Positions 1-64,000 of a DNA stretch of 64,000 bases are shown one piece after another. The stretch covers positions 434,001-498,000 of the forward strand of contig CANLOU010000002.1 in NCBI GenBank assembly GCA_947492995.1, in the 5' to 3' direction. The DNA is from an uncultured Litoreibacter sp. GTDB lineage: Bacteria > Pseudomonadota > Alphaproteobacteria > Rhodobacterales > Rhodobacteraceae. The position numbers and the translations under genes were made by a program. Every line of letters begins with the position of its first letter. Position 1 is the stretch's first letter. The notes under the pieces were generated by a model. That model worked only from the letters and a program-made list of their open reading frames with translations. It made no database searches and was not told the DNA's origin.

Positions 1-79
1 AGCAGCCTTGTTGGACCGAAACACGCTGATAATTTGCGGTTTTTGTGTGTAAGGCAGGCGAATTGGCGGATATATAGTT

Positions 80-1369
80 TTGGACGTGAAAGAAAAGCTG
101 CAACGCAGCATAGATGCTGTGACGCAGCAAGGCGATACGCCGCCCGGGTGCGGCCCGATTCTGCCGTCAGGCGGTGGGGCGCAGAAGCCGTTGCGCCAGC
201 AAATCTTCGAACGTGTGCGGGCGGCAGGGAACACGCCACGCATTGACGTGGCTAAAGATCTCGGCGTCTCGCCGGGGTCGGTCACGCAGCTGACATCAGA
301 GCTGATTGCACATGGTTTGGTCGTCGAAGTTGAAACGTCACATGAGGCCAGCACTCGTGGCAGGCCCCCGGTTGCATTGGGGGTATCGCCAAGTGCTGGA
401 TATGTGGTGGGTGTAAAGCTGGGCGATTTTAGCCATTCAGCTGTCATTGTTGATTTCGCTGGTATGCCAATGGCCGAACTTGATCTTCCTGCCGTCGCAC
501 AAAAGCATGAAACAGACGGATTGCTGGACGAGGCAGCCGGCATTTTGGCGGCGCTTTTGAGCAAGGCCAAGATGGAGCGGTCGCAAATTTCGGCAGTTGG
601 CGTCGGGTTGGCGGGCATGGTCGATCATGAGGCCGGACTGGTGCCATGGTCTCCGCTGTTGAGGGACCGTAACGTCGCGCTGCGGGACCTGCTGGCGGAC
701 CGCATGGAACTACCCGTCTTTATCGACAACGACGCAAATATGTTGACCCTGGCCGAATTGTGGTTCGGGGCGGGGCGGGGAAAGCAGTCTTTCGCGGTCG
801 TGACGATTGAATACGGCGTCGGGATGGGGCTTGTGCTGGACAACCGCCTGTATCGCGGCTCTGGCGGCCTTGGGTTAGAGCTTGGGCATACCAAAGTGCA
901 ATTGGATGGCGCGCTTTGCCGATGTGGCAATCGTGGGTGCCTTGAGGCCTACGTTGCCGATTATGCCTTGGTGCGTGAGGCCCGGATCGCATTGGATATG
1001 AAAAGTGAGCCATTCGGACCAGTTCAGATCATGCTCGAAACACTTTACGATCAGGCCAAGGCAGGCAACGAGCGTGCACGCACCATTTTCCGCCGTGCCG
1101 GGCGCTATCTCGCGGCGGCATTGAGCAACGTGGTGCACCTTTTTGACCCGAGCCTTATCATCTTGTCCGGCGAACGGATGCGATACGACTACCTATATGC
1201 AGAGGAAGTGTTGGCCGAGATGGAAGCGCTGACCTTGGACAAAGGCCGCCCGGGGCCGGAGATCGACATCAATGTCTGGGGCGGCTTCGTTTGGGCGCGG
1301 GGCGCAGCCGCGCTGGCCTTGTCAGCCACGACGGACGAGATGTTTGGCGATGCGTGGGCAGAGGCATGA
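80..1369 (+). CDS. ROK family transcriptional regulator
   Basis: A 429-residue protein with an N-terminal winged helix-turn-helix (about residues 38-85, including DVAKDLGVSPGSVTQLTSEL) followed by a ROK/sugar-kinase-like domain. The ROK part shows a DNDAN motif near residue 215 and the zinc-binding cysteine cluster CRCGNRGCLEAY near residues 279-290, the hallmark of ROK repressors. ROK regulators usually repress sugar uptake or catabolism genes and are released by a sugar ligand. No sugar transporter is visible here, so the target is unknown. The first possible start is TTG at 80 with GGCGGA about nine bases upstream; GTG at 86 is an alternative. The stop overlaps the next start (ATGA), so the two genes are probably co-translated. 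Confidence 0.88.
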   Translation: MDVKEKLQRSIDAVTQQGDTPPGCGPILPSGGGAQKPLRQQIFERVRAAGNTPRIDVAKDLGVSPGSVTQLTSELIAHGLVVEVETSHEASTRGRPPVALGVSPSAGYVVGVKLGDFSHSAVIVDFAGMPMAELDLPAVAQKHETDGLLDEAAGILAALLSKAKMERSQISAVGVGLAGMVDHEAGLVPWSPLLRDRNVALRDLLADRMELPVFIDNDANMLTLAELWFGAGRGKQSFAVVTIEYGVGMGLVLDNRLYRGSGGLGLELGHTKVQLDGALCRCGNRGCLEAYVADYALVREARIALDMKSEPFGPVQIMLETLYDQAKAGNERARTIFRRAGRYLAAALSNVVHLFDPSLIILSGERMRYDYLYAEEVLAEMEALTLDKGRPGPEIDINVWGGFVWARGAAALALSATTDEMFGDAWAEA

Positions 1370-2853
1370 GGTATCTTGCGTTTTGTCTGGTGCCGAGCCT
1401 GGCTTTTGCGCAGCCCGCTTTTGAGCCACGCCAACTGCCGGTCGAACATGTCTATTCCGGCGGATGGGAGCACTTCGTGGGAGGCGGAGTTGCGGTGTTC
1501 GACTGCAATGGTGACGGGTTTGATGACATGTTCTTGGCCGGTGGTGAGGCACCAGCAGCCATGATGCTGAACGCCGCGCAAGCGGACGGCGCAGATGTCG
1601 ACTTTGAAGCGCTGGAGATTGCGCCCATTACCGACGTGACCGGCGCTTACCCAATTGATATGGACAGCGACGGCGCCTTGGACCTTATGGTTCTCCGCGT
1701 CGGTCAAAATCTGGTCCTTCGAAACGACGGCGCTTGTGGGCTGAGCCCTGCTAATCTGGAATGGGGCCTGGATGGCGGTGACCGTTGGACGACAGCCTTT
1801 TCAGCCACATGGGAGGCAGGTCAGCAGTGGCCGACGCTGGCCTTTGGCAATTACGTAGATCGCGACAACCCCGACGGCCCGTTCGAGGCCTGCGACACGA
1901 ACGCGTTGTACCGCCATGACGGGTCCGCCTATGTCAAAACAGTGCTGGAGCCAGGTTTTTGCGCGCTGTCGATGTTGTTTTCGGATTGGAACCGCGACGG
2001 GGTCCAAGACCTCAGGGTCTCCAACGACCGGCATTATTACGTGTCCGGCGGGTCCGAACAGATGTGGGCCATGCCGGATTTGACATTGATGGACGGGGAA
2101 GGGTGGAAGCCCTTCAGCATATGGGGCATGGGCATTGCGTCCCGGGACCTGACCGGAGATGGACGACCAGAGGTGGTCCTGACATCTATGGGCGATCAGC
2201 TCATGCAAATAGCCAATGAACAGGGTTACAGCGCCGCGCCATTTACCATTGGCAGCTACGCGCATCGGCCATATGTGGGCGATGATGGTCGCCCCTCAAC
2301 CGGTTGGCACGCGCAGTTTGGCGATGTGAACAACGACACCCGCTCTGATTTGTTCATTGCCAAAGGCAATGTCGATCAGATGCCGGGTATGGCCACCAAG
2401 GATCCCAACAACCTGCTTCTTCAATCCGAGGATGGAACCTTTTCGGAGGCGGGCGATGTCGCAGGGATCGCCAGTCTGGTCAGGTCGCGCGGCGCGGCTT
2501 TGTCAGACCTGAACCGCGATGGGTTGCTTGACCTCGTTGTGGTAAATCGACGTGCTCCGGCGGAACTGTATCAGAACAAGACGTTAGGCGCCGGCGGGTG
2601 GCTCAGCGTTGATTTGCGCCAAACCGCACCAAATACCCGTGCCGTCGGCGCATGGGTTGAGGTCAAAACCCCAACAGGGGTTCAAACCCAGGAAGTCACA
2701 ATCGGCGGAGGGCACGCAGGCGGACAGGCCGGTCCTTTGCATTTTGGATTAGGTGCAGCAGACACAGCAGAGGTCAGAGTCATTTGGCCGGGCGGCAAGA
2801 CCACCAAATGGCGTGACTATGAAGCCAATCAAGCGATAATTGTTTCGAACTGA
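1366..2853 (+). CDS. CRTAC1 family protein (FG-GAP/VCBS repeats with ASPIC/UnbV C-terminus)
   Basis: A 495-residue predicted secreted protein. Residues 1-15 form a short signal peptide ending in AFA. Several FG-GAP/VCBS-type calcium-loop repeats follow, with DxDxDGxxD-like cores such as DCNGDGFDD, DMDSDGALD, DWNRDGVQD, DVNNDTRSD and DLNRDGLLD, as expected of a beta-propeller. The last 90 residues resemble the ASPIC/UnbV domain found at the end of CRTAC1 proteins. The start at 1366 overlaps the ROK stop by four bases and gives the signal peptide; a longer reading from 1291 would bury it. Function is unknown; family members are extracellular or periplasmic adhesion-like proteins. The stop lies 7 bp from the stop of the convergent di-heme peroxidase gene. 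Confidence 0.85.
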   Translation: MRYLAFCLVPSLAFAQPAFEPRQLPVEHVYSGGWEHFVGGGVAVFDCNGDGFDDMFLAGGEAPAAMMLNAAQADGADVDFEALEIAPITDVTGAYPIDMDSDGALDLMVLRVGQNLVLRNDGACGLSPANLEWGLDGGDRWTTAFSATWEAGQQWPTLAFGNYVDRDNPDGPFEACDTNALYRHDGSAYVKTVLEPGFCALSMLFSDWNRDGVQDLRVSNDRHYYVSGGSEQMWAMPDLTLMDGEGWKPFSIWGMGIASRDLTGDGRPEVVLTSMGDQLMQIANEQGYSAAPFTIGSYAHRPYVGDDGRPSTGWHAQFGDVNNDTRSDLFIAKGNVDQMPGMATKDPNNLLLQSEDGTFSEAGDVAGIASLVRSRGAALSDLNRDGLLDLVVVNRRAPAELYQNKTLGAGGWLSVDLRQTAPNTRAVGAWVEVKTPTGVQTQEVTIGGGHAGGQAGPLHFGLGAADTAEVRVIWPGGKTTKWRDYEANQAIIVSN

Positions 2854-2860
2854 CAGCGAT

Positions 2861-4177
2861 TTACCTGTCGATCTTCAAGCCACTTGGAACTTGTTCTGGA
2901 ATGCCCAATCGTCCCTCAGTCGCGGCGGGGCCTGTGAGCGTGTTCAGGAAGGCCACAATCTGCGCAACTTCAATATCGTTCAGGTGACTTGTGAAAATCC
3001 GGGCGCTGTCACGGATAGCGGAGACCTCTGCGGGACGGTCCATCACCCACCAATCCTCGGCTTCCAGTTCCGGCAAAATCGGTTGGGTGCGGTCGTAATT
3101 GGCCAAGGCGAAAATCGGATCGACATGTGAACGAATGAAGTCTCCGAGGTTCGAATATGCTCCGGTATGCCCATAGGGCGCTGTTTCGGCGACATTTCTC
3201 AGGGACGGTGTTCGGAATTTATAGGCGTCGTCGGGGTTGCCAGTGACACGCATACGGCCAGTATCGCGCGCGTGATCTTCGAAGGAGGCGGCTTTGCCCG
3301 GCCCGAATTGCGGTGTGCCCATTGCATGAAAACCGTGATCCGTCTGGAACGGGCCGGAATGGCATGTGCTGCATTTTGCGTCGCCATAAAAAAGCTCCAG
3401 CCCGGCCGTTGCTCCGCTGCTTAACGATCCGCCACGCAGATAGGCATCAAAGGGGCTGTCATCGGAGCGCCATTCAAATTCAATAAAGGCTGCGATTGCA
3501 TTCGAGATATCCGTAAATGCAACGGGTCGTCCTGCCTCAACCTCCGCATATACTGCGTTGAATTGGTTCTGATATTCGTTAATCGAAGCCACGCGTTTCG
3601 AGATGATGTCCCACGCCCCACCATCGCCTGTTATGCGACCAGACCGGACGGCTTTGGAGACGTCATTCTCACCGTAATGGCCAGCCATCTCGTCGGCGCT
3701 GAGCACGGGAAACATGGTCTGAGCCGATAGGATCGAAGCAAACCCTTGGGTCATGTCCTCGTCCATGGGGGTACGCAGCCCGCCGGGCTTGCTTGGATCG
3801 ACTTCGATGCGACCGTCATGGAACAGGCGCGTAAATTCATACGCGCCAAGATTGAAGAGGGCCTGCGCGTGACGGGGTATGCGGTCCTCTGGCATATTTT
3901 CAGGGTCCGGGCGGCGGGCAGGACCAAGTCCGACGCCGCCTTCGCCCAACGACAAAGAAACTCCGTCACCCGTCGCGAATTTGGGGTGGTGGCAGGTGGC
4001 GCAAGATATGTTTTTGTTTCCCGACAGGATTGGATCGTAAAACAGCAACTGCCCCAGCTTGGCCTCATCAAGGTCAACGGGCGCGTAATCGGCGTCGGTC
4101 ACCGGCTCCGGCAAGGGGTCAGCGGCAGCCTGCGAGGTGGCGATCAACAAGGCGAGGATGGACGTATTCATGCGCAT
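2861..4177 (-). CDS. Di-heme cytochrome c peroxidase / MauG family protein
   Basis: A 438-residue periplasmic protein with an N-terminal signal peptide (cleavage likely after ATSQAAA) and two c-type heme motifs: CATCH near residues 59-63 and CSTCH near residues 267-271. Spacing and length match bacterial di-heme cytochrome c peroxidases and MauG-like enzymes, which reduce peroxide or oxidise protein substrates with electrons from small cytochromes. The motifs TPSLRNVAETAPYGHTGAY and FLNTLTG near the C-terminus are typical of the family. ATG at 4171 is an equally good start. The gene converges on the CRTAC1 gene; such peroxidases often sit beside secreted repeat proteins, but a functional link is inference only. 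True substrate unknown. Confidence 0.87.
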   Translation of the reverse strand: MRMNTSILALLIATSQAAADPLPEPVTDADYAPVDLDEAKLGQLLFYDPILSGNKNISCATCHHPKFATGDGVSLSLGEGGVGLGPARRPDPENMPEDRIPRHAQALFNLGAYEFTRLFHDGRIEVDPSKPGGLRTPMDEDMTQGFASILSAQTMFPVLSADEMAGHYGENDVSKAVRSGRITGDGGAWDIISKRVASINEYQNQFNAVYAEVEAGRPVAFTDISNAIAAFIEFEWRSDDSPFDAYLRGGSLSSGATAGLELFYGDAKCSTCHSGPFQTDHGFHAMGTPQFGPGKAASFEDHARDTGRMRVTGNPDDAYKFRTPSLRNVAETAPYGHTGAYSNLGDFIRSHVDPIFALANYDRTQPILPELEAEDWWVMDRPAEVSAIRDSARIFTSHLNDIEVAQIVAFLNTLTGPAATEGRLGIPEQVPSGLKIDR

Positions 4178-4230
4178 GTCGCCAGTCTAGCCAGCATCAC
4201 TCATTGGGCAAGAGGAAAGGCCCTCAAGAC

Positions 4231-5421
4231 TCAGATTTTGTTGATGAAATCGGGGATATTTTCTTTGAACTTGAAGAACCCTTTGGTGGCGTGTGGCCAG
4301 CAAAGGCGATCAAAGGCCCGCATTTTACGGATGACCGCAATACCGTCGTCTTTCAGCGCGTGTTCAATTTTGTCGAGGCCGTTCGCAACGGGGCCGACGG
4401 GGGCGTAAGCCGTGATAATTTGGCGCAGATCATTTGCGCGGGCCCAGTCAATGACGTCTGAAATGTTGCCTGCATGTGTCGCCCCAACCGGCGCTGCAGT
4501 GCGGACCGCCGTTTCGGCAAAGGTCAAGACAGGCGTTGAAACCTCAAGCGGAGAGCGGTCCGCCGCGAAGGACACAGAGCAACTTGGCGTTTGGCCATCA
4601 GGCACTGGGGCAAGATGGTCGGCGTGCACATCATCCTCATGAAACAATACCCCGGTCCGTAACTCAGCATTTGGCGTGGTTGGAAAGGGCAGCTGCGACG
4701 GGGTTGGGTGGTCAGCCGACGGCAGCGCGTCGGCCCGTACCGCCAGGCTATCCGCCCGCGGCTTGAAGCGTCCTTTTGTGAAGGTTTCGATATTGTCCGG
4801 CGTTGCCAAGTAGGTTTTGCCCTTGGTCTGCATGCCCGCGACCCATCGCCAGCTCAGTGTGTTTGAGGCCGGGTCGCCGTCAAGCAAATGGCGCATGAAG
4901 AAATCCGCCCCCAGCGCCCATGGGAGGCGCAAGGTGAACACCCATATTGAGGCAAACCACATTCGTGCATGGTTGTGAATATATCCATCTTTAACAAGTG
5001 TTTGGGCCCAATAATTAAAGCACTCGATATTAGTGTCGCCCAAGCATGCCGCGTCAAATTCAGCGCGCAACCCACTTTCAGTTTGCAGGCGGTTGATGCC
5101 AGCTTGAAGCGCCTCCTGATAGTCACGCCAGACCTGCGGGCGCAGTTCCAGCCAACCTTTCCAATAGGTCCGCCAGAACACCTCTTGAATGAACTTGCTG
5201 GCGTCTTTGGGGCTGTGGTGCTGCAAGACCGCGTTGAGAACCTCTTTTTCCGTAATCAGCCGGTGTCGGATGTAGGGCGAAAGCAGGGATACGGCGGGCG
5301 TTCCGGTCTTTGGCAGATCGAAATTGCGGCCCTGCGCATAGGCCATCCCGGCCGTGGGGGCAAAACGGTCAAGCGCCTCTAGGGCGGCGGTGCGGGTGGG
5401 CGTGAACATGGCGGTTGGCAT
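4231..5421 (-). CDS. Photolyase/cryptochrome-like FAD-binding protein with inverted domain order
   Basis: A 396-residue protein. Residues about 40-230 match the alpha-helical FAD-binding domain of DNA photolyases: [38 protein letters not shown] and [20 protein letters not shown] are its characteristic blocks. The usual N-terminal alpha/beta antenna domain is missing. Instead the C-terminal 140 residues begin with a strand-like GVLFHEDDV, continue with an alternating pattern ([28 protein letters not shown]) and end [16 protein letters not shown], resembling the beginning and end of that antenna domain. I read this as a circular permutation (FAD domain first). DNA repair or blue-light sensing is likely but unproven. 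Start at 5421; ATG at 5409 is possible. Single gene, back to back with clpP. Confidence 0.8.
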
Positions 5422-5603
5422 CTCTTTGGGTTTGGAGACTTGACGGTAGCTGGGAGGCGACCCACTTCAAGGCCATGAACGGCGCGGCACAAGCCGTCAT
5501 CCGGCCCTTGCGGCCAGATTCTTCCGCTACTAACGTCGTCTTCATAATTAGGGCGTATTACGCGCCTCAACCGCATCCGAAATGCAGACAGAACAGGCAG
5601 GCT

Positions 5604-6230
5604 ATGACCGATCCAGTTGAAACCTACATGAACCTCGTCCCGATGGTGGTCGAACAGACCAGCCGCGGCGAACGCGCCTACGACATCTTTTCGCGTCTTC
5701 TTAAAGAACGCATTATTTTCCTGAACGGCCCGGTGCATGACGGGATGAGCCAACTGATCGTCGCGCAGTTGCTGCACCTTGAGGCAGAGAACCCAACCAA
5801 AGACATCTCGATGTACATCAACTCGCCAGGTGGCGTGGTGACCGCAGGCCTGTCGATTTACGACACCATGCAATACATCCGGCCAAAGGTCTCCACGCTG
5901 ATCGTGGGGCAGGCGGCGTCGATGGGGTCGTTGCTGGCATGCGCAGGTGAAGCTGGCATGCGCTTCGCGCTGCCCAACAGCCGTATCATGGTGCATCAAC
6001 CTTCTGGCGGATACCAAGGTCAGGCAACTGACATTATGATCCACGCCGAAGAGACCCGCAAACTCAAGGGCAAGCTGAACGAGATTTATTCGAAACATAC
6101 CGGCCAAACCGTCAAAGCGGTCGAAAAGGCGCTTGAGCGGGACAACTTCATGTCCCCCGAAGAAGCGCTTGAATGGGGCCATATTGACGAGATCGTCACA
6201 AGCCGTTCGAATGATGAGGATAAGTCATAA
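5604..6230 (+). CDS. clpP: ATP-dependent Clp protease proteolytic subunit ClpP
   Basis: 208 residues, the usual ClpP length. The serine protease triad is visible as Ser106 ([11 protein letters not shown]), His131 (IMVHQPSGG) and Asp180 ([11 protein letters not shown]). ClpP forms the tetradecameric chamber that degrades substrates unfolded by ClpX or ClpA. ATG at 5604 was chosen because the conserved N-terminus ([18 protein letters not shown]) begins there; the upstream in-frame sequence is not ClpP-like. It is followed by an intrinsic terminator and then clpX, the normal partner order, so clpX probably also has its own promoter. Confidence 0.98.
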
Positions 6231-6256
6231 GTTTTCGGCTAAAAGACATATTGTTT

Positions 6257-6305
6257 CCATCGGGCGTTGCGGGAAAGACTCTGCACCGCCCGATGGGTTG
6301 TTTTT
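6257..6305 (+). terminator. Intrinsic terminator after clpP
   Basis: A perfect 10-bp inverted repeat, CCATCGGGCG (6257-6266) and CGCCCGATGG (6287-6296), with a 20-nt loop, followed by GTTGTTTTTC. It lies 27 bp after the clpP stop and 105 bp before clpX, so most clpP transcripts should end here. Confidence 0.8.
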
Positions 6306-6409
6306 CGGATTGTGCCTCCGTTGCGGCTGGCCTAGTTTGAACACCAACAAAGAAGCGGGCGCATCAATTTGCGTGCAAATACTGGCGATACCCCAAATGA
6401 GGTGGTGTG

Positions 6410-7675
6410 ATGGCGAATAATTCTGGTGACAGCAAAAACACCCTCTACTGCTCGTTCTGCGGCAAGTCCCAGCATGAGGTGCGCAAGTTGATTGCGGGTC
6501 CCACGGTTTTCATCTGCGACGAATGTGTTGAACTGTGCATGGACATCATCCGCGAAGAAACGAAAACCGCCGGTTTGAAATCTTCGGATGGCGTGCCAAC
6601 GCCACAAGAAATCTGCGACGTGCTTGATGATTACGTGATTGGCCAAGGCCACGCGAAACGTGTGCTGTCGGTGGCGGTTCATAACCACTACAAGCGTCTC
6701 AACCATGCAGCGAAGTCCGGCGACATCGAATTGGCGAAATCCAACATTCTGCTGATTGGCCCCACTGGTTGCGGCAAGACGTTGCTGGCCCAAACATTGG
6801 CGCGCATCCTAGACGTGCCGTTCACGATGGCCGATGCGACCACGCTGACAGAGGCCGGATATGTCGGAGAAGATGTCGAAAACATTATCCTGAAATTGCT
6901 TCAGGCGTCGGAATACAACGTCGAACGTGCGCAGCGCGGGATCGTGTATATTGACGAGGTCGACAAGATCACCCGCAAGTCTGACAACCCATCCATCACC
7001 CGCGACGTGTCGGGCGAAGGTGTGCAGCAGGCCTTGTTGAAGATCATGGAAGGCACTGTCGCGTCGGTCCCGCCGCAAGGAGGGCGCAAGCATCCGCAAC
7101 AGGAATTCCTGCAAGTGGATACGACGAACATCCTGTTCATCTGCGGCGGCGCATTCGCGGGCCTTGAAAAGATCATCGCGCAACGCGGCAAAGGCTCGGC
7201 GATGGGCTTTGGCGCAGATGTGCGCGACGAAGAAAACAAAGGCGTTGGCGAGTTCTTCCAAGAGCTTGAGCCAGAAGATTTGCTCAAATTCGGTTTGATC
7301 CCGGAATTCGTAGGTCGTCTGCCAGTCATCGCGACCCTCGAAGATCTGGACGAAGATGCTTTGAAGATCATTCTGACCCAGCCCAAAAACGCTTTGGTCA
7401 AGCAATATCAGCGCCTGTTTGATCTGGAAGACGCCAAACTGAATTTCACCGATGACGCGCTTAACGCGATTTCCAAGCGCGCGATCGAACGCAAAACCGG
7501 TGCTCGTGGTCTGCGGTCCATTCTCGAAGACATCCTGTTGGACACAATGTTTGATCTTCCGGGCCTGGAAGGCGTGGACGAGGTCGTGGTGAACGAAGAA
7601 GCGGTCGGCCGCGAGGCGAAGCCGCTAGTGATCTACGGCGAAAAGAAAAAAGAAGCTGAAGCCGAAGCCAGCTAG
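6410..7675 (+). CDS. clpX: ATP-dependent Clp protease ATP-binding subunit ClpX
   Basis: 421 residues. The N-terminal zinc-binding domain has Cys14, Cys17, Cys36 and Cys39 (CSFCGKSQ...FICDEC). The AAA+ domain has Walker A GPTGCGKT near residue 117, Walker [11 protein letters not shown], and a conserved C-terminal lobe ([15 protein letters not shown]). ClpX unfolds tagged substrates and feeds them to ClpP; in alphaproteobacteria ClpXP also degrades cell-cycle regulators such as CtrA, which is relevant because a CtrA box lies before the gene transfer agent cluster in this window. ATG at 6410 is preferred; a GTG directly before it (6407) is possible. GGTGGTG lies just upstream. Confidence 0.98.
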
Positions 7676-7687
7676 GTCTTCTGAGCA

Positions 7688-8218
7688 ATGCTTACATTTC
7701 TGAAAAGGTCGGCCTATGTGGCTGGCCTTTTTCTTTGTGGGCTGATGGCGTTGAGCATGGTGGTCTATATGGGGTGGCAGGCCCGCAACATTTTGCTGGT
7801 CAATCCACGCTATGCCAGCGAAGTTTTTGCCCCGCATTTCCCAAATGCTCCGACCTTGGAAAGCAGACGGCACCACGGGCTCATGGCCGATTGGATTGAT
7901 TGCACCTATGCCATCGTCGAGCTGCCCCAAGATGCGCCGGCTGCGCCGCCTGACAGTGCCAGCTCGTCAAAGAATAGGGCTTGGCATCTTCAATATGGCG
8001 GGCCGCAGTGGCAACCGACGCCGATGCCCGCTCAATCGGAACGTGCCGCTTTGACGTTTGACGCATGCCTGTCCTACTGGTCCCGTGACACGGCAGGCCA
8101 GGTCAGGGCGGCGATAAGCGCGAAGGGGTCCTTCGTCCTAACGCCGGGGATTGGAGAAACGGTTTTCCTCTATTCCAAACCTCAGGGAATTGCGGCACGT
8201 ATCAGATATGGCGATTAG
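7688..8218 (+). CDS. Hypothetical membrane-anchored protein
   Basis: A 176-residue protein that I do not recognise. One strong hydrophobic helix at residues 10-30 (VAGLFLCGLMALSMVVYMGWQ) would anchor it in the inner membrane, with the remaining 145 residues probably periplasmic. Two cysteines (near residues 72 and 125) could form a disulfide there. The start is 12 bp after the clpX stop, so it is probably read on the clpX transcript; the RidA gene follows after 11 bp. No catalytic motif is visible. Confidence 0.75.
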   Translation: MLTFLKRSAYVAGLFLCGLMALSMVVYMGWQARNILLVNPRYASEVFAPHFPNAPTLESRRHHGLMADWIDCTYAIVELPQDAPAAPPDSASSSKNRAWHLQYGGPQWQPTPMPAQSERAALTFDACLSYWSRDTAGQVRAAISAKGSFVLTPGIGETVFLYSKPQGIAARIRYGD

Positions 8219-8229
8219 GGAGATATGAC

Positions 8230-8613
8230 ATGAGCATCAAGCGCATACATTCGGGCGGGGCGTTCGAGCCGAAGATCGGCTATTGCAGGGCCGTTGTTGC
8301 AGGCGACTGGGTGCATGTAGCAGGAACCGTCGCGGCACCGCAGGCGGATGGCGAGCCACCGAAGGGCGCCGCCGCGCAATGCGCAAGCGCATTGGCGATC
8401 ATTGAAAATGTGCTGAGTGAGGCCGGAGCGGGCTTTAAGAACGTGGTGCGGGTGAGTTACATGCTGCCCGCTGCCTCTGAGTTTGAAGAGTGCTGGCCTG
8501 CGTTGCGCGCGGCCTTTGGCGATAACCCACCGGCTGCAACGATGATCGAATGCGGCCTGATTGACCCAAAATACCGCATCGAGATCGAAGTTACGGCCTA
8601 TATCGGCAGCTAA
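8230..8613 (+). CDS. RidA family protein (reactive enamine/imine deaminase-like)
   Basis: 127 residues with the YjgF/RidA fold signature: an N-terminal [18 protein letters not shown], a central block [12 protein letters not shown], and a C-terminal [26 protein letters not shown]. Classic RidA hydrolyses the 2-aminoacrylate imine released by serine/threonine dehydratases; the Arg in KYRIEIEV corresponds to its substrate-binding arginine. The protein belongs to one of the broader RidA subgroups, so the exact substrate is uncertain. Gene spacing suggests an operon with the preceding membrane protein. Confidence 0.85.
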
Positions 8614-8696
8614 TCCCCGCCGCTTTCGCGCGGCTTGCCACTGGACGTCGCCGCGCCCATAGGCCATATCTATGCCAACGCATTCGGAGGCACCTG

Positions 8697-9080
8697 ATGG
8701 GCATTTTCAACTCGATCCTGCGCGCGGCAACGTGGTGGGATGGGCAAACGCTGAACACGCAATTCTTTACTTGGCGCAAAGGCGTCAAAGTAGGCGAAGA
8801 TGCTGAAGGGAATGTCTTTTATGAAACCCGGGACGGCAAGCGCCGGTGGGTTATTTTCAACGGCGAGGCGGAAGCATCGCGGGTCTCGCCTGACTGGCAC
8901 GGGTGGCTGCATCATACCTACAAAGAACCGCCAACCGATGCACCGCTTGACCACAAGGCCTGGGAAAAGCCGCATCAGGAAAACCTGACTGGGACTGTGA
9001 TGGCCTATGCGCCATCCGGATCAATCCGCAAGTCCGGCGGCAATGAGAAGCGCGACTACGAGGCGTGGTCGCCCGAATAG
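8697..9080 (+). CDS. NDUFA12-family NADH:ubiquinone oxidoreductase accessory subunit
   Basis: 127 residues. The block [41 protein letters not shown], together with the N-terminal tryptophans, is typical of the NDUFA12/B17.2 family, an accessory subunit of complex I shared by mitochondria and alphaproteobacteria. It sits on the matrix or cytoplasmic side at the junction of the peripheral arm and is not catalytic. As usual in Rhodobacteraceae it lies apart from the nuo operon, immediately before an mlaD-like gene (23 bp gap). A GGAGGCACCTG motif precedes the ATG. Confidence 0.93.
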
Positions 9081-9103
9081 TTGCCGTAGCGGGGGCGAGG
9101 CAC

Positions 9104-9556
9104 ATGGCAGAAAATACCACCGAAGTTCTGGTTGGCACCGGCGTGTTGGCTGTGGCCGCGGGCTTTCTGTTTTACGCGGCTGGCCTTACCGGCTTTGCTG
9201 CGACGTCGCCCGACAGCTATAATCTGAATGCCAGTTTTCGGTCGGTGGAAGGCGTGTCCATCGGCACCGAAGTACGGCTTGCCGGTGTCAAAGTGGGCAC
9301 TGTGACGGGGCTTAAACTGAATGCGGAAACGTTTCGCGCGGACACTACATTTACGATGCAGCAGGGCATCGAGATACCAGATGATAGCGCGATAGCTATT
9401 TCATCCGAAGGGCTGCTTGGCGGGACATTTGTGGAAATCATCCCGGGAGGGTCGCCATTCAATGTTGATCCCGACGGGGAGATCGAAGACACGCAAAGTT
9501 CTGTGAGCCTTATAACGTTGCTGTTGAAATTCGTTTCGGGAAGCGGCGACGAATGA
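9104..9556 (+). CDS. MlaD-type lipid-transport (MCE domain) protein
   Basis: 150 residues: an N-terminal membrane helix (TEVLVGTGVLAVAAGFLFYAAGL) followed by a single MCE domain with YNLNASFRSVEGVSIGTEVRLAGVKVGTVTGL and a C-terminal EGLLGGTFVEIIPGG. In the Mla system MlaD forms a hexameric ring that binds phospholipids moving between outer and inner membranes, together with MlaF, MlaE and MlaB. None of those partners is next to it here. ATG at 9104 puts the membrane helix at the N-terminus and follows GGGGGCGAGG. The stop overlaps the next gene start (ATGA). Confidence 0.85.
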   Translation: MAENTTEVLVGTGVLAVAAGFLFYAAGLTGFAATSPDSYNLNASFRSVEGVSIGTEVRLAGVKVGTVTGLKLNAETFRADTTFTMQQGIEIPDDSAIAISSEGLLGGTFVEIIPGGSPFNVDPDGEIEDTQSSVSLITLLLKFVSGSGDE

Positions 9557-10056
9557 GGGGGGTGATGGCTGTACTTGGCGTCTGTCTGGCGCTGCCGGTT
9601 TTTGCGCAAAGCACGATCGAGGGGGACAATACCACGATCAGGCTTGGCAATGCGCCCGACATCACCACGCAGACGCGGGCGCGCGCATCAAGCGCGGCTG
9701 CAGCGCAGCTGCGGGGCCTCGACAAGCTGTCGGGCCAAAGTGTTGACTTGCAATCAACCAACCTGCAACCCGTTGAATTTGGGGCATTAAGCATCACGAT
9801 GCACGATTGCCGTTACCCCAGTAACAACCCCTCTGGCGACGCATATGTGCATTTGACCATCATGGATCGCGGCGTTGAAAAGCCCGTTTTTGATGGGTGG
9901 ATGGTGGCGTCGAGCCCGGCGCTGAGTGCGCTGGATCATCCGCGCTATGATGTGTGGGTTATCCGCTGCAAACTTGATGACCGGACACCGTCAGTGGTTG
10001 CCGGAGAAAGTTCGCCTCGACCGATAATGCGGCCTGAAGGGCTTGGTGGTAACTAG
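9553..10056 (+). CDS. DUF2155 domain-containing secreted protein
   Basis: 167 residues with a signal peptide (MRGVMAVLGVCLALPVFAQ) and a DUF2155-like C-terminal core: GALSITMHDCRYPSNNPSGDAYVHLTIMDRGVEKPVFDGWMVASSPALSALDHPRYDVWVIRC. Family members are periplasmic alphaproteobacterial proteins of unknown function; the two cysteines (DCRYP and VIRC) probably form a disulfide. It is translationally coupled to the mlaD-like gene by a four-base overlap, hinting at an envelope role. Its last 98 bases overlap the convergent aat gene. Confidence 0.85.
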   Translation: MRGVMAVLGVCLALPVFAQSTIEGDNTTIRLGNAPDITTQTRARASSAAAAQLRGLDKLSGQSVDLQSTNLQPVEFGALSITMHDCRYPSNNPSGDAYVHLTIMDRGVEKPVFDGWMVASSPALSALDHPRYDVWVIRCKLDDRTPSVVAGESSPRPIMRPEGLGGN

Positions 10057-10585
10057 AACGCGAAATTTCTATTGCGCCTAAAGAGCTTAGGTGGGGTGTG
10101 ATGAATTGCGTGTCGAACAATTGAAAGCCGCCCGCATTCAGCCGCGAGACCAGATAGGCCAGCGCAATTTTGGACGCGTCGCGGCGGCGGGAGAACATGC
10201 TTTCCCCAAAAAATGCGCCCCTGAGCGTCACCCCATAGACGCCGCCGACAAGTGCATCATTGTCCCAAACCTCGACGGAATGGGCGTGGCCTTCGCTGTG
10301 TAACCCCATGTAAATGCTAAAAATTTCGTCGTTGATCCAGGTCTCTTCGCGGTCGGCGCAGCCCTCGATGACACCCACAAAATCGGTGTCTATGCGGATG
10401 TCATAGGGGTCGCGCAAAATGGTTTTGCGCAAAGACCGAGAGATACGGAAACCATCTAACGGGATGACCCCGCGTTGTTCGGGGTCGACCCAGAAAATCT
10501 GGTCATCATCGCGGGCCTCGGACATCGGGAAGATGCCACGTGCATAGGCGTTCAGAATCGTGGCTTTGGACAGAGTTTTGTACAT
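9959..10585 (-). CDS. aat: Leucyl/phenylalanyl-tRNA--protein transferase
   Basis: 208 residues with the L/F transferase signatures NAYARGIFPMSE, FWVDPEQRGVIPLDGFRISRSLRK, HAHSVEVWDNDALVGGVYGVTLRGAFFGESMFSRRRDASKIAL and FQLFDTQFITPHLSSLGA. The enzyme adds Leu or Phe from tRNA to proteins with N-terminal Arg or Lys, creating N-degrons for ClpS-ClpAP. The gene lies 70 bp downstream of accC on the same strand and probably shares its transcript. The 3' end overlaps the oppositely transcribed DUF2155 gene by 98 bp, an unusually long convergent overlap of two intact genes. Confidence 0.96.
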   Translation of the reverse strand: MYKTLSKATILNAYARGIFPMSEARDDDQIFWVDPEQRGVIPLDGFRISRSLRKTILRDPYDIRIDTDFVGVIEGCADREETWINDEIFSIYMGLHSEGHAHSVEVWDNDALVGGVYGVTLRGAFFGESMFSRRRDASKIALAYLVSRLNAGGFQLFDTQFITPHLSSLGAIEISRSSYHQALQAALSVEANFLRQPLTVSGHQVCSG

Positions 10586-10655
10586 TTTGGGGTAAAATTT
10601 CTTAGGCCGTAACCCAATTTGTACAAAATTCCGGCGTCAAAATCCTTACCAATTT

Positions 10656-11999
10656 TTAAGTATTGGCCTCCAGCCATTTTTCCAGCCAGTGGATGTTGTA
10701 GTCACCCGTCAACACCGCGTCTTCTTCGAGCAGCGCGTGGAACAGCGGCGTCGTGGTGTGGATGCCATCGACGATCAATTCGCCCAACGCACGTTTCAGC
10801 CGCGCCAAAGCCGCGGGGCGGTCGGGGGCGTGAACGATCAGCTTGCCGATCAGACTGTCGTAATAGGGCGGGATCGAGTAGCCGTCATAAAGTGCGCTGT
10901 CCATTCGGACACCCAGCCCGCCGGGAGCGTGGTATTGCGTGATCTTGCCAGGGCAGGGTGTAAATTCCGGCACCTTCTCGGCGTTGATGCGGACCTCGAT
11001 GGCGTGGCCGTTGATCTTGAGGTCATCTTGTTCAAATGACATGCCCAGACCGGCGGCGACATTGATCTGCTCGCGGACCAGATCGACCCCGAAGATGGCC
11101 TCAGTCACGGGGTGTTCCACCTGCAACCGCGTGTTCATTTCGATGAAATAAAACTCGCCGTCCTCATAAAGGAATTCGACGGTGCCGGCACCGGCATAGT
11201 CAATCGTGGCGACCGCGTCGGCGCAGACCTTGCCGATCTTGGCGCGGGTGGCTTCGTCAATGGCGGGGCCGGGGGCTTCTTCGAACACTTTCTGGTGGCG
11301 GCGCTGCAAGGAGCAGTCGCGTTCGCCCAGATGCACGGCGCGGCCGTTGCCATCGCCAAAGACCTGAATTTCGATGTGACGCGGGCGACCGAGATATTTC
11401 TCGATATAGACCTCGTCATTGCCGAAGTTGGATTTTCCCTCGGAGCGCGCGGTGCGGAAGGCGTTTTCCATCTCGTCGCGGGAATTGGCGAGCTTCATGC
11501 CTTTGCCGCCGCCGCCAGCCGTGGCCTTGATGATGACGGGGTAGCCGATGTCGTCGCCAACTTGATAGGCGGTTTCGAGATCAGGCACGCCGCCGTCGGA
11601 GCCCGGAACGCAAGGTACGCCCAGCTTTTTCATCGTGTCCTTGGCGGTGATCTTGTCGCCCATGACGCGGATATGTTCGGCTGTCGGGCCGATAAAGGTG
11701 ATGCCGTGGTCCTGCAGGGCTTGCACGAAATTCGCGTTTTCCGACAGGAAGCCGTAACCGGGATGGATGGCTTCCGCGCCGGTAATTTCGGCCGCCGAGA
11801 TGATGGCCGCAACATTGAGATAGCTTTGCGTGCCGGGAGCGGGGCCGATGCAGATGGCTTCATCGGCCATACGCACATGCATGGCGTCCGCATCTGCGGT
11901 GGAATGCACAGCGACAGAGCCAATGCCCATTTCACGCGCGGCGCGGATGACGCGAAGGGCGATCTCGCCCCGGTTGGCGATCAGGATTTTGTTGAACAT
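10656..11999 (-). CDS. accC: Acetyl-CoA carboxylase, biotin carboxylase subunit
   Basis: 447 residues. It shows the biotin carboxylase layout: N-terminal [27 protein letters not shown]-grasp glycine-rich loop [14 protein letters not shown] near residue 160, [16 protein letters not shown], and the catalytic block [26 protein letters not shown]. AccC carboxylates the biotin on AccB using ATP and bicarbonate, the first step of malonyl-CoA synthesis. The gene starts 5 bp after the accB stop, so accB-accC form an operon, with aat downstream. Confidence 0.98.
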
Positions 12000-12004
12000 G
12001 GGCG

Positions 12005-12496
12005 CTATTCGATAATCATCAGAGGTGCGCCGAATTCAACCGGCGAGCCGTCTTCGACCAAGATGCGTTTGACTGTGCCGGATTTTGGCGCGGGGATTTG
12101 GTTCATCGTCTTCATCGCTTCGATGATGATGATGGTTTGGCCTTCGGTGACCTTGTCCCCTTGGGTGACGAAAGCGGGGGTGCCGGGTTCGGCCTGCAGA
12201 TAGCAGGTGCCGACCATGGGCGAGGTGACGGCGCCCGGATGCTGAGCGGGGTCATCGGTGCTTGCTGCTGGCGCGGCTGTTGCCGCCGCCGGTGCTGCTG
12301 CCGCCGGGGCAGGGGCCGCTGCGGCGGGCGCGGCCACCATTTGCACGGCCTGTCCGCCTTTGGAGACCCGTACATCAAGGCTGTCATCAGACGCGTATTC
12401 GCGTTTGACGCGCAATTCGGTCAGCTCGTTTTCATTCAAAAGCTCTGCAAGTGCCTTAATGAAGGCGACGTCGCTGTCATGTGGCGTCTTGGCCAT
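12005..12496 (-). CDS. accB: Acetyl-CoA carboxylase biotin carboxyl carrier protein
   Basis: 163 residues. The N-terminal region ([24 protein letters not shown]) is typical of BCCP. A roughly 35-residue Ala/Pro-rich swinging linker follows at about residues 52-85, then the C-terminal biotinyl domain with the EAMKTMN motif; Lys129 is the predicted biotinylation site. It carries carboxybiotin from AccC to the carboxyltransferase (AccA/AccD, not in this window). First gene of the accBC operon; a GGAGTATTC sequence lies just upstream of its ATG. Confidence 0.97.
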
Positions 12497-12607
12497 CAGG
12501 GAATACTCCTACCCATCCGTGTCCGGCTAGCCGGATCTGTCATTGCAGACGGTTATAGGCCATGCTTGACCTAGAGAAAAGCGAGCATTCATCTATGGGC
12601 CGCGCGC

Positions 12608-12919
12608 CTATTCCGGCTGATTTGGCGGCGGCTCTGCGGTGTTGGCGTTGTAGATGCTTTGCGGCTCCGCATCGGGGATCGTGTCAGGGACCGCGACTTT
12701 GAGGTCGACCTTCTTGGGATCAGAGAGCACCGCGCGGTCTGGCCCGTTGACCCTTGTGACATCGGCCTGCGGGAGCACCGCGTTGGGCGTCATTTGATCG
12801 GTTGGCCGGGTCTGGTCGGGCGCAGGCGTCGCAGGGGCCAGCGCGTCCGGCTGCGCCACGGGGCGGGGCGTGTGGCTGGCGACGTTCTGACCCGCGCCGA
12901 TGATTTGGTTTGTCAGCAT
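12608..12919 (-). CDS. Hypothetical proline-rich protein
   Basis: A 103-residue protein without a recognisable domain, rich in Pro, Ala, Asp and Gln and probably disordered (for example PVAQPDALAPATPAPDQTRPTDQ). No signal peptide or membrane helix is evident. ATG at 12919 was chosen because AAGGAAG lies about ten bases upstream; an in-frame ATG at 12952 gives an unlikely extra 11 residues. It is 111 bp upstream of accB on the same strand, so it may be a separate small unit. Function unknown; codon use resembles the neighbours. Confidence 0.55.
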   Translation of the reverse strand: MLTNQIIGAGQNVASHTPRPVAQPDALAPATPAPDQTRPTDQMTPNAVLPQADVTRVNGPDRAVLSDPKKVDLKVAVPDTIPDAEPQSIYNANTAEPPPNQPE

Positions 12920-12988
12920 TTTCAGCTTCCTTTCGACTGGAAGCCCCCACAAGCCTCATCATAGCGGACAGGGATATTGCTGAAACGT

Positions 12989-13019
12989 AAACGGCGGCAC
13001 CTGATGTACCGCCGTTTTT
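12989..13019 (-). terminator. Hairpin terminator after acsA (possibly bidirectional)
   Basis: AAACGGCGG (12989-12997) and CCGCCGTTT form a 9-bp stem with an 11-nt loop in the 119-bp gap between acsA and the hypothetical gene downstream. On the acsA strand the stem is followed by few T residues; on the plus strand it is followed by TTTTTA. Confidence 0.55.
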
Positions 13020-13038
13020 AGGTGATTTGTTCGCGTGC

Positions 13039-14988
13039 CTAGCCGCGGTTCATCCGGTTTTCGATCAGCTCATCGACCACGGACGGATCCGCCAGCGTCG
13101 ACGTGTCGCCCAGCGCCCCGAAATCATCCTCGGCGATTTTGCGCAGGATGCGGCGCATGATCTTGCCGGAGCGGGTTTTCGGCAGGCCGGGGGCCCATTG
13201 GATCAGGTCCGGCTTGGCGATGGGGCCGATGTCTTTGCGGACCCAGACCTCAAGTTCTTTGCGCAGCTCCTCGGACGGCTCCTCGCCGCCCATCAAAGTG
13301 ACATAGGCGTAGATGCCCTGACCCTTGATGTCATGCGGGTAGCCGACCACCGCGGATTCGGAGACCTTGGGGTGCGCCACCAGCGAGGATTCGACCTCCG
13401 CCGTGCCCATCCGGTGGCCGGACACGTTGATGACGTCATCGACCCGGCCCGTGATCCAGTAATAGCCATCCGCGTCGCGTTTGCAGCCGTCGCCGGTGAA
13501 GTAATAGCCTTTGTAATCGTCGAAATAGGTTTTCATGAAGCGGTCATGGTCGCCAAAAACCGTGCGCATCTGGGCGGGCCAGCTGGCCTTGATACACAGC
13601 ACGCCCTCGGCGGCGGTGTCGTGGATTTCCTCGCCGGTTGTGGGCTCAAGGATCACCGGCTCGATGCCGAAGAACGGCGTGGTGGCGGAGCCGGGCTTGG
13701 TGGTGGTGGCGCCGGGCAGCGGCGTCAGCAAATGGCCGCCGGTTTCCGTTTGCCACCACGTGTCGACGATGGGGCAATTGCCCTTGCCGACGACGTCATT
13801 GTACCAGTTCCACGCCTCGGGGTTGATCGGCTCGCCCACGGTGCCCAAGAGCTTGAGGGAGGAGAGGTCGTAGGGCTCGACGAATTGGTTGCCCTGACCC
13901 ATCAGCGCGCGGATGGCGGTGGGGGCTGTATAGAATTGGTTCACCTTGTGCTTTTCGCAGACGGCCCAGAACCTGCCCGCATCGGGGTAGGTGGGCACGC
14001 CCTCGAACATCACGGTGGTGGCTCCGTTGGCCAGGGGCCCGTAGACGATATAGCTGTGGCCGGTGACCCAGCCGACATCCGCCGTGCACCAGAAGATGTC
14101 GCCGTCATGGTAGTCGAACGTGTATTGATGCGTCATCGACGCGTAGACGATGTAGCCGCCGGTGGTGTGGACCACGCCTTTGGGCATGCCGGTGGAGCCG
14201 GACGTGTAGAGGATGAACAGCGGGTCCTCGGCGGCCATTTCCTCAGGCGGGCAGTCGTTGGAGACGTTGGCCTCCATCTCGTGCAGCCAGTGGTCGCGGC
14301 CATCGGTCCAGGCGACGTCGCCGCCGGTGCGTTTGACGACCAGCATCTTGGCGTCGTGGTTCACGCCCTCGAACGCCTTGTCGCAATTGACCTTGAGCGG
14401 GGTGTTCTTGCCGCCGCGCGGGGCCTCGTCCGCGGTGATGACAACCTTGGCCTCGGACCCGTTGACCCGTGCGGCCAGCGCGTCGGCGGAGAAGCCCGCG
14501 AAAACGATGGAATGGATGGCCCCGATGCGCGCGCAGGCCAGCATCGCGTAGGCGGCCTGCGGGATCATCGGCATGTAGATCACGACGCGGTCGCCTTTGG
14601 CGACGCCCATCTCCTTGAGCACATTGGCCATCTTGCACACATGCGCGTGCAGCTGCTGGTAGGTGATGTGCTGGGCCTCGTCGCCGGGGCTGTCGGGCTC
14701 CCAGATGATGGCGGTCTGGGTGCCGCGCTCCGCCAGATGGCGGTCAATGCAGTTGGCGGCGACGTTGAGCGTGCCGTCCTCGTACCAGTTGATGTCGACC
14801 TTGCCGTGCTCAAACGTGGCGTTGCGCACTTTGGTGTAAGGCGTCATCCAGTCGATGCGCTTGCCATGCGCGCCCCAGAACGCGTCCGGGTCGGCGATGC
14901 TGTCGGCATACATCTTGTCATAGGTTGCCTTGTCGGCATGCGCGCGCGCCGCAAATTCCGTTGAAGGTGCGTAGGTTTTATCGGTCAT
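13039..14988 (-). CDS. acsA: Acetyl-CoA synthetase (acetate--CoA ligase)
   Basis: 649 residues, the usual Acs length. It contains the AMP-binding P-loop [22 protein letters not shown], the WWQTETGG motif (here [18 protein letters not shown]), [31 protein letters not shown], and the C-terminal [15 protein letters not shown] with Lys609 at the position of the acetylation-controlled catalytic lysine of enterobacterial Acs. It activates acetate to acetyl-CoA via acetyl-AMP. Start ATG 14988 follows AGGGGGC; a longer reading would include a palindromic intergenic repeat and is rejected. It lies 70 bp downstream of a five-gene ABC transporter on the same strand and divergent from a ScfR/RamB-like regulator, suggesting a joint role in short-chain acid use. 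Confidence 0.97.
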
Positions 14989-15018
14989 TGGGTGCCCCCT
15001 AAGGTCTGTTCTTGAAAT

Positions 15019-15053
15019 GTCGGGGTCCCCGCTGGCGCGGGGATGACATGCGT
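15019..15053. repeat. Intergenic palindromic repeat between the LivF-like gene and acsA
   Basis: The 70-bp gap contains CGGGGTCCCCGCTGGCGCGG followed by GGATGACATGC. CCCCGC and GCGGGG form a short stem. Translated on the minus strand this gives [12 protein letters not shown], a signature I recognise from short dispersed palindromic elements in alphaproteobacterial genomes. Only one copy is seen in this window, so the repeat status rests on that recognition. Confidence 0.45.
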
Positions 15054-15058
15054 GGTGC

Positions 15059-15814
15059 TTAGATCGCCAGATATTCGGCGCGCAGCTTCTCGTCGTCCAG
15101 CACCTCTTGGGCGGAGCCGTCATAGACGACGGAGCCGGTGTCGAGGATCACCGCGCGGTCGGCCAGCTTGAGGGCGGCGACCGCGTTTTGTTCGACGATG
15201 ATCGTGGTGATGCCCTGGTCGCGGATGATGCCAAGGGTCTTGGCAATTTCCTGAACAATGACGGGGGCGAGGCCCTCATAGGGTTCATCGAGCAGCAGCA
15301 CTTTGATATCGCGGCACAACGCGCGCGCGATGGCGAGCATCTGCTGCTCGCCGCCGGACAGGGTGGAGCCGTCTTGCTTGCGGCGTTCCTTAAGGCGGGG
15401 GAACAGCTCGTAGACACGTTCCAGCGACCAGCCGATGGGCGGCGCAATTTGGGCCAGTTTAAGGTTCTCTTCGACGGTCAGGCCCTGGATGATGCGGCGG
15501 TCTTCGGGCACCAGCGCGATGCCGGATTGGGCGGCCTGCCAGGATTTCATTTTGTGCAGCGGTTCGTGGTCCAGCCAGATCTCGCCCTTGTTGACCTGCG
15601 GGTCATCCATGCGGGCAATGGCGCGCAAGGTGGAGGTTTTGCCCGCGCCGTTGCGGCCCAGAAGGGCGAGGATCTCGCCCTCATGCACGTTGAAGCTGAT
15701 GCCTTGAACGATGAAGCTTTCGCCGTAATAGGCCTCCACATCCCACAGGCTGAGAAAGGCGGGGTGGGTCGCCGCGTTATTCGCGTTTTTGTTGAAGTCG
15801 GGTTTGACGGTCAT
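15059..15814 (-). CDS. ABC transporter ATP-binding protein, LivF-like
   Basis: 251 residues. It has Walker [15 protein letters not shown], signature [15 protein letters not shown], Walker [14 protein letters not shown] and H-loop IIVEQN. With the LivG-like protein it should power a branched-chain-amino-acid-type (HAAT) importer. Start at 15814 follows AAGGAAAG. It is the last transporter gene before acsA. Between it and the upstream ATPase gene lie two tandem perfect palindromes. The 20-residue N-terminal extension before the ABC core is a little longer than usual. Substrate is not given by the sequence; the acsA and ScfR context suggests a short-chain acid or a derivative. Confidence 0.93.
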
Positions 15815-15831
15815 TGTCTTTCCTTCAGCAG

Positions 15832-15886
15832 CAAGAATTTTCGATCGAAAATTCTTGTGTCCAATTCTTTTCGATCGAAAAGAATT
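15832..15886. repeat. Tandem perfect palindromes centred on TCGATCGA
   Basis: Two perfect palindromes fill the 77-bp gap between the two transporter ATPase genes: 15832-15857 (26 bp, CAAGAATTTTCGA then its complement) and 15863-15886 (24 bp, AATTCTTTTCGA then its complement). Their centres are exactly 30 bp apart, close to three helical turns. On RNA each would fold into a stem of 12-13 bp. They may be dispersed roseobacterial repeats, processing or stabilising stems, or a protein-binding site. Confidence 0.85.
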
Positions 15887-15891
15887 ACGGG

Positions 15892-16650
15892 TTAAACCTG
15901 CGCTTCGCCGAGATACGCTTCGCGTACCTTCGGGTGGCCCTTGATATTGTCTGGCGTGTCTTCCACCAGCGGGGTGCCTTGCGCCAACACGGTGATGCGT
16001 TCCGCCATGGAGAAGACCACATGCATGTCATGCTCGATGATCGCCATGGTGATGTCGCGCTTCTCCTTGATCTCCTTGAGCAGGTCGATCGTGTTGTTGG
16101 TATCCGCGCGCGCCATGCCGGCCGTTGGCTCATCCAGCAGCAAGAGCTTTGGCTCTTGCACCAGACACATTGCCATCTCCAGGCGGCGCTTGTCGCCGCG
16201 TGACAGCGACGCCGCATGCATGTCGCGTTTTTCGAGCATGTTGACGTCGTCGAGGATGGCTTCGGCCTGATCCTTGATGTCGCCCTGGCCGCGCACGGCG
16301 GCGAAAGCGTTCATTTTGAACGACCCGTCGCGATGGGCGAAGCAGGGGATCATGATGTTTTCCATCACCGTCAGATCCGCGAAAATTTCCGGCGTCTGGA
16401 ACACCCGGGAGACGCCCATCTGGTTGATCTCATGCGGCTTGCGCCCCAGCAGCGACTGCCCCTGAAACGTGACCGACCCGGTGTCCGGGATCAGCTTGCC
16501 CACAAGGCAGTTCAGCAGCGTGGACTTGCCCGCCCCGTTCGGCCCGATGATCGCGTGGACCGTATTTTCCGCGACCGACAGGTTCACATCGCCCAGCGCC
16601 TGCAACCCGCCGAAGCGCTTGCCGACATTTTTGATCTCTAGGATTGCCAT
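15892..16650 (-). CDS. ABC transporter ATP-binding protein, LivG-like
   Basis: 252 residues. Walker A is IIGPNGAGKSTLLNCLVG and Walker B KLLLLDEPTAGM, with H-loop AIIEHDMHVVF. The ABC signature is LSRGDKRRLEMAM rather than LSGGQ, a variation seen in LivG/UrtD-like ATPases. Start at 16650 with AAGGAG upstream. It lies 12 bp after the LivM-like permease gene and is part of the same operon. Role: ATP hydrolysis for the importer. Confidence 0.93.
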   Translation of the reverse strand: MAILEIKNVGKRFGGLQALGDVNLSVAENTVHAIIGPNGAGKSTLLNCLVGKLIPDTGSVTFQGQSLLGRKPHEINQMGVSRVFQTPEIFADLTVMENIMIPCFAHRDGSFKMNAFAAVRGQGDIKDQAEAILDDVNMLEKRDMHAASLSRGDKRRLEMAMCLVQEPKLLLLDEPTAGMARADTNNTIDLLKEIKEKRDITMAIIEHDMHVVFSMAERITVLAQGTPLVEDTPDNIKGHPKVREAYLGEAQV

Positions 16651-16662
16651 GTCTATTGCTCC

Positions 16663-17862
16663 TTATTCAGCGGGTGTTTTCGCGGCGTCGGACGGGGTGT
16701 CCTGCGCCTTCTTGCGGGAGAACAGCCCCTTGATGCGCTGCCCGCCCTCGACCAGCCCGCCGGGCAGGAAGATGATGACCAGCATGAACACCACGCCCAG
16801 CGTCAGGTGCCAACCTTTGCCCGTGAACATGTCGAAAACCGTTACAAAGGCCTTTTCCATGCCGTCCGGCATGAAGGCAAACCACTGCTCGAGAACGGCC
16901 TTGTTGATCTTGGAGACAATGTTTTCCATGTACTTGATCGCGCCTGCGCCAAGCACAGGACCGATCATCGTGCCAGCACCGCCAAGGATGGTCATGATCA
17001 CCACCTCGCCAGAGGCCGTCCAAAACATCCGTTCCGCACCTGCCAGTGGGTCCATTGCAACCATCAGACCGCCGGCCAGACCGGCATACATGCCAGAGAT
17101 CACGAAGGCCGCCAGCGTGTAGGGGCGCGAGTTCAGCCCGGTGTAGTTCAGCCGGGTCTGGTTGGTTTTGATCGCCCGCAGCATCAGCCCGAAGGGCGAC
17201 TGGAAGATGCGGATCGACGCGTAGAAGGCCAGCACCATGATGATGGCGCAGAAATAGTAGCCCGTGTTGAAGCTGAAGGACCAGCCTCCCACGGCCAGCT
17301 CATAGGTGCTGCGCATTTCCAGCCCGAAGAAGCTGGGGACCGGGATGTTGCCGTCCACGGCAGCCGCGCCAAGGATGCGCGGATCGCTGAGCGACAGGGT
17401 CAGGCCGGTTTCGCCGCCCGTGATGGGCGTCAACACGGAGGCCGCCAGCGCGAACATCATCTGCGCGAAGGCCAGCGTCAGGATGGAGAAGTAGATGCCC
17501 GACCGGCGCAGGCAGATATAGCCGATCACCACCGACAACAGCCCCGCCACCAGCACGGAGGCCGCGATGGCCGGGATGACGTTCATGCCCAGAAGCTTGA
17601 ACATCCAGACCCCTGCGTAGGAGCCCACCCCCAGAAAGGCCGCGTGGCCGAAGCTGAGATAGCCGGTGAGGCCGAACAGGATGTTAAACCCGATGGCGAA
17701 GATGCCGAAGATGACGAAGCGTTGCATCAGGTCCGGGTAGCCCGCGTTGAACTGCGCCATGGCGCTGTCTGCGGGAAACGGGTTCATCAAGAAGGGCGCG
17801 AAGGCGACCAGAAAGATGACGAGGAAAAGAAGCCGTGTGTTCTTTGCGGTAAGGCCAAACAT
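16663..17862 (-). CDS. ABC transporter permease, LivM-like
   Basis: 399 residues with roughly nine to ten hydrophobic helices from about residue 8 onwards. The family block [24 protein letters not shown] near residue 65 and [25 protein letters not shown] near residue 285 mark the LivM/UrtC permease family. A roughly 25-residue charged tail ([27 protein letters not shown]) ends the protein. It is 3 bp downstream of the LivH-like permease gene, so translation is probably coupled. Substrate not determined. Confidence 0.92.
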
Positions 17863-17865
17863 GGA

Positions 17866-18897
17866 TCAGTCCTCCATCACGCCGCGCTTGCCCAGAAGGC
17901 CGCGAGGACGGGTTAGTAGAATTACGATTGCCGCCAGATAGATGACGACCTGGTTGATGCCGGGCAGGAACTCGATGACTTCGCGCATGGAGGCGAAGCT
18001 TTGCAGGATGCCAAGGACGAAGCCTGCGAGCACCGCTCCGGGCAGCGACCCCATGCCGCCCACAACCACCACCACGAAGGAGATCACGAGGAAGTCCATG
18101 CCCATGTGGTAATTGGGCGAGTTGATGGGCGTGTACATGACGCCTGCAAGGCCCGCCACGACGGCGGCCAGACCGAACATCATGGTGAAGCGCTTGTCGA
18201 TGTCGATGCCCAACAGCCCCACGGTTTCGCGGTCGGCCATGCCGGCGCGGACCACCATGCCGAAAGTGGTGAATTGCAGGAAGGCGAAGACGCCGGTGAT
18301 GATGAGTGCTGCAAAGCCAAAATAGACCAGACGCCAGTAGGGGTAGATGATGCGGTTGGCCTCAAAGCCCAAGAGCTGGCCGAAGTCGAAGCTGCCTTTG
18401 AAGGCGTCAGGTGCCGGGGCCGGGATCGGGTTGGCGCCGAAGAAATACTTGATGATCTCTTGCAGCACGATGGCCAGCCCGAAGGTCACCAGAATTTGGT
18501 CGGCATGGGGGCGTTTGTAAAAATGCTTGATCAGGCCGCGCTCCATGACGATGCCGATGACCAGCATGACTGGGATCGCGAAGATGATGGCAAGGGGCAC
18601 CGACCAGTCGATGATCGAGGCCGAGGCGGCCTCGCCAAACCAGTCCTGCATGTAGGGGACCTGCACCTTGAGGGGGTTGCCCAGAAAGTCCTTTTGGCTT
18701 TCGTCGATGATTGTGTAGCTGGACGACAGGATACGTTGCAGCACGACCGTGCAAAAGCTGCCGATCATGAACAGCGCGCCATGCGCGAAGTTGACCACGC
18801 CGAGCGTGCCGAAGATCAGCGTCAGGCCAAGGGCGATCAACGCATAAGCGGAGCCCCCGTCTAGTCCACTGAGAAGTTGAAGAACAATTGCTTCCAT
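17866..18897 (-). CDS. ABC transporter permease, LivH-like
   Basis: 343 residues, longer than the usual 290-310 because of an inserted segment of about 45 residues (near 52-90, SQKDFLGNPLKVQVPYMQDWF and following) before the second half of the membrane core. Family motifs: LIALGLTLIFGTLGVVNFAHGALFMIGSF near residue 20, and FVVVVVGGMGSLPGAVLAGFVLG and LTRPRGLLGKRG near the C-terminus. It pairs with the LivM-like protein to form the membrane channel. The gene lies 130 bp after the substrate-binding protein gene; that gap holds a stem-loop. Confidence 0.92.
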   Translation of the reverse strand: MEAIVLQLLSGLDGGSAYALIALGLTLIFGTLGVVNFAHGALFMIGSFCTVVLQRILSSSYTIIDESQKDFLGNPLKVQVPYMQDWFGEAASASIIDWSVPLAIIFAIPVMLVIGIVMERGLIKHFYKRPHADQILVTFGLAIVLQEIIKYFFGANPIPAPAPDAFKGSFDFGQLLGFEANRIIYPYWRLVYFGFAALIITGVFAFLQFTTFGMVVRAGMADRETVGLLGIDIDKRFTMMFGLAAVVAGLAGVMYTPINSPNYHMGMDFLVISFVVVVVGGMGSLPGAVLAGFVLGILQSFASMREVIEFLPGINQVVIYLAAIVILLTRPRGLLGKRGVMED

Positions 18898-18981
18898 CTT
18901 GCCGACCCCAAAGATGTGACGCGTCTGTCCCCCTGAAGGGGCTCAAGTGCCGCGTGGTTCAGATGAAGTTAAAGTGAGTGT

Positions 18982-19011
18982 GTGCGGCCCCGCCCGAAAG
19001 GGGGGCCGCAC
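18982..19011 (-). other. Stable stem-loop after the substrate-binding protein gene
   Basis: GTGCGGCCCC (18982-18991) and GGGGCCGCAC (19002-19011) form a perfect 10-bp GC-rich stem with a 10-nt loop just after the binding-protein stop. No T tract follows on the minus strand, so it looks like an mRNA-protecting or partial-attenuation stem. That arrangement commonly keeps binding-protein mRNA more abundant than permease mRNA. Confidence 0.65.
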
Positions 19012-19027
19012 GCCGTGAGTGGTGCGT

Positions 19028-20377
19028 TTACGCGCCCGGGTTACATGTACCCAGCTCGCCGCCAAAGATGGAGGCATCGTAAGTGACCTGCGCCGCAGGC
19101 GTGACTTCCACGATTTCGAGAAGGTCGAACTCGGAGGTTGGGTTCTCTTTACCCTTCACAACCAGCACGTCTTTGAAGCACTGGTGGTCTTCGGCGCGGT
19201 ACAGCGTTGGGCCGTTGCCCATGCCGTCGAACTCGAAGCCTTCCAGAGCTTCGCCAATGCCACATGGGTTGAACGTGCCAGCACGCTCAGCAGCATCCGC
19301 ATAAAGCAGCGTTTGCACGTAGCATGTGTGCGCCGCCTGCGACGGTGGGAAGCCGTATTTTTCGCCGAACGACTTGACGAATGCTTTGGAGCCTTCGTCT
19401 GTCAGCGACCAGTGCCAGTTGGTGGAACCGAAGATGCCCTTAACGTTTTCGCCTGCACCTTTCGCCATCAGGCGGGAGTACAGAGGAACAACGATCTGGA
19501 AGTCCTGGCCGTTGGCTTGCGCTTCACGCAGACCGAACTGAACCGCTGATGTCAGCGAGTTCACCATGTTGCCGCCGTAGTGGTTCAGAACCAGAACGTC
19601 AGCACCGGACTGCAGCACGGGGGCCACGTAGTCTTTGAAGTCGGTCTGTGCCAGCGGTGTCTTAACAGCCGCAACAGTTTCCCAACCCATGGCCTCGGTG
19701 GAGGTCCGAACCGCTTCTTCTGTGGTGTAACCCCAGTTGTAGTCGGCGGTCAGGTGGTAGGCTTTACGGTCTGTGCCGTAGTTGGCGCCCAAGATCGGCG
19801 CCAGCGCCGCACCAGACATGTAGGAGTTAAAGAAGTGACGGAAGCCATTGGCTTTCTTATCTTTACCCGTTGTGTCGTTGGAGTGGGTCAGACCCGCCAT
19901 GAAGATGATGCCAGCTTCTTGGCAAAGCGCCTGCACAGCCACAGCCACACCCGACGACGAGCCGCCGGTAATCATGATTGCGCCGTCTTTTTCGATCATC
20001 GACTTCGCGGATGCACGAGCAGCATCCGGCTTGGTCTGCGTATCGCCTGTGACGTACTCGACTTTTTTGCCGAGGATGCCGTTGCCCTTCAGCTCTTTCG
20101 ACGAGAAGGTGTTCATCATGCCGCCGTCGCCGCCACCGTTCAGGTGCTCAACAGCAAGCTCATATGCACGCAGCTCGTCTGCACCTTCGTCAGCGTAGGG
20201 GCCGGACTGTGGCACGTTGAAGCCCAAAGTGACGGTGTCACCTTGTGGCGCGTTCAGGTAGCCAGCGTGGCCATCGGCCCAGGACGGGCTAAAGAAACGT
20301 GGTGCAGCAAGAGCAGCGCCGCCAGCAACGGCGGATGTCTTCAGCAGCCCACGGCGAGTGAAGTTAGATTTGGACAT
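19028..20377 (-). CDS. ABC transporter periplasmic substrate-binding protein (HAAT/urea-amide type)
   Basis: 449 residues. The N-terminus (SNFTRRGLLKTSAVAGGAALAAP) is a twin-arginine export signal. The mature part is a type I periplasmic binding fold: VTLGFNVPQSGPYADEGADELRAYELAVEHLNG, then ITGGSSSGVAVAVQALCQEAGIIFMAG, then YNWGYTTEEAVR. It is the largest and first gene of the five-gene transporter operon. The fold serves branched-chain amino acids, urea, short-chain amides and related ligands; residues alone do not settle the ligand. Divergent regulator and downstream acsA favour short-chain acids or their amides (inference). TAT export implies folding before export. A region with direct repeats separates it from the regulator gene. 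Confidence 0.92.
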   Translation of the reverse strand: MSKSNFTRRGLLKTSAVAGGAALAAPRFFSPSWADGHAGYLNAPQGDTVTLGFNVPQSGPYADEGADELRAYELAVEHLNGGGDGGMMNTFSSKELKGNGILGKKVEYVTGDTQTKPDAARASAKSMIEKDGAIMITGGSSSGVAVAVQALCQEAGIIFMAGLTHSNDTTGKDKKANGFRHFFNSYMSGAALAPILGANYGTDRKAYHLTADYNWGYTTEEAVRTSTEAMGWETVAAVKTPLAQTDFKDYVAPVLQSGADVLVLNHYGGNMVNSLTSAVQFGLREAQANGQDFQIVVPLYSRLMAKGAGENVKGIFGSTNWHWSLTDEGSKAFVKSFGEKYGFPPSQAAHTCYVQTLLYADAAERAGTFNPCGIGEALEGFEFDGMGNGPTLYRAEDHQCFKDVLVVKGKENPTSEFDLLEIVEVTPAAQVTYDASIFGGELGTCNPGA

Positions 20378-20507
20378 TAAAATCCTCCCTAGGTGGTTTT
20401 GGGGGCGCTCCTCCTCAGGGCGCCTCCGCCTCGGTTTTCCGAGATAGGCGCAATATCGCGGCTTTTTGTCAAAACACGCAATAAGACGCTGGGTTGTATT
20501 AATTTTT

Positions 20508-20551
20508 CTGTAAAGTTATGGACTTTGCGCGCGCAGAAACTGTAAAGTTAT
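20508..20551. promoter_or_regulatory. Putative operator: direct repeats in the divergent acs-transporter/ScfR region
   Basis: Two identical CTGTAAAGTTAT sequences at 20508-20519 and 20540-20551, 32 bp apart (about three turns), flank GGACTTTGCGCGCGC. The reverse complement ATAACTTTACAG and the middle ACTTTGCG resemble the ACTTTGCAAA-type core known for RamB-type acetate regulators. They lie 47-90 bp upstream of the regulator start and 130-175 bp upstream of the binding-protein start, where an operator for both would be expected. Confidence 0.5.
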
Positions 20552-20597
20552 TTTCTTAGCGGCGCGGCGAACCCGCAAATTAACGTGAGGAATCAAC

Positions 20598-21893
20598 GTG
20601 CCACGCACCGTTTTGACCGGCAGCCGAATCCGCGACCGCAGGCTTGCCATGGGCCTCAAACAGGCCGATTTGGCGGCGCAAGCGGGGATTTCGGCCAGCT
20701 ATCTGAACCTGATCGAGCACAACCGGCGCAGAATCGGTGGCAAACTGCTGGTGCAGATCGCAGCCAGCCTGCAGACCGACGCCACCACCCTGAGCCAAGG
20801 CGCCGACACCGCCACATTAGAGGCGCTGGAGGCCGTGGCGGAGCAGGGCGCAGACACCCACGTGGAGGCCGACCGCGCCGAAGAGTTTGTTGCCCGCTTC
20901 CCCGGCTGGGCCGCCAAGCTGGTCGAACAAGGCGACCGGATCGAGGGCTTGGAGCAGACATTGCGGGGCCTGAACGACCGGCTGACCCATGACCCGGTGC
21001 TGTCTGAAAAGATGCATGACGTGCTGGGCGCGGTGGCCGCGATCCGGTCGACATCCTCCATTCTGGTTGAAACGCCCAATATCGACGCCGACTGGCGGGC
21101 GCGGTTTCACGCCAATATCGACACGGAAAGCCGCAGGCTGGCGGACACCTCTGCCGCGATGGCCGCGCATTTTGACCGGCTGACCCGCGACGACACGGGC
21201 TTCACCACCCCGCTGGAAGCGGTTGCGGCCTTCTTCGAGCTGCGCGGATTTCATATCGACGAGATCGAGCAGCACGGGGAGGGCGCGATTGACGGGCTTC
21301 TGGACGCGGCGGCTGAGTTCAAAAGCCGCTCGGCGCGCCGGATGGCGCGGATTGTGCTGTCGCTATACGCCGAGGACGCCAAGGCGTTGCCGCTGGAGCC
21401 GTTTACGCGCTCTGCCAGCGCGCTGGGATACGACCCCGCCGCCCTGGCGGCGCGCCACGGCGTCGACATGCACACCGTGTTCCGCCGCATGGCCACGCTG
21501 CCCCGCCACCCCGACCGGCCCGAAATCGGGCTTGTGACCTGCGACGCGGCGGGGGCGATTTTGCTGCGCAAACCGCCATCCGGCTTCTCGCTGCCCCGGT
21601 TCGGGGCCGCGTGCCCGCTTTGGCCGCTTTTTGCGGCGCTGCGCAGCCCCGGCATGCCGATGCGGCAGCTGATCCAAAGCAGCGAGGGGTCCTATTTTAC
21701 GGCGTTCTCCATTGCCTCCCCCGTTGGGCAGTCCAGCTTTGATGCGGTGCCCGTCATCCGCGCGGCCATGTTGCTGGTCGCAGCCGACGCGCCAGCTGAG
21801 GAGCCGGTTTTGGTGGGGTCCACCTGCCGCGTTTGCCCCCGCCGCAACTGTGCTGCGCGGCGGGAGCCGTCTATCTTGTCGCAAAAGGGCTAA
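20598..21893 (+). CDS. ScfR/RamB-like short-chain fatty acyl transcriptional regulator (XRE HTH)
   Basis: 431 residues. An N-terminal XRE helix-turn-helix (GSRIRDRRLAMGLKQADLAAQAGISASYLNLIEHNRRRI, residues 8-46) is followed by a helical middle and the C-terminal domain of short-chain fatty acyl-CoA regulators, ending in the cysteine motif VGSTCRVCPRRNCAARREPSI. Characterised relatives are RamB (acetate metabolism in actinobacteria) and alphaproteobacterial regulators of propionyl/acetyl-CoA pathways. The metal-binding HExxH sometimes seen in the middle domain is not evident. Divergent from the transporter-acsA operon and probably the first gene of an operon with a response regulator and a histidine kinase, so it likely controls short-chain acid uptake and activation. 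Confidence 0.88.
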   Translation: MPRTVLTGSRIRDRRLAMGLKQADLAAQAGISASYLNLIEHNRRRIGGKLLVQIAASLQTDATTLSQGADTATLEALEAVAEQGADTHVEADRAEEFVARFPGWAAKLVEQGDRIEGLEQTLRGLNDRLTHDPVLSEKMHDVLGAVAAIRSTSSILVETPNIDADWRARFHANIDTESRRLADTSAAMAAHFDRLTRDDTGFTTPLEAVAAFFELRGFHIDEIEQHGEGAIDGLLDAAAEFKSRSARRMARIVLSLYAEDAKALPLEPFTRSASALGYDPAALAARHGVDMHTVFRRMATLPRHPDRPEIGLVTCDAAGAILLRKPPSGFSLPRFGAACPLWPLFAALRSPGMPMRQLIQSSEGSYFTAFSIASPVGQSSFDAVPVIRAAMLLVAADAPAEEPVLVGSTCRVCPRRNCAARREPSILSQKG

Positions 21894-21989
21894 GGTTTTT
21901 GACAGCGCGGCGTTTCTGGGCCTTACTGCGGCCTGTGGATTGCCGGCCCCCGCGACGTCTGGGGGCCACTCTTGGGGAGGAGAGGCAAC

Positions 21990-22376
21990 ATGGGAAATTC
22001 AGTTCTTCTGATTGAGGACGAGCCCAACATCATTGAGGCGATCAGTTTCTTGCTAGAGCGCGACGGCTGGACCGTGCGGCTGCACACGGAGGGCGTGGGC
22101 GCTGTCGAAGCCGTCGCCGCCGCCAACCCCGATGTCGTTGTGCTGGATGTCATGCTGCCCGGCCGCAGCGGCTTCGACATATTGCGCGAACTGCGCCAAG
22201 GCGCGGCACCGGCCGACCTGCCGGTGCTGATGCTGACGGCGCGGGGCCAGACCAAGGACCGCGAACTGGCCGAAAGCTACGGCGTCAGCGGCTTCATGAC
22301 CAAACCCTTCTCCAACGCCGAGATGCTGCAGACCGTGCGCGACCTTGCCGAGGGGCGACCCCCCAGCGGGTCATGA
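21990..22376 (+). CDS. Receiver-only response regulator
   Basis: 128 residues consisting of a single CheY-like receiver domain: IEDEPN acid pocket near residues 8-13, phosphoacceptor Asp53 in VVVLDVMLPGRSG, and a conserved Lys in GFMTKPFSN. There is no DNA-binding domain, so it must act through a partner or by phosphotransfer. ATG at 21990 follows GGGGAGGAGAGG. It is linked to the downstream symporter-histidine kinase by two closely spaced genes (ATGA overlap, then 3 bp), so that kinase is the probable phosphodonor. Known CrbR partners of CrbS kinases carry an HTH output, making this variant unusual. Confidence 0.9.
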   Translation: MGNSVLLIEDEPNIIEAISFLLERDGWTVRLHTEGVGAVEAVAAANPDVVVLDVMLPGRSGFDILRELRQGAAPADLPVLMLTARGQTKDRELAESYGVSGFMTKPFSNAEMLQTVRDLAEGRPPSGS

Positions 22377-22636
22377 GCGAGGCGCCCGAGACCAAACCAA
22401 CGCCGCGCCCCTCAAAATTCCTTGAGCAGAGCGTTTATCGCCGTCGCCGCTTGATTGACGCGATCAAGCTGCTGCCGACGCTGGGGGCCGGCTTGTTCCT
22501 GACGCCCGCCCTGATCCTTGGGACGGGGGCCGGGTCAACGGCCACGCGGCTGGTTTATTTCTTTTTCTGCTGGATGGTCCTGATCCTGCTATGTGCGACG
22601 TTGACGCGGGCGCTGTCGCGCGGGGAAGAGGGCTGA
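22373..22636 (+). CDS. Small two-helix membrane protein
   Basis: 87 residues with a hydrophilic N-terminal 40 and two hydrophobic helices (about residues 35-55, LLPTLGAGLFLTPALILGTG, and 62-80, VYFFFCWMVLILLCATLTRAL). It overlaps the response regulator stop by four bases and ends 3 bp before the histidine kinase start, so it belongs to this signalling operon. No known domain recognised. A role as accessory subunit of the symporter-kinase is plausible, since many solute:sodium symporters have a small two-helix partner, but this is inference. Confidence 0.78.
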   Translation: MSEAPETKPTPRPSKFLEQSVYRRRRLIDAIKLLPTLGAGLFLTPALILGTGAGSTATRLVYFFFCWMVLILLCATLTRALSRGEEG

Positions 22637-22639
22637 CCC

Positions 22640-25312
22640 GTGGTGACCTTCAACATCCTTGTCACCGTCGCTTTGGTCTACGTGGCCGCCCTGTTTGCGG
22701 TGGCCTTTTACGCCGATAGAAGCGCCAAGAAGGGCCGCACCAAATGGCTGCGCTCGCCGCTGACCTACACGCTGTCGCTGAGCGTCTATTGTACGGCCTG
22801 GACCTTTTACGGCGCGGTGGGCAACGCCGCGCGGTCGGGGCTGGAATATCTGACGATCTACCTTGGCCCGACGCTGGTGTTTCTGGGCTTCTGGGTGCTG
22901 CTGCGCAAGCTGGTGCGCATTGGCCGGGCCGAACGGATCACATCCATCGCCGACCTCATTTCGTCGCGCTACGGCAAATCCACGGCCTTGGCCGTGCTGG
23001 TCACCTGCCTCGCGGTCACCGGCACGACGCCCTATATTGCGCTGCAACTTCAGTCGGTTACGCTGAGCTTTGCGGCCTTTGTTCCCTCGGAGGCGGGCGG
23101 AAATCTGGCGGACCTCAATTCAACGGCGCTTTGGGTCGCGGCCGGGCTGGCGGTGTTTACGATCCTTTTTGGCACCCGCAATCTGGACGCCAACGAGCGC
23201 CATCACGGCGTGGTCACCGCCATCGCGGTGGAGGCCATCGTTAAGCTGGTGGCGCTGCTGGCGGTGGGCATCTTCGTGGTTTGGGGCGTCTCGGGCGGGT
23301 TGTCGGACACGCTGCAGATCATCGAGGCCAGCCCCGTGGCCGAATGGCGACCCGACGCGGGCCGCTGGGTGGGCATGACCTTCCTGTCGGCCGCCGCCAT
23401 CATCTGCCTGCCGCGCATGTTTCAAGTGATGGTGGTCGAAAACGAGGACGAGCGGCACCTGACGGTCGCCAGCTGGGCCTTCCCGCTATACCTGATGCTG
23501 ATGAGCCTGTTCGTGCTGCCCATCGCCGTTGTGGGGCTTGCGGTGCTGCCCGAGGGGGCGAACCCCGACCTGTTCGTGCTGACGCTGCCCTTGGCGCTGG
23601 ATCAGGAATTACTGGCGATGCTGGCCTTTCTGGGCGGCTTTTCATCGGCCACCTCGATGGTGATCGTGGCCGCAATTGCGCTGAGCACCATGGTCTCGAA
23701 CCACATCGTGCTGCCGCTGTGGCTGTCGATGCAGGGCCCCAAAGCCACCGTGTCGGGCGATGTGCGCAACGTCATGATATTGTCGCGGCGGATTTCCATC
23801 GGTGCGGTGCTGGCATTGGGCTACGCCTATTTCCGCGTCACCGGCGGGACGGCGGCGTTGTCGTCCATCGGGCTGGTCAGCTTTGCCGGGGTCGCGCAGA
23901 TTGTGCCAGCGCTGCTTGGCGGCATCTACTGGCGCGGGGCCACGCGGCGGGGCGCCTTGGCGGGGCTGATCGTGGGCTTTGTGATCTGGGGCTACACCCT
24001 GTTTGTGCCCGCCATTGGCCTGTTGCCCGACAGTCTGATGCAAAACGGGCTTTTTGCGATGTCGTGGCTGCGCCCGCAGGCGCTGTTTGGCCTTGTTGGG
24101 CTGGACCCGCTGGTCCATTCGATCTTTTGGTCCATGGCGTTGAATTCTGTGGCTTTCCTTGCGGTTTCGCTGGTGACTTTTCCCAGCCCCATCGAGCGGC
24201 TGCAGGGCGCGGCTTTCGTCAACGTGTTCTCGCGCGGTGAAAGCGGGGCGGGCTATGTGGGCGGCGTTGCGGAGACCGAGGACCTGCTGGTTATGGCGCA
24301 GCGCCTGTTGGGGGCAAGAGAGGCGCAGACCCTGTTCCAGCAATCGGCCAAGGATCAGGGTAAGCTGGGCTATCTGCCTGATCCGACGCCGGAATTCGTC
24401 TCGACCCTTGAGCGCGAACTGGCGGGCTCTGTTGGGGCTGCGACCGCGCATGCCATGGTGCGCCAGATTGACGGCAATGCTGCCGTGTCGGTGCAGGACC
24501 TTTTGGCCGTGGCCGACGAATCGGCGCAGATGCTGGAATATTCCAGCCAGCTGGAGGACAAATCCCGCGAGCTGGAACAAACAGCGCGCCAATTGCGCGA
24601 CGCCAATGACAAGCTGACAGCGCTGTCGGTCCAAAAGGACGCCTTTCTGAGCCAGGTCAGCCACGAGCTGCGCACCCCGATGACGTCGATCCGCTCTTTC
24701 TCGGAATTTCTGATGGAAGGCGGGATGAAAGCCCCTGACCGCAAGCGCTATTCCAAGATCATTCATGACGAAAGCATCCGCCTGACGCGGCTTTTGGACG
24801 ACCTGCTGGACCTCAGCTTTTTGGAAAGCGGGCAGGCGGCGATGAATGACCAAACGGCGTCTTTGCACGATGTGCTGGACCGCGCGGTGTCCTCGGCGGG
24901 CGCTTCAAAAGGAGCGATGACAGTGCGCCGAAACCCGGCGGACGAGCAGATTGAGCTGCGCACCGACACCGACCGGCTGAGCCAAGTCTTCATCAACCTG
25001 ATCTCGAACGCGCAGAAATACTGCGACGCGCAGGCCCCGACCCTGGACATTTCGGTGTCCGAAAAGCAGGGCCAGGTCGACATTGATTTTGTCGATAACG
25101 GATCGGGCATCCCGCAAAGCCAGCAATCCATTATTTTCGAGAAATTTGCGCGGCTTAGCGACCATTCCTCAGCCGGGAGCGCGGGGCTGGGGCTGGCCAT
25201 TTGCCGCGAAGTGATGGCGCGGCTTGGCGGCACCGTATCCTATCTGCCGGGTCAGGGCGGCGCCGCATTTCGCGTCAGCCTGCCGCGCCGCCGCGTGGCG
25301 GAGGCAGCCTAA
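22640..25312 (+). CDS. CrbS-like hybrid: sodium:solute symporter domain fused to sensor histidine kinase
   Basis: 890 residues. Residues 1-490 form a solute:sodium symporter (SSF) module with about 13 helices (for example YTLSLSVYCTAWTFYGAVGNA, TSIADLISSRYGKS, FLGGFSSATSMVIVAAIALSTMVSNH). A linker and coiled coil near 620-665 lead into a histidine kinase: H-box SQVSHELRTPMTSIRSF with His675, N-box NLISNAQKYCD, G1 DNGSGIP, and G2 AGLGLAICREV. This architecture matches CrbS, which governs acetate utilisation (acs) in gammaproteobacteria. The start is GTG at 22640 or 22643. Its location beside a ScfR/RamB regulator and close to acsA supports short-chain acid sensing, perhaps coupled to transport through the SSF module. 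Confidence 0.92.
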   Translation: MVTFNILVTVALVYVAALFAVAFYADRSAKKGRTKWLRSPLTYTLSLSVYCTAWTFYGAVGNAARSGLEYLTIYLGPTLVFLGFWVLLRKLVRIGRAERITSIADLISSRYGKSTALAVLVTCLAVTGTTPYIALQLQSVTLSFAAFVPSEAGGNLADLNSTALWVAAGLAVFTILFGTRNLDANERHHGVVTAIAVEAIVKLVALLAVGIFVVWGVSGGLSDTLQIIEASPVAEWRPDAGRWVGMTFLSAAAIICLPRMFQVMVVENEDERHLTVASWAFPLYLMLMSLFVLPIAVVGLAVLPEGANPDLFVLTLPLALDQELLAMLAFLGGFSSATSMVIVAAIALSTMVSNHIVLPLWLSMQGPKATVSGDVRNVMILSRRISIGAVLALGYAYFRVTGGTAALSSIGLVSFAGVAQIVPALLGGIYWRGATRRGALAGLIVGFVIWGYTLFVPAIGLLPDSLMQNGLFAMSWLRPQALFGLVGLDPLVHSIFWSMALNSVAFLAVSLVTFPSPIERLQGAAFVNVFSRGESGAGYVGGVAETEDLLVMAQRLLGAREAQTLFQQSAKDQGKLGYLPDPTPEFVSTLERELAGSVGAATAHAMVRQIDGNAAVSVQDLLAVADESAQMLEYSSQLEDKSRELEQTARQLRDANDKLTALSVQKDAFLSQVSHELRTPMTSIRSFSEFLMEGGMKAPDRKRYSKIIHDESIRLTRLLDDLLDLSFLESGQAAMNDQTASLHDVLDRAVSSAGASKGAMTVRRNPADEQIELRTDTDRLSQVFINLISNAQKYCDAQAPTLDISVSEKQGQVDIDFVDNGSGIPQSQQSIIFEKFARLSDHSSAGSAGLGLAICREVMARLGGTVSYLPGQGGAAFRVSLPRRRVAEAA

Positions 25313-25368
25313 CCAAATATAAACCAATTTCGCGAAGACTGACGCCAATACTAATCAAGTGATGACCT

Positions 25369-26364
25369 TTGGCCTTGAGCAGCACCGGCGATATTCTCCG
25401 CAAGAAAATGCGACCGCGCCCGCCCGTGGTCGGCCCGTGTCTGGCGTGGTGGCAGCGCGACGCGGACCGGGTGCTGCGCAACATGTGCAAGACCAGCTTT
25501 GCCCTGGACGTAGACCCGACCGGCTTTGACGGCCGGCAGGCGCTGGCCCCCGCAGCCCTTGACGAGATGCCGCAAATCGCGCTGCCGTTCCTGCTGGATG
25601 CGGCGGGCGGCAAATCCGCCCTGTTTGTGCTGGACGGCCCGCTGATTGACGGGCTGATCGAACAGCAGCTGTTGGGGCGCATTTTGCCGATCAAACGGCT
25701 GGACCGCCCGGTGACGTCAATCGACGCAGGGCTGAGCGAAGGGTTCGTGGAGGCCGCGCTTGCGGCCATTGGCGCGCAGGCCCCCGGCCCATTGGCGGGG
25801 TTGAGCGCCAAATCGGCCCAGCAAGACCGCGCGGCCCTGCGACTGGCGCTGGGGGAAGGGCTGTACGACATCCTGTCGGTCAGCCTTGATATGGGGCCGG
25901 GCGTCAAGACAGGCGGGTTCGAGCTGTGGATCCCATCCCCCCCCGACACACCGCCCAAATCAGCAAAACGGCGCGTGAACCCCGACATGGTGGCGATTTT
26001 GCAGGACTGCGAAATCGAGTTGGAGGCGCGGATGGAGGGCTGCGTTGCGACCGCGAAACAGCTGATGTCGCTGAAGGTCGGGTCCGTTTTGGCCATGCCG
26101 AAAGCCGAGATCAGCAGGGTGGAGCTGTTTGACCCCAGCGGCAATTTGTTTGCGAAAGGCCGCTTGGGGCAGCTCAACGGGATGCGGGCGGTGCGATTGG
26201 GCAAGCTGGCCTATAGCCGCCCCGAGCCCCCGGCAGTCGAGGCTGCGCCAGCTGCGGCATTGCCCGCCGCACAGGTGCAGGAGCCGGACCCGGTGGCGGA
26301 TGTGGCGGCAAGCCCGGAGGGCGCAGAGGGGACCACGACGCAGGGCGACGCCGGGGCGGACTAG
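25369..26364 (+). CDS. FliM/FliN-like flagellar motor switch protein with SPOA domain
   Basis: 331 residues. The C-terminal part (about residues 205-285: MVAILQDCEIELEARMEG, TAKQLMSLKVGSVLAMPKAEISRVELFDPSGNLFAKGRLGQLNGMRAVRLGKL) is an SPOA/FliN-type domain; the preceding region, including IKRLDRPVTSIDAGLSEGFVEAAL, resembles the FliM middle domain. An Ala/Pro-rich tail ends the protein. No N-terminal CheY-binding EIDALL motif is seen. Flagellar C-ring proteins normally sit in fli operons; this one stands alone after a sensor kinase. The start is uncertain: TTG at 25369 retains an ILRKK segment typical of FliM N-termini, ATG at 25408 is the alternative. Confidence 0.72.
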   Translation: MALSSTGDILRKKMRPRPPVVGPCLAWWQRDADRVLRNMCKTSFALDVDPTGFDGRQALAPAALDEMPQIALPFLLDAAGGKSALFVLDGPLIDGLIEQQLLGRILPIKRLDRPVTSIDAGLSEGFVEAALAAIGAQAPGPLAGLSAKSAQQDRAALRLALGEGLYDILSVSLDMGPGVKTGGFELWIPSPPDTPPKSAKRRVNPDMVAILQDCEIELEARMEGCVATAKQLMSLKVGSVLAMPKAEISRVELFDPSGNLFAKGRLGQLNGMRAVRLGKLAYSRPEPPAVEAAPAAALPAAQVQEPDPVADVAASPEGAEGTTTQGDAGAD

Positions 26365-26401
26365 GCTGGTCTCAGCTGCGCATTGCGGGTCGCCAAACAG
26401 C

Positions 26402-26429
26402 AAAAAGGCGCCCCGAGGAGCGCCTTTTT
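26402..26429. terminator. Bidirectional intrinsic terminator between the FliM-like gene and glnA
   Basis: AAAAAGGCGC (26402-26411) and GCGCCTTTTT (26420-26429) form a perfect 10-bp stem with an 8-nt loop. A tracts on one side and T tracts on the other let it serve both convergent genes. Confidence 0.88.
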
Positions 26430-26448
26430 CCGTAAGTATAAGAACCGC

Positions 26449-27855
26449 TTAGCAGCTGTAATACATCTTGTATTCCATTGGGTGCGGTGTGTGCTCGTAG
26501 GCGTAGACCTCTTCCCACTTCAGATCCATGTAGCCTTCCAGCTGCGACTTGGTGAAGACGTCGCCGGCGGTCAGGAACTCGTGATCGGCTTCCAGAGCTT
26601 CCAGCGCTTCGCGCAAGCTGCCGCAGACCGTTGGGATCTCTGCCAGCTCTTCTGGGGGCAGGTCGTAGAGGTCTTTGTCGGAAGACGGACCCGGGTCGAT
26701 CTTGTTCTTGATGCCGTCGAGGCCAGCCATCAGCAGGGCCGCGAAGCAGAGGTATGGGTTGGCAGCCGGGTCGGGGAAACGAGCCTCGACGCGCTTGGCC
26801 TTGGGGTTTTCGGCCCATGGAATACGCACACAACCCGAACGGTTACGGGCCGAGTAGGCGCGCAGCACCGGAGCCTCAAAGCCGGGGATCAGGCGCTTGT
26901 AGCTGTTGGTGGACGGGTTGGTGATCGCGTTCAGCGCCTTGGCGTGCTTCAGGATGCCGCCGATGAAGTACAGCGCTTCTTGGCTCAGATCGGCGTATTT
27001 GTCGCCAGCAAAGAGCGGCTTGCCGTCTTTGAAGATAGACATGTTGACGTGCATGCCGGTGCCGTTGTCGCCCGCGATTGGCTTAGGCATGAAGGTGGCC
27101 GATTTGCCGTAAGCGTGCGCCACGTTGTGGATCACGTATTTGTACTTTTGCAGCTCGTCCGCCTGATGGGTCAGGGAGCCGAAGATCAGACCCAGCTCGT
27201 GCTGGCAAGACGCCACCTCGTGGTGGTGCTTGTCGACCTTCATGCCGATGTTTTTCATCGTGGACAGCATTTCGGAACGCAGGTCTTGTGCCGCGTCCGT
27301 TGGGTTCACAGGGAAGTAGCCGCCCTTGATGCCCGGACGGTGGCCCATGTTGCCCATTTCGTATTCGGCGTCGGTGTTCCAGGACGCGTCTTGTGCGTCG
27401 ACCTCGTAGGACACTTTGTTCATCTCGACAGAGAAGCGCACGTCGTCGAAGAGGAAGAACTCGGCCTCTGGGCCAAAGTAGGACACATCGCCGATACCGG
27501 TGGATTTCAGGTAGGCTTCAGCGCGTTCTGCGGTGCCGCGTGGGTCGCGGTCATAAGATTCGCCGGTGTCGGGCTCAACCACGGTGCAGTGAACGCAGAG
27601 CGTCTTCTCAGCGTAGAACGGGTCCACATAGGCCGAGGAGGGGTCCGGCATCAACTTCATGTCGGATTCGTCGATGGATTTCCAACCCGCGATGGAGGAG
27701 CCGTCAAACATGAAGCCTTCTTCAAGGAAGTCTTCGTCGACTTGGTCCGCCATTACGGTGACGTGCTGCAGCTTGCCGCGTGGGTCGGTGAAACGGATGT
27801 CCACGTACTCGACGTTTTCGTCCTTCATGGTCTTAAGCATATCCTTGGCGCTCAT
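26449..27855 (-). CDS. glnA: Glutamine synthetase type I
   Basis: 468 residues, the length of GSI-beta enzymes. Motifs: DGSSIAGW near residue 50, [17 protein letters not shown] (metal-binding Glu), [36 protein letters not shown], and the adenylylation tyrosine in [17 protein letters not shown] near residue 398. It makes glutamine from glutamate, ammonia and ATP. It lies 36 bp downstream of glnB in the usual glnBA operon; activity is expected to be controlled by GlnE adenylylation and PII. Confidence 0.98.
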
Positions 27856-27891
27856 GTTGACCTGATCCTCTCTGTTAACTGGTGGGGTGGA

Positions 27892-28350
<459 letters not shown>

Positions 28351-28395
28351 TTAAGCACGTAGCCTGTAAATGCATCTAAAAGGAATCCGAGGTCA

Positions 28396-29097
28396 ATGAC
28401 GGAAGCCAAAACCATCACCAGCCAGGAGATGCGCGACCTTGAGCGGCGCGCGATTGAAAGCGGTGCCGTGACGGGGTTGGAGCTGATGGAACGCGCAGGC
28501 GCTGGCGTTGTCGAGGCGATCTTTGAGGAATGGCCGGAGTATTCAGAAGGCGGGCGGACTGCCTTTGTCCTTTGCGGTCCGGGAAACAACGGAGGCGATG
28601 GGTTTGTCATCGCACGTTTACTCAGAGAACGGGGTTGGCACGTCGAGGTTTTCCTTTTTGGTGCCATAGAGAAGCTCCCTGTCGACGCACGCACCAACGC
28701 GCAGCGTTGGACCGCTTTGGGTGAGATTCACTCTCTATCAGAAGAATTCTTTGAGTGCCTCAATCGCTACTTTGAGAAGTGCCGTGAGCTAAAGCCAGAC
28801 GTAATGATTGACGCTCTTTTCGGAATCGGTTTGTCCCGCAGTTTGCCCCACATTCTGACCGATATTCTGGACGATTGGAGTTCAGAATTTGATTGGGACG
28901 GGTTCACGAGGTACCTCGCAGTCGACATTCCAAGTGGTCTGGATGCCGATACTGGAGTGTTGGTTGGCCATGAGCCAGAATGGTTTGCCCCCGAAGTCCA
29001 TCTCACCATCACCTTTCATGCCCTAAAGCCAGGTCACAAAAAGGGCGATGGACCTGACTTCTGCGGCAAGATCGTTGTGAAGGATATTGGTCTATGA
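28396..29097 (+). CDS. nnrE: NAD(P)H-hydrate epimerase (YjeF N-terminal domain), stand-alone
   Basis: 233 residues. Family motifs: LERRAIESGAVTGLELMERAGAGVVEAI, FVLCGPGNNGGDGFVIARLL (nucleotide loop), VMIDALFGIGLSR with catalytic Asp, and VDIPSGLDADTG. It epimerises R- and S-forms of damaged NAD(P)H hydrate so that the dehydratase can repair them. In most bacteria the epimerase is fused to the dehydratase as one YjeF/Nnr protein; here it is a separate gene overlapping nnrD by four bases (ATGA). The middle of the gene (about 28640-29000) is clearly richer in A/T than its neighbours and encodes an atypical acidic/aromatic insert. Confidence 0.9.
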   Translation: MTEAKTITSQEMRDLERRAIESGAVTGLELMERAGAGVVEAIFEEWPEYSEGGRTAFVLCGPGNNGGDGFVIARLLRERGWHVEVFLFGAIEKLPVDARTNAQRWTALGEIHSLSEEFFECLNRYFEKCRELKPDVMIDALFGIGLSRSLPHILTDILDDWSSEFDWDGFTRYLAVDIPSGLDADTGVLVGHEPEWFAPEVHLTITFHALKPGHKKGDGPDFCGKIVVKDIGL

Positions 29098-29930
29098 CCC
29101 AGTCTAAGCTCTCTGCCGCGCAAGTGGACGTGCTCTGCAAGCGCTCTCACCAGCATAAATATGACCACGGGCATCTACTGGTCCTCTCCGGCCCGCGCCA
29201 CCAAACGGGTGCTGCGCGGCTTGCGGCGATCTCTGCGCTGCGGGTCGGCGCGGGGCTGGTCACCATGGGCGCGACGGAGCGGACGTTGCCGGAGCTGGCG
29301 GCGCATTGCACCGAAGTCATGCTGGCGCAGATCGAGACGGGCGCGGCGCTGTCAGCGATGTTGGAGGCGGATGCGCGGATCAACGCGCTGTGCACCGGGC
29401 CGGGGCTGCGGGTGGACCGGCACGGGGGCGATTTGGTGATGCACGCGCTGCAAAGTAAACGGGCTTGCGTGCTGGACGCGGATGCGCTGACGCTGATTGC
29501 GCAGGATCCGATTTTGCGCCGCGATCTGCATGGCAGCTGCGTGCTGACCCCGCACATGGGCGAGTTTGCGCGGCTGTTTCCCGAGATTGCGGTGGATGAC
29601 AAAGCCAAAGCGGCGCAGGCGGCGGCGGAGGACGTGGGATGCGTGGTCTTGCTGAAAGGCGCGCAGACGGTGATTGCGGCACCGGGCGTTCAGCCCGCGA
29701 CGATTGACAGCTCCAAAACGAAAACCGCCCCCTGGCTGGCGACAGCGGGGGCGGGGGATGTGTTGGCGGGCCTGATTGCAGGCGTCATGGCTCGGGGGAT
29801 AGAGCCTGGCGAGGCGGCGCGAATTGGCGCGGTGCTGCATGTGCTTGCCGCGGGCGCCAAAGGGCCGGGGCTTATTGCGGGCGACTTGCCTGACCTGCTG
29901 CCGCAGGTCTTCCGTGAGTTGGGGCTTTAG
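29094..29930 (+). CDS. nnrD: ADP-dependent NAD(P)H-hydrate dehydratase (YjeF C-terminal domain), stand-alone
   Basis: 278 residues with the ribokinase-like dehydratase signature: HQHKYDHGHLLVLSGPRHQTGAARLAA at the N-terminus, CTGPGLRVDRHG, VLDADALTL, VLTPHMGEFARLF, VVLLKGAQTVIAAP and ATAGAGDVLAGLIAGVMARG near the C-terminus. It converts S-NAD(P)HX back to NAD(P)H with ADP or ATP. It is co-translated with nnrE (four-base overlap) and is noticeably more GC-rich than it. The stop overlaps by four bases the stop of the convergent Hint-domain gene. Confidence 0.93.
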   Translation: MTQSKLSAAQVDVLCKRSHQHKYDHGHLLVLSGPRHQTGAARLAAISALRVGAGLVTMGATERTLPELAAHCTEVMLAQIETGAALSAMLEADARINALCTGPGLRVDRHGGDLVMHALQSKRACVLDADALTLIAQDPILRRDLHGSCVLTPHMGEFARLFPEIAVDDKAKAAQAAAEDVGCVVLLKGAQTVIAAPGVQPATIDSSKTKTAPWLATAGAGDVLAGLIAGVMARGIEPGEAARIGAVLHVLAAGAKGPGLIAGDLPDLLPQVFRELGL

Positions 29931-30439
29931 GCCGCCTCTGCGAAGTCCAGAGCGTCAACCGACGCAGCGGTCAGCTTGGAAATGATCTCAACGCCATCGG
30001 CGTAGAAGACTTCCTCGCCGTCGAAGCGCAGCTCGAAAACGGAGTGATCGGACACGTTCTCTTCTTCAGAGATGTATTTGCCGTCGACCATGCGTGCGAT
30101 TGGAATGATAACCGCGTCGCGGCCAAATAGGACCTCGGCGCGCCAGTCGCGGACCATGACTTCCTGATCCGGGGCCATCTTCATTTCGGAGGTTGGGCGC
30201 GAAAAGCCCAATGTGCCCTTGCCGACGGTGATGGCGCGGAATGTGTGAGTGGTGACGGACAGTTCGCGCAAAACGCGCAGCCCGTTGCGGGTGATGATGC
30301 GCTCGCCGGCTTCCAGCTCAGCGATTGGCTTGTAGCCGCTCATCGTCAAAACGTTGCAGTTGCCCAGCAGGCCAGTGATTGGTGCAGCGTTGGTCATTTC
30401 GTTTCCCCCACCGTGAGTTTCAAGCATGTTGGCAGACAT
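29927..30439 (-). CDS. Small Hint-domain protein
   Basis: 170 residues. The central part resembles a Hint (hedgehog/intein) module: GNCNVLTMSGYKPIAELEAGERIITRNGLRVLRELSVTTHTF near residues 27-68 matches the N-terminal Hint block, and MAPDQEVMVRDWRAEVLFGRDAVIIPIARMVDG the later block with the expected PDQ/H-like turn. Hint modules can self-splice or cleave; Rhodobacteraceae carry many such domains of unknown role. No export signal, calcium-binding repeat or partner domain is present. ATG at 30439 follows GGAGAAAG; a longer reading from 30496 is less likely. Function unknown. Confidence 0.7.
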   Translation of the reverse strand: MSANMLETHGGGNEMTNAAPITGLLGNCNVLTMSGYKPIAELEAGERIITRNGLRVLRELSVTTHTFRAITVGKGTLGFSRPTSEMKMAPDQEVMVRDWRAEVLFGRDAVIIPIARMVDGKYISEEENVSDHSVFELRFDGEEVFYADGVEIISKLTAASVDALDFAEAA

Positions 30440-30484
30440 TGGCTTTCTCCGGTTTAATGTTTCGATAAGGATTGATCGCCGCCA

Positions 30485-30519
30485 ATTGGGGCGCAAATCG
30501 GGCAGACCTGTGCCCCAAT
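30485..30519. repeat. Inverted repeat upstream of the Hint gene
   Basis: ATTGGGGC (30485-30492) and GCCCCAAT (30512-30519) are perfect 8-bp arms separated by 19 nt, in the 232-bp gap between the Hint gene and tRNA-Leu. Role unknown; it could be a leader stem or an operator. Nothing else stands out in this gap. Confidence 0.4.
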
Positions 30520-30671
30520 GCGGGCAATGTCAGGATCATTTCAGGGCCAAACCGGACCGAGGGCACAAATACAGTCCCTTTTTAGACCATTTTTGGCTCG
30601 CATCCCTCAGGCACCTTTGCTAATGACACGCCAACTCAGCCGCAGGTCTTCTTGCGGCTGTGAAAGTTTTT

Positions 30672-30756
30672 GCGGGTGTGGCGGAATTGGTAGACGCACC
30701 AGATTTAGGTTCTGGCGCCGCAAGGCGTGGGGGTTCAAGTCCCTTCACCCGCACCA
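30672..30756 (+). tRNA. tRNA-Leu (anticodon UAG)
   Basis: 85 nt with encoded CCA. The acceptor stem pairs GCGGGTG (30672-30678) with CACCCGC (30746-30752), followed by A and CCA. The anticodon stem CCAGA/TCTGG encloses the loop TTTAGGT, giving anticodon TAG at 30706-30708. A long variable arm (CGCCGCAAGGCG) and the T arm GGGGGTTCAAGTCCC are typical of a class II leucine tRNA. It reads CUA and, by wobble, other CUN codons. It lies 25 bp upstream of tig on the same strand. Confidence 0.96.
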
Positions 30757-30781
30757 TGACTATATATAAGGACGGACACAC

Positions 30782-32119
30782 ATGGCGGTCACCGAGACTC
30801 TGAACGAAGGCCTCAAGCGCGGCTACACCATCGACATCCCGGCAGCAGACCTGGATGCCAAGGTCAACGAAAAGCTGCTTGAAGCGCAGCCCGACGTCGA
30901 AATGAAGGGCTTCCGCAAAGGCAAAGTCCCGATGGCGCTGCTGAAGAAAAACTTTGGCGACCGCGTGATGGGCGAAGCCCTGCAGGAAACCATCGACGGC
31001 GCGATGTCCGAGCATTTCGAGAAAAGCGGCGACCGCCCTGCGATGCAGCCCGAAATGAAGATGGAAGGCGAGGACTGGAAGCCCGGCGACGACGTCAAAG
31101 TGAACGTGTCCTACGAAACGCTGCCGGAAATTCCCGACGTGGACATGAAGAAGATCAAGCTGGAGCGCATGGTCGTCAAAGCCGAGAAGAAAGACGTGGA
31201 CGAGGCACTGAGCAACCTTGCCGAGACCGCGCAGAACTTTGAGGACCGCAAGAAGGGCTCCAAATCCAAAGACGGTGACCAAGTGGTTATCGACTTCCTT
31301 GGCAAAGTGGACGGCGAGGCCTTTGAAGGTGGCGCTGCGGAAGATTACCCGCTGGTGCTGGGCTCGAACTCCTTCATTCCGGGCTTTGAAGAGCAGCTTG
31401 TTGGCGCGAAAGCGGGCGACGACGTAGAAGTTAAGGTCGACTTCCCCGCCGAATACCAAGCCGAGCATCTGGCCGGCAAAGCCGCGATCTTTGAATGCAA
31501 AATCAAAGCCGTCAAAGAGCCCAAAGCCGCCGAGCTGAACGACGAGCTGGCCAAACAGTTCGGCGCCGAAGACCTCAAAGCGCTGACCGCGCAGGTCGAA
31601 GAGCGTCTGGAAGCCGAATATGTCGGCGCCTCGCGCGCGGTGATGAAGCGCAAACTGCTCGACGAGCTGGATAAGTTGGTAAAATTTGAATTGCCTCCGT
31701 CGCTTGTTGACGCGGAAGCGGGCCAGATTGCGCACCAGCTGTGGCACGAAGACAATCCTGAGGTTCAGGGCCACGACCATCCCGAGATCGAGACCACCGA
31801 CGAGCACAAAGCACTGGCGGAGCGCCGGGTGCGTTTGGGCCTGTTGCTGGCCGAGCTTGGTCAGAAAAACGAGATCGAAGTGACCGACGCCGAGATGACG
31901 CAAGCCATCATGAACCAAGCGCGTCAGTACCGCGGCCAAGAGCGCGAATTCTTTGAATTCGTTCAGAAAAACGCCCAGATGCAGCAGCAAATGCGCGCCC
32001 CGATCTTTGAAGACAAGGTCGTGGATTACGTGTTTGAGCTGGCCGACATCAAAGACAAGAAGGTCAAGAAAGCCGACCTTGAAAAAGCTGTCGAAGCATT
32101 GGATGACGACGCCGCATAA
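30782..32119 (+). CDS. tig: Trigger factor, ribosome-associated chaperone
   Basis: 445 residues. The N-terminal ribosome-binding domain has the signature [17 protein letters not shown] near residues 42-58. The middle FKBP-type peptidyl-prolyl isomerase domain spans about 155-245 ([50 protein letters not shown]), and the helical C-terminal chaperone domain ends with an acidic/basic coil. It binds nascent chains at the ribosome exit. In many bacteria tig precedes clpP-clpX; here those genes lie 24 kb away. A strong terminator follows. Confidence 0.97.
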
Positions 32120-32145
32120 AGCGCGCTCACATCGCCGAAAATCAG

Positions 32146-32176
32146 AAAGGCCAATCCTTGGGGGTTGGCCTTTTTT
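32146..32176 (+). terminator. Intrinsic terminator after tig
   Basis: AAAGGCCAA (32146-32154) pairs with TTGGCCTTT (32165-32173) and runs into a six-T tract. It lies 27 bp after the tig stop. Confidence 0.92.
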
Positions 32177-32285
32177 CGTGCCGGGCCATCTTGAAGACGC
32201 CCCTAAATGGGCCGAACAGTGCTGAAGTTTTGCCCCAATTGAGCGTCAACCTGTCCTTAACAACATAGCGTTTAGGGACGGTCGC

Positions 32286-32885
32286 ATGGCACTTGCTGAT
32301 TACGGATTTGACACAACTTTCGAGGGCACCGTTGAGGAAGCCCCGATTTCGCTTTCGCTTGATGAAAAGACCACCCGCACCGGGTACCGGGTCCGTGCGT
32401 CGGACGCCGCTGCCGGCCTGAAAGCCCGCATCAGCCGCATAATCTTATCGACCGCATTGTCCGCGACCGGGCTTTATCTGCTGTTCAAGGGCGGCTCTAT
32501 CGTCTCTGCCGATGCCACTGGTGCCTGGCTGCTGACGCCCATCGCGCTGTATCTAATGGCGTCTGGCCTGTTTTGGATGATGACCCTGCTGCGCCGCCCG
32601 CAAGAATTGCAGGTCGACCAACGGGGCCGCTGCTTCCATCTTATCAAACGCAACCTGCGCGGGCAGGAACGCAAACGCGAAACGATCCGCTTTGAGGAAG
32701 TCGTCAAAATCAACCTGATCGACAACCTGCCGTCTCTGGACATGCGCGCAAGCTCCATGAACTGGAATATGGGCCGGATCGACATCACATGGCGTCAAAC
32801 CCAGGTTCTGCCAATGGTCAGCGGCGACGTCGCTGAGTTGGAGCCGCTCTTGCGCCGTTTGCGCCGCGAAGTGGGCATGGCCTAG
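32286..32885 (+). CDS. Hypothetical two-helix membrane protein
   Basis: A 199-residue protein that I do not recognise by name. Two hydrophobic helices near residues 53-70 (IILSTALSATGLYLLFKGG) and 82-102 (LLTPIALYLMASGLFWMMTLL) form a hairpin, with a hydrophilic N-terminus of 45 residues and a C-terminal domain of about 95 residues that is basic then amphipathic (QELQVDQRGRCFHLIKRNLRG). The topology suggests both ends in the cytoplasm. It is a monocistronic gene bounded by terminators on both sides. Confidence 0.75.
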   Translation: MALADYGFDTTFEGTVEEAPISLSLDEKTTRTGYRVRASDAAAGLKARISRIILSTALSATGLYLLFKGGSIVSADATGAWLLTPIALYLMASGLFWMMTLLRRPQELQVDQRGRCFHLIKRNLRGQERKRETIRFEEVVKINLIDNLPSLDMRASSMNWNMGRIDITWRQTQVLPMVSGDVAELEPLLRRLRREVGMA

Positions 32886-32917
32886 CCTAGGCCGCAGCCA
32901 AAAACCCAAGGACGTCG

Positions 32918-32947
32918 AAACCCTGCTTGATCCAAGCGGGGTTTTTT
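32918..32947 (+). terminator. Intrinsic terminator after the hypothetical membrane protein
   Basis: CCCTGCTTG (32921-32929) pairs with CAAGCGGGG (32933-32941) with one T-G wobble, followed by a six-T tract. Confidence 0.88.
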
Positions 32948-32979
32948 GTGCCTAAGCGTGGGGCAGGGCGCAGGGCACG

Positions 32980-33010
32980 AAAAAGGCCGCCCCGATGCGG
33001 AGCGGCCTTC
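32980..33010 (-). terminator. Intrinsic terminator after rplI
   Basis: On the minus strand AAGGCCGC and GCGGCCTT form an 8-bp stem followed by TTTTC, 24 bp after the rplI stop. It ends the rpsF-rpsR-rplI transcript. Confidence 0.88.
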
Positions 33011-33033
33011 TTAATTTCAAAAGTGCGGGAGGT

Positions 33034-33666
33034 TTAGTCCTCGTCAGAGGCTTCTTCTTCCGCAGGGGCGTCTTCGGCAACGGCCTCTGCAATCGCGTCG
33101 TCCTCGGATGCGGCAGCGCCGATATCATCGAACAACTCGGCAATTTCGAATTCGGCTTCGGCTTCTTCTTCAGCAGCCAATTCCTGGATCGATTTGCCGG
33201 ACGCTTGCAATTCAGCTTCTTCGACCGACCGTGCTACGTTCAGCGTGAAGGTCGCGTCAACTTCGGGGTGCAGCGACGCGATCACGTCATGCAGGCCCAG
33301 ATCTTTGATCGGACGTTCCAAAGCCACTTGGCCGCGATCAATCGAGAAGCCTTCGGCGGTCGCAGCTTCAGCGGCGTCACGTGTGGTGACGGAGCCGTAG
33401 AGCGAGCCCGAATCGGAGGCCTGACGAATGATAACGAACTGCTGGCCGCCAAGTTTGTCAGCCAATGCTTCGGCTTCTTTCTTAGTTTCCAGGTTGCGTG
33501 CTTCCAGCTGTGCTTTTTGCGCGTCGAACTGAGCTTTGTTGGCGTCAGTTGCGTTCATCGCTTTGCCTTGGGGCAGCAGGTAGTTGCGCGCGAAGCCGGG
33601 CTTCACATCCACAACATCGCCCATTTGGCCAAGCTTTGCGACGCGTTCCATAAGGATAACTTGCAT
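33034..33666 (-). CDS. rplI: 50S ribosomal protein L9 with long acidic C-terminal extension
   Basis: 210 residues, against about 150 in most bacteria. Residues 1-150 are ordinary L9 ([36 protein letters not shown] at the 23S rRNA-binding end). The last 55-60 residues are almost entirely acidic or alanine ([20 protein letters not shown] and further Glu/Asp clusters). Such acidic tails occur in several Rhodobacteraceae L9 proteins; their role is not known to me. It is the last gene of the rpsF-rpsR-rplI operon, 11 bp after rpsR. Confidence 0.96.
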
Positions 33667-33677
33667 GTGCTTGCCCC

Positions 33678-33905
33678 TTATTTCACTGCGTATGGCAGCA
33701 GGGCCAAGAAACGCGCACGTTTGATGGCACGGGCCAGCGCACGTTGGTTTTTGGCGCCCACAGCGGTGATGCGGGAGGGCACGATCTTGCCACGCTCAGA
33801 GATGTAGCGTTGCAGGGTACGTGTGTCTTTGTAGTCGATCTTGGGAGCGTTATCGCCCTCAAACGGATCCGACTTACGACGGCGGAAAAATGGTTTTGCA
33901 GCCAT
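33678..33905 (-). CDS. rpsR: 30S ribosomal protein S18
   Basis: 75 residues, typical S18. Motifs: [69 protein letters not shown]. It binds S6 on the platform of the small subunit, and the two genes are adjacent here (29 bp apart). GGAGATAAATC precedes the start. Confidence 0.98.
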
Positions 33906-33934
33906 GATTTATCTCCTGTTCTTAAAGTCGAATG

Positions 33935-34285
33935 TTACGTGCGGGGACGGCGTTCACGCTCGTCGCGCTTCTGCATCTGAACCGAGGGGCCTTCTTCGTG
34001 CTCGTCGACCTTGATGGTCAGAACACGCATGACATCGTCATGCAGGCGCATCAGGCGTTCCATTTCCTGCACGGCAGGCGCCGGTGCGTCGGAACGGACA
34101 TAGGCGTAGTGGCCTTTGCGGTTCTTGTTGATCTTGTAGGCCATCGTTTTGAGGCCCCAATACTCGTGCTCGACCATCTTGCCGCCATTGTCCGCAAGGA
34201 CGGCGCCGAAATGTTCGATCAGACCTTCCGCTTGCGCGTTGGACAGGTCTTGGCGCGAGATAAACACGTGCTCATACAAAGGCAT
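33935..34285 (-). CDS. rpsF: 30S ribosomal protein S6
   Basis: 116 residues, typical S6: PLYEHVFISRQDLSNAQAEGLIEHFG at the N-terminus, GLKTMAYKINKNRKGHYAYVRSDAPAPAVQEMERLMRLHDDVMRVLTIKVDE in the core, and a basic Arg-rich tail (DERERRPRT). ATG at 34285 was chosen because the conserved start MPLYEHV lies there; upstream in-frame sequence is not S6-like. First gene of the S6-S18-L9 operon. The 265-bp region before it, shared with the divergent yceI-type gene, must hold promoters for both; I see no clear operator. Confidence 0.97.
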   Translation of the reverse strand: MPLYEHVFISRQDLSNAQAEGLIEHFGAVLADNGGKMVEHEYWGLKTMAYKINKNRKGHYAYVRSDAPAPAVQEMERLMRLHDDVMRVLTIKVDEHEEGPSVQMQKRDERERRPRT

Positions 34286-34550
34286 GTGCGTACTCCAGTT
34301 TTTACGTGCGTGCTTCAAAGACCGGGATCGACCCCTCCGCGCCCCGGTCACGAGGGGCACCGCAATTGAAAAAGTATCGCGGAGGATGCGCCCTTTTACA
34401 GGCCATGGGGCCACGATCAAGCCTTAAATACAGGCCGTTTGCCGTGATCCGCGTGCGCGCACACAATCTGTTGAACGGCTGCGAATTGCCACGCCTCGCA
34501 AGACCGGTGGATAAGGTAGGCAATAGTTAACCCCGAAAAGGTCCATTCAC

Positions 34551-35123
34551 ATGAAATATCTCGCTCTCGCCGCCGCTTTTGCGATGTCCACCACAGCCGC
34601 TTTCGCGGATGCCGAAAAATACACGCTTGATGCCAGCCATAGCCAAGTTGTATTTACTTACAACCACTTAGGCTTTTCGACCACCTATGGCATGTTCTCC
34701 GGCTTTGAAGGCGAGATCATGTTCGACGCCGACGCGCCGGACGCATCGTCCGTCAACGTCGCGATCCCCGTTAAGTCCATGTTCACCGGCTGGGAGGCCC
34801 GCGAAGGCCATTTCTTCAGCCCCGACTTCCTGAACGCGCAGGATGGCGACATGGTGACATTCGCATCGACCGCCATCGAACTCACCGGCGAGGACACGGC
34901 CAACATCACCGGCGACCTGACCATTCAAGGCACCACCATGCCGGTTGTTTTGGCCGCAAAACTGAACAAAGCGGGCGACAACCCGTTGGCAGGCAAACCG
35001 TGGTTGGGTTTTGACGCGACAACATCGGTGCTGCGCTCTGATTTCGGGCTGGGTGCCTTCGCCCCGGCGGTCAGCGACGAGGTGCAGATCATGATCTCGG
35101 TCGAGGCGCAAAAGGCCGAATAG
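34551..35123 (+). CDS. YceI family periplasmic protein
   Basis: 190 residues with an N-terminal signal peptide ending FADA, followed by a YceI lipocalin-like barrel: YTLDASHSQVVFTYNHLGFSTTYGMFSGFEGEIMFD, VAIPVKSMFTGWEAREGHFFSPDFLNA, MTVTFAS-like and LTIQGTTMPVVLAAKLNKAG blocks. YceI barrels bind polyisoprenoids (a quinone-like chain) in the periplasm. A second YceI domain in this window is fused to cytochrome b561 (37918-39099), so two related lipid-binding proteins lie 3 kb apart. A terminator follows. Confidence 0.92.
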   Translation: MKYLALAAAFAMSTTAAFADAEKYTLDASHSQVVFTYNHLGFSTTYGMFSGFEGEIMFDADAPDASSVNVAIPVKSMFTGWEAREGHFFSPDFLNAQDGDMVTFASTAIELTGEDTANITGDLTIQGTTMPVVLAAKLNKAGDNPLAGKPWLGFDATTSVLRSDFGLGAFAPAVSDEVQIMISVEAQKAE

Positions 35124-35145
35124 GCACAGCTTCCTGATAATCCCT

Positions 35146-35181
35146 GAAAACCCGTCACAGCGTTGCTGCGGCGGGTTTTTT
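35146..35181 (+). terminator. Intrinsic terminator after the YceI gene
   Basis: AAAACCCG and CGGGTTTT arms around a CAGCGTTGCTG inner stem, followed by TTTTTTC. It lies 22 bp after the stop codon. Confidence 0.85.
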
Positions 35182-35275
35182 CTTTGTTATAAGCGGTTGA
35201 CGCATCGAGGCTTCTGCGGCTTCTTGCGATTGACGTATGCATTATAGGGCGCGGGGGCGCCTTTGGGGGGATTTG

Positions 35276-36535
35276 ATGACCGTTTTGGGCTGCATTGCCG
35301 ATGATTTTACCGGAGCCACCGATCTTGCGGGTCTGCTGGCCCGCTCTGGCGCGTCGGTCAACTTGCGCATCGGAACGCCGGACGGCCCACCGGCCGAGAC
35401 CGCCGATTTCGAAGTCATCGCCCTGAAATGCCGCACCGAACCGGTTGCCGAGGCCGTGGCCGAGACCAAAGCCGCATTGGCCTGGCTCAAGCGGACCGGG
35501 GCGGAGCGGTTCTTCTGGAAATATTGTTCCACCTTCGACAGCACCGCACAGGGCAATATCGGCCCGGTGGCCGAGGCGTTGATGGCAGAGCTTGGCGCGG
35601 CGCAGACCATCTATTGCCCGGCATTCCCGGAAAATGGCCGCTCCATCTTCATGGGCAACCTGTTTGTGGGCGAGCAGCCCTTGTCTGAGTCCTCCATGAA
35701 GGACCACCCGCTGACGCCTATGCGCGACAGCAATTTGATGCGGTTGCTGACACCTCAGGTCACGCGGCCCGTTGGGCTGGCCAACCGGCTGGTTGTGGAT
35801 CGTGGCGTGGAAGCTTTGCAAACCAGATTTGCAGATTTGCACAAAGACGGTGTGGCCCATGTGATTGTCGACGCGGTGTCAGATGGCGATTTGACCACCA
35901 TCGCGCGGGCCTGCGCCGATATGAACCTGATGACCGGCGGCAGCGCGGTCGCGATGCCGCTGCCCGCAATCTACCGCGAGCGAGGGGTGCTAGGGGCAGG
36001 GGCGTCGGGGACGCAACACGCAGCCCCTGAGGGGGGCGCGCTGGTGCTGTCGGGCAGCTGTTCTGCCATGACCCGCGCGCAGGTTGCCGCCTATCTTGAG
36101 CAGGCCGACGGCTACCGCTTGGACCCGCTGGAACTGGCCGAGGACGGCGTGGACGCCGCCAGAAACTGGCTGCTCTCCAAACCTGCCGCCGCGCCAAAGA
36201 TCATCTACGCCACGGCTGACCCGAAATCCGTGGGGGCGGCGCAGAACACGCTGGGGGTCGCCCGCGCCGGCAAGCTGGTCGAGGACGCTTTGGCAGATCT
36301 GGCGCAGTTGGCGCGCGACAACGGCACCCGCCGCTTTGTCGTTGCGGGCGGGGAGACCTCGGGTGCGGTCACCAAGGCGCTGAATGTGGACAAGCTGTCC
36401 ATCGGGCGCGAAATCGCGCCGGGTGTGCCGTGGACGTATACGCGCTCAAACGGGCACGCCATCGCGCTGACATTGAAGTCCGGGAACTTCGGGTCCGAAA
36501 ATTTCTTTGCCGACGCGTTGGACATGCTGTCATGA
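35276..36535 (+). CDS. otnK: 3-oxo-tetronate kinase
   Basis: 419 residues of the four-carbon acid sugar kinase family (formerly DUF1537). The N-terminal block VLGCIADDFTGATDLAGLLARSG and FWKYCSTFDSTAQGNIGPVAEALM are substrate-binding signatures; the C-terminal block RFVVAGGETSGAVTKALNV and EIAPGVPWTY is the nucleotide-binding part. It phosphorylates 3-oxo-tetronate to the 4-phosphate in D-erythronate/threonate catabolism. ATG at 35276 follows GGGGGG. The stop overlaps the otnC start by four bases, so the operon otnK-otnC-otnI is translationally coupled. Confidence 0.93.
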   Translation: MTVLGCIADDFTGATDLAGLLARSGASVNLRIGTPDGPPAETADFEVIALKCRTEPVAEAVAETKAALAWLKRTGAERFFWKYCSTFDSTAQGNIGPVAEALMAELGAAQTIYCPAFPENGRSIFMGNLFVGEQPLSESSMKDHPLTPMRDSNLMRLLTPQVTRPVGLANRLVVDRGVEALQTRFADLHKDGVAHVIVDAVSDGDLTTIARACADMNLMTGGSAVAMPLPAIYRERGVLGAGASGTQHAAPEGGALVLSGSCSAMTRAQVAAYLEQADGYRLDPLELAEDGVDAARNWLLSKPAAAPKIIYATADPKSVGAAQNTLGVARAGKLVEDALADLAQLARDNGTRRFVVAGGETSGAVTKALNVDKLSIGREIAPGVPWTYTRSNGHAIALTLKSGNFGSENFFADALDMLS

Positions 36536-37176
36536 GCCCCGAGGCCAAGCTGCGCGACGACATTTGCCTGCTGGCAAAGTCGATGTTTGACAGGGGATTG
36601 ACCGGTGGGTCGTCCGGCAACATCTCGGCCCGCCTAGCTGATGATAGATTACTGGTCACACCGACGGGCAGCTGCTTTGGCAGGCTGGACCCGGGGCGGT
36701 TGGCGGTGCTCGACAATGGCCAACATGTGGACGGCGACGCGCCGACCAAAGAGGTGGCGCTGCATGCCGCGTTTTACGACACCCGCCCGACGGGCGCGGT
36801 GGTGCATCTGCATTCATGCCATTCCGTCGCACTGTCGGTGCTGCCGGACACCGACCCCGACAACATGCTGCCAGCCATCACCGCCTACGGCGTGATGAAG
36901 TTGGGCAAGGTGGCGCTGCTGCCCTATTTCATGCCCGGCGACCCGGCGATGGGCGACGCAATCAAAGGGCTGGCGGGCAAACGCAGCGCCGTTGTGCTGG
37001 CCCATCACGGGCCTGTCGTGGCGGGCAAGGACATTGAAGCGGCGTGCTACGCCATGGAAGAGCTGGAAGAGACCGCCAAATTGGCCCTAATGACACGTGG
37101 CATGACGCCAAACCTTTTAAATGACGCCCAAATCCAAGGGCTTGTGCGTAAATTCGGAGTAGAATGGGATGACTGA
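36532..37176 (+). CDS. otnC: 3-oxo-tetronate 4-phosphate decarboxylase (class II aldolase family)
   Basis: 214 residues of the class II aldolase/adducin family. Motifs: GLTGGSSGNISARLADDRLLVTPTGSCFGRLDPGRLAVLD at the N-terminus and the zinc-binding VHLHSCHSVALSVLP, plus AVVLAHHGPVVAGKDIEAACYAMEELEETA. It decarboxylates 3-oxo-tetronate 4-phosphate to dihydroxyacetone phosphate, feeding glycolysis. ATG at 36532 overlaps the otnK stop; the longer in-frame reading is rejected. It overlaps otnI by eight bases. Confidence 0.92.
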   Translation: MSPEAKLRDDICLLAKSMFDRGLTGGSSGNISARLADDRLLVTPTGSCFGRLDPGRLAVLDNGQHVDGDAPTKEVALHAAFYDTRPTGAVVHLHSCHSVALSVLPDTDPDNMLPAITAYGVMKLGKVALLPYFMPGDPAMGDAIKGLAGKRSAVVLAHHGPVVAGKDIEAACYAMEELEETAKLALMTRGMTPNLLNDAQIQGLVRKFGVEWDD

Positions 37177-37921
37177 CTTTTCCGCCAATCTTGGCTTTCT
37201 TTGGAAAGAACTGTCCCTGCCAGATGCCATTCGGGCGGCCAAGGCGGCTGGTTTTGCGGCCGTCGAGACCCATTGGCCCTACGCGACGCCTGCAGCGGAG
37301 CTGAAAGCGGCGCTGGATGAAACCGGCCTGCCGCTTTTGGGGGTGAACACCATCCAGGGGGAAGAGGGCGAAAACGGCCTGTGCGCCTTGCCCGGCCGCG
37401 AAGAGGAGGCGCGCGCCTCCATCGACCAAGCGATTGCCTATGCCGACGCGACGGACGCCCGCGCGATCCATGTGATGGCAGGGTTCGCCGATGGCCCCGA
37501 AGCGCATCAAATTTTCGTCGAAAATTTGCGCTACGCTTGCGACGCAAGCGAGCGGACCATTCTGATCGAGCCGCTCAACCACCATGACGCGCCGGGGTAT
37601 TTTCTGAGCTCCTCCAGCCAAGCCGCTGACATTATTGCGGAGGTGGACAGGGCGAACCTCAAGCTGATGTTTGACTGCTACCACCTGCAAATCATGGAGG
37701 GGGACCTGACGCGCCGGCTGACCCATCATCAGGGGATCATCGGGCATATCCAGTTCGCCTCCGTCCCCGAGCGGGCAGAACCCGATCTGGGTGAGGTCAA
37801 TTACACCCATATCTTCGCCTACCTCAAAGAGCTTGGCTATGCCGCCCCGCTGGGCGCCGAATACAAGCCGCTGTCGGGCAAGACCGAAGACGGGTTGGGC
37901 TGGATGAAAGCGCTGGCCTAG
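37169..37921 (+). CDS. otnI: 2-oxo-tetronate isomerase (hydroxypyruvate isomerase family)
   Basis: 250 residues of the xylose-isomerase-like TIM barrel family: FSANLGFLWKELSLPDAIRAAKAAGFAAVETHWPY, AIHVMAGFADG, ILIEPLNHHDAPGYFLSS (metal-binding Glu), KLMFDCYHLQIMEGDL, and IGHIQFASVPERAEPDLGEVNY. It interconverts 2-oxo- and 3-oxo-tetronate upstream of OtnK. The tetronate dehydrogenase usually found in such operons is not adjacent, so the entry substrate (D-erythronate, D- or L-threonate) is open. The stop overlaps the stop of the convergent b561-YceI gene by four bases. Confidence 0.9.
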   Translation: MTDFSANLGFLWKELSLPDAIRAAKAAGFAAVETHWPYATPAAELKAALDETGLPLLGVNTIQGEEGENGLCALPGREEEARASIDQAIAYADATDARAIHVMAGFADGPEAHQIFVENLRYACDASERTILIEPLNHHDAPGYFLSSSSQAADIIAEVDRANLKLMFDCYHLQIMEGDLTRRLTHHQGIIGHIQFASVPERAEPDLGEVNYTHIFAYLKELGYAAPLGAEYKPLSGKTEDGLGWMKALA

Positions 37922-39099
37922 CGGGTCGCCGTCAGGGTGACGGTCACCGCCACATCATAGCCCAGCGAGCCTTCGCCGGGCTGCGTGCCCATGCCAATCC
38001 CGTATGCGCTGCGGCTGACGCTGGTTTGGCCTTCCATGGTCGCGGTGTCGCCGTCGATCTGAAGCGTGAAGGGTAGCAATAGCGGGGCTTCGACGCCTTT
38101 GAGGGACAGGCTGCCTGTGGCGACATATCCGGGCTCCTGTGCAAAAATGTCGGCCCTGAACACTGCGGTTTGATGCGTCTCGGCGCCAAAGAAGTCCGGG
38201 CCCATGGCCTGCGCTGTCACAGATCCCAGCGTCAGGGAGGCTACGGCGATTGTGACCTCGACATCGCCGTATTTGCCCGTCTCATCAGGTGTCTCAGTAA
38301 AGTTGATCGCTGCGGTCCAATCGGCAAAGCTGCCCTCGACATCCGACCCAAGCTGGCGGACCGTGATGCCAAGCGTGCCGTCCTGGACCACCCATTCGCT
38401 TTGCGTCTGGGCCAGTTGCGCGGCCTCGACCCGTTCTGGCTGGGCAAACATGCCAAGTGCGGCCCCAATGGCCAAAGCCCCGGCATAGACCCCGATTGCG
38501 CCGAGAACAGGCATCGAGACCCGTGGCTGATCCGAGGGCGGCTCCGTCTGCGCGCGGCCGGGCAGCATCCGGCGCAGCGTGTCATCTTTGTCGATATAAT
38601 GGTGATACAACACCCCCAGAAAATGCAGGACAAAGCTGAACACCAGCACGCGCTCAAAGATGATGTGCAGGGAGGCGGCGACATGGGCCACGCCCTCGTC
38701 CTCTGGCACGAAGGGCAGGTTTTGCCCGAAGGGCCACCAGATGTCGGCAAAGCCCGACGTGGCGGCGTGATGCACCCAGCCCGAAAGCGGGACGACGACA
38801 AGCGAGGCATACATCAGCCAATGGACCACGGCGGCCAGGTACATCGTCACGGTGCGCTGGGGATGATACGCGCCCGGTTTTGGCTGACTGATCGCCCAAG
38901 CGATGCGTGCAAGCGCCAGAAAGAAGATCGTCACGCCCAGCGTCTTGTGGATGGAAAACAACACAGGCTTCATCGCAGCGGCATCCGCCATGCCGCTGGC
39001 GATTATGCCCAACGGGATCATGCTCAGCACCATCGCGGCCATTAACCAATGCAACGTTTTGGTAATGCTGCCATATGTTGAATTGGAATTGCCGCGCAT
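37918..39099 (-). CDS. Cytochrome b561 domain fused to a YceI polyisoprenoid-binding domain
   Basis: 393 residues. Residues 1-185 form a four-helix cytochrome b561 with candidate heme histidines in ITKTLHWLMAAMVL, FSIHKTLGVTIF, VVHWLMYASLVVVPLSGWVHHA and FVLHFLGVLYHHYID. A further membrane helix near 205-225 precedes a periplasmic YceI domain (WVVQDGTLGITVRQLGSDVEGSFADWTAAINF, then VATGSLSLKGVEAPLLLPFTLQIDGDTATMEG). The b561 module should exchange electrons with quinones; YceI barrels bind polyisoprenoids, so the fusion may deliver a quinone-like molecule to the heme protein (inference). ATG at 39099 follows GGAGC. A separate yceI gene lies at 34551. Confidence 0.88.
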   Translation of the reverse strand: MRGNSNSTYGSITKTLHWLMAAMVLSMIPLGIIASGMADAAAMKPVLFSIHKTLGVTIFFLALARIAWAISQPKPGAYHPQRTVTMYLAAVVHWLMYASLVVVPLSGWVHHAATSGFADIWWPFGQNLPFVPEDEGVAHVAASLHIIFERVLVFSFVLHFLGVLYHHYIDKDDTLRRMLPGRAQTEPPSDQPRVSMPVLGAIGVYAGALAIGAALGMFAQPERVEAAQLAQTQSEWVVQDGTLGITVRQLGSDVEGSFADWTAAINFTETPDETGKYGDVEVTIAVASLTLGSVTAQAMGPDFFGAETHQTAVFRADIFAQEPGYVATGSLSLKGVEAPLLLPFTLQIDGDTATMEGQTSVSRSAYGIGMGTQPGEGSLGYDVAVTVTLTATR

Positions 39100-39254
39100 T
39101 GGTTGCTCCGATGAATTCTGTTGATCGGCAACGTAGGTCATCCGTGCCGCGCCTCAAACCCCAGTTCCACACACAGAATCTGTGCGCGGCCCGCTTGTGG
39201 CAAAGAGCCGCTTTCGCTAAGTCTGGTAGGAAGCCAACCAGAGAGGGGCAAGAT

Positions 39255-40193
39255 ATGCGGGCGTTTATTTTTCCGGGACAAGGGGCGCAGAGCTTGGGTA
39301 TGGGCCGCGCATTGGCGGAGGCCTACCCGTCCGCCAAGGCCGTGTTTGACGAGGTTGACGACGCGTTGGGCGAAAAGCTGTCCGACGTGATCTGGGGCGA
39401 CGATCTGGACGCGCTGACGCTGACCCAGAACGCGCAGCCTGCGTTGATGGCGACCTCGTTGGCGGTGATGGCCGCCTTGAAAGACGAGGGCGTCGGCATT
39501 GAAGCCGCGGGGTTCGTGGCGGGGCATTCGTTGGGCGAATACTCTGCTTTGGCCGCGGCGGCGGCGTTCTCGCTGGCCGACACAGCCCGCTTGCTGCGCA
39601 AACGCGGCGAGGCGATGCAGGCGGCGGTGCCGGTGGGCCAAGGCGCGATGGCGGCCGTGCTGGGGCTGGACTTTGACGCCGTCACATCCGTCGCGGCCGA
39701 GGCCGCGCAGGGCGATGTGTGCCAAGTGGCCAACCAGAATGACCCCACCCAAAACGTGCTGTCAGGCGACACAGCCGCCGTGGAGCGCGCGATCGTGCTG
39801 GCGAAAGAGGCGGGGGCCAAACGGGCCTTGCCATTGCCCGTTTCCGCGCCGTTTCATTGCGCCTTGATGCAGCCTGCCGCCGACGTGATGGCGCAGGCCT
39901 TGGAGGATGTTTCGATCTCGGCACCGGCGGTGCCGGTTGTGGCCAATGTGGTGGCGCAAGCCGTCGACGACCCAACCCGCATCCGCACTTTGCTGGTCGA
40001 ACAGGTCACAGGGCAGGTGCGATGGATGAGCTCGGTTGAATGGATGGCGGCCAACGGGGTCACCGAGATGTGGGAAATTGGCGCTGGCAAGGCGCTGTCG
40101 GGTATGATCCGGCGCATCAACAAAGAGGTGGCGACACGCGCGGTCCTGAGCCCGGACGATGTCAAAGCCGCAGCCGACGCCCTGAACGCATAA
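39255..40193 (+). CDS. fabD: Malonyl-CoA:ACP transacylase
   Basis: 312 residues. MRAFIFPGQGAQSLGMGRAL opens the protein; the nucleophile Ser92 is in GHSLGEYSALAA; the later block KRALPLPVSAPFHCALMQPA contains the catalytic histidine. FabD moves malonyl from CoA to acyl carrier protein, starting fatty acid synthesis. ATG at 39255 follows AGAGGGGCAAG. A 13-bp palindrome (CACAGAATCTGTG, 39172-39184) lies in the promoter region. First gene of a fab cluster with fabG and acpP. Confidence 0.97.
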   Translation: MRAFIFPGQGAQSLGMGRALAEAYPSAKAVFDEVDDALGEKLSDVIWGDDLDALTLTQNAQPALMATSLAVMAALKDEGVGIEAAGFVAGHSLGEYSALAAAAAFSLADTARLLRKRGEAMQAAVPVGQGAMAAVLGLDFDAVTSVAAEAAQGDVCQVANQNDPTQNVLSGDTAAVERAIVLAKEAGAKRALPLPVSAPFHCALMQPAADVMAQALEDVSISAPAVPVVANVVAQAVDDPTRIRTLLVEQVTGQVRWMSSVEWMAANGVTEMWEIGAGKALSGMIRRINKEVATRAVLSPDDVKAAADALNA

Positions 40194-40237
40194 CGCCGGA
40201 ACGGGTAAAGTCTGAATGCATAAAGAAAGAGACTGAG

Positions 40238-40975
40238 ATGTTTGATTTAACTAAAAAAAACGCGCTTATCACCGGGGCCTCTGGCGGCATCGGCGGCTCC
40301 ATTGCCAAGGCGCTGCATGCGGCGGGCGCCACTGTGGCGCTGTCCGGGACGCGGGTTGAGCCGCTTGAAGCCTTGGCGGCTGAGCTGGGCGACCGGGCGC
40401 ATGTTTTGCCCTGCAACCTGTCAGATTTCGAGGCCGTTGACGCGCTGCCCAAACAAGCGGCAGAGGCGATGGGATCGGTGGACGTGCTGGTCAACAATGC
40501 GGGCATCACACGCGACAACCTATTCATGCGGATGTCGGATGACGAGTTTCAATCCGTGATCGACGTCAACCTGACCTCGACCTTCAAGCTGTGCAAAGGC
40601 GTTTTGCGCGGCATGATGAAGGCGCGGTGGGGGCGGATCATCAACATCTCCAGCGTGGTCGGGGCCACGGGCAATCCGGGGCAAGGCAATTATGCGGCAT
40701 CCAAGGCGGGGATGGTGGGCATGTCCAAATCGCTGGCCTATGAGGTCGCGTCGCGCGGCATCACCGTCAACTGTGTGGCGCCCGGGTTCATCGCCACGGC
40801 GATGACCGACAAGCTGACAGATGACCAAAAAGCCGGAATTTTGACGCAGATCCCGACAGGGCGCATGGGCGATCCTGAAGAAATTGCGGGCGGTGTTGTG
40901 TATTTGGCAAGCCCATCAGCGGCTTACATTACGGGGACCACATTGCATGTGAATGGCGGGATGGCCATGCTATAG
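40238..40975 (+). CDS. fabG: 3-oxoacyl-ACP reductase
   Basis: 245 residues, a classical short-chain dehydrogenase: nucleotide-binding TGASGGIGGSIAKAL, NNAGITRDN, and catalytic Ser138/Tyr152/Lys156 (NISSVVGATGNPGQGNYAASKAG). The C-terminal FIATAMTDKLTDDQ and ITGTTLHVNGGMAML are FabG-typical. It reduces 3-oxoacyl-ACP with NADPH in the elongation cycle. ATG at 40238 is preceded by GAGA and lies 44 bp after fabD; the upstream reading in the same frame overlaps fabD and is rejected. Confidence 0.97.
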   Translation: MFDLTKKNALITGASGGIGGSIAKALHAAGATVALSGTRVEPLEALAAELGDRAHVLPCNLSDFEAVDALPKQAAEAMGSVDVLVNNAGITRDNLFMRMSDDEFQSVIDVNLTSTFKLCKGVLRGMMKARWGRIINISSVVGATGNPGQGNYAASKAGMVGMSKSLAYEVASRGITVNCVAPGFIATAMTDKLTDDQKAGILTQIPTGRMGDPEEIAGGVVYLASPSAAYITGTTLHVNGGMAML

Positions 40976-41017
40976 AAGGGCACCTGATGGGGGTTGCATG
41001 AACCGTTTGCGTTCCCC

Positions 41018-41077
41018 ATCTGGTATGCTATAGGCGCACCAGATTTGCTGAAATCGGGCAATTGTTTCCGATTTCGG
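41018..41077 (+). promoter_or_regulatory. Two consecutive stem-loops in the fabG-acpP gap
   Basis: The 182-bp gap contains ATCTGGT (41018-41024) with ACCAGAT (41038-41044), then CTGAAATCGG (41048-41057) with CCGATTTCGG (41068-41077, one wobble). The nine-base ATGCTATAG of the fabG end (40967-40975) recurs at 41025-41033, inside the first loop. No T tract follows either stem, so they are more likely leader structures than terminators. Confidence 0.5.
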
Positions 41078-41157
41078 TGGTCGTCAGAGACGGCACTTAC
41101 AGGCCAAGCGGCCACCAACTAAGCGGGGCAACCCGCCTAAATACGAGGATACTCACC

Positions 41158-41391
41158 ATGAGCGACATCGCAGAGCGCGTTAAAAAGATCGTTGTAGAGC
41201 ACCTGGGCGTTGAAGAAGACAAAGTTGTCGATAACGCCTCCTTCATCGACGATCTGGGCGCAGACAGCCTGGACACGGTTGAACTGGTAATGGCGTTCGA
41301 AGAAGAGTTCGGCATCGAAATTCCTGACGACGCAGCCGAAAATATTCAGACATTTGGCGACGCCACCAAATTTATCGGCAACGCAGCCTAA
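41158..41391 (+). CDS. acpP: Acyl carrier protein
   Basis: 77 residues, typical ACP. The DSL motif ([15 protein letters not shown]) gives Ser37 as the phosphopantetheine attachment site; the protein is strongly acidic. It carries the growing acyl chain for FabD, FabG, FabF and others. ATG at 41158 is preceded by ACGAGGATACTC. The long leader probably gives acpP its own high-level transcript. fabF, usually next, is separated here by two genes on the opposite strand. Confidence 0.98.
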
Positions 41392-41416
41392 TTGGCTGAT
41401 GCCTGACCCTGCGGAG

Positions 41417-41593
41417 TCACCAAGACACTTGCGCGATGCCTGACAAGGCGTCGCGTTTTGCGTTTTCAGAGGTGAAATCTTCGAATTCACCGACGTCCAA
41501 AGGCCCGACGCTGACGATCATCAACACAACCCCGATGGCGCTGGCAATTGCCAGGGGCAGTCTGGCGCGGTGATAGTTGGAATGGCACTGCAT
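41417..41593 (-). CDS. Hypothetical small membrane protein
   Basis: 58 residues (too short for most gene callers). One hydrophobic helix near residues 11-27 (LPLAIASAIGVVLMIVSVG) follows a short N-terminus; the rest is acidic and hydrophilic (DVGEFEDFTSENAKRDALSG). ATG at 41593 has GGGAG about ten bases upstream. It converges on acpP with 25 bp between stops. No known family recognised; a coding role is plausible but unproven. Confidence 0.5.
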   Translation of the reverse strand: MQCHSNYHRARLPLAIASAIGVVLMIVSVGPLDVGEFEDFTSENAKRDALSGIAQVSW

Positions 41594-41663
41594 AACTGGC
41601 TCCCACACTGATGCGTGGGGCTGAGGGTAGGGCGCATCCCTTAAAATTAGGTTTCCGGCCCGA

Positions 41664-42695
41664 TTAGCTGCGCGGAACCTCGGCCAAACGGGCCAGCACA
41701 TCCAAGCCTTGCTGGTTCAGGAAGTGCAGCATGTCGATGAAGACCCAGTTCTCGGCCAGCTTGTCGCCGTCGCGGCGATACACATCCACCACGCGCATAT
41801 CTGACGGCTTGTTCGACGCGGGCAGCCCCATATAGCCGCCCGTTGGGGTGACCGTCAGGTTGGGCCAGCCGAAAAATCCGCCGTAATTGCCCTCGGCCAT
41901 GCGCGCGACATGGCCGTTGAACACCCGGTCCGCCAATTGGCGGCGGAAGGGCTGTTGATGTTGCGCGATATAGCGGTCGATGGTGAAGACCGCGCCAATG
42001 CCAGCGGGGCCGTACCACGCCATGTCCTCGTGCCATGTCAGCGCCAATTCTTCGTGGGGCGTCAGGGGCTTGGCGTCGGATTTGCCTTGCAGAATTTCGT
42101 TGGCGTTCGAGATGTTGGCGGCCATATCGTTGATGGTTTTCAGCGTCTTGGCACCTTCGGCAGGGTCCTGCTGCCCCAGCTGCTGGCCGTCATTGGTCAA
42201 GGGGCCGGGATGCACGAAGGCGGCGGCGGTCATGGGCGGCAGCGGCCAGACGCCCGCCTGATGGATGATGTCCAGAATGTCGATGAAAAGCGCGGTTTCG
42301 GCGATTTTGTCGCCCTCGATCCGGTGAAACTCGGCGTAGCGGATCATCACGGTTTTGCCCGTGGCGGGGATATTGAGCCAGTTATGGTCGAACAGCGCCT
42401 TGAAATGACCCATGGAGCAGGTCCAGGTGGAGGCCTGCCCGTCGCAATCGTTGAGCCCGGCGAAAAAGATGGTTTCGCGGCGTTGAAGGGCCGTGAAGGA
42501 GGCCAGGAGCGGCCCCCAGAACGTGTCAATGACCGCCTCGGCACCGGATTGCTCGTGAAACGGATGCAACCCCCGCCATTGATAGTCAGCGGTGGTATGC
42601 GCCTGCAGGGCCTGCAACCTACCAGTTGGTAGGGCGGCATCAAACGCCGTCATATAGGCGTGGGCAGTTGCTTTGGCTGGCTGAAAATCGGTCAT
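41664..42695 (-). CDS. Double SnoaL-like (NTF2-fold) protein
   Basis: 343 residues made of two SnoaL/ester-cyclase-like halves. Each contains the typical pattern of an NTF2 fold: first half FEP-like HPFHEQSGAEAVIDTFWGPLLASFTALQRRETIFFAG and MIRYAEFHRIEGDKIAETALFIDILDIIHQAG; second half WHEDMAWYGPAGIGAVFTIDRYIAQHQQPFRRQLADR and VVDVYRRDGDKLAENWVFIDMLHFLNQQG. Such proteins bind small hydrophobic molecules or act as cyclases or hydrolases; the substrate is unknown. ATG at 42695 was preferred over longer readings. The gene lies on the opposite strand inside the fab cluster, suggesting insertion between acpP and fabF. Confidence 0.8.
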   Translation of the reverse strand: MTDFQPAKATAHAYMTAFDAALPTGRLQALQAHTTADYQWRGLHPFHEQSGAEAVIDTFWGPLLASFTALQRRETIFFAGLNDCDGQASTWTCSMGHFKALFDHNWLNIPATGKTVMIRYAEFHRIEGDKIAETALFIDILDIIHQAGVWPLPPMTAAAFVHPGPLTNDGQQLGQQDPAEGAKTLKTINDMAANISNANEILQGKSDAKPLTPHEELALTWHEDMAWYGPAGIGAVFTIDRYIAQHQQPFRRQLADRVFNGHVARMAEGNYGGFFGWPNLTVTPTGGYMGLPASNKPSDMRVVDVYRRDGDKLAENWVFIDMLHFLNQQGLDVLARLAEVPRS

Positions 42696-42919
42696 AAGGG
42701 GTCCATGAATGCCTATCCCGCCAAGGAGTAGCCTGTGCGCGCGGAGGCGCAAGCGCTTTTGGACCGTTTGCAGCTTTGCAGTGGTGGTTTGCGGGTTTGC
42801 AGCCCCCACATGTAGTGGGGTAGCATCGGCAGAAAGCTGCCTTGCGCCACTTTCCATGTGCGCAGGGCGCGTGTAGAAGGCGGAGTGAACCTTCGTTTAG
42901 GAAAATAAGGGGGCGGGGC

Positions 42920-44173
42920 ATGCGTCGGGTAGTCGTAACAGGTCTGGGAATGGTGACACCACTTGGCAGTGGGGTCGAAGAGACATGGAAAAACGCGTTG
43001 GCGGGCAAATCCGGCGCGCGGACAATCGAGAAATTTGACGCCTCGCATTTGGGCACGGGCTACGCCTGCGAAGTGCCACGTGGCGACGGGCCGGGCGAAT
43101 TCAACGCCGACGACTTCATGCCCGCGAAAGACGCGCGCAAGGTCGATGACTTTATCCTGTACGGCATGGCGGCGGCCCAGATGGCGGTCGAAGACGCCGA
43201 TTGGCAGCCCGACGACTTGGGTGAACTGGAACGCACGGGCGTCATGATCGGCTCGGGCATTGGTGGCTTGCAGTCGATTGCCGAGACGGCCGTTTTGATT
43301 AAGGAACGTGGGCCACGGCGCGTGTCGCCGTTCTTCATTCCGGGCGCTTTGGTGAACCTGGTCTCAGGTCAAGTCTCCATCCGCTACGGCTTCAAAGGCC
43401 CGAACCACGCGGTGGTGACGGCCTGTTCGACCGGCGCACACGCCATTGGCGACGCGGCGCGGCTGATTGCGCTTGATGATGCGGATGTGATGATTGCAGG
43501 CGGCGCGGAAAGCCCGATCTGCGAGATCGGCATTGCAGGCTTCAACGCGTGCAAGGCGCTTTCGACGGCGCATGCGGATGACCCGCAGAACGCCTCGCGT
43601 CCCTGGGATGCGGACCGTGACGGGTTCGTCATGGGCGAGGGCGCTGGCGTTGTCGTTTTGGAAGAATATGAACATGCAAAGGCGCGTGGGGCCAAGATTT
43701 ACGCAGAAGTGCTGGGATATGGCCTGTCAGGCGACGCGCATCACATCACCGCGCCGCCCGAGGACCATGAGGGCGCCGAGCGCGCCATGAGGGCCGCCGT
43801 GAAGCGGGCCGGGATTGATGTCAGCGAGATTGACTATGTCAACGCGCATGGCACATCCACCATGGCCGACACGATTGAGCTGGGCGCAGTAGAGCGGCTG
43901 CTTGGGGACGCGGCGGAGGGCACGGCGATGTCGTCCACCAAGTCGATGACCGGGCATTTGCTGGGGGCTGCGGGCGCGATTGAGGCGATTTTCTGCATTC
44001 TGGCGATGCGCGACCAGATTTGCCCGCCGACGATCAACCTGGACAACCCTGCGGCGGATACCAAGATGAACCTTTGTGCAAACAAGGCGGTAGAACGCGA
44101 CGTTAATGTTGTTCTGTCAAATTCATTTGGCTTTGGCGGCACCAATGCCTGCCTGATTATGGGGAAGGTGTAA
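42920..44173 (+). CDS. fabF: 3-oxoacyl-ACP synthase II
   Basis: 417 residues. Catalytic Cys169 lies in HAVVTACSTGAHAIGDA; the two histidines are in YVNAHGTSTMADTIEL and MTGHLLGAAGAIEAIF; the C-terminal NSFGFGGTNACLIM is the KAS signature. It condenses malonyl-ACP with acyl-ACP during elongation. ATG at 42920 follows GGGGGCGGGG. mltG begins 6 bp after its stop, so the two are co-transcribed, an arrangement that in Rhodobacterales commonly precedes the gene transfer agent cluster, as here. Confidence 0.97.
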   Translation: MRRVVVTGLGMVTPLGSGVEETWKNALAGKSGARTIEKFDASHLGTGYACEVPRGDGPGEFNADDFMPAKDARKVDDFILYGMAAAQMAVEDADWQPDDLGELERTGVMIGSGIGGLQSIAETAVLIKERGPRRVSPFFIPGALVNLVSGQVSIRYGFKGPNHAVVTACSTGAHAIGDAARLIALDDADVMIAGGAESPICEIGIAGFNACKALSTAHADDPQNASRPWDADRDGFVMGEGAGVVVLEEYEHAKARGAKIYAEVLGYGLSGDAHHITAPPEDHEGAERAMRAAVKRAGIDVSEIDYVNAHGTSTMADTIELGAVERLLGDAAEGTAMSSTKSMTGHLLGAAGAIEAIFCILAMRDQICPPTINLDNPAADTKMNLCANKAVERDVNVVLSNSFGFGGTNACLIMGKV

Positions 44174-44179
44174 GGCGCC

Positions 44180-45340
44180 ATGTGGAGATCCATCGCCTCT
44201 AACTTCCTGACGCTGTTTATCCTGCTGCTGTTTGCAGTGGGAGGGATCATCGGCTGGGGCCAGTCGCAATATAAGGCCGAAGGGCCTTTGGAGCAGGCGG
44301 CGTTCTTTGAAGTCCCACGCGGGGCGTCACTGCGCACTGTCTCGGAGCGGCTGGAGGCGCAGGGCGCGATCACCAATGCCTCGATCTTTCGGATTGGCGC
44401 GGAATACACGGACCGCGCACAACAGCTGAAATTCGGGAATTACGAGATCCCTGCCGGGGCCTCGATGGTTGACATCATCGACATTGTGACCTCTGGCGGG
44501 CCGTCGACGTTCCGGTTTGTGGCGACCTATCTTATCCGCAACTCAGGTGGCGAGACGCGGTTCCGCGAGCGGACCCCGGGGACGGGCGAAGAAGTTGTGC
44601 TGGCCCAGTTCAAAGCGGGCGAGCCGTTGCCGGAGGCCTATAGCGAGGCCGTGGCGGCCGAGGTGCCGATTGTTTACCGCGTGTCGATTGCGGAGGGTCT
44701 GACCAGCTGGCAGATCGTTGAGGGGCTGAAAGGCGCGGACTTCCTTGAAGGAGACGTTACGGAGCTGCCGGCGGAAGGGTCCTTGGCGCCCGACACTTAT
44801 GAAGTGAGCCGCGGGGCCAATCGCGGCGAGATACTGGCGCGTATGGAAAGCGCGCAGGAACGCATTCTGGCCAATGCCTGGGAGAACCGCGCCGAAGGCC
44901 TGCCGCTGAAGTCAGCGGAGGAAGCGTTGATCCTGGCCTCCATCGTCGAGAAAGAGACCGGCCAGCCCGAGGAACGGCGGCAAGTGGCCAGCGTGTTCAC
45001 CAACCGGCTGAACCAAGGCATGCGGCTGCAGACGGACCCCACAGTGATTTACGGCATCACCAATGGCGAGGGGAACGGTTTGGGGCGTGGCATCCGCCAA
45101 TCAGAGCTGGAACGCCGCACCGCCTATAACACCTATGTCATACCCGGTTTGCCCCCGACACCGATTGCCAACCCCGGCAAGCTGGCGATTGAGGCGGCGT
45201 TGAACCCGGATACGACTCCCTACATTTTCTTTGTGGCTGACGGCACCGGCGGGCACGCATTTGCCGAGACGATTGGCGAACACAACCGCAATGTTGCCGC
45301 CTGGCGCAAGATCGAAGCCGAACGCAACGCCAATAACTGA
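44180..45340 (+). CDS. mltG: Endolytic murein transglycosylase MltG
   Basis: 386 residues. An N-terminal membrane helix (FLTLFILLLFAVGGIIGWG) anchors the protein; a LysM-like region follows (FFEVPRGASLRTVSERLEAQGAI), then the YceG core with VYRVSIAEGLTSWQIVEGLKG, LAPDTYEVSRG, the catalytic Glu near residue 257 in LILASIVEKETGQPEERRQVASVFTNRL, and GMRLQTDPTVIYGI and NTYVIPGLPPTPIANPG. It cuts nascent peptidoglycan strands and is thought to set glycan length. Second gene after fabF. A 350-bp gap separates it from the gene transfer agent cluster. Confidence 0.96.
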   Translation: MWRSIASNFLTLFILLLFAVGGIIGWGQSQYKAEGPLEQAAFFEVPRGASLRTVSERLEAQGAITNASIFRIGAEYTDRAQQLKFGNYEIPAGASMVDIIDIVTSGGPSTFRFVATYLIRNSGGETRFRERTPGTGEEVVLAQFKAGEPLPEAYSEAVAAEVPIVYRVSIAEGLTSWQIVEGLKGADFLEGDVTELPAEGSLAPDTYEVSRGANRGEILARMESAQERILANAWENRAEGLPLKSAEEALILASIVEKETGQPEERRQVASVFTNRLNQGMRLQTDPTVIYGITNGEGNGLGRGIRQSELERRTAYNTYVIPGLPPTPIANPGKLAIEAALNPDTTPYIFFVADGTGGHAFAETIGEHNRNVAAWRKIEAERNANN

Positions 45341-45441
45341 ACTCATTTGAGGGTGCGCACGGCCTGTTTTCGGCCCGCCGTTAACCCTTTTTCTGTGCGG
45401 TTACGGGGGGTTATTGGCGAGTGATGCATCGGTCATTAACT

Positions 45442-45456
45442 TTAACGCATTGTTAA
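45442..45456. promoter_or_regulatory. CtrA box (TTAA-N7-TTAA)
   Basis: TTAACGCATTGTTAA exactly matches the full CtrA consensus, with the 7-bp spacer. Another TTAA lies 3 bp upstream. The site ends 24 bp before the -35-like TTGACT, a location compatible with activation. CtrA is known to be needed for gene transfer agent production in Rhodobacterales. Confidence 0.75.
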
Positions 45457-45480
45457 TAAACGATTTTATGTCGAATTGGC

Positions 45481-45511
45481 TTGACTCTGCGAACGGTCCA
45501 TGGCATACATT
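45481..45511 (+). promoter_or_regulatory. Putative promoter of the gene transfer agent leader
   Basis: TTGACT (45481-45486) and CATACA (45504-45509) are separated by 17 bp, a reasonable sigma-70 match. Predicted transcription would begin near 45517, about 60 nt upstream of the leader terminator hairpin. Confidence 0.5.
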
Positions 45512-45578
45512 TTGACAAGATGGACGAGGTGGGTCAGCAAACACTGACTTGGCTGGAAACAGATATATTGTGATGTGC

Positions 45579-45617
45579 AAGCGGCACGAACCACGGGGGT
45601 TCGGGGCCGCTTTTTTC
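45579..45617 (+). terminator. Strong intrinsic terminator in the gene transfer agent leader
   Basis: GCGGC (45581-45585) pairs with GCCGC (45606-45610) and CGAACC (45587-45592) with GGTTCG (45598-45603), giving an 11-bp stem with one small internal bulge, preceded by AA and followed by six T residues (45611-45616). It sits between the predicted promoter and g1, 74 bp before the start codon. Confidence 0.8.
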
Positions 45618-45690
45618 TTGGCCGACGTAGACTGGCCGGGACCAAGCGGCCCAACATCACAATCGCAGCGCAGCATATTTGGAGGCGCGG

Positions 45691-46134
45691 ATGACCGAAA
45701 CCCCGAAGGAGATGGTTCCCAATGGGACATCTGAAGGCGGAGAACAGCACAATGAACGCAAACTATATTCGGGGGCGTTGCCCCCCGATCTGGCCGAGCT
45801 GGACGCCGCCGTAAAGCAGCGCATCGACAGCACATTGAATTCCTTTGAATTCGTTCTGGCCAGACTCCGCAGCGCGCTTGAGGCGCATGCGATTGAAATC
45901 GAAGAGGGCTCCTTGGAGCATCGCGAACTGAGCGCAAACCTCAGGCATTTTATGCCGATTTTGACAGCCACCGTACATCAGGAGAACAAGGTCCATGAAA
46001 CCATTGAACAGCGCGTTGGCAAGGCAGGAAAATACGCTATCGACCTCAAACGCGCCCGATCTGAAATTCATGGCAGGCTCTCTCGCATCCTTGAGGCCAG
46101 AGGAAGTGACCGCCTTTCTCGCAAGCCTGAGTGA
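45691..46134 (+). CDS. GTA g1, small terminase-type DNA packaging protein
   Basis: 147 residues, largely helical. The core ALPPDLAELDAAVKQRIDSTLNSFEFVLARLRSALEAHAIEIEEG carries conserved g1-like residues; the N-terminal 25 residues are hydrophilic and the C-terminal part is basic (KRARSEIHGRLSRILEARG). In RcGTA g1 has been identified as the small terminase that works with TerL. Position immediately before the large terminase fits. ATG at 45691 has GGAGGCGCGG directly upstream. The 3' end overlaps the start of g2 by 65 bp. Confidence 0.75.
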   Translation: MTETPKEMVPNGTSEGGEQHNERKLYSGALPPDLAELDAAVKQRIDSTLNSFEFVLARLRSALEAHAIEIEEGSLEHRELSANLRHFMPILTATVHQENKVHETIEQRVGKAGKYAIDLKRARSEIHGRLSRILEARGSDRLSRKPE

Positions 46135-47401
46135 CCACGCATTGGCAGCATTGCCGTTTGTGTTTGAGTTCTGGGCATTGGAGCATCAGCTGCCGCCCGA
46201 AGGCGACTGGCGCAGCTGGGTCATCATGGGCGGACGGGGCGCGGGCAAGACCCGCGCGGGCGCCGAATGGGTGCGCTCAAAGGTTGAGGGCGACACGCCG
46301 ATGGAGCCGGGCCGCGCCGCACGCGTGGCCCTAGTGGGCGAGACGTTCGACCAGGTCCGGGACGTGATGATCTTTGGCGACAGCGGCATCCTGGCCTGCT
46401 CTCCGCCGGACCGACGCCCTGAATGGCAGGCCGGAAAGCGCAGGCTGGTTTGGCCCAACGGCGCGATTGCGGAGGCGCATTCGGCGTCGAGCCCAGAAGA
46501 GATGCGGGGCCCGCAATTCGACGCCGCCTGGCTGGATGAGATGGCCAAATGGGCCAAGGCCAAAGAAGCATGGGACATGTTGCAATTCGGGCTGCGGCTG
46601 GGCGACTGCCCGCAGCAGGTTGTGACCACGACCCCCAAAAACGTGACGATTTTGAAAACCATCCTGGAGATGTCATCGACCGTGGTGACCTCCGCCCCGA
46701 CAGAGGCCAACGCGGCCTATCTGGCGGAGAATTTTCTGCAAGACATCCGCGCCCAGTATGGCGGGCGTTTGGCGCGACAGGAACTGGATGGCAAGCTGCT
46801 GGAAGACATTGACGGGGCCTTGTGGACCGGCGCGATGCTGGAGGCGGCGCGGGTTGCCGAGCTGCCGGAATTTGACCGCATCGTTGTGGCGGTGGACCCG
46901 GTCGTGTCGAAATCCAAACATGCGGATGCCTGCGGCATCGTGGTCGTGGGGGCCGTGCTGAAAGGCGACACCCGCGATTGGCACGCGGTGGTCATCGAGG
47001 ACGCAACCGTGCGCGGCGCGTCCTCCAATGAATGGGCCTACGCGGCCATTGCGGCCGCTGACCGGCATGGCGCGGATCGGATCGTGGCCGAGGTGAACCA
47101 AGGCGGCGACCTGGTGGAGCAAGTGCTGCGCCAGCTGGACGGCAACGTGCCCTACAAGGGCGTGCGTGCGACCCGCGGCAAGGTGGTGCGGGCCGAACCC
47201 GTGGCCGCACTTTACGAACAGGGGCGGGTCAAACATTACGGCGACCTGCACCGGTTGGAGGATGAGATGGCGCAGATGACCTCGATGGGGTTTGAAGGCA
47301 AGGGAAGCCCCGACCGGGTGGATGCATTGGTGTGGGCCGTGACGGAGCTGATCCTGAACGCGCCAAAGGCACCAAGTCCACAGATACGGACGCTGGGATG
47401 A
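46070..47401 (+). CDS. GTA g2, large terminase subunit
   Basis: 443 residues. The ATPase domain has Walker A GGRGAGKTRAGAEW near residues 53-66, Walker B AAWLDEMAKW, and motif VVTTTPKN. The C-terminal RNase-H-like nuclease region includes the acidic VAVDPVVSKSKHAD and later IVAEVNQGGDLVEQ and RVDALVWAVTEL. It packages and cuts DNA into capsids; in GTAs sequence specificity is relaxed so any host DNA is packaged. ATG at 46070 was preferred over upstream starts because the conserved SDHALAALPFVFEFWALEHQLPPEGDW region follows soon after; this still overlaps g1 by 65 bp. Confidence 0.93.
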   Translation: MAGSLASLRPEEVTAFLASLSDHALAALPFVFEFWALEHQLPPEGDWRSWVIMGGRGAGKTRAGAEWVRSKVEGDTPMEPGRAARVALVGETFDQVRDVMIFGDSGILACSPPDRRPEWQAGKRRLVWPNGAIAEAHSASSPEEMRGPQFDAAWLDEMAKWAKAKEAWDMLQFGLRLGDCPQQVVTTTPKNVTILKTILEMSSTVVTSAPTEANAAYLAENFLQDIRAQYGGRLARQELDGKLLEDIDGALWTGAMLEAARVAELPEFDRIVVAVDPVVSKSKHADACGIVVVGAVLKGDTRDWHAVVIEDATVRGASSNEWAYAAIAAADRHGADRIVAEVNQGGDLVEQVLRQLDGNVPYKGVRATRGKVVRAEPVAALYEQGRVKHYGDLHRLEDEMAQMTSMGFEGKGSPDRVDALVWAVTELILNAPKAPSPQIRTLG

Positions 47402-47418
47402 CAGCGGCCCTGCGGGGC

Positions 47419-47491
47419 GGATATTTTTTGGAACAATGATGGTCGATGCCGCGCGCTGAATTCAGGGCGGGGGCGTTAACCTTAATGGAAT
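47419..47491. repeat. Composite element in the g2-g3 gap, copy 1
   Basis: GGATATTTTTTGGAACAATG (47419-47438) is followed by GCGTTAACCTTAATGGAAT (47473-47491). The same two parts, in the same order, occur in the g8-g9 gap (52244-52307); the second part is identical over 19 bp. It contains TTAACCTTAA, reminiscent of CtrA half-sites. Confidence 0.7.
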
Positions 47492-47497
47492 GTTGAG

Positions 47498-47528
47498 AGG
47501 TGGGGCCTTTGGGGCCGCCGCCTTTTTC
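47498..47528 (+). terminator. Terminator-like hairpin between g2 and g3
   Basis: AGGTGG (47498-47503) pairs with CCGCCT (47518-47523) with one T-G pair, and GGCC (47504-47507) with GGCC (47513-47516); a single G is bulged. TTTTC follows, then CTTT. The portal gene starts 24 bp further on. Transcripts reaching g3 must pass it. Confidence 0.6.
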
Positions 47529-47552
47529 TTTGGCGATATTGGAGCGGCGGGC

Positions 47553-48719
47553 ATGGTGTTTGACTTTTTGAAGCGGGGCGCGCGGGAGCAGGTGGCGGAG
47601 GTCAAGGCGTCGGCCACCGGGCCTGTCATGGCCTGGCATGGGTCGGGGCGTGTCGCGTGGTCACCGCGCGACACCGTGTCTTTGACCAAGGCCGGTTTTT
47701 CGGGGAACCCTGTGGGGTTCCGGTCCGTCAAGATGGTTGCGGAAGCGGCGGCGGCTTTGCCGCTGGTTTTGCAAGACGAGGGGCAGCGGTTTGACACCCA
47801 TCCCGTCTTGTCGCTGATTTCGCGACCCAATGCGGCGCAGGGACGGGCAGAGCTGTTTGAAGCGTTATATGGCCAGCTGCTTCTCAGCGGGAATGGGTAT
47901 TTTGAGGCTGTGGGCGACGGGATGCCGTCGGAGCTACATGTCTTGCGCTCGGACCGGATGGCGTTGGTGCCGGGATCTGACGGCTGGCCTGTGGCCTATG
48001 ACTACGCGGTCGGCGGCAAGAAGCACCGCTTCTCGATGGTGGACGGGACACCGATTTGCCATGTGCGCAGCTTTCATCCGCAAGACGACCATTACGGGTT
48101 GTCACCCTTGCAGGCGGCAGCCTCGGCGATTGACGTGCATAACAGCGCGTCGCGCTGGTCGAAGGCGTTGCTGGACAATGCGGCAAGGCCGTCGGGGGCG
48201 ATTGTGTACAAGGGCTCGGACGGGGCGGGGGCAATGACCAACGACCAATATGAGCGCCTGCAAAACGAGATGGAGGCGCATCACCAAGGCGCGCGGAACG
48301 CGGGCCGGCCGATGTTGTTGGAAGGGGGGTTGGACTGGAAACCCATGGGGTTCTCGCCCTCCGACATGGAGTTCCAGAAGACTAAGGAGGCCGCTGCGCG
48401 CGAGATCGCGCAGGCCTTTGGGGTGCCGCCGATGCTGGTGGGCATCCCGGGCGACGCCACCTACGCCAACTACGCGGAGGCCAACCGTGCCTTTTACCGC
48501 CTGACCGTTTTGCCCATGGCGGGCAAAGTGCTTGGGGCCCTGTCACATTGGCTGTCCGAGCTGTCCGGCGAGGCGGTTCAGCTGGCGCCGGATCTGGATC
48601 AGATTGCCGCGTTGAGCGTCGAGCGGGACGCGCAATGGTCCCGCGTGGCCGCAGCGGAGTTTTTGAGCGATGGCGAGAAGCGCGTGCTTTTGGGCCTGCC
48701 GCGTGAGGTGGCGCAATGA
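47553..48719 (+). CDS. GTA g3, phage portal protein
   Basis: 388 residues of the HK97-type portal family: WHGSGRVAWSPRDTVSLTKAGFSGNPVGFRSVKMVAEAAAALPLVL, LLLSGNGYFEAVGDGMPSELHVLRSDRMALVPG, HVRSFHPQDDHYGLSPLQAAASAIDVHN, and the late ARPSGAIVYKGSDG and FGVPPMLVGIPGDATYANYAEANRAFYRLTVLP. Twelve copies form the ring through which DNA enters the head. ATG at 47553 has GGAGCGGCGG upstream; the in-frame extension to 47490 is hydrophobic and poorly placed. The stop overlaps g3.5 by four bases. Confidence 0.94.
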   Translation: MVFDFLKRGAREQVAEVKASATGPVMAWHGSGRVAWSPRDTVSLTKAGFSGNPVGFRSVKMVAEAAAALPLVLQDEGQRFDTHPVLSLISRPNAAQGRAELFEALYGQLLLSGNGYFEAVGDGMPSELHVLRSDRMALVPGSDGWPVAYDYAVGGKKHRFSMVDGTPICHVRSFHPQDDHYGLSPLQAAASAIDVHNSASRWSKALLDNAARPSGAIVYKGSDGAGAMTNDQYERLQNEMEAHHQGARNAGRPMLLEGGLDWKPMGFSPSDMEFQKTKEAAAREIAQAFGVPPMLVGIPGDATYANYAEANRAFYRLTVLPMAGKVLGALSHWLSELSGEAVQLAPDLDQIAALSVERDAQWSRVAAAEFLSDGEKRVLLGLPREVAQ

Positions 48720-48982
48720 GCGAAACCAAATCTGAGCGAAACCATTCGCAGACCGGCGGCTCCCGATACTTATACGAGCCGTTTGAATATGCCCGCGCCG
48801 ACACAGTGGACGCCAATGAGCGGGTGCAGGACGAACGCTGGCGCGCCCTTGAATACCGGCTGGGCCAGATTGAGCTGACATTGGAACGTGTGGAACGGCG
48901 CGTTTGGTTCACCATCTTTGGCGTGACGGCGGCCGTTTTGAGCGAGACAGTCACAGGACTTTTGGGAAGCGGGAGCTTATGA
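48716..48982 (+). CDS. GTA g3.5, small membrane-helix protein
   Basis: 88 residues: a hydrophilic N-terminal 60 with a coiled-coil-like stretch (DERWRALEYRLGQIELTLERVERRV) and one C-terminal hydrophobic helix (WFTIFGVTAAVLSETVTGLLG). It occupies the place of the small membrane protein between portal and protease in RcGTA-type clusters. Its role in particle formation is not settled. Both ends overlap neighbours by four bases. Confidence 0.82.
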   Translation: MSETKSERNHSQTGGSRYLYEPFEYARADTVDANERVQDERWRALEYRLGQIELTLERVERRVWFTIFGVTAAVLSETVTGLLGSGSL

Positions 48983-49527
48983 GCATGGACGAATTAGAAC
49001 GCAAATATTGCGTGATTGCAGACCAGATCGAGTTGGGGGCGGATGCCTCGATCTCGGGCTATGCCTCGCTGTTTGGCGAAGTCGATCAGGGTGGCGATGT
49101 GGTCATGCCGGGGGCTTATGCAAGCTCTCTGACCCGGCTGCGTGCCGCCGGGACCCGGGTGAAGCTGCTGTGGCAGCATGACCCCGGCCAGCCGATTGGC
49201 GTCTGGGACGAAGTGCTGGAGGACGAGCGCGGCCTGTTTGTCAAAGGGCGGCTACTGACCGAGACCCAAAAGGGGCGCGAGGCGGCGGCCCTGATCGAGG
49301 CGGGCGCCATTGACGGCTTGTCGATTGGATACCGCACCGTCAAGGCGGACCGCGACGCAAAGGGCCGCCGCCAATTGGCGGAACTGGAGCTGTGGGAAGT
49401 GTCGCTTGTGACCTTCCCGATGCTTCCTGAGGCGCGCATCGGGGCCAAGGCAGAGGATGCCGACCCTGAACTAGCGCATAATTTGGCGGGGGTTTTGCGG
49501 ACCCTTCGCCGGACGCTTGCGGCGTAG
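48979..49527 (+). CDS. GTA g4, HK97-type prohead protease
   Basis: 182 residues with the prohead protease signature: ISGYASLFGEVDQGGDVVMPGAYASSL, VKLLWQHDPGQPIGVWDEVLEDERGLFVKGRLL (catalytic His in QHD), and IDGLSIGYRTVKADRDAKGRRQLAELELWEVSLVTFPMLPEARI (catalytic Ser in LSIGY). It cleaves the capsid N-terminal scaffold region during maturation. Start at 48979 overlaps g3.5 (ATGA); ATG at 48985 is an alternative. Confidence 0.93.
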   Translation: MSMDELERKYCVIADQIELGADASISGYASLFGEVDQGGDVVMPGAYASSLTRLRAAGTRVKLLWQHDPGQPIGVWDEVLEDERGLFVKGRLLTETQKGREAAALIEAGAIDGLSIGYRTVKADRDAKGRRQLAELELWEVSLVTFPMLPEARIGAKAEDADPELAHNLAGVLRTLRRTLAA

Positions 49528-49570
49528 CGCGGGCGACATTTCTTAACACATTGAACCGAAGGACGACTTC

Positions 49571-50773
49571 ATGACGACACCTGAGACCAAGTCTCGGGGC
49601 GGAGAGGCTTTGCCCATCGCCCAACACCCAAACGCCGATTTGGCAACCGAGATGACCGGATTTCTCACCGATTTCAGCGCCTTTCAGGCCGACATCAAAT
49701 CCCGACTGCAACAACAGGAAGACCGAATGACCCATCTGGATCGCAAGACAATCTCCCGCGCCCGCCCGGCGCTTTCGACGGCCGTAGAGGCCGAAGTGCC
49801 GCATCAAAAGGCGTTTAACGCCTATCTGCGGTCCGGCGACGACGACGCGCTGCGTGGGTTGGAGCTGGAAGGCAAGGCGCTGTCCTCGTCAATCGCCGCC
49901 GATGGCGGGTATCTTGTGGACCCGCAAACCTCGGACACCATTCGTGGCGTGCTGAAATCAACGGCATCGCTGCGGGCTGTTGCCAATGTGGTGAATGTGG
50001 AGGCGACCTCTTTCGAGGTGCTGGTCGACCATACCGAGATGGGGGCCGGATGGGCGTCCGAGACGGGGACCCAAACCGAGACGGATACGCCGCAGATTGA
50101 ACGCATCCAGATCCCGCTGCACGAGCTGTCGGCCTTGCCGAAAGCCTCCCAGCGGCTGCTTGATGACAGCGCCTTTGACGTGGAGGGCTGGCTGGCCACA
50201 CGGATCGCAGACAAGTTTGCGACCTCGGAGGCGGCCGCGTTTATCTCGGGCGACGGCGTGGACAAGCCCAAGGGGTTTTTGACGCATAGCACCGTTCTCA
50301 ATACCGGCTGGACCTGGGGCAACCTGGGCTATGTGCCGACCGGATCAAGCGGCGATTTTGCGACTGGCGAGGCCGCGGATTCGGTTGTGACCCTGGTTTA
50401 CTCGCTGGGGGCGAAATACCGTGCGAACGCATCCTTTGTGATGAATTCAAAGACCGCTGGCGCCGTGCGCAAGATGAAAGACGCCGACGGGCGCTTCCTG
50501 TGGTCGGACGGGCTGGCGGCAGGCGAGCCATCGCGCTTGATGGGCTACCCCGTGCTCTTGGCGGAGGACATGCCAGACATTGACGAAGACGCCTTTGCGA
50601 TTGCCTTTGGCGACTTCCGCGCCGGCTACACCGTGGCAGAGCGCCCCGACCTGCGCATCCTGCGTGACCCGTTTTCGGCCAAGCCGCATGTGCTGTTTTA
50701 CGCAACCAAGCGCGTTGGCGGTGACGTCAGCGACTTTGCGGCGATCAAGCTGCTGAAATTCTCGGCCAGCTAG
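49571..50773 (+). CDS. GTA g5, major capsid protein (HK97 fold)
   Basis: 400 residues. The N-terminal 110-120 residues are acidic and helical (a scaffold delta domain with QADIKSRLQQQEDRMTHLDRKT), ending near the region where the mature protein should start (QKAFNAYLRSGDDDALRG). The HK97 core follows: SSSIAADGGYLVDPQTSDTIRGVLKSTASLRAVANVVN, HELSALPKASQRLLDDSAFDVEGWLATRIADKFA, and near the C-terminus LMGYPVLLAEDMPDIDEDAFAIAFGDFRAGY. It builds the GTA head. A strong terminator follows directly. Confidence 0.95.
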   Translation: MTTPETKSRGGEALPIAQHPNADLATEMTGFLTDFSAFQADIKSRLQQQEDRMTHLDRKTISRARPALSTAVEAEVPHQKAFNAYLRSGDDDALRGLELEGKALSSSIAADGGYLVDPQTSDTIRGVLKSTASLRAVANVVNVEATSFEVLVDHTEMGAGWASETGTQTETDTPQIERIQIPLHELSALPKASQRLLDDSAFDVEGWLATRIADKFATSEAAAFISGDGVDKPKGFLTHSTVLNTGWTWGNLGYVPTGSSGDFATGEAADSVVTLVYSLGAKYRANASFVMNSKTAGAVRKMKDADGRFLWSDGLAAGEPSRLMGYPVLLAEDMPDIDEDAFAIAFGDFRAGYTVAERPDLRILRDPFSAKPHVLFYATKRVGGDVSDFAAIKLLKFSAS

Positions 50774-50794
50774 GCGTTTTAGCGACTGAGATCA

Positions 50795-50835
50795 GGCCCC
50801 GCCCGTTTGGTGGTTTGCGGGCGGGGCCGCTTTTT
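50795..50835 (+). terminator. Strong intrinsic terminator after the capsid gene
   Basis: GGCCCCGCCCG (50795-50805) and CGGGCGGGGCC (50818-50828) form a perfect 11-bp stem with a 12-nt loop, followed by GC and five T residues. It lies 22 bp after the g5 stop and 36 bp before g6, inside the GTA operon, so tail genes should be transcribed less than the capsid gene unless termination is overridden. Confidence 0.85.
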
Positions 50836-50871
50836 GACCCATGAAATTTTGACGACCCCTGGAGGTGCGTA

Positions 50872-51468
50872 ATGGTGCTGGTGGAACTGACATCCGTTGA
50901 TTTGTCCGACCTGCCGATGGAGGCGTTTAAGGCGCATCTTCGACTGGGAACCGGATTTGACGACGACGCGCTGCAAGATGAGGTGCTGGAAAGCTACATC
51001 CGCGCCGCAATCGCCGCAGTGGAGGCGCGCATTGGCAAAATGTTGCTGCGCCGCCAAGTTGTTTGGGAAGTGACAGAGTGGGCCGCGGCCGCGGCGCAAC
51101 CACTGCCGGTTGCCCCTGTCTCTGCCATTCTGGCGGTAAGTCTGGTTGACCGCGCGGGGACGCAGAGCAGTGTTGACGCCGACGCCTATACATTGGAACG
51201 CGACACGCACCGGCCACGGCTGGTGGCATCAGGGACATGCCTGCCGAGCGTGCCGACAGGAGGTGCCGCGCGCGTCACCTTTGATGCGGGCTTTGGCCCG
51301 GCCTGGTTGGATGTGCCGCCTGACTTGCGGGAGGCGGTGTTCCTGTTGGCCGCGCATTACTACGAGAACCGGCGCGACGCGTCCGGGGCGAGCGGGCTGA
51401 TGCCATTCGGGGTGATGGCCCTGCTGGATGCCCATCGCAACATTCGCATCTTCGGAGGCGGGGCATGA
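50872..51468 (+). CDS. GTA g6, head-tail connector protein
   Basis: 198 residues, similar in length to RcGTA g6. It shows the gp6-like connector pattern: LPMEAFKAHLRLGTGFDDDALQDEVLESYIRAAIAAVEARIGKMLLRRQVVWEVTEW at the N-terminus and GGAARVTFDAGFGPAWLDVPPDLREAVFLLAAHYYENRRDASG in the second half. It forms the adaptor ring below the portal. The stop overlaps g7 by four bases. A GGAGGTGCGTA ribosome-binding site precedes the start. Confidence 0.9.
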   Translation: MVLVELTSVDLSDLPMEAFKAHLRLGTGFDDDALQDEVLESYIRAAIAAVEARIGKMLLRRQVVWEVTEWAAAAAQPLPVAPVSAILAVSLVDRAGTQSSVDADAYTLERDTHRPRLVASGTCLPSVPTGGAARVTFDAGFGPAWLDVPPDLREAVFLLAAHYYENRRDASGASGLMPFGVMALLDAHRNIRIFGGGA

Positions 51469-51803
51469 ATGCCGTCACCTTGAACAGGCGCCTGGTGCTG
51501 GAAGAGGCGTCACGCGTGGCCGATGGCGCAGGCGGGTTCGCTGAGGCCTGGGTCCCCCTGGGGAGCGTCTGGGCATGGCTACGTGCGGGCAGCGGCAGAG
51601 AGCGGATTGGCGGGACACTGACCGTGTCCGCCGTGCCTTACCAGGTCACAGTGCGCGCCGCGCCTTTTGGCGCCCAATCTCGGCCACGACCGGACCAACG
51701 CTTTCGCGATGGCGCGCGGGTGTTTCGGATTTTGGCCGTTGCCGATGACGACGTGGACCGGCGGTATCTGACCTGCCATTGCACCGAGGAGGTATCTGGA
51801 TGA
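51465..51803 (+). CDS. GTA g7, head-tail adaptor
   Basis: 112 residues of the short head-tail joining family: LNRRLVLEEASRVADGAGGFAEAWVPLGSVWAWLRAGSGRER and DGARVFRILAVADDDVDRRYLTCHCTEE. It probably forms the stopper between connector and tail. Overlaps g6 and g8 by four bases each. Confidence 0.88.
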   Translation: MNAVTLNRRLVLEEASRVADGAGGFAEAWVPLGSVWAWLRAGSGRERIGGTLTVSAVPYQVTVRAAPFGAQSRPRPDQRFRDGARVFRILAVADDDVDRRYLTCHCTEEVSG

Positions 51804-52210
51804 GCTACGCAATGTCAGCCGCCTTGCAGGCGGCGGTCTTTGGCGCGTTGTCCACCGACCCGGTGCTGGACGGATTGATTGGCGGCGCCGTTTTTGATGC
51901 AGACCCTACGGGCGCATTGCCCAGCGCCTACGTCTCTTTGGGGGCGGAACGTGTGCGCAACCGCTCAGACGGGTCGGGTGGCGGCGCGTTGCACGAGTTT
52001 GATGTGGCGGTCGTGACCGAGGGCGACGGGTTCTTTGCCGCAAAGCAGATTGCGGCAGCCGTGTCTGACGCCTTGGTCGATGCCGAGCTGGCGCTGTCGC
52101 GCGGGCGATTGGTGTCTTTGCGCTTTTACAAAGCCAAGGCCGCGCGCGTTGAAAACGGGCGGGTGCGCCGCATTGACCTGATTTTCCGGGCGCGGGTGCA
52201 AGACGGCTGA
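51800..52210 (+). CDS. GTA g8, DUF3168 tail-completion protein
   Basis: 136 residues. It begins MSYAMSAALQAAVFGALSTDPVLDGLIGGAVFDADPTGALPSAYVSLGAERV and ends with VRRIDLIFRARVQDG, the DUF3168/tail-terminator pattern. ATG at 51800 follows GAGGAGG. It likely caps the tail tube at its head-proximal end. Confidence 0.88.
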   Translation: MSYAMSAALQAAVFGALSTDPVLDGLIGGAVFDADPTGALPSAYVSLGAERVRNRSDGSGGGALHEFDVAVVTEGDGFFAAKQIAAAVSDALVDAELALSRGRLVSLRFYKAKAARVENGRVRRIDLIFRARVQDG

Positions 52211-52243
52211 GGGATCGCAAAAGAGATTTAAGGCCTTCGGCGA

Positions 52244-52307
52244 GGATATTTTTGAACATGGGAAGATGACGGCCTGCTGAGGCGGGGCGCGTTAACCTTA
52301 ATGGAAT
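52244..52307. repeat. Composite element in the g8-g9 gap, copy 2
   Basis: GGATATTTTTGAACATGGGA (52244-52263) followed by GCGTTAACCTTAATGGAAT (52289-52307). The second part is identical to 47473-47491. A short GCCTTCGGC hairpin precedes the first part. No strong terminator is seen in this 123-bp gap. Confidence 0.7.
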
Positions 52308-52333
52308 TCATACAAATTTAGTGGAGATGCGGC

Positions 52334-52753
52334 ATGGCAGTTCAACGCGGCAAAGACCTGTTGTTGAAGGTGGACCTGACCGGCGACGGGCAGTTTGAGA
52401 CGATTGCGGGGCTGCGGGCCACGCGGATCTCGTTCAATGCGGAGCAAGTGGATGTGACGTCCCTTGAGAGTGCTGGCGGGTGGCGCGAGCTGCTGGGGGG
52501 CGCGGGCGTGAAATCGGCCTCAATTTCCGGGTCCGGCGTGTTTCGGGATGAAGGCACGGATGAGCGGGCGCGGCAGATTTTCTTTGACGGAGAGATGCCG
52601 GAATTTCAGGTAATCGTGCCGGATTTTGGGATCGTTGAAGGCAAATTTCAAATCACCTCGATCGAATATGCCGGATCGTTGGAGGGCGAGGCGACCTACG
52701 AGATGTCGCTGTCTTCGGCGGGCGCGATTTCCTTTGTGCCGGATGCCGGATGA
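52334..52753 (+). CDS. GTA g9, major tail tube protein
   Basis: 139 residues of the TP901-1-like tail tube family: AVQRGKDLLLKVDLTGDGQFETIAGLRATRISFNAEQVDVTSLESAGGWRELLGGAGVKSASISGSGVF and EGEATYEMSLSSAGAISFVPD. Hexameric rings of it form the tail tube. It follows a 123-bp gap that contains a repeated element, and overlaps g10 by four bases. Confidence 0.9.
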   Translation: MAVQRGKDLLLKVDLTGDGQFETIAGLRATRISFNAEQVDVTSLESAGGWRELLGGAGVKSASISGSGVFRDEGTDERARQIFFDGEMPEFQVIVPDFGIVEGKFQITSIEYAGSLEGEATYEMSLSSAGAISFVPDAG

Positions 52754-53070
52754 TGGGGAACCCTTGGGCGGGCGAAGTTTCGCTGGTTTTGGATGGTGTC
52801 GAGCATGACTTGAAGCTGACACTTGGGGCCTTGGCGGAATTTGAGGCGGCATTGGATGACGAGACTGTATTGCAGTTGATTGAGCGATTTGAAGCAGGTC
52901 AGTTTTCCACCCGCGATGTTTTGGGACTGGTCGTCGCCGGATTGCGCGGCGGCGGCTGGCAGGGCCGGTCGTCCGACCTGCTATCGGTCGAGATTGAGGG
53001 CGGGCTGCTGGGGGCCACCAAGGCCGCCGCGCAATTGCTGGCGCGAGCCTTTGCGGGCGGTGCGGATTGA
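52750..53070 (+). CDS. GTA g10, gene transfer agent family protein (tail assembly chaperone-like)
   Basis: 106 residues, typical of the GTA g10 family: NPWAGEVSLVLDGVEHDLKLTLGALAEFEAALDDETVLQLIERFEAGQFSTRDVLGLVVAGLRGGGW. Position between tail tube and the short g10.1/tape-measure genes suggests a tail assembly chaperone. Overlaps both neighbours by four bases. Confidence 0.88.
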   Translation: MMGNPWAGEVSLVLDGVEHDLKLTLGALAEFEAALDDETVLQLIERFEAGQFSTRDVLGLVVAGLRGGGWQGRSSDLLSVEIEGGLLGATKAAAQLLARAFAGGAD

Positions 53071-53258
53071 CCGGTTTTGACTGGGCGGCCTTGCTGAAAG
53101 CGGGCGTACAAGGCGCTGGGCTGCGCCCGGCGCAGGTCTGGGCGCTGACGCCATACGAGTTGAGCATCGTGCTGGGCGTGGACGGCGCAGAGGCGCCATT
53201 GACGCGGGCGCGGCTGCTGGAAATGGACGCAAAATATGGGAGGGCACAGGGTGAGTGA
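53067..53258 (+). CDS. GTA g10.1, phage tail assembly chaperone-like protein
   Basis: 63 residues. The motif FDWAALLKAGVQGAGLRPAQVWALTPYELSIVLGVDG is the small tail-chaperone signature of GTA clusters; the C-terminus MDAKYGRAQGE is hydrophilic. In long-tailed phages such products help the tape measure protein fold. Overlaps g10 by four bases and g11 by eight. Confidence 0.85.
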   Translation: MTGFDWAALLKAGVQGAGLRPAQVWALTPYELSIVLGVDGAEAPLTRARLLEMDAKYGRAQGE

Positions 53259-53916
53259 CGTATTCGACGGCTTAGATGCGCTGGAAGGACGGATCGAGGG
53301 GCTGGAGAGTTCCATCGGTGGGGCCGAAGGGGTTGTCAGCAGCTTCGAGGCCGAACTGGCGGGGATGCGGCAGACGATGCTCTATACCTCGAAAGAGGTC
53401 GCGTCCTTGTCGCTTTCGATTGGTGGCGGGTTGCGCAAGGCCTTTGACGGGCTGGCGTTTGACGGGATGAAATTGTCGGACGCGCTGAAGACGGTGGCAT
53501 CAAGCATGATTAATGCTGCCTATAATGCGGCGATGCGGCCCGTGCAGAACGGCTTGGGCTCGGTGATCGCGAGCGGCGTCAACTCCATCGTGTCGGGTGT
53601 CTTGCCGTTTGAGAAGGGCGGCAGCTTTAGTCAGGGCCGTGTGATGCCTTTTGCCAAGGGCGGCGTCGTCTCTGGGCCGACAAATTTCCCAATGCGAGGC
53701 GGCATGGGATTGATGGGCGAAGCAGGGCCAGAGGCGATTATGCCGCTGACCCGTGGGGCTGACGGGCGCCTTGGTGTGGCCTCGGCCGGTGGCGGCAGGC
53801 CTGTGCAGGTGGTGATGAATATCACGACGCCAGATGTTGCGGGCTTCCAAAAATCACAAAGCCAGATTGCGGCACAAATGAACCGCGCGATGGCGCGCGG
53901 ACAGCGCAACCGCTGA
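53251..53916 (+). CDS. GTA g11, tail tape measure-like protein
   Basis: 221 residues, the short tape measure expected for a short GTA tail. N-terminal coiled coil (GLDALEGRIEGLESSIGGAEGVVSSFEAELAGM), a hydrophobic stretch near residues 85-115 (SMINAAYNAAMRPVQNGLGSVIASGVNSIVSGVLPF), and a Gly-rich C-terminus with GEAGPEAIMPLTRGADGRLGV, the phage tail-length tape measure C-terminal motif. GTG at 53251, with GGGAGGGCACAGG upstream, is preferred; ATG at 53236 is possible. Confidence 0.85.
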   Translation: MSDVFDGLDALEGRIEGLESSIGGAEGVVSSFEAELAGMRQTMLYTSKEVASLSLSIGGGLRKAFDGLAFDGMKLSDALKTVASSMINAAYNAAMRPVQNGLGSVIASGVNSIVSGVLPFEKGGSFSQGRVMPFAKGGVVSGPTNFPMRGGMGLMGEAGPEAIMPLTRGADGRLGVASAGGGRPVQVVMNITTPDVAGFQKSQSQIAAQMNRAMARGQRNR

Positions 53917-53932
53917 AAACCCGGGAGAATTG

Positions 53933-54568
53933 ATGATGCAATTTCATGAGGTGCGGTTCCCCGCATCGCTGTCTTTTGGCTCGCTTGGCGGCCCTGAGCG
54001 GCGCACAGAGGTGGTCACGCTGGCCAACGGCTTTGAAGAGCGCAACACCCCCTGGGCGCATTCGCGGCGCAGATATGATGCGGGCGTCGGCCTGAGATCA
54101 CTGGACGACGTTGAACTTATGATTGCATTTTTTGAAGCGCGGCAGGGTCAGATGTACGGGTTTCGGTGGAAGGACTGGTCGGATTACCGGTCGTGTTCGG
54201 CCTCCAAAGAGGTTGGCTTTGAGGACCAGATTGTCGGCACCGGTGACGGGGTCTCGGACAGGGTTCAGCTTACTAAGACCTACGCGTCCGGCGGCGCAAA
54301 ATACGAGCGGCCTTTGACCAAACTGGTGGCAGGCACGATCAAGCTGGGATTTGACGGATTACAGGTGCATGAAGGCATTGACTGGGATGTTGACCTCAAT
54401 AGCGGTGTCGTGACGTTCAACCATCCGCTGGACGAAGGCGTTGAGATCACAGCGGGCTACGAATTTGACGTTCCGGTGCGGTTTGCAACAGATGCGATCC
54501 AGACCAGCGTTGCCTCGTTCCAAGCCGGAGAAGTGCCGGATGTGCCCGTGATCGAGGTGCGGATATGA
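53933..54568 (+). CDS. GTA g12, DUF2460 distal tail protein
   Basis: 211 residues. FHEVRFPASLSFGSLGGPERRTEVVTLANGFEERNTPWAHSRRRYDAGVGLRSLDDVELMIAFFEARQGQMYGFRWKDWSDYRSC is the DUF2460 signature. It forms the first part of the baseplate hub at the tail tip. Start ATG 53933 (or 53936) follows GGGAG. The stop overlaps g13 by four bases. Confidence 0.92.
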   Translation: MMQFHEVRFPASLSFGSLGGPERRTEVVTLANGFEERNTPWAHSRRRYDAGVGLRSLDDVELMIAFFEARQGQMYGFRWKDWSDYRSCSASKEVGFEDQIVGTGDGVSDRVQLTKTYASGGAKYERPLTKLVAGTIKLGFDGLQVHEGIDWDVDLNSGVVTFNHPLDEGVEITAGYEFDVPVRFATDAIQTSVASFQAGEVPDVPVIEVRI

Positions 54569-55443
54569 GCGCGCTTCTGGATCACCTACAAAGCAAGCTG
54601 ACACATGTTTGCCGGTGCTGGGCTGTGACGCGCAGAGACGGGCGCGTGTTTGGCTTCACCGACCATGACCGGGCGCTGCAGTTCGACGGGATCACCTTCA
54701 AAGCGGATAGCGGCATGACGGCCCGCACCCTGGAGCATGTAACCGGGCTGGCGGTCGACAACACCGAAGCCGTTGGTGCGTTATCGGATGCGGCGGTCAC
54801 GGAAGCCGACATCACAGCGGGGCGGTTTGACGGCGCTTCAGTGAAGGCCTGGCTTGTGAATTGGCAGGATGTGGCGGCGCGGGAGCTGCGGTTTTGCGGC
54901 TCGATCGGTGAATTGAAGCGCGCCGACGGTGCGTTTCACGCCGAGTTGCGGGGCCTGAGCGAGGCATTGAACCAACCTGTTGGGCGGGTTTTTGAAAGGG
55001 GCTGTTCGGCTGTGCTTGGTGACGAACGGTGCCGCGTCGATCTTGGCGGCGCTGGGTACCGCACGGAGGTGAGCGTTGACGTGGTGGAGAACAACCGTGT
55101 GTTGCGCTTTGACGCCTTTGCAGGCTTTGACGACCGGTGGTTTGAACGAGGGCGCGTGCAGATGATGAGCGGCGCAGCTGAGGGGCTGGTGGCGGTTGTC
55201 AAATCGGACCGGTTGGACGGCGACGTCCGTGTCATAGAGCTGTGGGAGCAATTGCGGGCCAATGTTGAACCAGGAGACGCGGTTCTGCTTGAGGCCGGCT
55301 GCGATAAACGGCGGGAATCGTGCCGGTTGAAATTCGCAAACTTCATGAACTTCAGGGGCTTCCCTCATATTCCGGGTGAGGACTGGCTGGTCGGCTACCC
55401 CACGGCCTCTGGTCGCAATGATGGCGGGAGCAGATACCAATGA
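54565..55443 (+). CDS. GTA g13, DUF2163 baseplate hub protein
   Basis: 292 residues. The N-terminal half DHLQSKLTHVCRCWAVTRRDGRVFGFTDHDRALQFDGITFKADSGMTARTLEHVTGLAVDNTEAVGALSDAAVTEADITAGRFDGASVKAWLVNWQD and the C-terminal LLEAGCDKRRESCRLKFANFMNFRGFPHIPGEDWL are DUF2163 hallmarks; the four C-terminal-region cysteines bind an iron-sulfur cluster in the Rhodobacter particle as described in the literature. It is part of the tail hub. Overlaps g12 and g14 by four bases. Confidence 0.92.
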   Translation: MSALLDHLQSKLTHVCRCWAVTRRDGRVFGFTDHDRALQFDGITFKADSGMTARTLEHVTGLAVDNTEAVGALSDAAVTEADITAGRFDGASVKAWLVNWQDVAARELRFCGSIGELKRADGAFHAELRGLSEALNQPVGRVFERGCSAVLGDERCRVDLGGAGYRTEVSVDVVENNRVLRFDAFAGFDDRWFERGRVQMMSGAAEGLVAVVKSDRLDGDVRVIELWEQLRANVEPGDAVLLEAGCDKRRESCRLKFANFMNFRGFPHIPGEDWLVGYPTASGRNDGGSRYQ

Positions 55444-55874
55444 GCGGGGCAGAGCAAATTGTCATGGAGGCCTTGAGCTGGGTTGGAACGCCATACCGCC
55501 ATCAAGCGTCCTGCAAAGGCGCAGGAACGGATTGCCTGGGGCTGCTGCGCGGCGTTTGGCGCAATGTTTACGGCGAAGAACCGGAAGCCGTGCCAGCATA
55601 TAGCGCGGATTGGTCGGAACCTCAGGGCCGCGAGGACCTGTTATGGGCCGCACAACGACATCTGATTTCGCGGCCCGTTTCCGAGCCGCGCTTTGGCGAC
55701 GTGCTGCTGTTTCGAATGCGGCGCGGTTCAGTTGCCAAACACCTGGGAGTTCAAGTGTCGGTCGGCGCGGACCCCGCATTTGTACATGCTTATAGCGGGC
55801 AGGGGGTGACCGTGTCGCCCTTCTCGGAGCCGTGGGCGCGCCGCGTAGTGGCGCGGTTTTCGTTTCCCACCTAA
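55440..55874 (+). CDS. GTA g14, NlpC/P60 cell-wall peptidase
   Basis: 144 residues. Catalytic Cys32 lies in GAGTDCLGLLRGVW and His101 in GSVAKHLGVQV, matching NlpC/P60 cysteine peptidases. In the particle it is thought to help the tail cross the recipient cell wall. It overlaps g13 by four bases and is followed by a 43-bp gap with a small hairpin. Confidence 0.92.
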   Translation: MSGAEQIVMEALSWVGTPYRHQASCKGAGTDCLGLLRGVWRNVYGEEPEAVPAYSADWSEPQGREDLLWAAQRHLISRPVSEPRFGDVLLFRMRRGSVAKHLGVQVSVGADPAFVHAYSGQGVTVSPFSEPWARRVVARFSFPT

Positions 55875-55893
55875 CGCCTTCGCCGGCGTCATT
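55874..55893 (+). other. Small hairpin between g14 and g15
   Basis: ACGCC (55874-55878) and GGCGT (55885-55889) form a 5-bp stem followed by CATTTTA. It is a weak terminator candidate at best. Confidence 0.3.
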
Positions 55894-55917
55894 TTACATC
55901 ATTGAGCGAGGTGCCTG

Positions 55918-58900
55918 ATGGCAACCATACTTCTTTCAGCGGCCGGTGCCGCGATTGGCGGCGCTTTGGGCGGCGGCGCATTGGGGCTGAGCTCTGTCGT
56001 GATTGGGCGCGCAATCGGCGCAACAATTGGGCGCGCGATTGACCAAAGCCTGATGGGGTCTGGCAGCCAAGTTGTAGAGACCGGCAAGCTGGACCGCATG
56101 CGCATTATGGGAGCCAGCGAAGGTGTGGCGGTTCCACGTGTCTTCGGGCGTGTCAGAGTGCCGGGCAACGTCATCTGGACGTCGAATTATAAGGAAACCA
56201 CAACCACGCACGAAAGCGGTGGCAAAGGGGCCCCGAAGGGCCCGACAACCAAGTCGTACTCTTACTCGATCAGTGTTGCCATCGCGCTATGCGAGGGAGA
56301 GATTTCGCGGGTTGGCCGCATTTGGGCCGACGGGCTCATCGTCAATCGCGATGATCTGAATATGCAGGTCTATCGCGGCTCTGAAGATCAATTGCCTGAT
56401 CCTGTGATGACCGCGATTGAAGGGGAAGATCACGTCCCGGCCTACCGTGGCCTTGCCTATGTGGTTTTTGAGAACCTTGCATTGGAGCCGTTTGGGAACC
56501 GGGTTCCGCAATTCACGTTTGAAGTCGTTCGACCGGCTCAGCCGACCGGTCTTGATGAGCCGTCTTCGATTGCGGATGTTGTTCAGGGCGTCGCCTTGCT
56601 TCCCGGCAGTGGTGAATACGCATTGGCAACCACGCCCGTGTATCGAAGCGATGCGTCGGGCGCGAGCACGGCGGCGAATATCAATTCTGAGGGGGGAGCG
56701 GTTGACCTGCTTGCCTCGCTTGATGCGCTGACGGGTGAGTTGCCCAAATGCAAGTCGACCTCACTGGTTGTCAGCTGGTTTGGCGACGACCTGAGAGCAG
56801 GGCATTGCAGATGCGTTCCAAAAGTCGAAACGGACCAGTCAACGAACCAAACACTTGGGTTTGGCTCACTTCCCATTTTCAACGGCGAGGAAGACGAAAA
56901 TGGCTGGGCATCTGGTGGCTTTGGGTTAGAGCGACACCCTTGGACGGTCGGCGGGTTGAGCCGGGATGAGGCCGAAATTGTTGCAAAGCGTGATGGCCGT
57001 CCGATTTATGGCGGGACGCCCGCAGACGCATCGGTTGTGGAGGCCATTGCGGCCCTCAAAGACGCAGACCAAGAGGTCATGTTCTATCCGTTTTTGTTGA
57101 TGGATGTGCTGGAGGGGAATACCCTTCCTGATCCATGGAACGGTGGTGTAGGACAACCCGCATTGCCGTGGCGAGGCCGGATCACAAGCGAACGCGCGCC
57201 GGGGATAGTCGGGTCAACAGATCACACCGCCGCGGCGACGGCGGAGGTCGCGGCGTTTTTCGGAACAGCGGCGGCGTCTGACTTCGAGATCGTCGGGAAA
57301 AGTGTTTCCTACAGCGGGCCAGCAGAGTTTTCATATCGTCGCTTCATTTTGCACTATGCGCATCTTTGTGCAGCGGCTGGAGGAGTATCGAGCTTTTGCA
57401 TTGGGTCTGAGATGCGCGCGCTGACGCAGATCCGCGACGGAGCCGGGGGATTTCCTGCTGTGGCGGCACTGCAGGTTCTGGCAGCGGAGGTTAAAGCAAT
57501 TTTGCCGGAGGCAAAGATCGGTTACGCCGCCGATTGGTCCGAATATTTCGGCTATCACCCACAAGACGGCTCTGGCGATATACGGTTTCATCTTGACCCG
57601 CTTTGGGCGGATACGGCGATCGACTTCATCGGAATTGACAACTACATGCCAATCTCTGATTGGCGCGACAGTGACGCACATTCCGACGCCGCCTTTGGAA
57701 GTATTTACAACCTTGAATACCTGATTGGGAACGTGGCCGGCGGCGAAGGCTTTGATTGGTACTACGCAAGTGCGGAGGAGCGCGCGCTGCAATTGCGGAT
57801 CGATATTTCTGACGGTGCGCATGGCGAGGACTGGGTATATCGCTACAAGGATCTGCAAGGGTGGTGGCGCAACGCCCATCATGACCGCGTTGACGGGGTT
57901 CGCGCCGGCAATTCATCGCCGTGGGTGCCAGGCAGCAAGCCTATCTGGTTTACCGAACTGGGCTGCGCCGCAATTGACAAAGGTCCGAACCAGCCAAACA
58001 AGTTTCTAGACAGCAAATCGAGCGAGAGCGGCTTGCCGCATTATTCGACTGGTCAGCGGGATGACTACGTGCAGCTGCAGTTCTTGCGTGCTTACGATCA
58101 GCATTTCGCTGACCCTGACCACAACCCCATTTCCGAGGTGTATGGCGGTCCGATGGTGGACATGTCCAAAGCGCATATTTGGGCATGGGACGCACGGCCT
58201 TGGCCCGACTTTCCTAACAATACCGGGGTCTGGAGCGACGGGGAAAATCATCTGACCGGCCACTGGCTGACCGGTCGAAGTGCTGTGCAAACGCTTGCTT
58301 CCGTGGTGGCAGAACTGTGCGAAATGTCGGGCCTGCATAGCTACGATGTCGGCGAGCTACACGGTATTGTTCGCGGTTTCAGTGTCGGTGATATCGAAAG
58401 TGCCAGGGCCTCCATTCAGACGCTCATGGTCGCTTACGGGTTTGACGCGATTGAGGATGGCGGCACTGTCGCGTTCCGCCTACGCGGCCAGACCGAGCCG
58501 ATAACTATCGGAGACCACGACTTGGTGCGGCTTCAAGGCGACGAGCCTGTAATGGAAGCCACTCGCGCGCCCGAGGCAGAGGTAGTTGGTGAAGTCCGCG
58601 TTGGATACGCGTCAGGGGAGGCTGCGTTTGAGAGCCATGTCGCTTCAGTCAGGTTTCCAGACGACGCGTCTCCGCTTACAACGACGAATGATCTGCCTTT
58701 GTCTTTGAACAATGCCGAAGCTCAAGCCATCGCTGAGCGATGGTTGGCGGAGGCCCGAGTGGCGCGAGAAACAGTGCGTTTGGCCGTTCCACCGTCCCGC
58801 AGCGACATACGCGCGGGGAGCATCATTCAACTGACCAACGAGACCCACGTCACGACCGACTACCGAGTTGACCGGATCGAGGATAGCGGTACCCGTTTGC

Positions 58901-59919
58901 TTGAAGCGACGCGCATTGAAGACCAAATTTACCAACCGAGTACAGCGGCGGCGACTTTGCCGGAACATCGTTCGTTCGCGGTCCCTATACCAGTGTCCGC
59001 GCAGTTCTTGGATTTACCGCTGTTGAAAGGCGATGAGGTGCCACATGCGCCCTATGTGGCCGTTTCAGCATCCCCTTGGCCGGGCTCGGCGGCGATCTAT
59101 AGCGCGTCGGACGATGCAGATTACGGCCTCAATTTATTGGTTGATACGCCTTCAACTGCTGGAACCACTTTGAACACTTTTTTCTGGGCCAAATCGGGTA
59201 TTTGGTCGAACGGCCCGACATTGCGGGTGCAGCTGATGCGTGGTGAGTTGAGTTCTCAAGCCCCCGAACGCGTTCTGAATGGGGCGAATGTCGCGGCCAT
59301 TGGTGATGGGTCGTCGGACCTTTGGGAAGTGATCCAGTTTGCGAATGCCGAACTGGTGGCACCCAACACCTACGAATTGTCGGGCTTTCTGCGAGGGCAG
59401 GCGGGATCGGATGCATTGACGCCAGAGGTTTGGCCAGTCGGCAGCCGCTTCGTCCTATTGGATGGCGGGCCGCGGCAGATTGGGTTGGAATTGTCTCAAC
59501 GTGACCTTGCCCGACATTACCGCATTGGCCCCGCGCTGCGGCCATTGGACGACCCGTCATACCGACATTACGTCGAGGCGTTTGTTGGGGTCGGCCTAAG
59601 GCCCTATTCGCCGGTCCACTTGCGTGTTGTGCAAACCGACGGTGGCTACAGCATAAGCTGGACCCGTCGAACTCGGATAGACGGCGACAGTTGGGCCTCG
59701 GTTGACGTGCCATTGGGTGAGGAAACCGAAAGCTATCTGGTGCGCATCGTCAAAGACGATGTCGTGCTGCGCGAAACTGTTCTGGGCACGCCATCATGGG
59801 AATACTCAGCCTCCGCTGCGGCGAATGATGGGGCGGTCGCTTCATTTGAAGTACAGGTCGCGCAAATTTCACAGAGTTTTGGGCCCGGGCCCTTTGCAAG
59901 GAAAGAAATAAATGTCTGA
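55918..59919 (+). CDS. GTA g15, large tail-tip host-recognition protein (megatron)
   Basis: 1333 residues, the expected size. The first 55 residues are hydrophobic/Gly-rich (AGAAIGGALGGGALGLSSVVIGRAIGATIGRAIDQS). Then comes the baseplate hub region (RMRIMGASEGVAVPRVFGRVRVPGNVIWTSNYKE), a TIM-barrel glycosidase-like domain at about 430-760 (ILHYAHLCAAAGGVSSFCIGSEMRALTQIRDG, IGYAADWSEYFGYHPQDGSGDIRFHLDPLWADTAIDFIGIDNYMP, PIWFTELGCAAIDKGPNQPN), and the phage-tail C-terminal domains. It forms the tail tip and probably binds or degrades the recipient surface layer. Likely the most variable GTA protein between species. Overlaps the next gene by eight bases. Confidence 0.93.
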   Translation: MATILLSAAGAAIGGALGGGALGLSSVVIGRAIGATIGRAIDQSLMGSGSQVVETGKLDRMRIMGASEGVAVPRVFGRVRVPGNVIWTSNYKETTTTHESGGKGAPKGPTTKSYSYSISVAIALCEGEISRVGRIWADGLIVNRDDLNMQVYRGSEDQLPDPVMTAIEGEDHVPAYRGLAYVVFENLALEPFGNRVPQFTFEVVRPAQPTGLDEPSSIADVVQGVALLPGSGEYALATTPVYRSDASGASTAANINSEGGAVDLLASLDALTGELPKCKSTSLVVSWFGDDLRAGHCRCVPKVETDQSTNQTLGFGSLPIFNGEEDENGWASGGFGLERHPWTVGGLSRDEAEIVAKRDGRPIYGGTPADASVVEAIAALKDADQEVMFYPFLLMDVLEGNTLPDPWNGGVGQPALPWRGRITSERAPGIVGSTDHTAAATAEVAAFFGTAAASDFEIVGKSVSYSGPAEFSYRRFILHYAHLCAAAGGVSSFCIGSEMRALTQIRDGAGGFPAVAALQVLAAEVKAILPEAKIGYAADWSEYFGYHPQDGSGDIRFHLDPLWADTAIDFIGIDNYMPISDWRDSDAHSDAAFGSIYNLEYLIGNVAGGEGFDWYYASAEERALQLRIDISDGAHGEDWVYRYKDLQGWWRNAHHDRVDGVRAGNSSPWVPGSKPIWFTELGCAAIDKGPNQPNKFLDSKSSESGLPHYSTGQRDDYVQLQFLRAYDQHFADPDHNPISEVYGGPMVDMSKAHIWAWDARPWPDFPNNTGVWSDGENHLTGHWLTGRSAVQTLASVVAELCEMSGLHSYDVGELHGIVRGFSVGDIESARASIQTLMVAYGFDAIEDGGTVAFRLRGQTEPITIGDHDLVRLQGDEPVMEATRAPEAEVVGEVRVGYASGEAAFESHVASVRFPDDASPLTTTNDLPLSLNNAEAQAIAERWLAEARVARETVRLAVPPSRSDIRAGSIIQLTNETHVTTDYRVDRIEDSGTRLLEATRIEDQIYQPSTAAATLPEHRSFAVPIPVSAQFLDLPLLKGDEVPHAPYVAVSASPWPGSAAIYSASDDADYGLNLLVDTPSTAGTTLNTFFWAKSGIWSNGPTLRVQLMRGELSSQAPERVLNGANVAAIGDGSSDLWEVIQFANAELVAPNTYELSGFLRGQAGSDALTPEVWPVGSRFVLLDGGPRQIGLELSQRDLARHYRIGPALRPLDDPSYRHYVEAFVGVGLRPYSPVHLRVVQTDGGYSISWTRRTRIDGDSWASVDVPLGEETESYLVRIVKDDVVLRETVLGTPSWEYSASAAANDGAVASFEVQVAQISQSFGPGPFARKEINV

Positions 59920-60628
59920 AACAACAAAACTGAAGCTGCCTTTCATTGCACCTGCACAGGCACAAAAACACGTCACCGTAAACGAAGCATTGGCGCGCTT
60001 AGATGTTGCGGTGCAGATGAATGTTGAAAGCCGAACATTAGGAACGCCACCTTTGGTTGTCATTGAAGGGGAAAGCTATTTAGTGCCTTTCGGTGCTGTG
60101 AACGCGTGGGACGGTCAAGATGGCCAAATTGCGTCCTACCTGAATGGGGGGTGGCAGTTTTTCGAACCGCTGGGTGGGTGGCAGCTCTGGATTGAGGACG
60201 AAGCCACGCGCCTCACCTTCGATGGTGTCAATTGGGTAGAAAACCTACTTGCGATGTCGGGCAGCAAAGCAGCAATGCGCGCTGAAATCGTTGAGACAGA
60301 TTTGGTCTTATCTGGGGGAGGTTCGGTCGAATTGTCAGGCTTCCTGATCCCCGCCAACACCAGTGTTTTGGCGATAACCGGTCGGGTCCTGTCTGCGTTC
60401 ACAGGAGGATTGAGCGATTGGTCATTGGGAGTTGAAGGTGCCGAGACCCGGTATGGATCGGGCATTGGTCTGGGCCAAGGATCGTGGTTGCGCGGAATAA
60501 CGGGCCACCCGATTACGTATTACAGCCCCACACAGCTTAAGCTTTCGGCAAATGGCGGTGACTTTGGGGGTGGTACGGTCCGACTGGCTGTGCATCTGCT
60601 GCAGTTTGATTTGCCGGGAGGCGCTTAG
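59912..60628 (+). CDS. DUF2793 domain protein, probable GTA-associated fibre
   Basis: 238 residues. The N-terminal part TKLKLPFIAPAQAQKHVTVNEALARLDVAVQM, VIEGESYLVP and GGWQFFEPLGGWQLWIEDEATRLTFDGVNWV is the DUF2793 module found in phage and GTA fibre-like proteins. The second half is a beta-rich unit (FLIPANTSVLAITGRVLSAFTGGLSDWSLGV). It overlaps g15 by eight bases, so it is translated with the GTA operon; a role as tail or head fibre is inference. A hairpin follows its stop. Confidence 0.8.
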   Translation: MSETTKLKLPFIAPAQAQKHVTVNEALARLDVAVQMNVESRTLGTPPLVVIEGESYLVPFGAVNAWDGQDGQIASYLNGGWQFFEPLGGWQLWIEDEATRLTFDGVNWVENLLAMSGSKAAMRAEIVETDLVLSGGGSVELSGFLIPANTSVLAITGRVLSAFTGGLSDWSLGVEGAETRYGSGIGLGQGSWLRGITGHPITYYSPTQLKLSANGGDFGGGTVRLAVHLLQFDLPGGA

Positions 60629-60639
60629 CAGGCAGTAAG

Positions 60640-60679
60640 GCCAGCGCCGTCATACTGGATTATAAGCGCTGGCGCTTTC
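60640..60679 (+). terminator. Hairpin after the GTA cluster
   Basis: GCCAGCGC (60640-60647) and GCGCTGGC (60666-60673) form a perfect 8-bp stem with an 18-nt loop, followed by GCTTTCA. The T tract is short, so termination may be partial. Confidence 0.5.
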
Positions 60680-60736
60680 ATGTTGGCGAAGAAACACCAT
60701 CTGGTATAAGAACGAGGTAGAAAACAGGAGCTAGAG

Positions 60737-61546
60737 ATGGCGCATTCACGTCCAAATCTTACTGAAATCGATCCGGTTTGGCAGCGTATTTCGGATGAAG
60801 CGCGCGATGCTATCGCTGGGGAACCGCTCCTTGGTGGCATGATCCATGGTGCCGTGTTGCATCATCGCACATTGGAAGATGCGCTTTCGTTTCGGATGTC
60901 GTTGAAGTTGGCCTCTGCTGAGATGTCCGAGCAAATCCTGCGTGAAATTGCTGATGAGGCGTACAGTGCCGAGCCAGCATTGGGCGATGCCGCGCGCGCC
61001 GATATTGTTGCGGTGTTTGAGCGCGACCCAGCTTGCCACAGGTTTTTGCAGCCATTGTTGTACTTCAAGGGGTTTCAGGCCATTCAAGCCTACCGTGTTG
61101 GGCATTGGCTTTGGGAGCAGGGGCGCAAGGATCTCGCCTATTTCTTCCAGATGCGGGTGAGTGAGGTATTTGGCTTCGACGCGCACCCCGCCGCCAAAAT
61201 TGGCCGGGGCATCATGATTGATCACGCTCATTCCATCGTGATCGGTGAGACGGCGGTCGTTGGTGACAACGTGTCGATGCTGCATTCGGTGACCCTGGGC
61301 GGAACCGGCAAAGAGGATGACGACCGGCATCCCAAGATCGAAAATGGTGTGCTGATCGGCGCTGGCGCTCATGTCCTTGGCAACATCACCGTGGGTCATT
61401 GCTCGCGCGTGGCGGCTGGGTCGGTGGTGCTGGAAGAGGTGCCGCCCATGAAGACGGTGGCGGGTGTGCCAGCAAGGATTGTGGGCGAGGCGGGCTGCGC
61501 GCAGCCATCCATCACAATGGATCAGTTGCTTAAGGGCAAAATCTGA
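60737..61546 (+). CDS. cysE: Serine O-acetyltransferase
   Basis: 269 residues. The N-terminal helical domain (VWQRISDEARDAIAGEPLLGGMIHGAVLHHRTLEDALSFRMSLKLAS) is followed by the catalytic region DPACHRFLQPLLYFKGFQAIQAYRVGHWLW and a left-handed beta-helix of hexapeptide repeats (GRGIMIDHAHSIVIGETAVVGDNVSMLHSVTLGG, then GVLIGAGAHVLGNITVGHCSRVAAGSVVL). It makes O-acetylserine for cysteine synthesis and is normally feedback-inhibited by cysteine via the C-terminus. It lies downstream of the GTA cluster, 108 bp away. Confidence 0.96.
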   Translation: MAHSRPNLTEIDPVWQRISDEARDAIAGEPLLGGMIHGAVLHHRTLEDALSFRMSLKLASAEMSEQILREIADEAYSAEPALGDAARADIVAVFERDPACHRFLQPLLYFKGFQAIQAYRVGHWLWEQGRKDLAYFFQMRVSEVFGFDAHPAAKIGRGIMIDHAHSIVIGETAVVGDNVSMLHSVTLGGTGKEDDDRHPKIENGVLIGAGAHVLGNITVGHCSRVAAGSVVLEEVPPMKTVAGVPARIVGEAGCAQPSITMDQLLKGKI

Positions 61547-61570
61547 CAAAATGTTCGAATTCTACAACTG

Positions 61571-61606
61571 AAAACGGCCGCTGCATCCCGCAGCGGCCGT
61601 TTTTTG
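61571..61606. terminator. Bidirectional terminator between cysE and pdhC
   Basis: AAAACGGCCGCTGC and GCAGCGGCCGTTTT pair perfectly over 14 bp (61571-61584 with a short ATCCC loop), followed by more T residues. It serves both convergent transcripts. Confidence 0.93.
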
Positions 61607-61624
61607 TTGTCTGATTGAATGCTG

Positions 61625-62935
61625 CTACGCCAGCATCATCACCGGGTTTTCAAGGTTGTCCTTGATGGCGTTCAGCAGGTTGGCCCCAAGCGCGCCGTCA
61701 ATCACACGGTGATCGACGCTCAGCGTGGTCGACATCACGGTCGCCACTTTCACCTCGCCGTCCTCTCCAACAACCGGCTTTTTCGTCCCCGCGCCGACCG
61801 CCAAGATGGCGGCATGCGGCGGGTTGATGATGGCGTCGAAATTGTCGATGCCGAACATCCCGAGGTTGGAAATCGCGAAGCTGCCGCCTTGGTACTCATG
61901 CGGCGCCAGCTTGCGGTCGCGGGCGCGGCTGGCCAAATCCTTCATCTCTGCTGACAGGGCCGACAGGGACTTCATCTCCGCGTCTTTCAGCACCGGCGTG
62001 AACAGCCCGCCTTCGATGGCCACGGCCACGGCCACATCCGACGGCTTCAATGACAGCATCCGGTCACCGGCCCAAACGGCGTTGGCGTCGGGCACTTGCT
62101 GCAATGCAAGCGCGCAGGCTTTGATGATAAAGTCGTTCACCGACAGTTTCACCCCACGCGGCTCCAGCGACTTGTTCAGCTGGCTGCGGAACTTCAGCAA
62201 AGCGTCCAATTCAATGTCGCGGCGCAGGTAGAAATGCGGCACGGATTGCTTGGCTTCGGTCAGGCGGGCGGCAATGGTTTTCCGCATGCCGTCCAACGCA
62301 ACCTCTTCGAATTCGCGGTCGGCGTAGGTTTTCAGGACCACGTCCGTTGCGGGGCCAGCGGCCATGGCAGCAGGTGCCGCCGCTGCAGGCGCGGATGCCG
62401 CAGGGGCAGGGGCCGCGCCCGGTTTGGCGTCCATGACATCCGCTTTGACGATCCGGCCTTTCGGGCCGGAGCCTTTGATCTGCGACAGATCCAAGCCCTT
62501 GTCCTTGGCGATGCGTCGGGCCAAAGGCGATGCGAACACGCGGTCCCCGTCCTTGCCAGAGGCAGTCGCGGGGGCAGACGCAGGGGCACTCGCCGGAGCA
62601 GCCTCCGCTTTCGGCGCTTCAGCAGCAGGCTCTTCCTTCGCCGGAGCCGCAGCAGGCGCGCTCGAGGCCGCCCCAATGTCGTCCGCACTTTCCCCGTCTT
62701 CCAAAATCACCGCAATCGGCGTGTTCACTTTCACGCCCTCGGTGCCTTCCTCGACCAGAATTTTCCCGATCACGCCTTCGTCCACGGCTTCAAATTCCAT
62801 GGTGGCTTTGTCGGTCTCGATCTCGGCCATGACGTCGCCGGATGCGACAGTGTCGCCTTCCTTGACCAGCCATTTGGCCAAGGTGCCTTCCTCCATCGTG
62901 GGGGACAGCGCGGGCATGAGTAATTCAATAGGCAT
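61625..62935 (-). CDS. pdhC: Dihydrolipoyl acetyltransferase (E2) of pyruvate dehydrogenase
   Basis: 436 residues. An N-terminal lipoyl domain has Lys43 in [17 protein letters not shown]; an Ala/Pro-rich linker (about 85-130) leads to the peripheral subunit-binding domain ([34 protein letters not shown]) and a second linker; the acyltransferase core ends with [18 protein letters not shown], giving His409 and Asp413 as catalytic residues. It transfers acetyl groups to CoA at the core of the complex. It lies 12 bp after pdhB on the same strand. Confidence 0.97.
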
Positions 62936-62947
62936 ATCCGGCTCTCC

Positions 62948-64000
62948 TTAGCGGTAGGTGACGGCTTTGACGGCGTCCATGACTTCTTTGGTCGTGGTCA
63001 GCGCAAGCTTTTCAAGGTTGGCGGCGTAAGGCATGGGGACGTCCTTGCCGGTGCAGTTCAGCACGGGGGCGTCCAGGTAGTCGAATGCCTCCGTCATGAT
63101 CTGCGCGCTCAGGTAGCTGCCGATGGAGCAGACCGGGAAGCCTTCCTCTACAGTCACGCAACGGTTTGTTTTCTTTACGCTTTCTATGACGGTTGGCAGG
63201 TCCAGCGGGCGCAATGTCCGCAGGTCAATCACCTCCGCTGAGATGCCGTCTTTGGCCAGCTCGTCTGCCGCTTCCAACGCGTATTTCATCCCGATGCCGA
63301 AGCTGACGATGGTCACGTCTGTGCCTTCGCGCCAGATCTTCGCCTTGCCAAATGGCACGGTGTAGTCGTCCATCACCGGCACGTCGAAGCTTTGACCGTA
63401 GAGAATTTCATTCTCAAGGAAGATCACCGGGTTCGGGTCGCGGATCGCGGTTTTCAGCAGGCCTTTGGCGTCGGCGGCGGAATAGGGCATCACCACTTTC
63501 AGGCCCGGAACCTGGGAATACCAGGACGCGTAGTCATGGGAGTGCTGGGCACCCACACGGGCCGCCGCGCCGTTGGGGCCGCGGAACACAATCGGCGCGC
63601 CCATCTGGCCACCCGACATATACAATGTCTTCGCGGCAGAGTTGATGATGTGGTCAATCGCCTGCATGGCAAAGTTGAAGGTCATGAACTCGACAATCGG
63701 GTTCAGCCCGCCAAAGGCAGCGCCAACACCGATCCCGGCAAACCCATGCTCGGTGATAGGGGTGTCGATCACGCGTTTGGCGCCGAACTCGTCCAGCAGG
63801 CCTTGGCTGATCTTGTAGGCGCCCTGATATTCGGCAACTTCCTCGCCCATCAGGAACACGTTCTCGTTGGACCGCATTTCCTCGGCCATCGCGTCGCGCA
63901 AGGCTTCGCGGACGGTTGTTGGCTTCATCTCGGTGCCTTCGGGGATGTCCATCTCCGTAGGGGTCACGACGGCAACAGGTGCGGCAGGGGCGGCGGCGGC
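62948..64000 (-). CDS. pdhB: Pyruvate dehydrogenase E1 beta subunit (lipoyl-fused), 5' part beyond the window
   Basis: At least 350 codons are visible and the frame stays open to the right edge. The E1-beta core spans the visible part: [99 protein letters not shown], and [18 protein letters not shown]. Upstream of GTG 63967 the frame continues as an Ala/Pro linker ([11 protein letters not shown]), as in alphaproteobacterial E1-beta proteins that begin with a lipoyl domain. The true start therefore lies outside the window. With E1-alpha it decarboxylates pyruvate. Confidence 0.93.

Follow-up and report, generated by a model that had tools for sequence, protein, structure and literature searches.

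The window, i.e., the whole 64,000-nt stretch that was analyzed, contains a five-gene HAAT-type ABC transporter followed by acsA, divergent from an operon for a ScfR-like transcriptional regulator, a receiver-only response regulator (RR), a small protein, and a sensor histidine kinase. All ten genes proposed in the first-pass annotation were located in this layout, and the identity of acsA was upheld by the TIGR02188 score. The coordinates are given in Table 1. The acsA start was placed at 14988 (MTDKTY), and a longer ORF reaching 15123 would overlap livF. The domain search agreed with the proposed transporter type, with two ATPases, two permeases, and one binding protein representing the five Liv/Urt-type subunits.

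Table 1. Genes and putative operator of the island (positions in the whole stretch; RR, response regulator)
Feature	Position	Strand	Evidence
acsA, AMP-forming acetate--CoA ligase	13039..14988	-	TIGR02188, 1015.6 bits (cut-off 724.95)
HAAT ATPase, livF-like	15059..15814	-	PF00005; neither the UrtE nor the LivF model reached cut-off
HAAT ATPase, livG-like	15892..16650	-	PF00005 and PF12399
HAAT permease, livM-like	16663..17862	-	PF02653 (BPD_transp_2)
HAAT permease, livH-like	17866..18897	-	PF02653 (BPD_transp_2)
Periplasmic binding protein, Tat signal	19028..20377	-	PF13458 (Peripla_BP_6), 234.8 bits; TIGR01409, 21.1 bits (cut-off 16.7)
Putative operator, TGTAAA-N26-TGTAAA direct repeat	20509..20546	+	boxes 32 bp apart
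ScfR-like transcriptional regulator	20598..21893	+	ScfRs PF09856, 59.6 bits (cut-off 24); HTH_3 PF01381
Receiver-only RR, 128 aa	21990..22376	+	PF00072 alone
Small protein, 87 aa, membrane protein judged by eye	22373..22636	+	
SLC5-type sensor histidine kinase	22640..25312	+	HisKA and HATPase_c

Residues 7-573 of the kinase matched PDB entry 10ed, "histidine kinase" (E 1.7e-73), and no match to Pfam SSF (PF00474) was found on this protein. Its N-terminal part is named SLC5 here, which we take to be the usage in published papers, and shares 45% identity over 614 aa with the kinase encoded at an acsA-DUF485-actP locus. Only HisKA and HATPase_c were detected in the kinase, with no receiver domain, and no DNA-binding domain was detected in the RR. 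Membership in CrbS/CrbR was rejected; CrbS is described as a hybrid kinase and CrbR as a LuxR-type protein. No Pfam or NCBIfam family above cut-off was assigned to the small protein; many of 80 loci have a relative of it placed between the RR and kinase genes.

The regulator belongs to the ScfR family by its XRE HTH and ScfRs C-terminal domains, both above cut-off, and its Cys-rich tail aligned with those of two other ScfRs. In the Pfam search, no Peptidase_M78-like middle domain was detected. Acyl-CoA binding is a trait of the ScfR family; PF06114 was present in two of three scanned relatives and absent from the window regulator. Of 90 relatives, 69 have ISASYLNLIEHNRR or ISPSYLNLIEHNRR as the helix region. 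The RamB-type identity given to this protein earlier did not hold, and orthology with RamB was rejected, as it scored 131.1 bits on the NCBIfam RamB model NF038139 with a cut-off of 700; an aceA-linked ScfR in genome G061 also remained below this cut-off (405 bits). Regulator and kinase are thus described as relatives of RamB and CrbS, respectively, with no claim of orthology.

The neighborhoods were compared in 120 genomes of the family Rhodobacteraceae. The binding protein was present in 84 genomes, all of which also carried the kinase, and the two genes were divergently adjacent in 78; in the remaining six, the pair was on different contigs (five genomes) or about 38 kb apart (one genome). 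Such co-occurrence is not a chance arrangement, and the pairing is kept far beyond the source strain. The window binding protein was 81-90% identical to 23 relatives picked from the 80 loci. The placement of acsA beside the transporter, true of the source locus, proved optional as a rule: in 46 of the 84 genomes, acsA was at most 6.5 kb from the binding protein gene, and in 38 it was not; its role as a fixed partner was rejected. The kinase occurred without the binding protein in 23 further genomes, and the regulator was found in 19 of 20 such loci that were fetched. At E 1e-40, the regulator was detected in 102 of the 120 genomes and in none of the 13 kinase-less ones.

The TGTAAA-N26-TGTAAA repeat in the divergent promoter, 131 bp from the start of the binding protein gene and 51 bp from that of the regulator gene, is a new observation; a literature search short of most subscription journals returned no description of it or of the joint cluster. 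The pair was present with at most one mismatch in 66 of 72 divergent promoters and exactly in 46. The exact 32-bp repeat had 89 copies in the 120 genomes, compared to 23 of a backward control pattern. These copies comprised 57 in divergent promoters, 16 before distal acsA genes (15 whole and one at a contig end), 2 upstream of the regulator gene where the genome has no HAAT genes, a single one upstream of a ScfR gene in G061, and 13 elsewhere. In the source genome, the promoter copy was the only exact match, and with one mismatch, the pattern (3 copies) was rarer than its backward control (16 copies). One one-mismatch site was about 550 bp before a gene resembling methylmalonyl-CoA mutase and a second was between photosynthetic-looking genes, both judged by eye; no conclusion is drawn from either.

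The same repeat recurred upstream of acsA genes that are not linked to the transporter. In kinase-bearing genomes, it preceded 48 of 63 distal acsA genes, compared to 0 of 10 in operon-less genomes, a comparison made without regard to kinship in which the latter may simply be remote relatives. The count of 48 allowed one mismatch and spacings of 31, 32, 41, or 42 bp, picked by a gap scan on the same acsA regions that were later counted; with the 32-bp spacing and one mismatch alone, it was 24 of 63. Controls on the other strand or with permuted boxes gave 0-3 of 63, and among 60 genomes that carry both the kinase and a distal acsA, 12 had no repeat before that acsA. The 31-bp form occurred in 27 copies, 18 of them before acsA (3 at contig ends), and as this total is on a level with that of the backward control (23), it is the position of the copies that speaks for this form. 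Columns outside the search pattern agreed as well: position +10 was T in 88% of one set of acsA sites and in 100% of the other. Before actP, the repeat was found in one of three genomes examined, on the same strand as actP, opposite to the situation at acsA. Since the repeat of the HAAT promoter recurs before distal acsA, importer and acsA look, by their sequences, like parts of one regulon, and this system may control acs.

Gene content, linkage, the common repeat, and co-occurrence are read from the sequence data; we infer the ScfR-like protein as the binder, the step from RR to regulator, the direction in which control runs, and the nature of the ligand. On balance, the island is probably a module that imports and activates a short-chain monocarboxylate and is regulated by the kinase through the RR and the ScfR-like regulator. 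At the membrane, the SLC5-type kinase would sense either the acid itself or its flux, and it would phosphorylate the RR, which, having no DNA-binding domain of its own, would hand its state to the ScfR-like regulator, probably through direct contact. The regulator would bind the pair of TGTAAA boxes, whose spacing is 32 bp, or 31 or 41 bp before some acsA genes. It would activate both the HAAT operon and acsA, whether or not the latter lies nearby. The HAAT system would then import acetate or a close monocarboxylate (lactate or pyruvate) and fill the place of the ActP symporter in acs-actP-kinase loci. Of the earlier suggestion that two control routes are united, one part stands, as the repeat ties the transporter promoter to acsA even when unlinked, so that uptake, sensing, and activation plausibly form one regulon. 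The two routes themselves are more likely one pathway, because the RR, unlike CrbR, has no DNA-binding domain.

The cluster would represent a variant of known acetate control. It resembles CrbS/CrbR (MxtR/ErdR) in its SLC5-type kinase and in the putative targets, acs and a monocarboxylate transporter gene, a likeness drawn from descriptions and a related kinase rather than from the CrbS sequence. It differs in the ABC transporter and the ScfR-like protein in the operon; in the available text of the sources, CrbS is called a hybrid kinase (PMC9100948), and CrbR is a LuxR-type activator with an inverted-repeat site, ACTU (PMC9100948, PMC5715377), rather than the direct repeat seen here. RamB, PccR, and MccR of the ScfR family share the XRE HTH and ScfRs domains, two near-identical boxes, and acetate genes as targets, putative ones here, but the window regulator is linked to a two-component system and far from the RamB model; for class 2 RamB, an 18-bp spacer is given in the accessible part of PMC10370305, compared to boxes 32 bp apart from start to start here. 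Pden_1785 of Paracoccus denitrificans, a ScfR-network protein likened by description only, is likewise clustered with a two-component system and appears once, with no targets given, in that part of PMC10370305. In RpuS/RpuR of Sinorhizobium fredii, a SLC5/STAC kinase system controls a monocarboxylate transporter via an imperfect direct repeat, but the target is the symporter MctP and no ScfR is mentioned in the sections available (PMC9100948).

The imported substrate is likely a short-chain monocarboxylate. In the source genome, no match to SSF (PF00474), SatP (PF01184), or LctP (PF02652) was found. ActP of the L101 type was present in 4 of the 120 genomes, and the binding protein was absent from all four (about 0.007 by hand calculation); given the kinship of the genomes, this exclusion is weak. 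That the HAAT system imports lactate (a 2-hydroxy or 2-oxo monocarboxylate), and shares its operator with acsA because both are needed on small acids, and not because AcsA acts on the imported substrate, comes close to an even chance. Mutant fitness data from Phaeobacter inhibens reportedly underlie the lactic acid annotations of such ABC systems. In R. pomeroyi, the five ABC genes SPO1017-1021, arranged alike (ATPase, ATPase, permease, permease, and binding protein), are described as a lactic acid transporter in the available parts of PMC9870897 and PMC9723723; this transporter is likened to the HAAT system by gene order, not sequence, and is unstarred in the table of PMC9870897, where the star presumably marks mutant-tested systems. 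At L045, the HAAT genes adjoin FAD-oxidase/CCG and DUF4147-MOFRL genes, and, according to the accessible text of PMC9100948, a pyruvate symporter is under the control of RpuS, which is likewise a kinase of the SLC5/STAC type. However, AcsA is not needed for lactate.

The most likely reader of the repeat is the ScfR-like protein, a candidate chosen by sequence. It is rather unlikely that another factor, e.g., of the CRP/FNR type, binds it while the regulator serves other genes. The left half of the repeat, TGTAAA-N4-TTNACA, is an imperfect palindrome, a shape bound by CRP/FNR-type factors, and the regulator's own promoter carried the pair in only 5 of 19 HAAT-less loci. In G054 and G101, the HAAT promoter has the repeat though no regulator was matched at E 1e-40, which counts against the module as read above. 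Nevertheless, the repeat tracks the operon at distal acsA genes, the same repeat lies before a RamB-like ScfR gene in G061 with the identical ISASYLNLIEHNRR helix, divergent from an isocitrate-lyase-like gene, and published ScfR sites consist of two near-identical boxes in the available text of PMC10370305.

Transport of something else, an amide, urea, or an amino acid, with an indirect acetate link, is unlikely. In its favor, the NCBIfam models that the subunits match best are those for urea and Liv transporters, all below cut-off, AmiC and UrtA are among the fold neighbors of the binding protein, and other genes occupy the transporter's place in HAAT-less genomes. Against it, the urea binding-protein model reaches just 58 of 493 bits, and the HAAT promoter and acsA share the repeat. 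The UrtABCDE equivalog models were below cut-off for all five subunits. The structure model of the binding protein (pLDDT 69.6) has the general HAAT fold and matched proteins with many ligands, and the top chains (4maa, 3n0w, and 3i09) name no ligand in their titles. Neighboring genes outside Rhodobacteraceae gave a mixed picture of the ligand.

Rhodobacteraceae are important marine consumers of algal organic acids, and their uptake of acetate-class acids and switching to them are poorly known. From the repeat follow a regulon, open to experimental test, for a broadly distributed regulator that is named but not studied in the literature found, and the prediction that in many genera high-affinity uptake runs through the ABC system, not ActP (binding protein in 84 and ActP in 4 of 120 genomes). 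A broader proposal is advanced tentatively, with the balance somewhat against it: a three-protein acetate/monocarboxylate switch, in which SLC5 kinase and receiver-only RR steer a ScfR-type DNA-binding protein and a HAAT importer of C2-C3 monocarboxylates stands in for ActP, may be the default acetate control in most Rhodobacteraceae and move between families with its operator. Such a switch would join two regulator classes so far known separately. Outside the family, no pair within one mismatch was found at L057, and one pair at 41-bp spacing was present at L060. On a Neorhizobium plasmid, whose record has no annotated feature at the module and no acsA match in the 25 kb fetched, HAAT, regulator, RR, and kinase genes occurred together with a one-mismatch repeat.

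All ten genes that the first-pass annotation had placed in the cluster were present with open frames, and their labels were backed by Pfam and NCBIfam, except that the regulator, called RamB-like, scored 131 bits on the NCBIfam RamB model against a cut-off of 700. The transporter part of the kinase was not recognized in the Pfam SSF search and matches PDB entry 10ed, a histidine kinase. No DNA-binding domain was found by Pfam in the response regulator.

Features of the cluster and its flanks (positions in the window)
Feature	Position	Strand	Basis or remark
accB-, accC- and aat-like genes	9959-12496	-	labels by eye; downstream of acsA, same strand
acsA	13039-14988	-	Pfam and NCBIfam
HAAT ABC transporter (binding protein, two permeases, two ATPases)	15059-20377	-	Pfam and NCBIfam; binding protein 19028-20377
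TGTAAA-N26-TGTAAA direct repeat	20509-20546		
ScfR-like regulator	20598-21893	+	Pfam and NCBIfam
Receiver-only response regulator	21990-22376	+	Pfam and NCBIfam
87-aa small protein	22373-22636	+	no Pfam or NCBIfam family over cut-off
SLC5-type kinase	22640-25312	+	Pfam and NCBIfam
FliMN_C (C-ring) domain protein	25369-26364	+	follows kinase
Hint-domain-like protein	29927-30496	-	by eye; near tRNA-Leu 30672-30756

Gene neighborhoods were compared in the best 80 of 589 relatives from a collection scan, retained as loci with record titles mostly from Rhodobacteraceae, the source of the family name used here, and in 120 genomes, each from a different genus of the window's family, searched with the binding protein at E 1e-100 and the kinase at E 1e-80. 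The pairing was kept beyond the window strain. The binding protein was found in 84 of the 120 genomes and the kinase in 107, including all 84 with the binding protein, and the two genes were divergently adjacent in 78 of these 84, on different contigs in five and about 38 kb apart in one. acsA lay within 6.5 kb of the binding protein in 46/84 genomes; among the best 80 of 589 relatives it followed HAAT in 24 loci and was absent from 31 loci with enough sequence, 25 being too short to judge. The kinase occurred without the binding protein in 23 genomes, and 19 of the 20 such loci fetched carried the regulator. By these counts, what stays constant is the regulator operon, with HAAT a common companion and acsA an optional one; the proposed cluster holds for the linkage of HAAT with the operon and not for acsA as a fixed neighbor.

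In HAAT-less loci (L084-L103), with genes labeled by eye, the regulator operon often faced either a dihydropyrimidinase-like gene with another ABC cluster at its side or aminotransferase and M20-like genes; the divergent neighbor was sometimes accBC and once acsA. Among the best 80 of 589 relatives, a weak relative of the FliMN_C protein adjoins the kinase in 53 loci and accBC relatives lie downstream of HAAT in many.

Two TGTAAA boxes 32 bp apart were exact in 46 of 72 HAAT-regulator intergenic regions, window included, and present with at most one mismatch in 66; a looser box pair occurred in 47/72 versus 1.5% of Markov shuffles. Across the 120 genomes there were 89 exact copies, compared to 23 for a backward-pattern control. 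The HAAT-regulator promoter accounted for 57 of them, and 15 were located 128-205 bp upstream of a distal acsA, one lying away from HAAT, with a 16th acsA-associated copy before a gene truncated at a contig end; two preceded the regulator in HAAT-less genomes (G042 and G080), one an ScfR gene in genome G061, and 13 lay elsewhere. The repeat strand was opposite to acsA in 16/16 cases, and likewise to the binding-protein gene in the window. The 31-bp form, with 27 copies versus 23 for the backward control, showed no real excess; 15 copies preceded full acsA genes, three acsA genes truncated at contig ends, two the regulator, one DUF485-actP in G051, and six lay elsewhere.

Upstream regions of 73 of the 74 distal acsA genes, all but that of G053, were analyzed. 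With spacings of 31, 32, 41 or 42 bp, picked by a gap scan on these very regions, and at most one mismatch, the repeat was found at 48/63 genes in kinase-bearing genomes and 0/10 in kinase-less genomes, kinship ignored; the other strand gave 1/63, and reversed or permuted boxes 0 to 3 of 63. The 32-bp spacing alone gave 24/63 versus 0/10, and counted per genome the repeat occurred in 48 of 60 kinase-bearing genomes. Columns outside the search agree among acsA sites, with T at +10 in 88% of 32-bp and 100% of 31-bp sites, and ACA exactly at +13 in 29% of 32-bp sites versus at most 8% at other offsets.

Judged from sequence, the ScfR-like regulator is the probable binder of the repeat. ScfR sites are described as two near-identical boxes (PMC10370305). 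At E 1e-40, the regulator was missing from the hits in all 13 kinase-less genomes and in G008, G017, G023, G054 and G101, the first four of which belong to the 12 genomes without an acsA repeat. G054 and G101 carry the repeat in the HAAT promoter despite this and therefore probably have a regulator that has diverged. G061, in which neither the kinase nor a window-type regulator was found, has a RamB-like ScfR (405 bits on the RamB model, L199 3-1110) divergent from a gene labeled by eye as isocitrate-lyase-like; TGTAAA boxes at 32 bp lie just upstream of the ScfR gene, and the helix ISASYLNLIEHNRR of this ScfR is identical to that of the window regulator. Against the ScfR-like regulator as binder, the pair stands in front of only 5/19 regulator genes in HAAT-less loci. 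A second ScfR, encoded elsewhere in the window's own genome (L081, G000:C2:35346), scores higher on PF09856 (227 bits) and differs in its helix.

PMC10370305 mentions, and then leaves aside, Pden_1785, a member of the ScfR network encoded in a cluster with a two-component system. It is probably the Paracoccus counterpart of the window regulator, and no description of its targets was found in the open-licence literature searched.

For the HAAT ligand, a lactate or pyruvate type is tentatively favored. The R. pomeroyi system SPO1017-1021, annotated as a lactic acid transporter (PMC9870897), is a five-gene ABC transporter with the same order as HAAT and may be its counterpart; it stands without a star in that annotation table, where stars are taken to mark mutant-tested systems. 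Acetate, considered by the first-pass annotation, appears less probable. HAAT in the place of ActP would fit the absence of matches to SSF symporters, SatP and LctP in searches of the own genome and the distribution of ActP (L101 type), found in 4/120 genomes and never together with the binding protein. In one of three other ActP genomes examined, the repeat precedes actP, on the same strand. Another ligand seems less probable still. In L045 (15224-20599), an FAD-oxidase/CCG protein and a DUF4147-MOFRL protein beside HAAT have a 2-hydroxy-acid flavor.

Among SLC5/STAC kinases, CrbS is reported to control the use of acetate, CbrA that of histidine or glucose, and RpuS that of pyruvate (PMC9100948). 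Over 614 aa, the N-terminal part of the window kinase shares 45% identity with that of the G023 kinase, located in the order acsA-DUF485-actP-(...)-kinase-receiver (L101, about 5080-14416); the response regulator at that acs/actP locus is also receiver-only, without a DNA-binding domain. Identity is about 35% to the kinases of L016 and L056, titled Granulosicoccaceae and Chromatiales, which are followed by an NtrC-type response regulator ahead of the same binding-protein gene, directly in L016 and with one gene between in L056. The binding proteins of L016 (89-5922) and L056 (4178-11317) are 86-87% identical to the window's, and HAAT looks transferred there into a CbrAB-like context. The module also occurs on the Neorhizobium sp. 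SOG26 plasmid NZ_CP025513.1, with no acsA match within the 25 kb fetched; identities to the window are 66% for the binding protein, 49% for the kinase, 47% for the response regulator and 32-34%, in two pieces, for the regulator, and the repeat is present with one mismatch.
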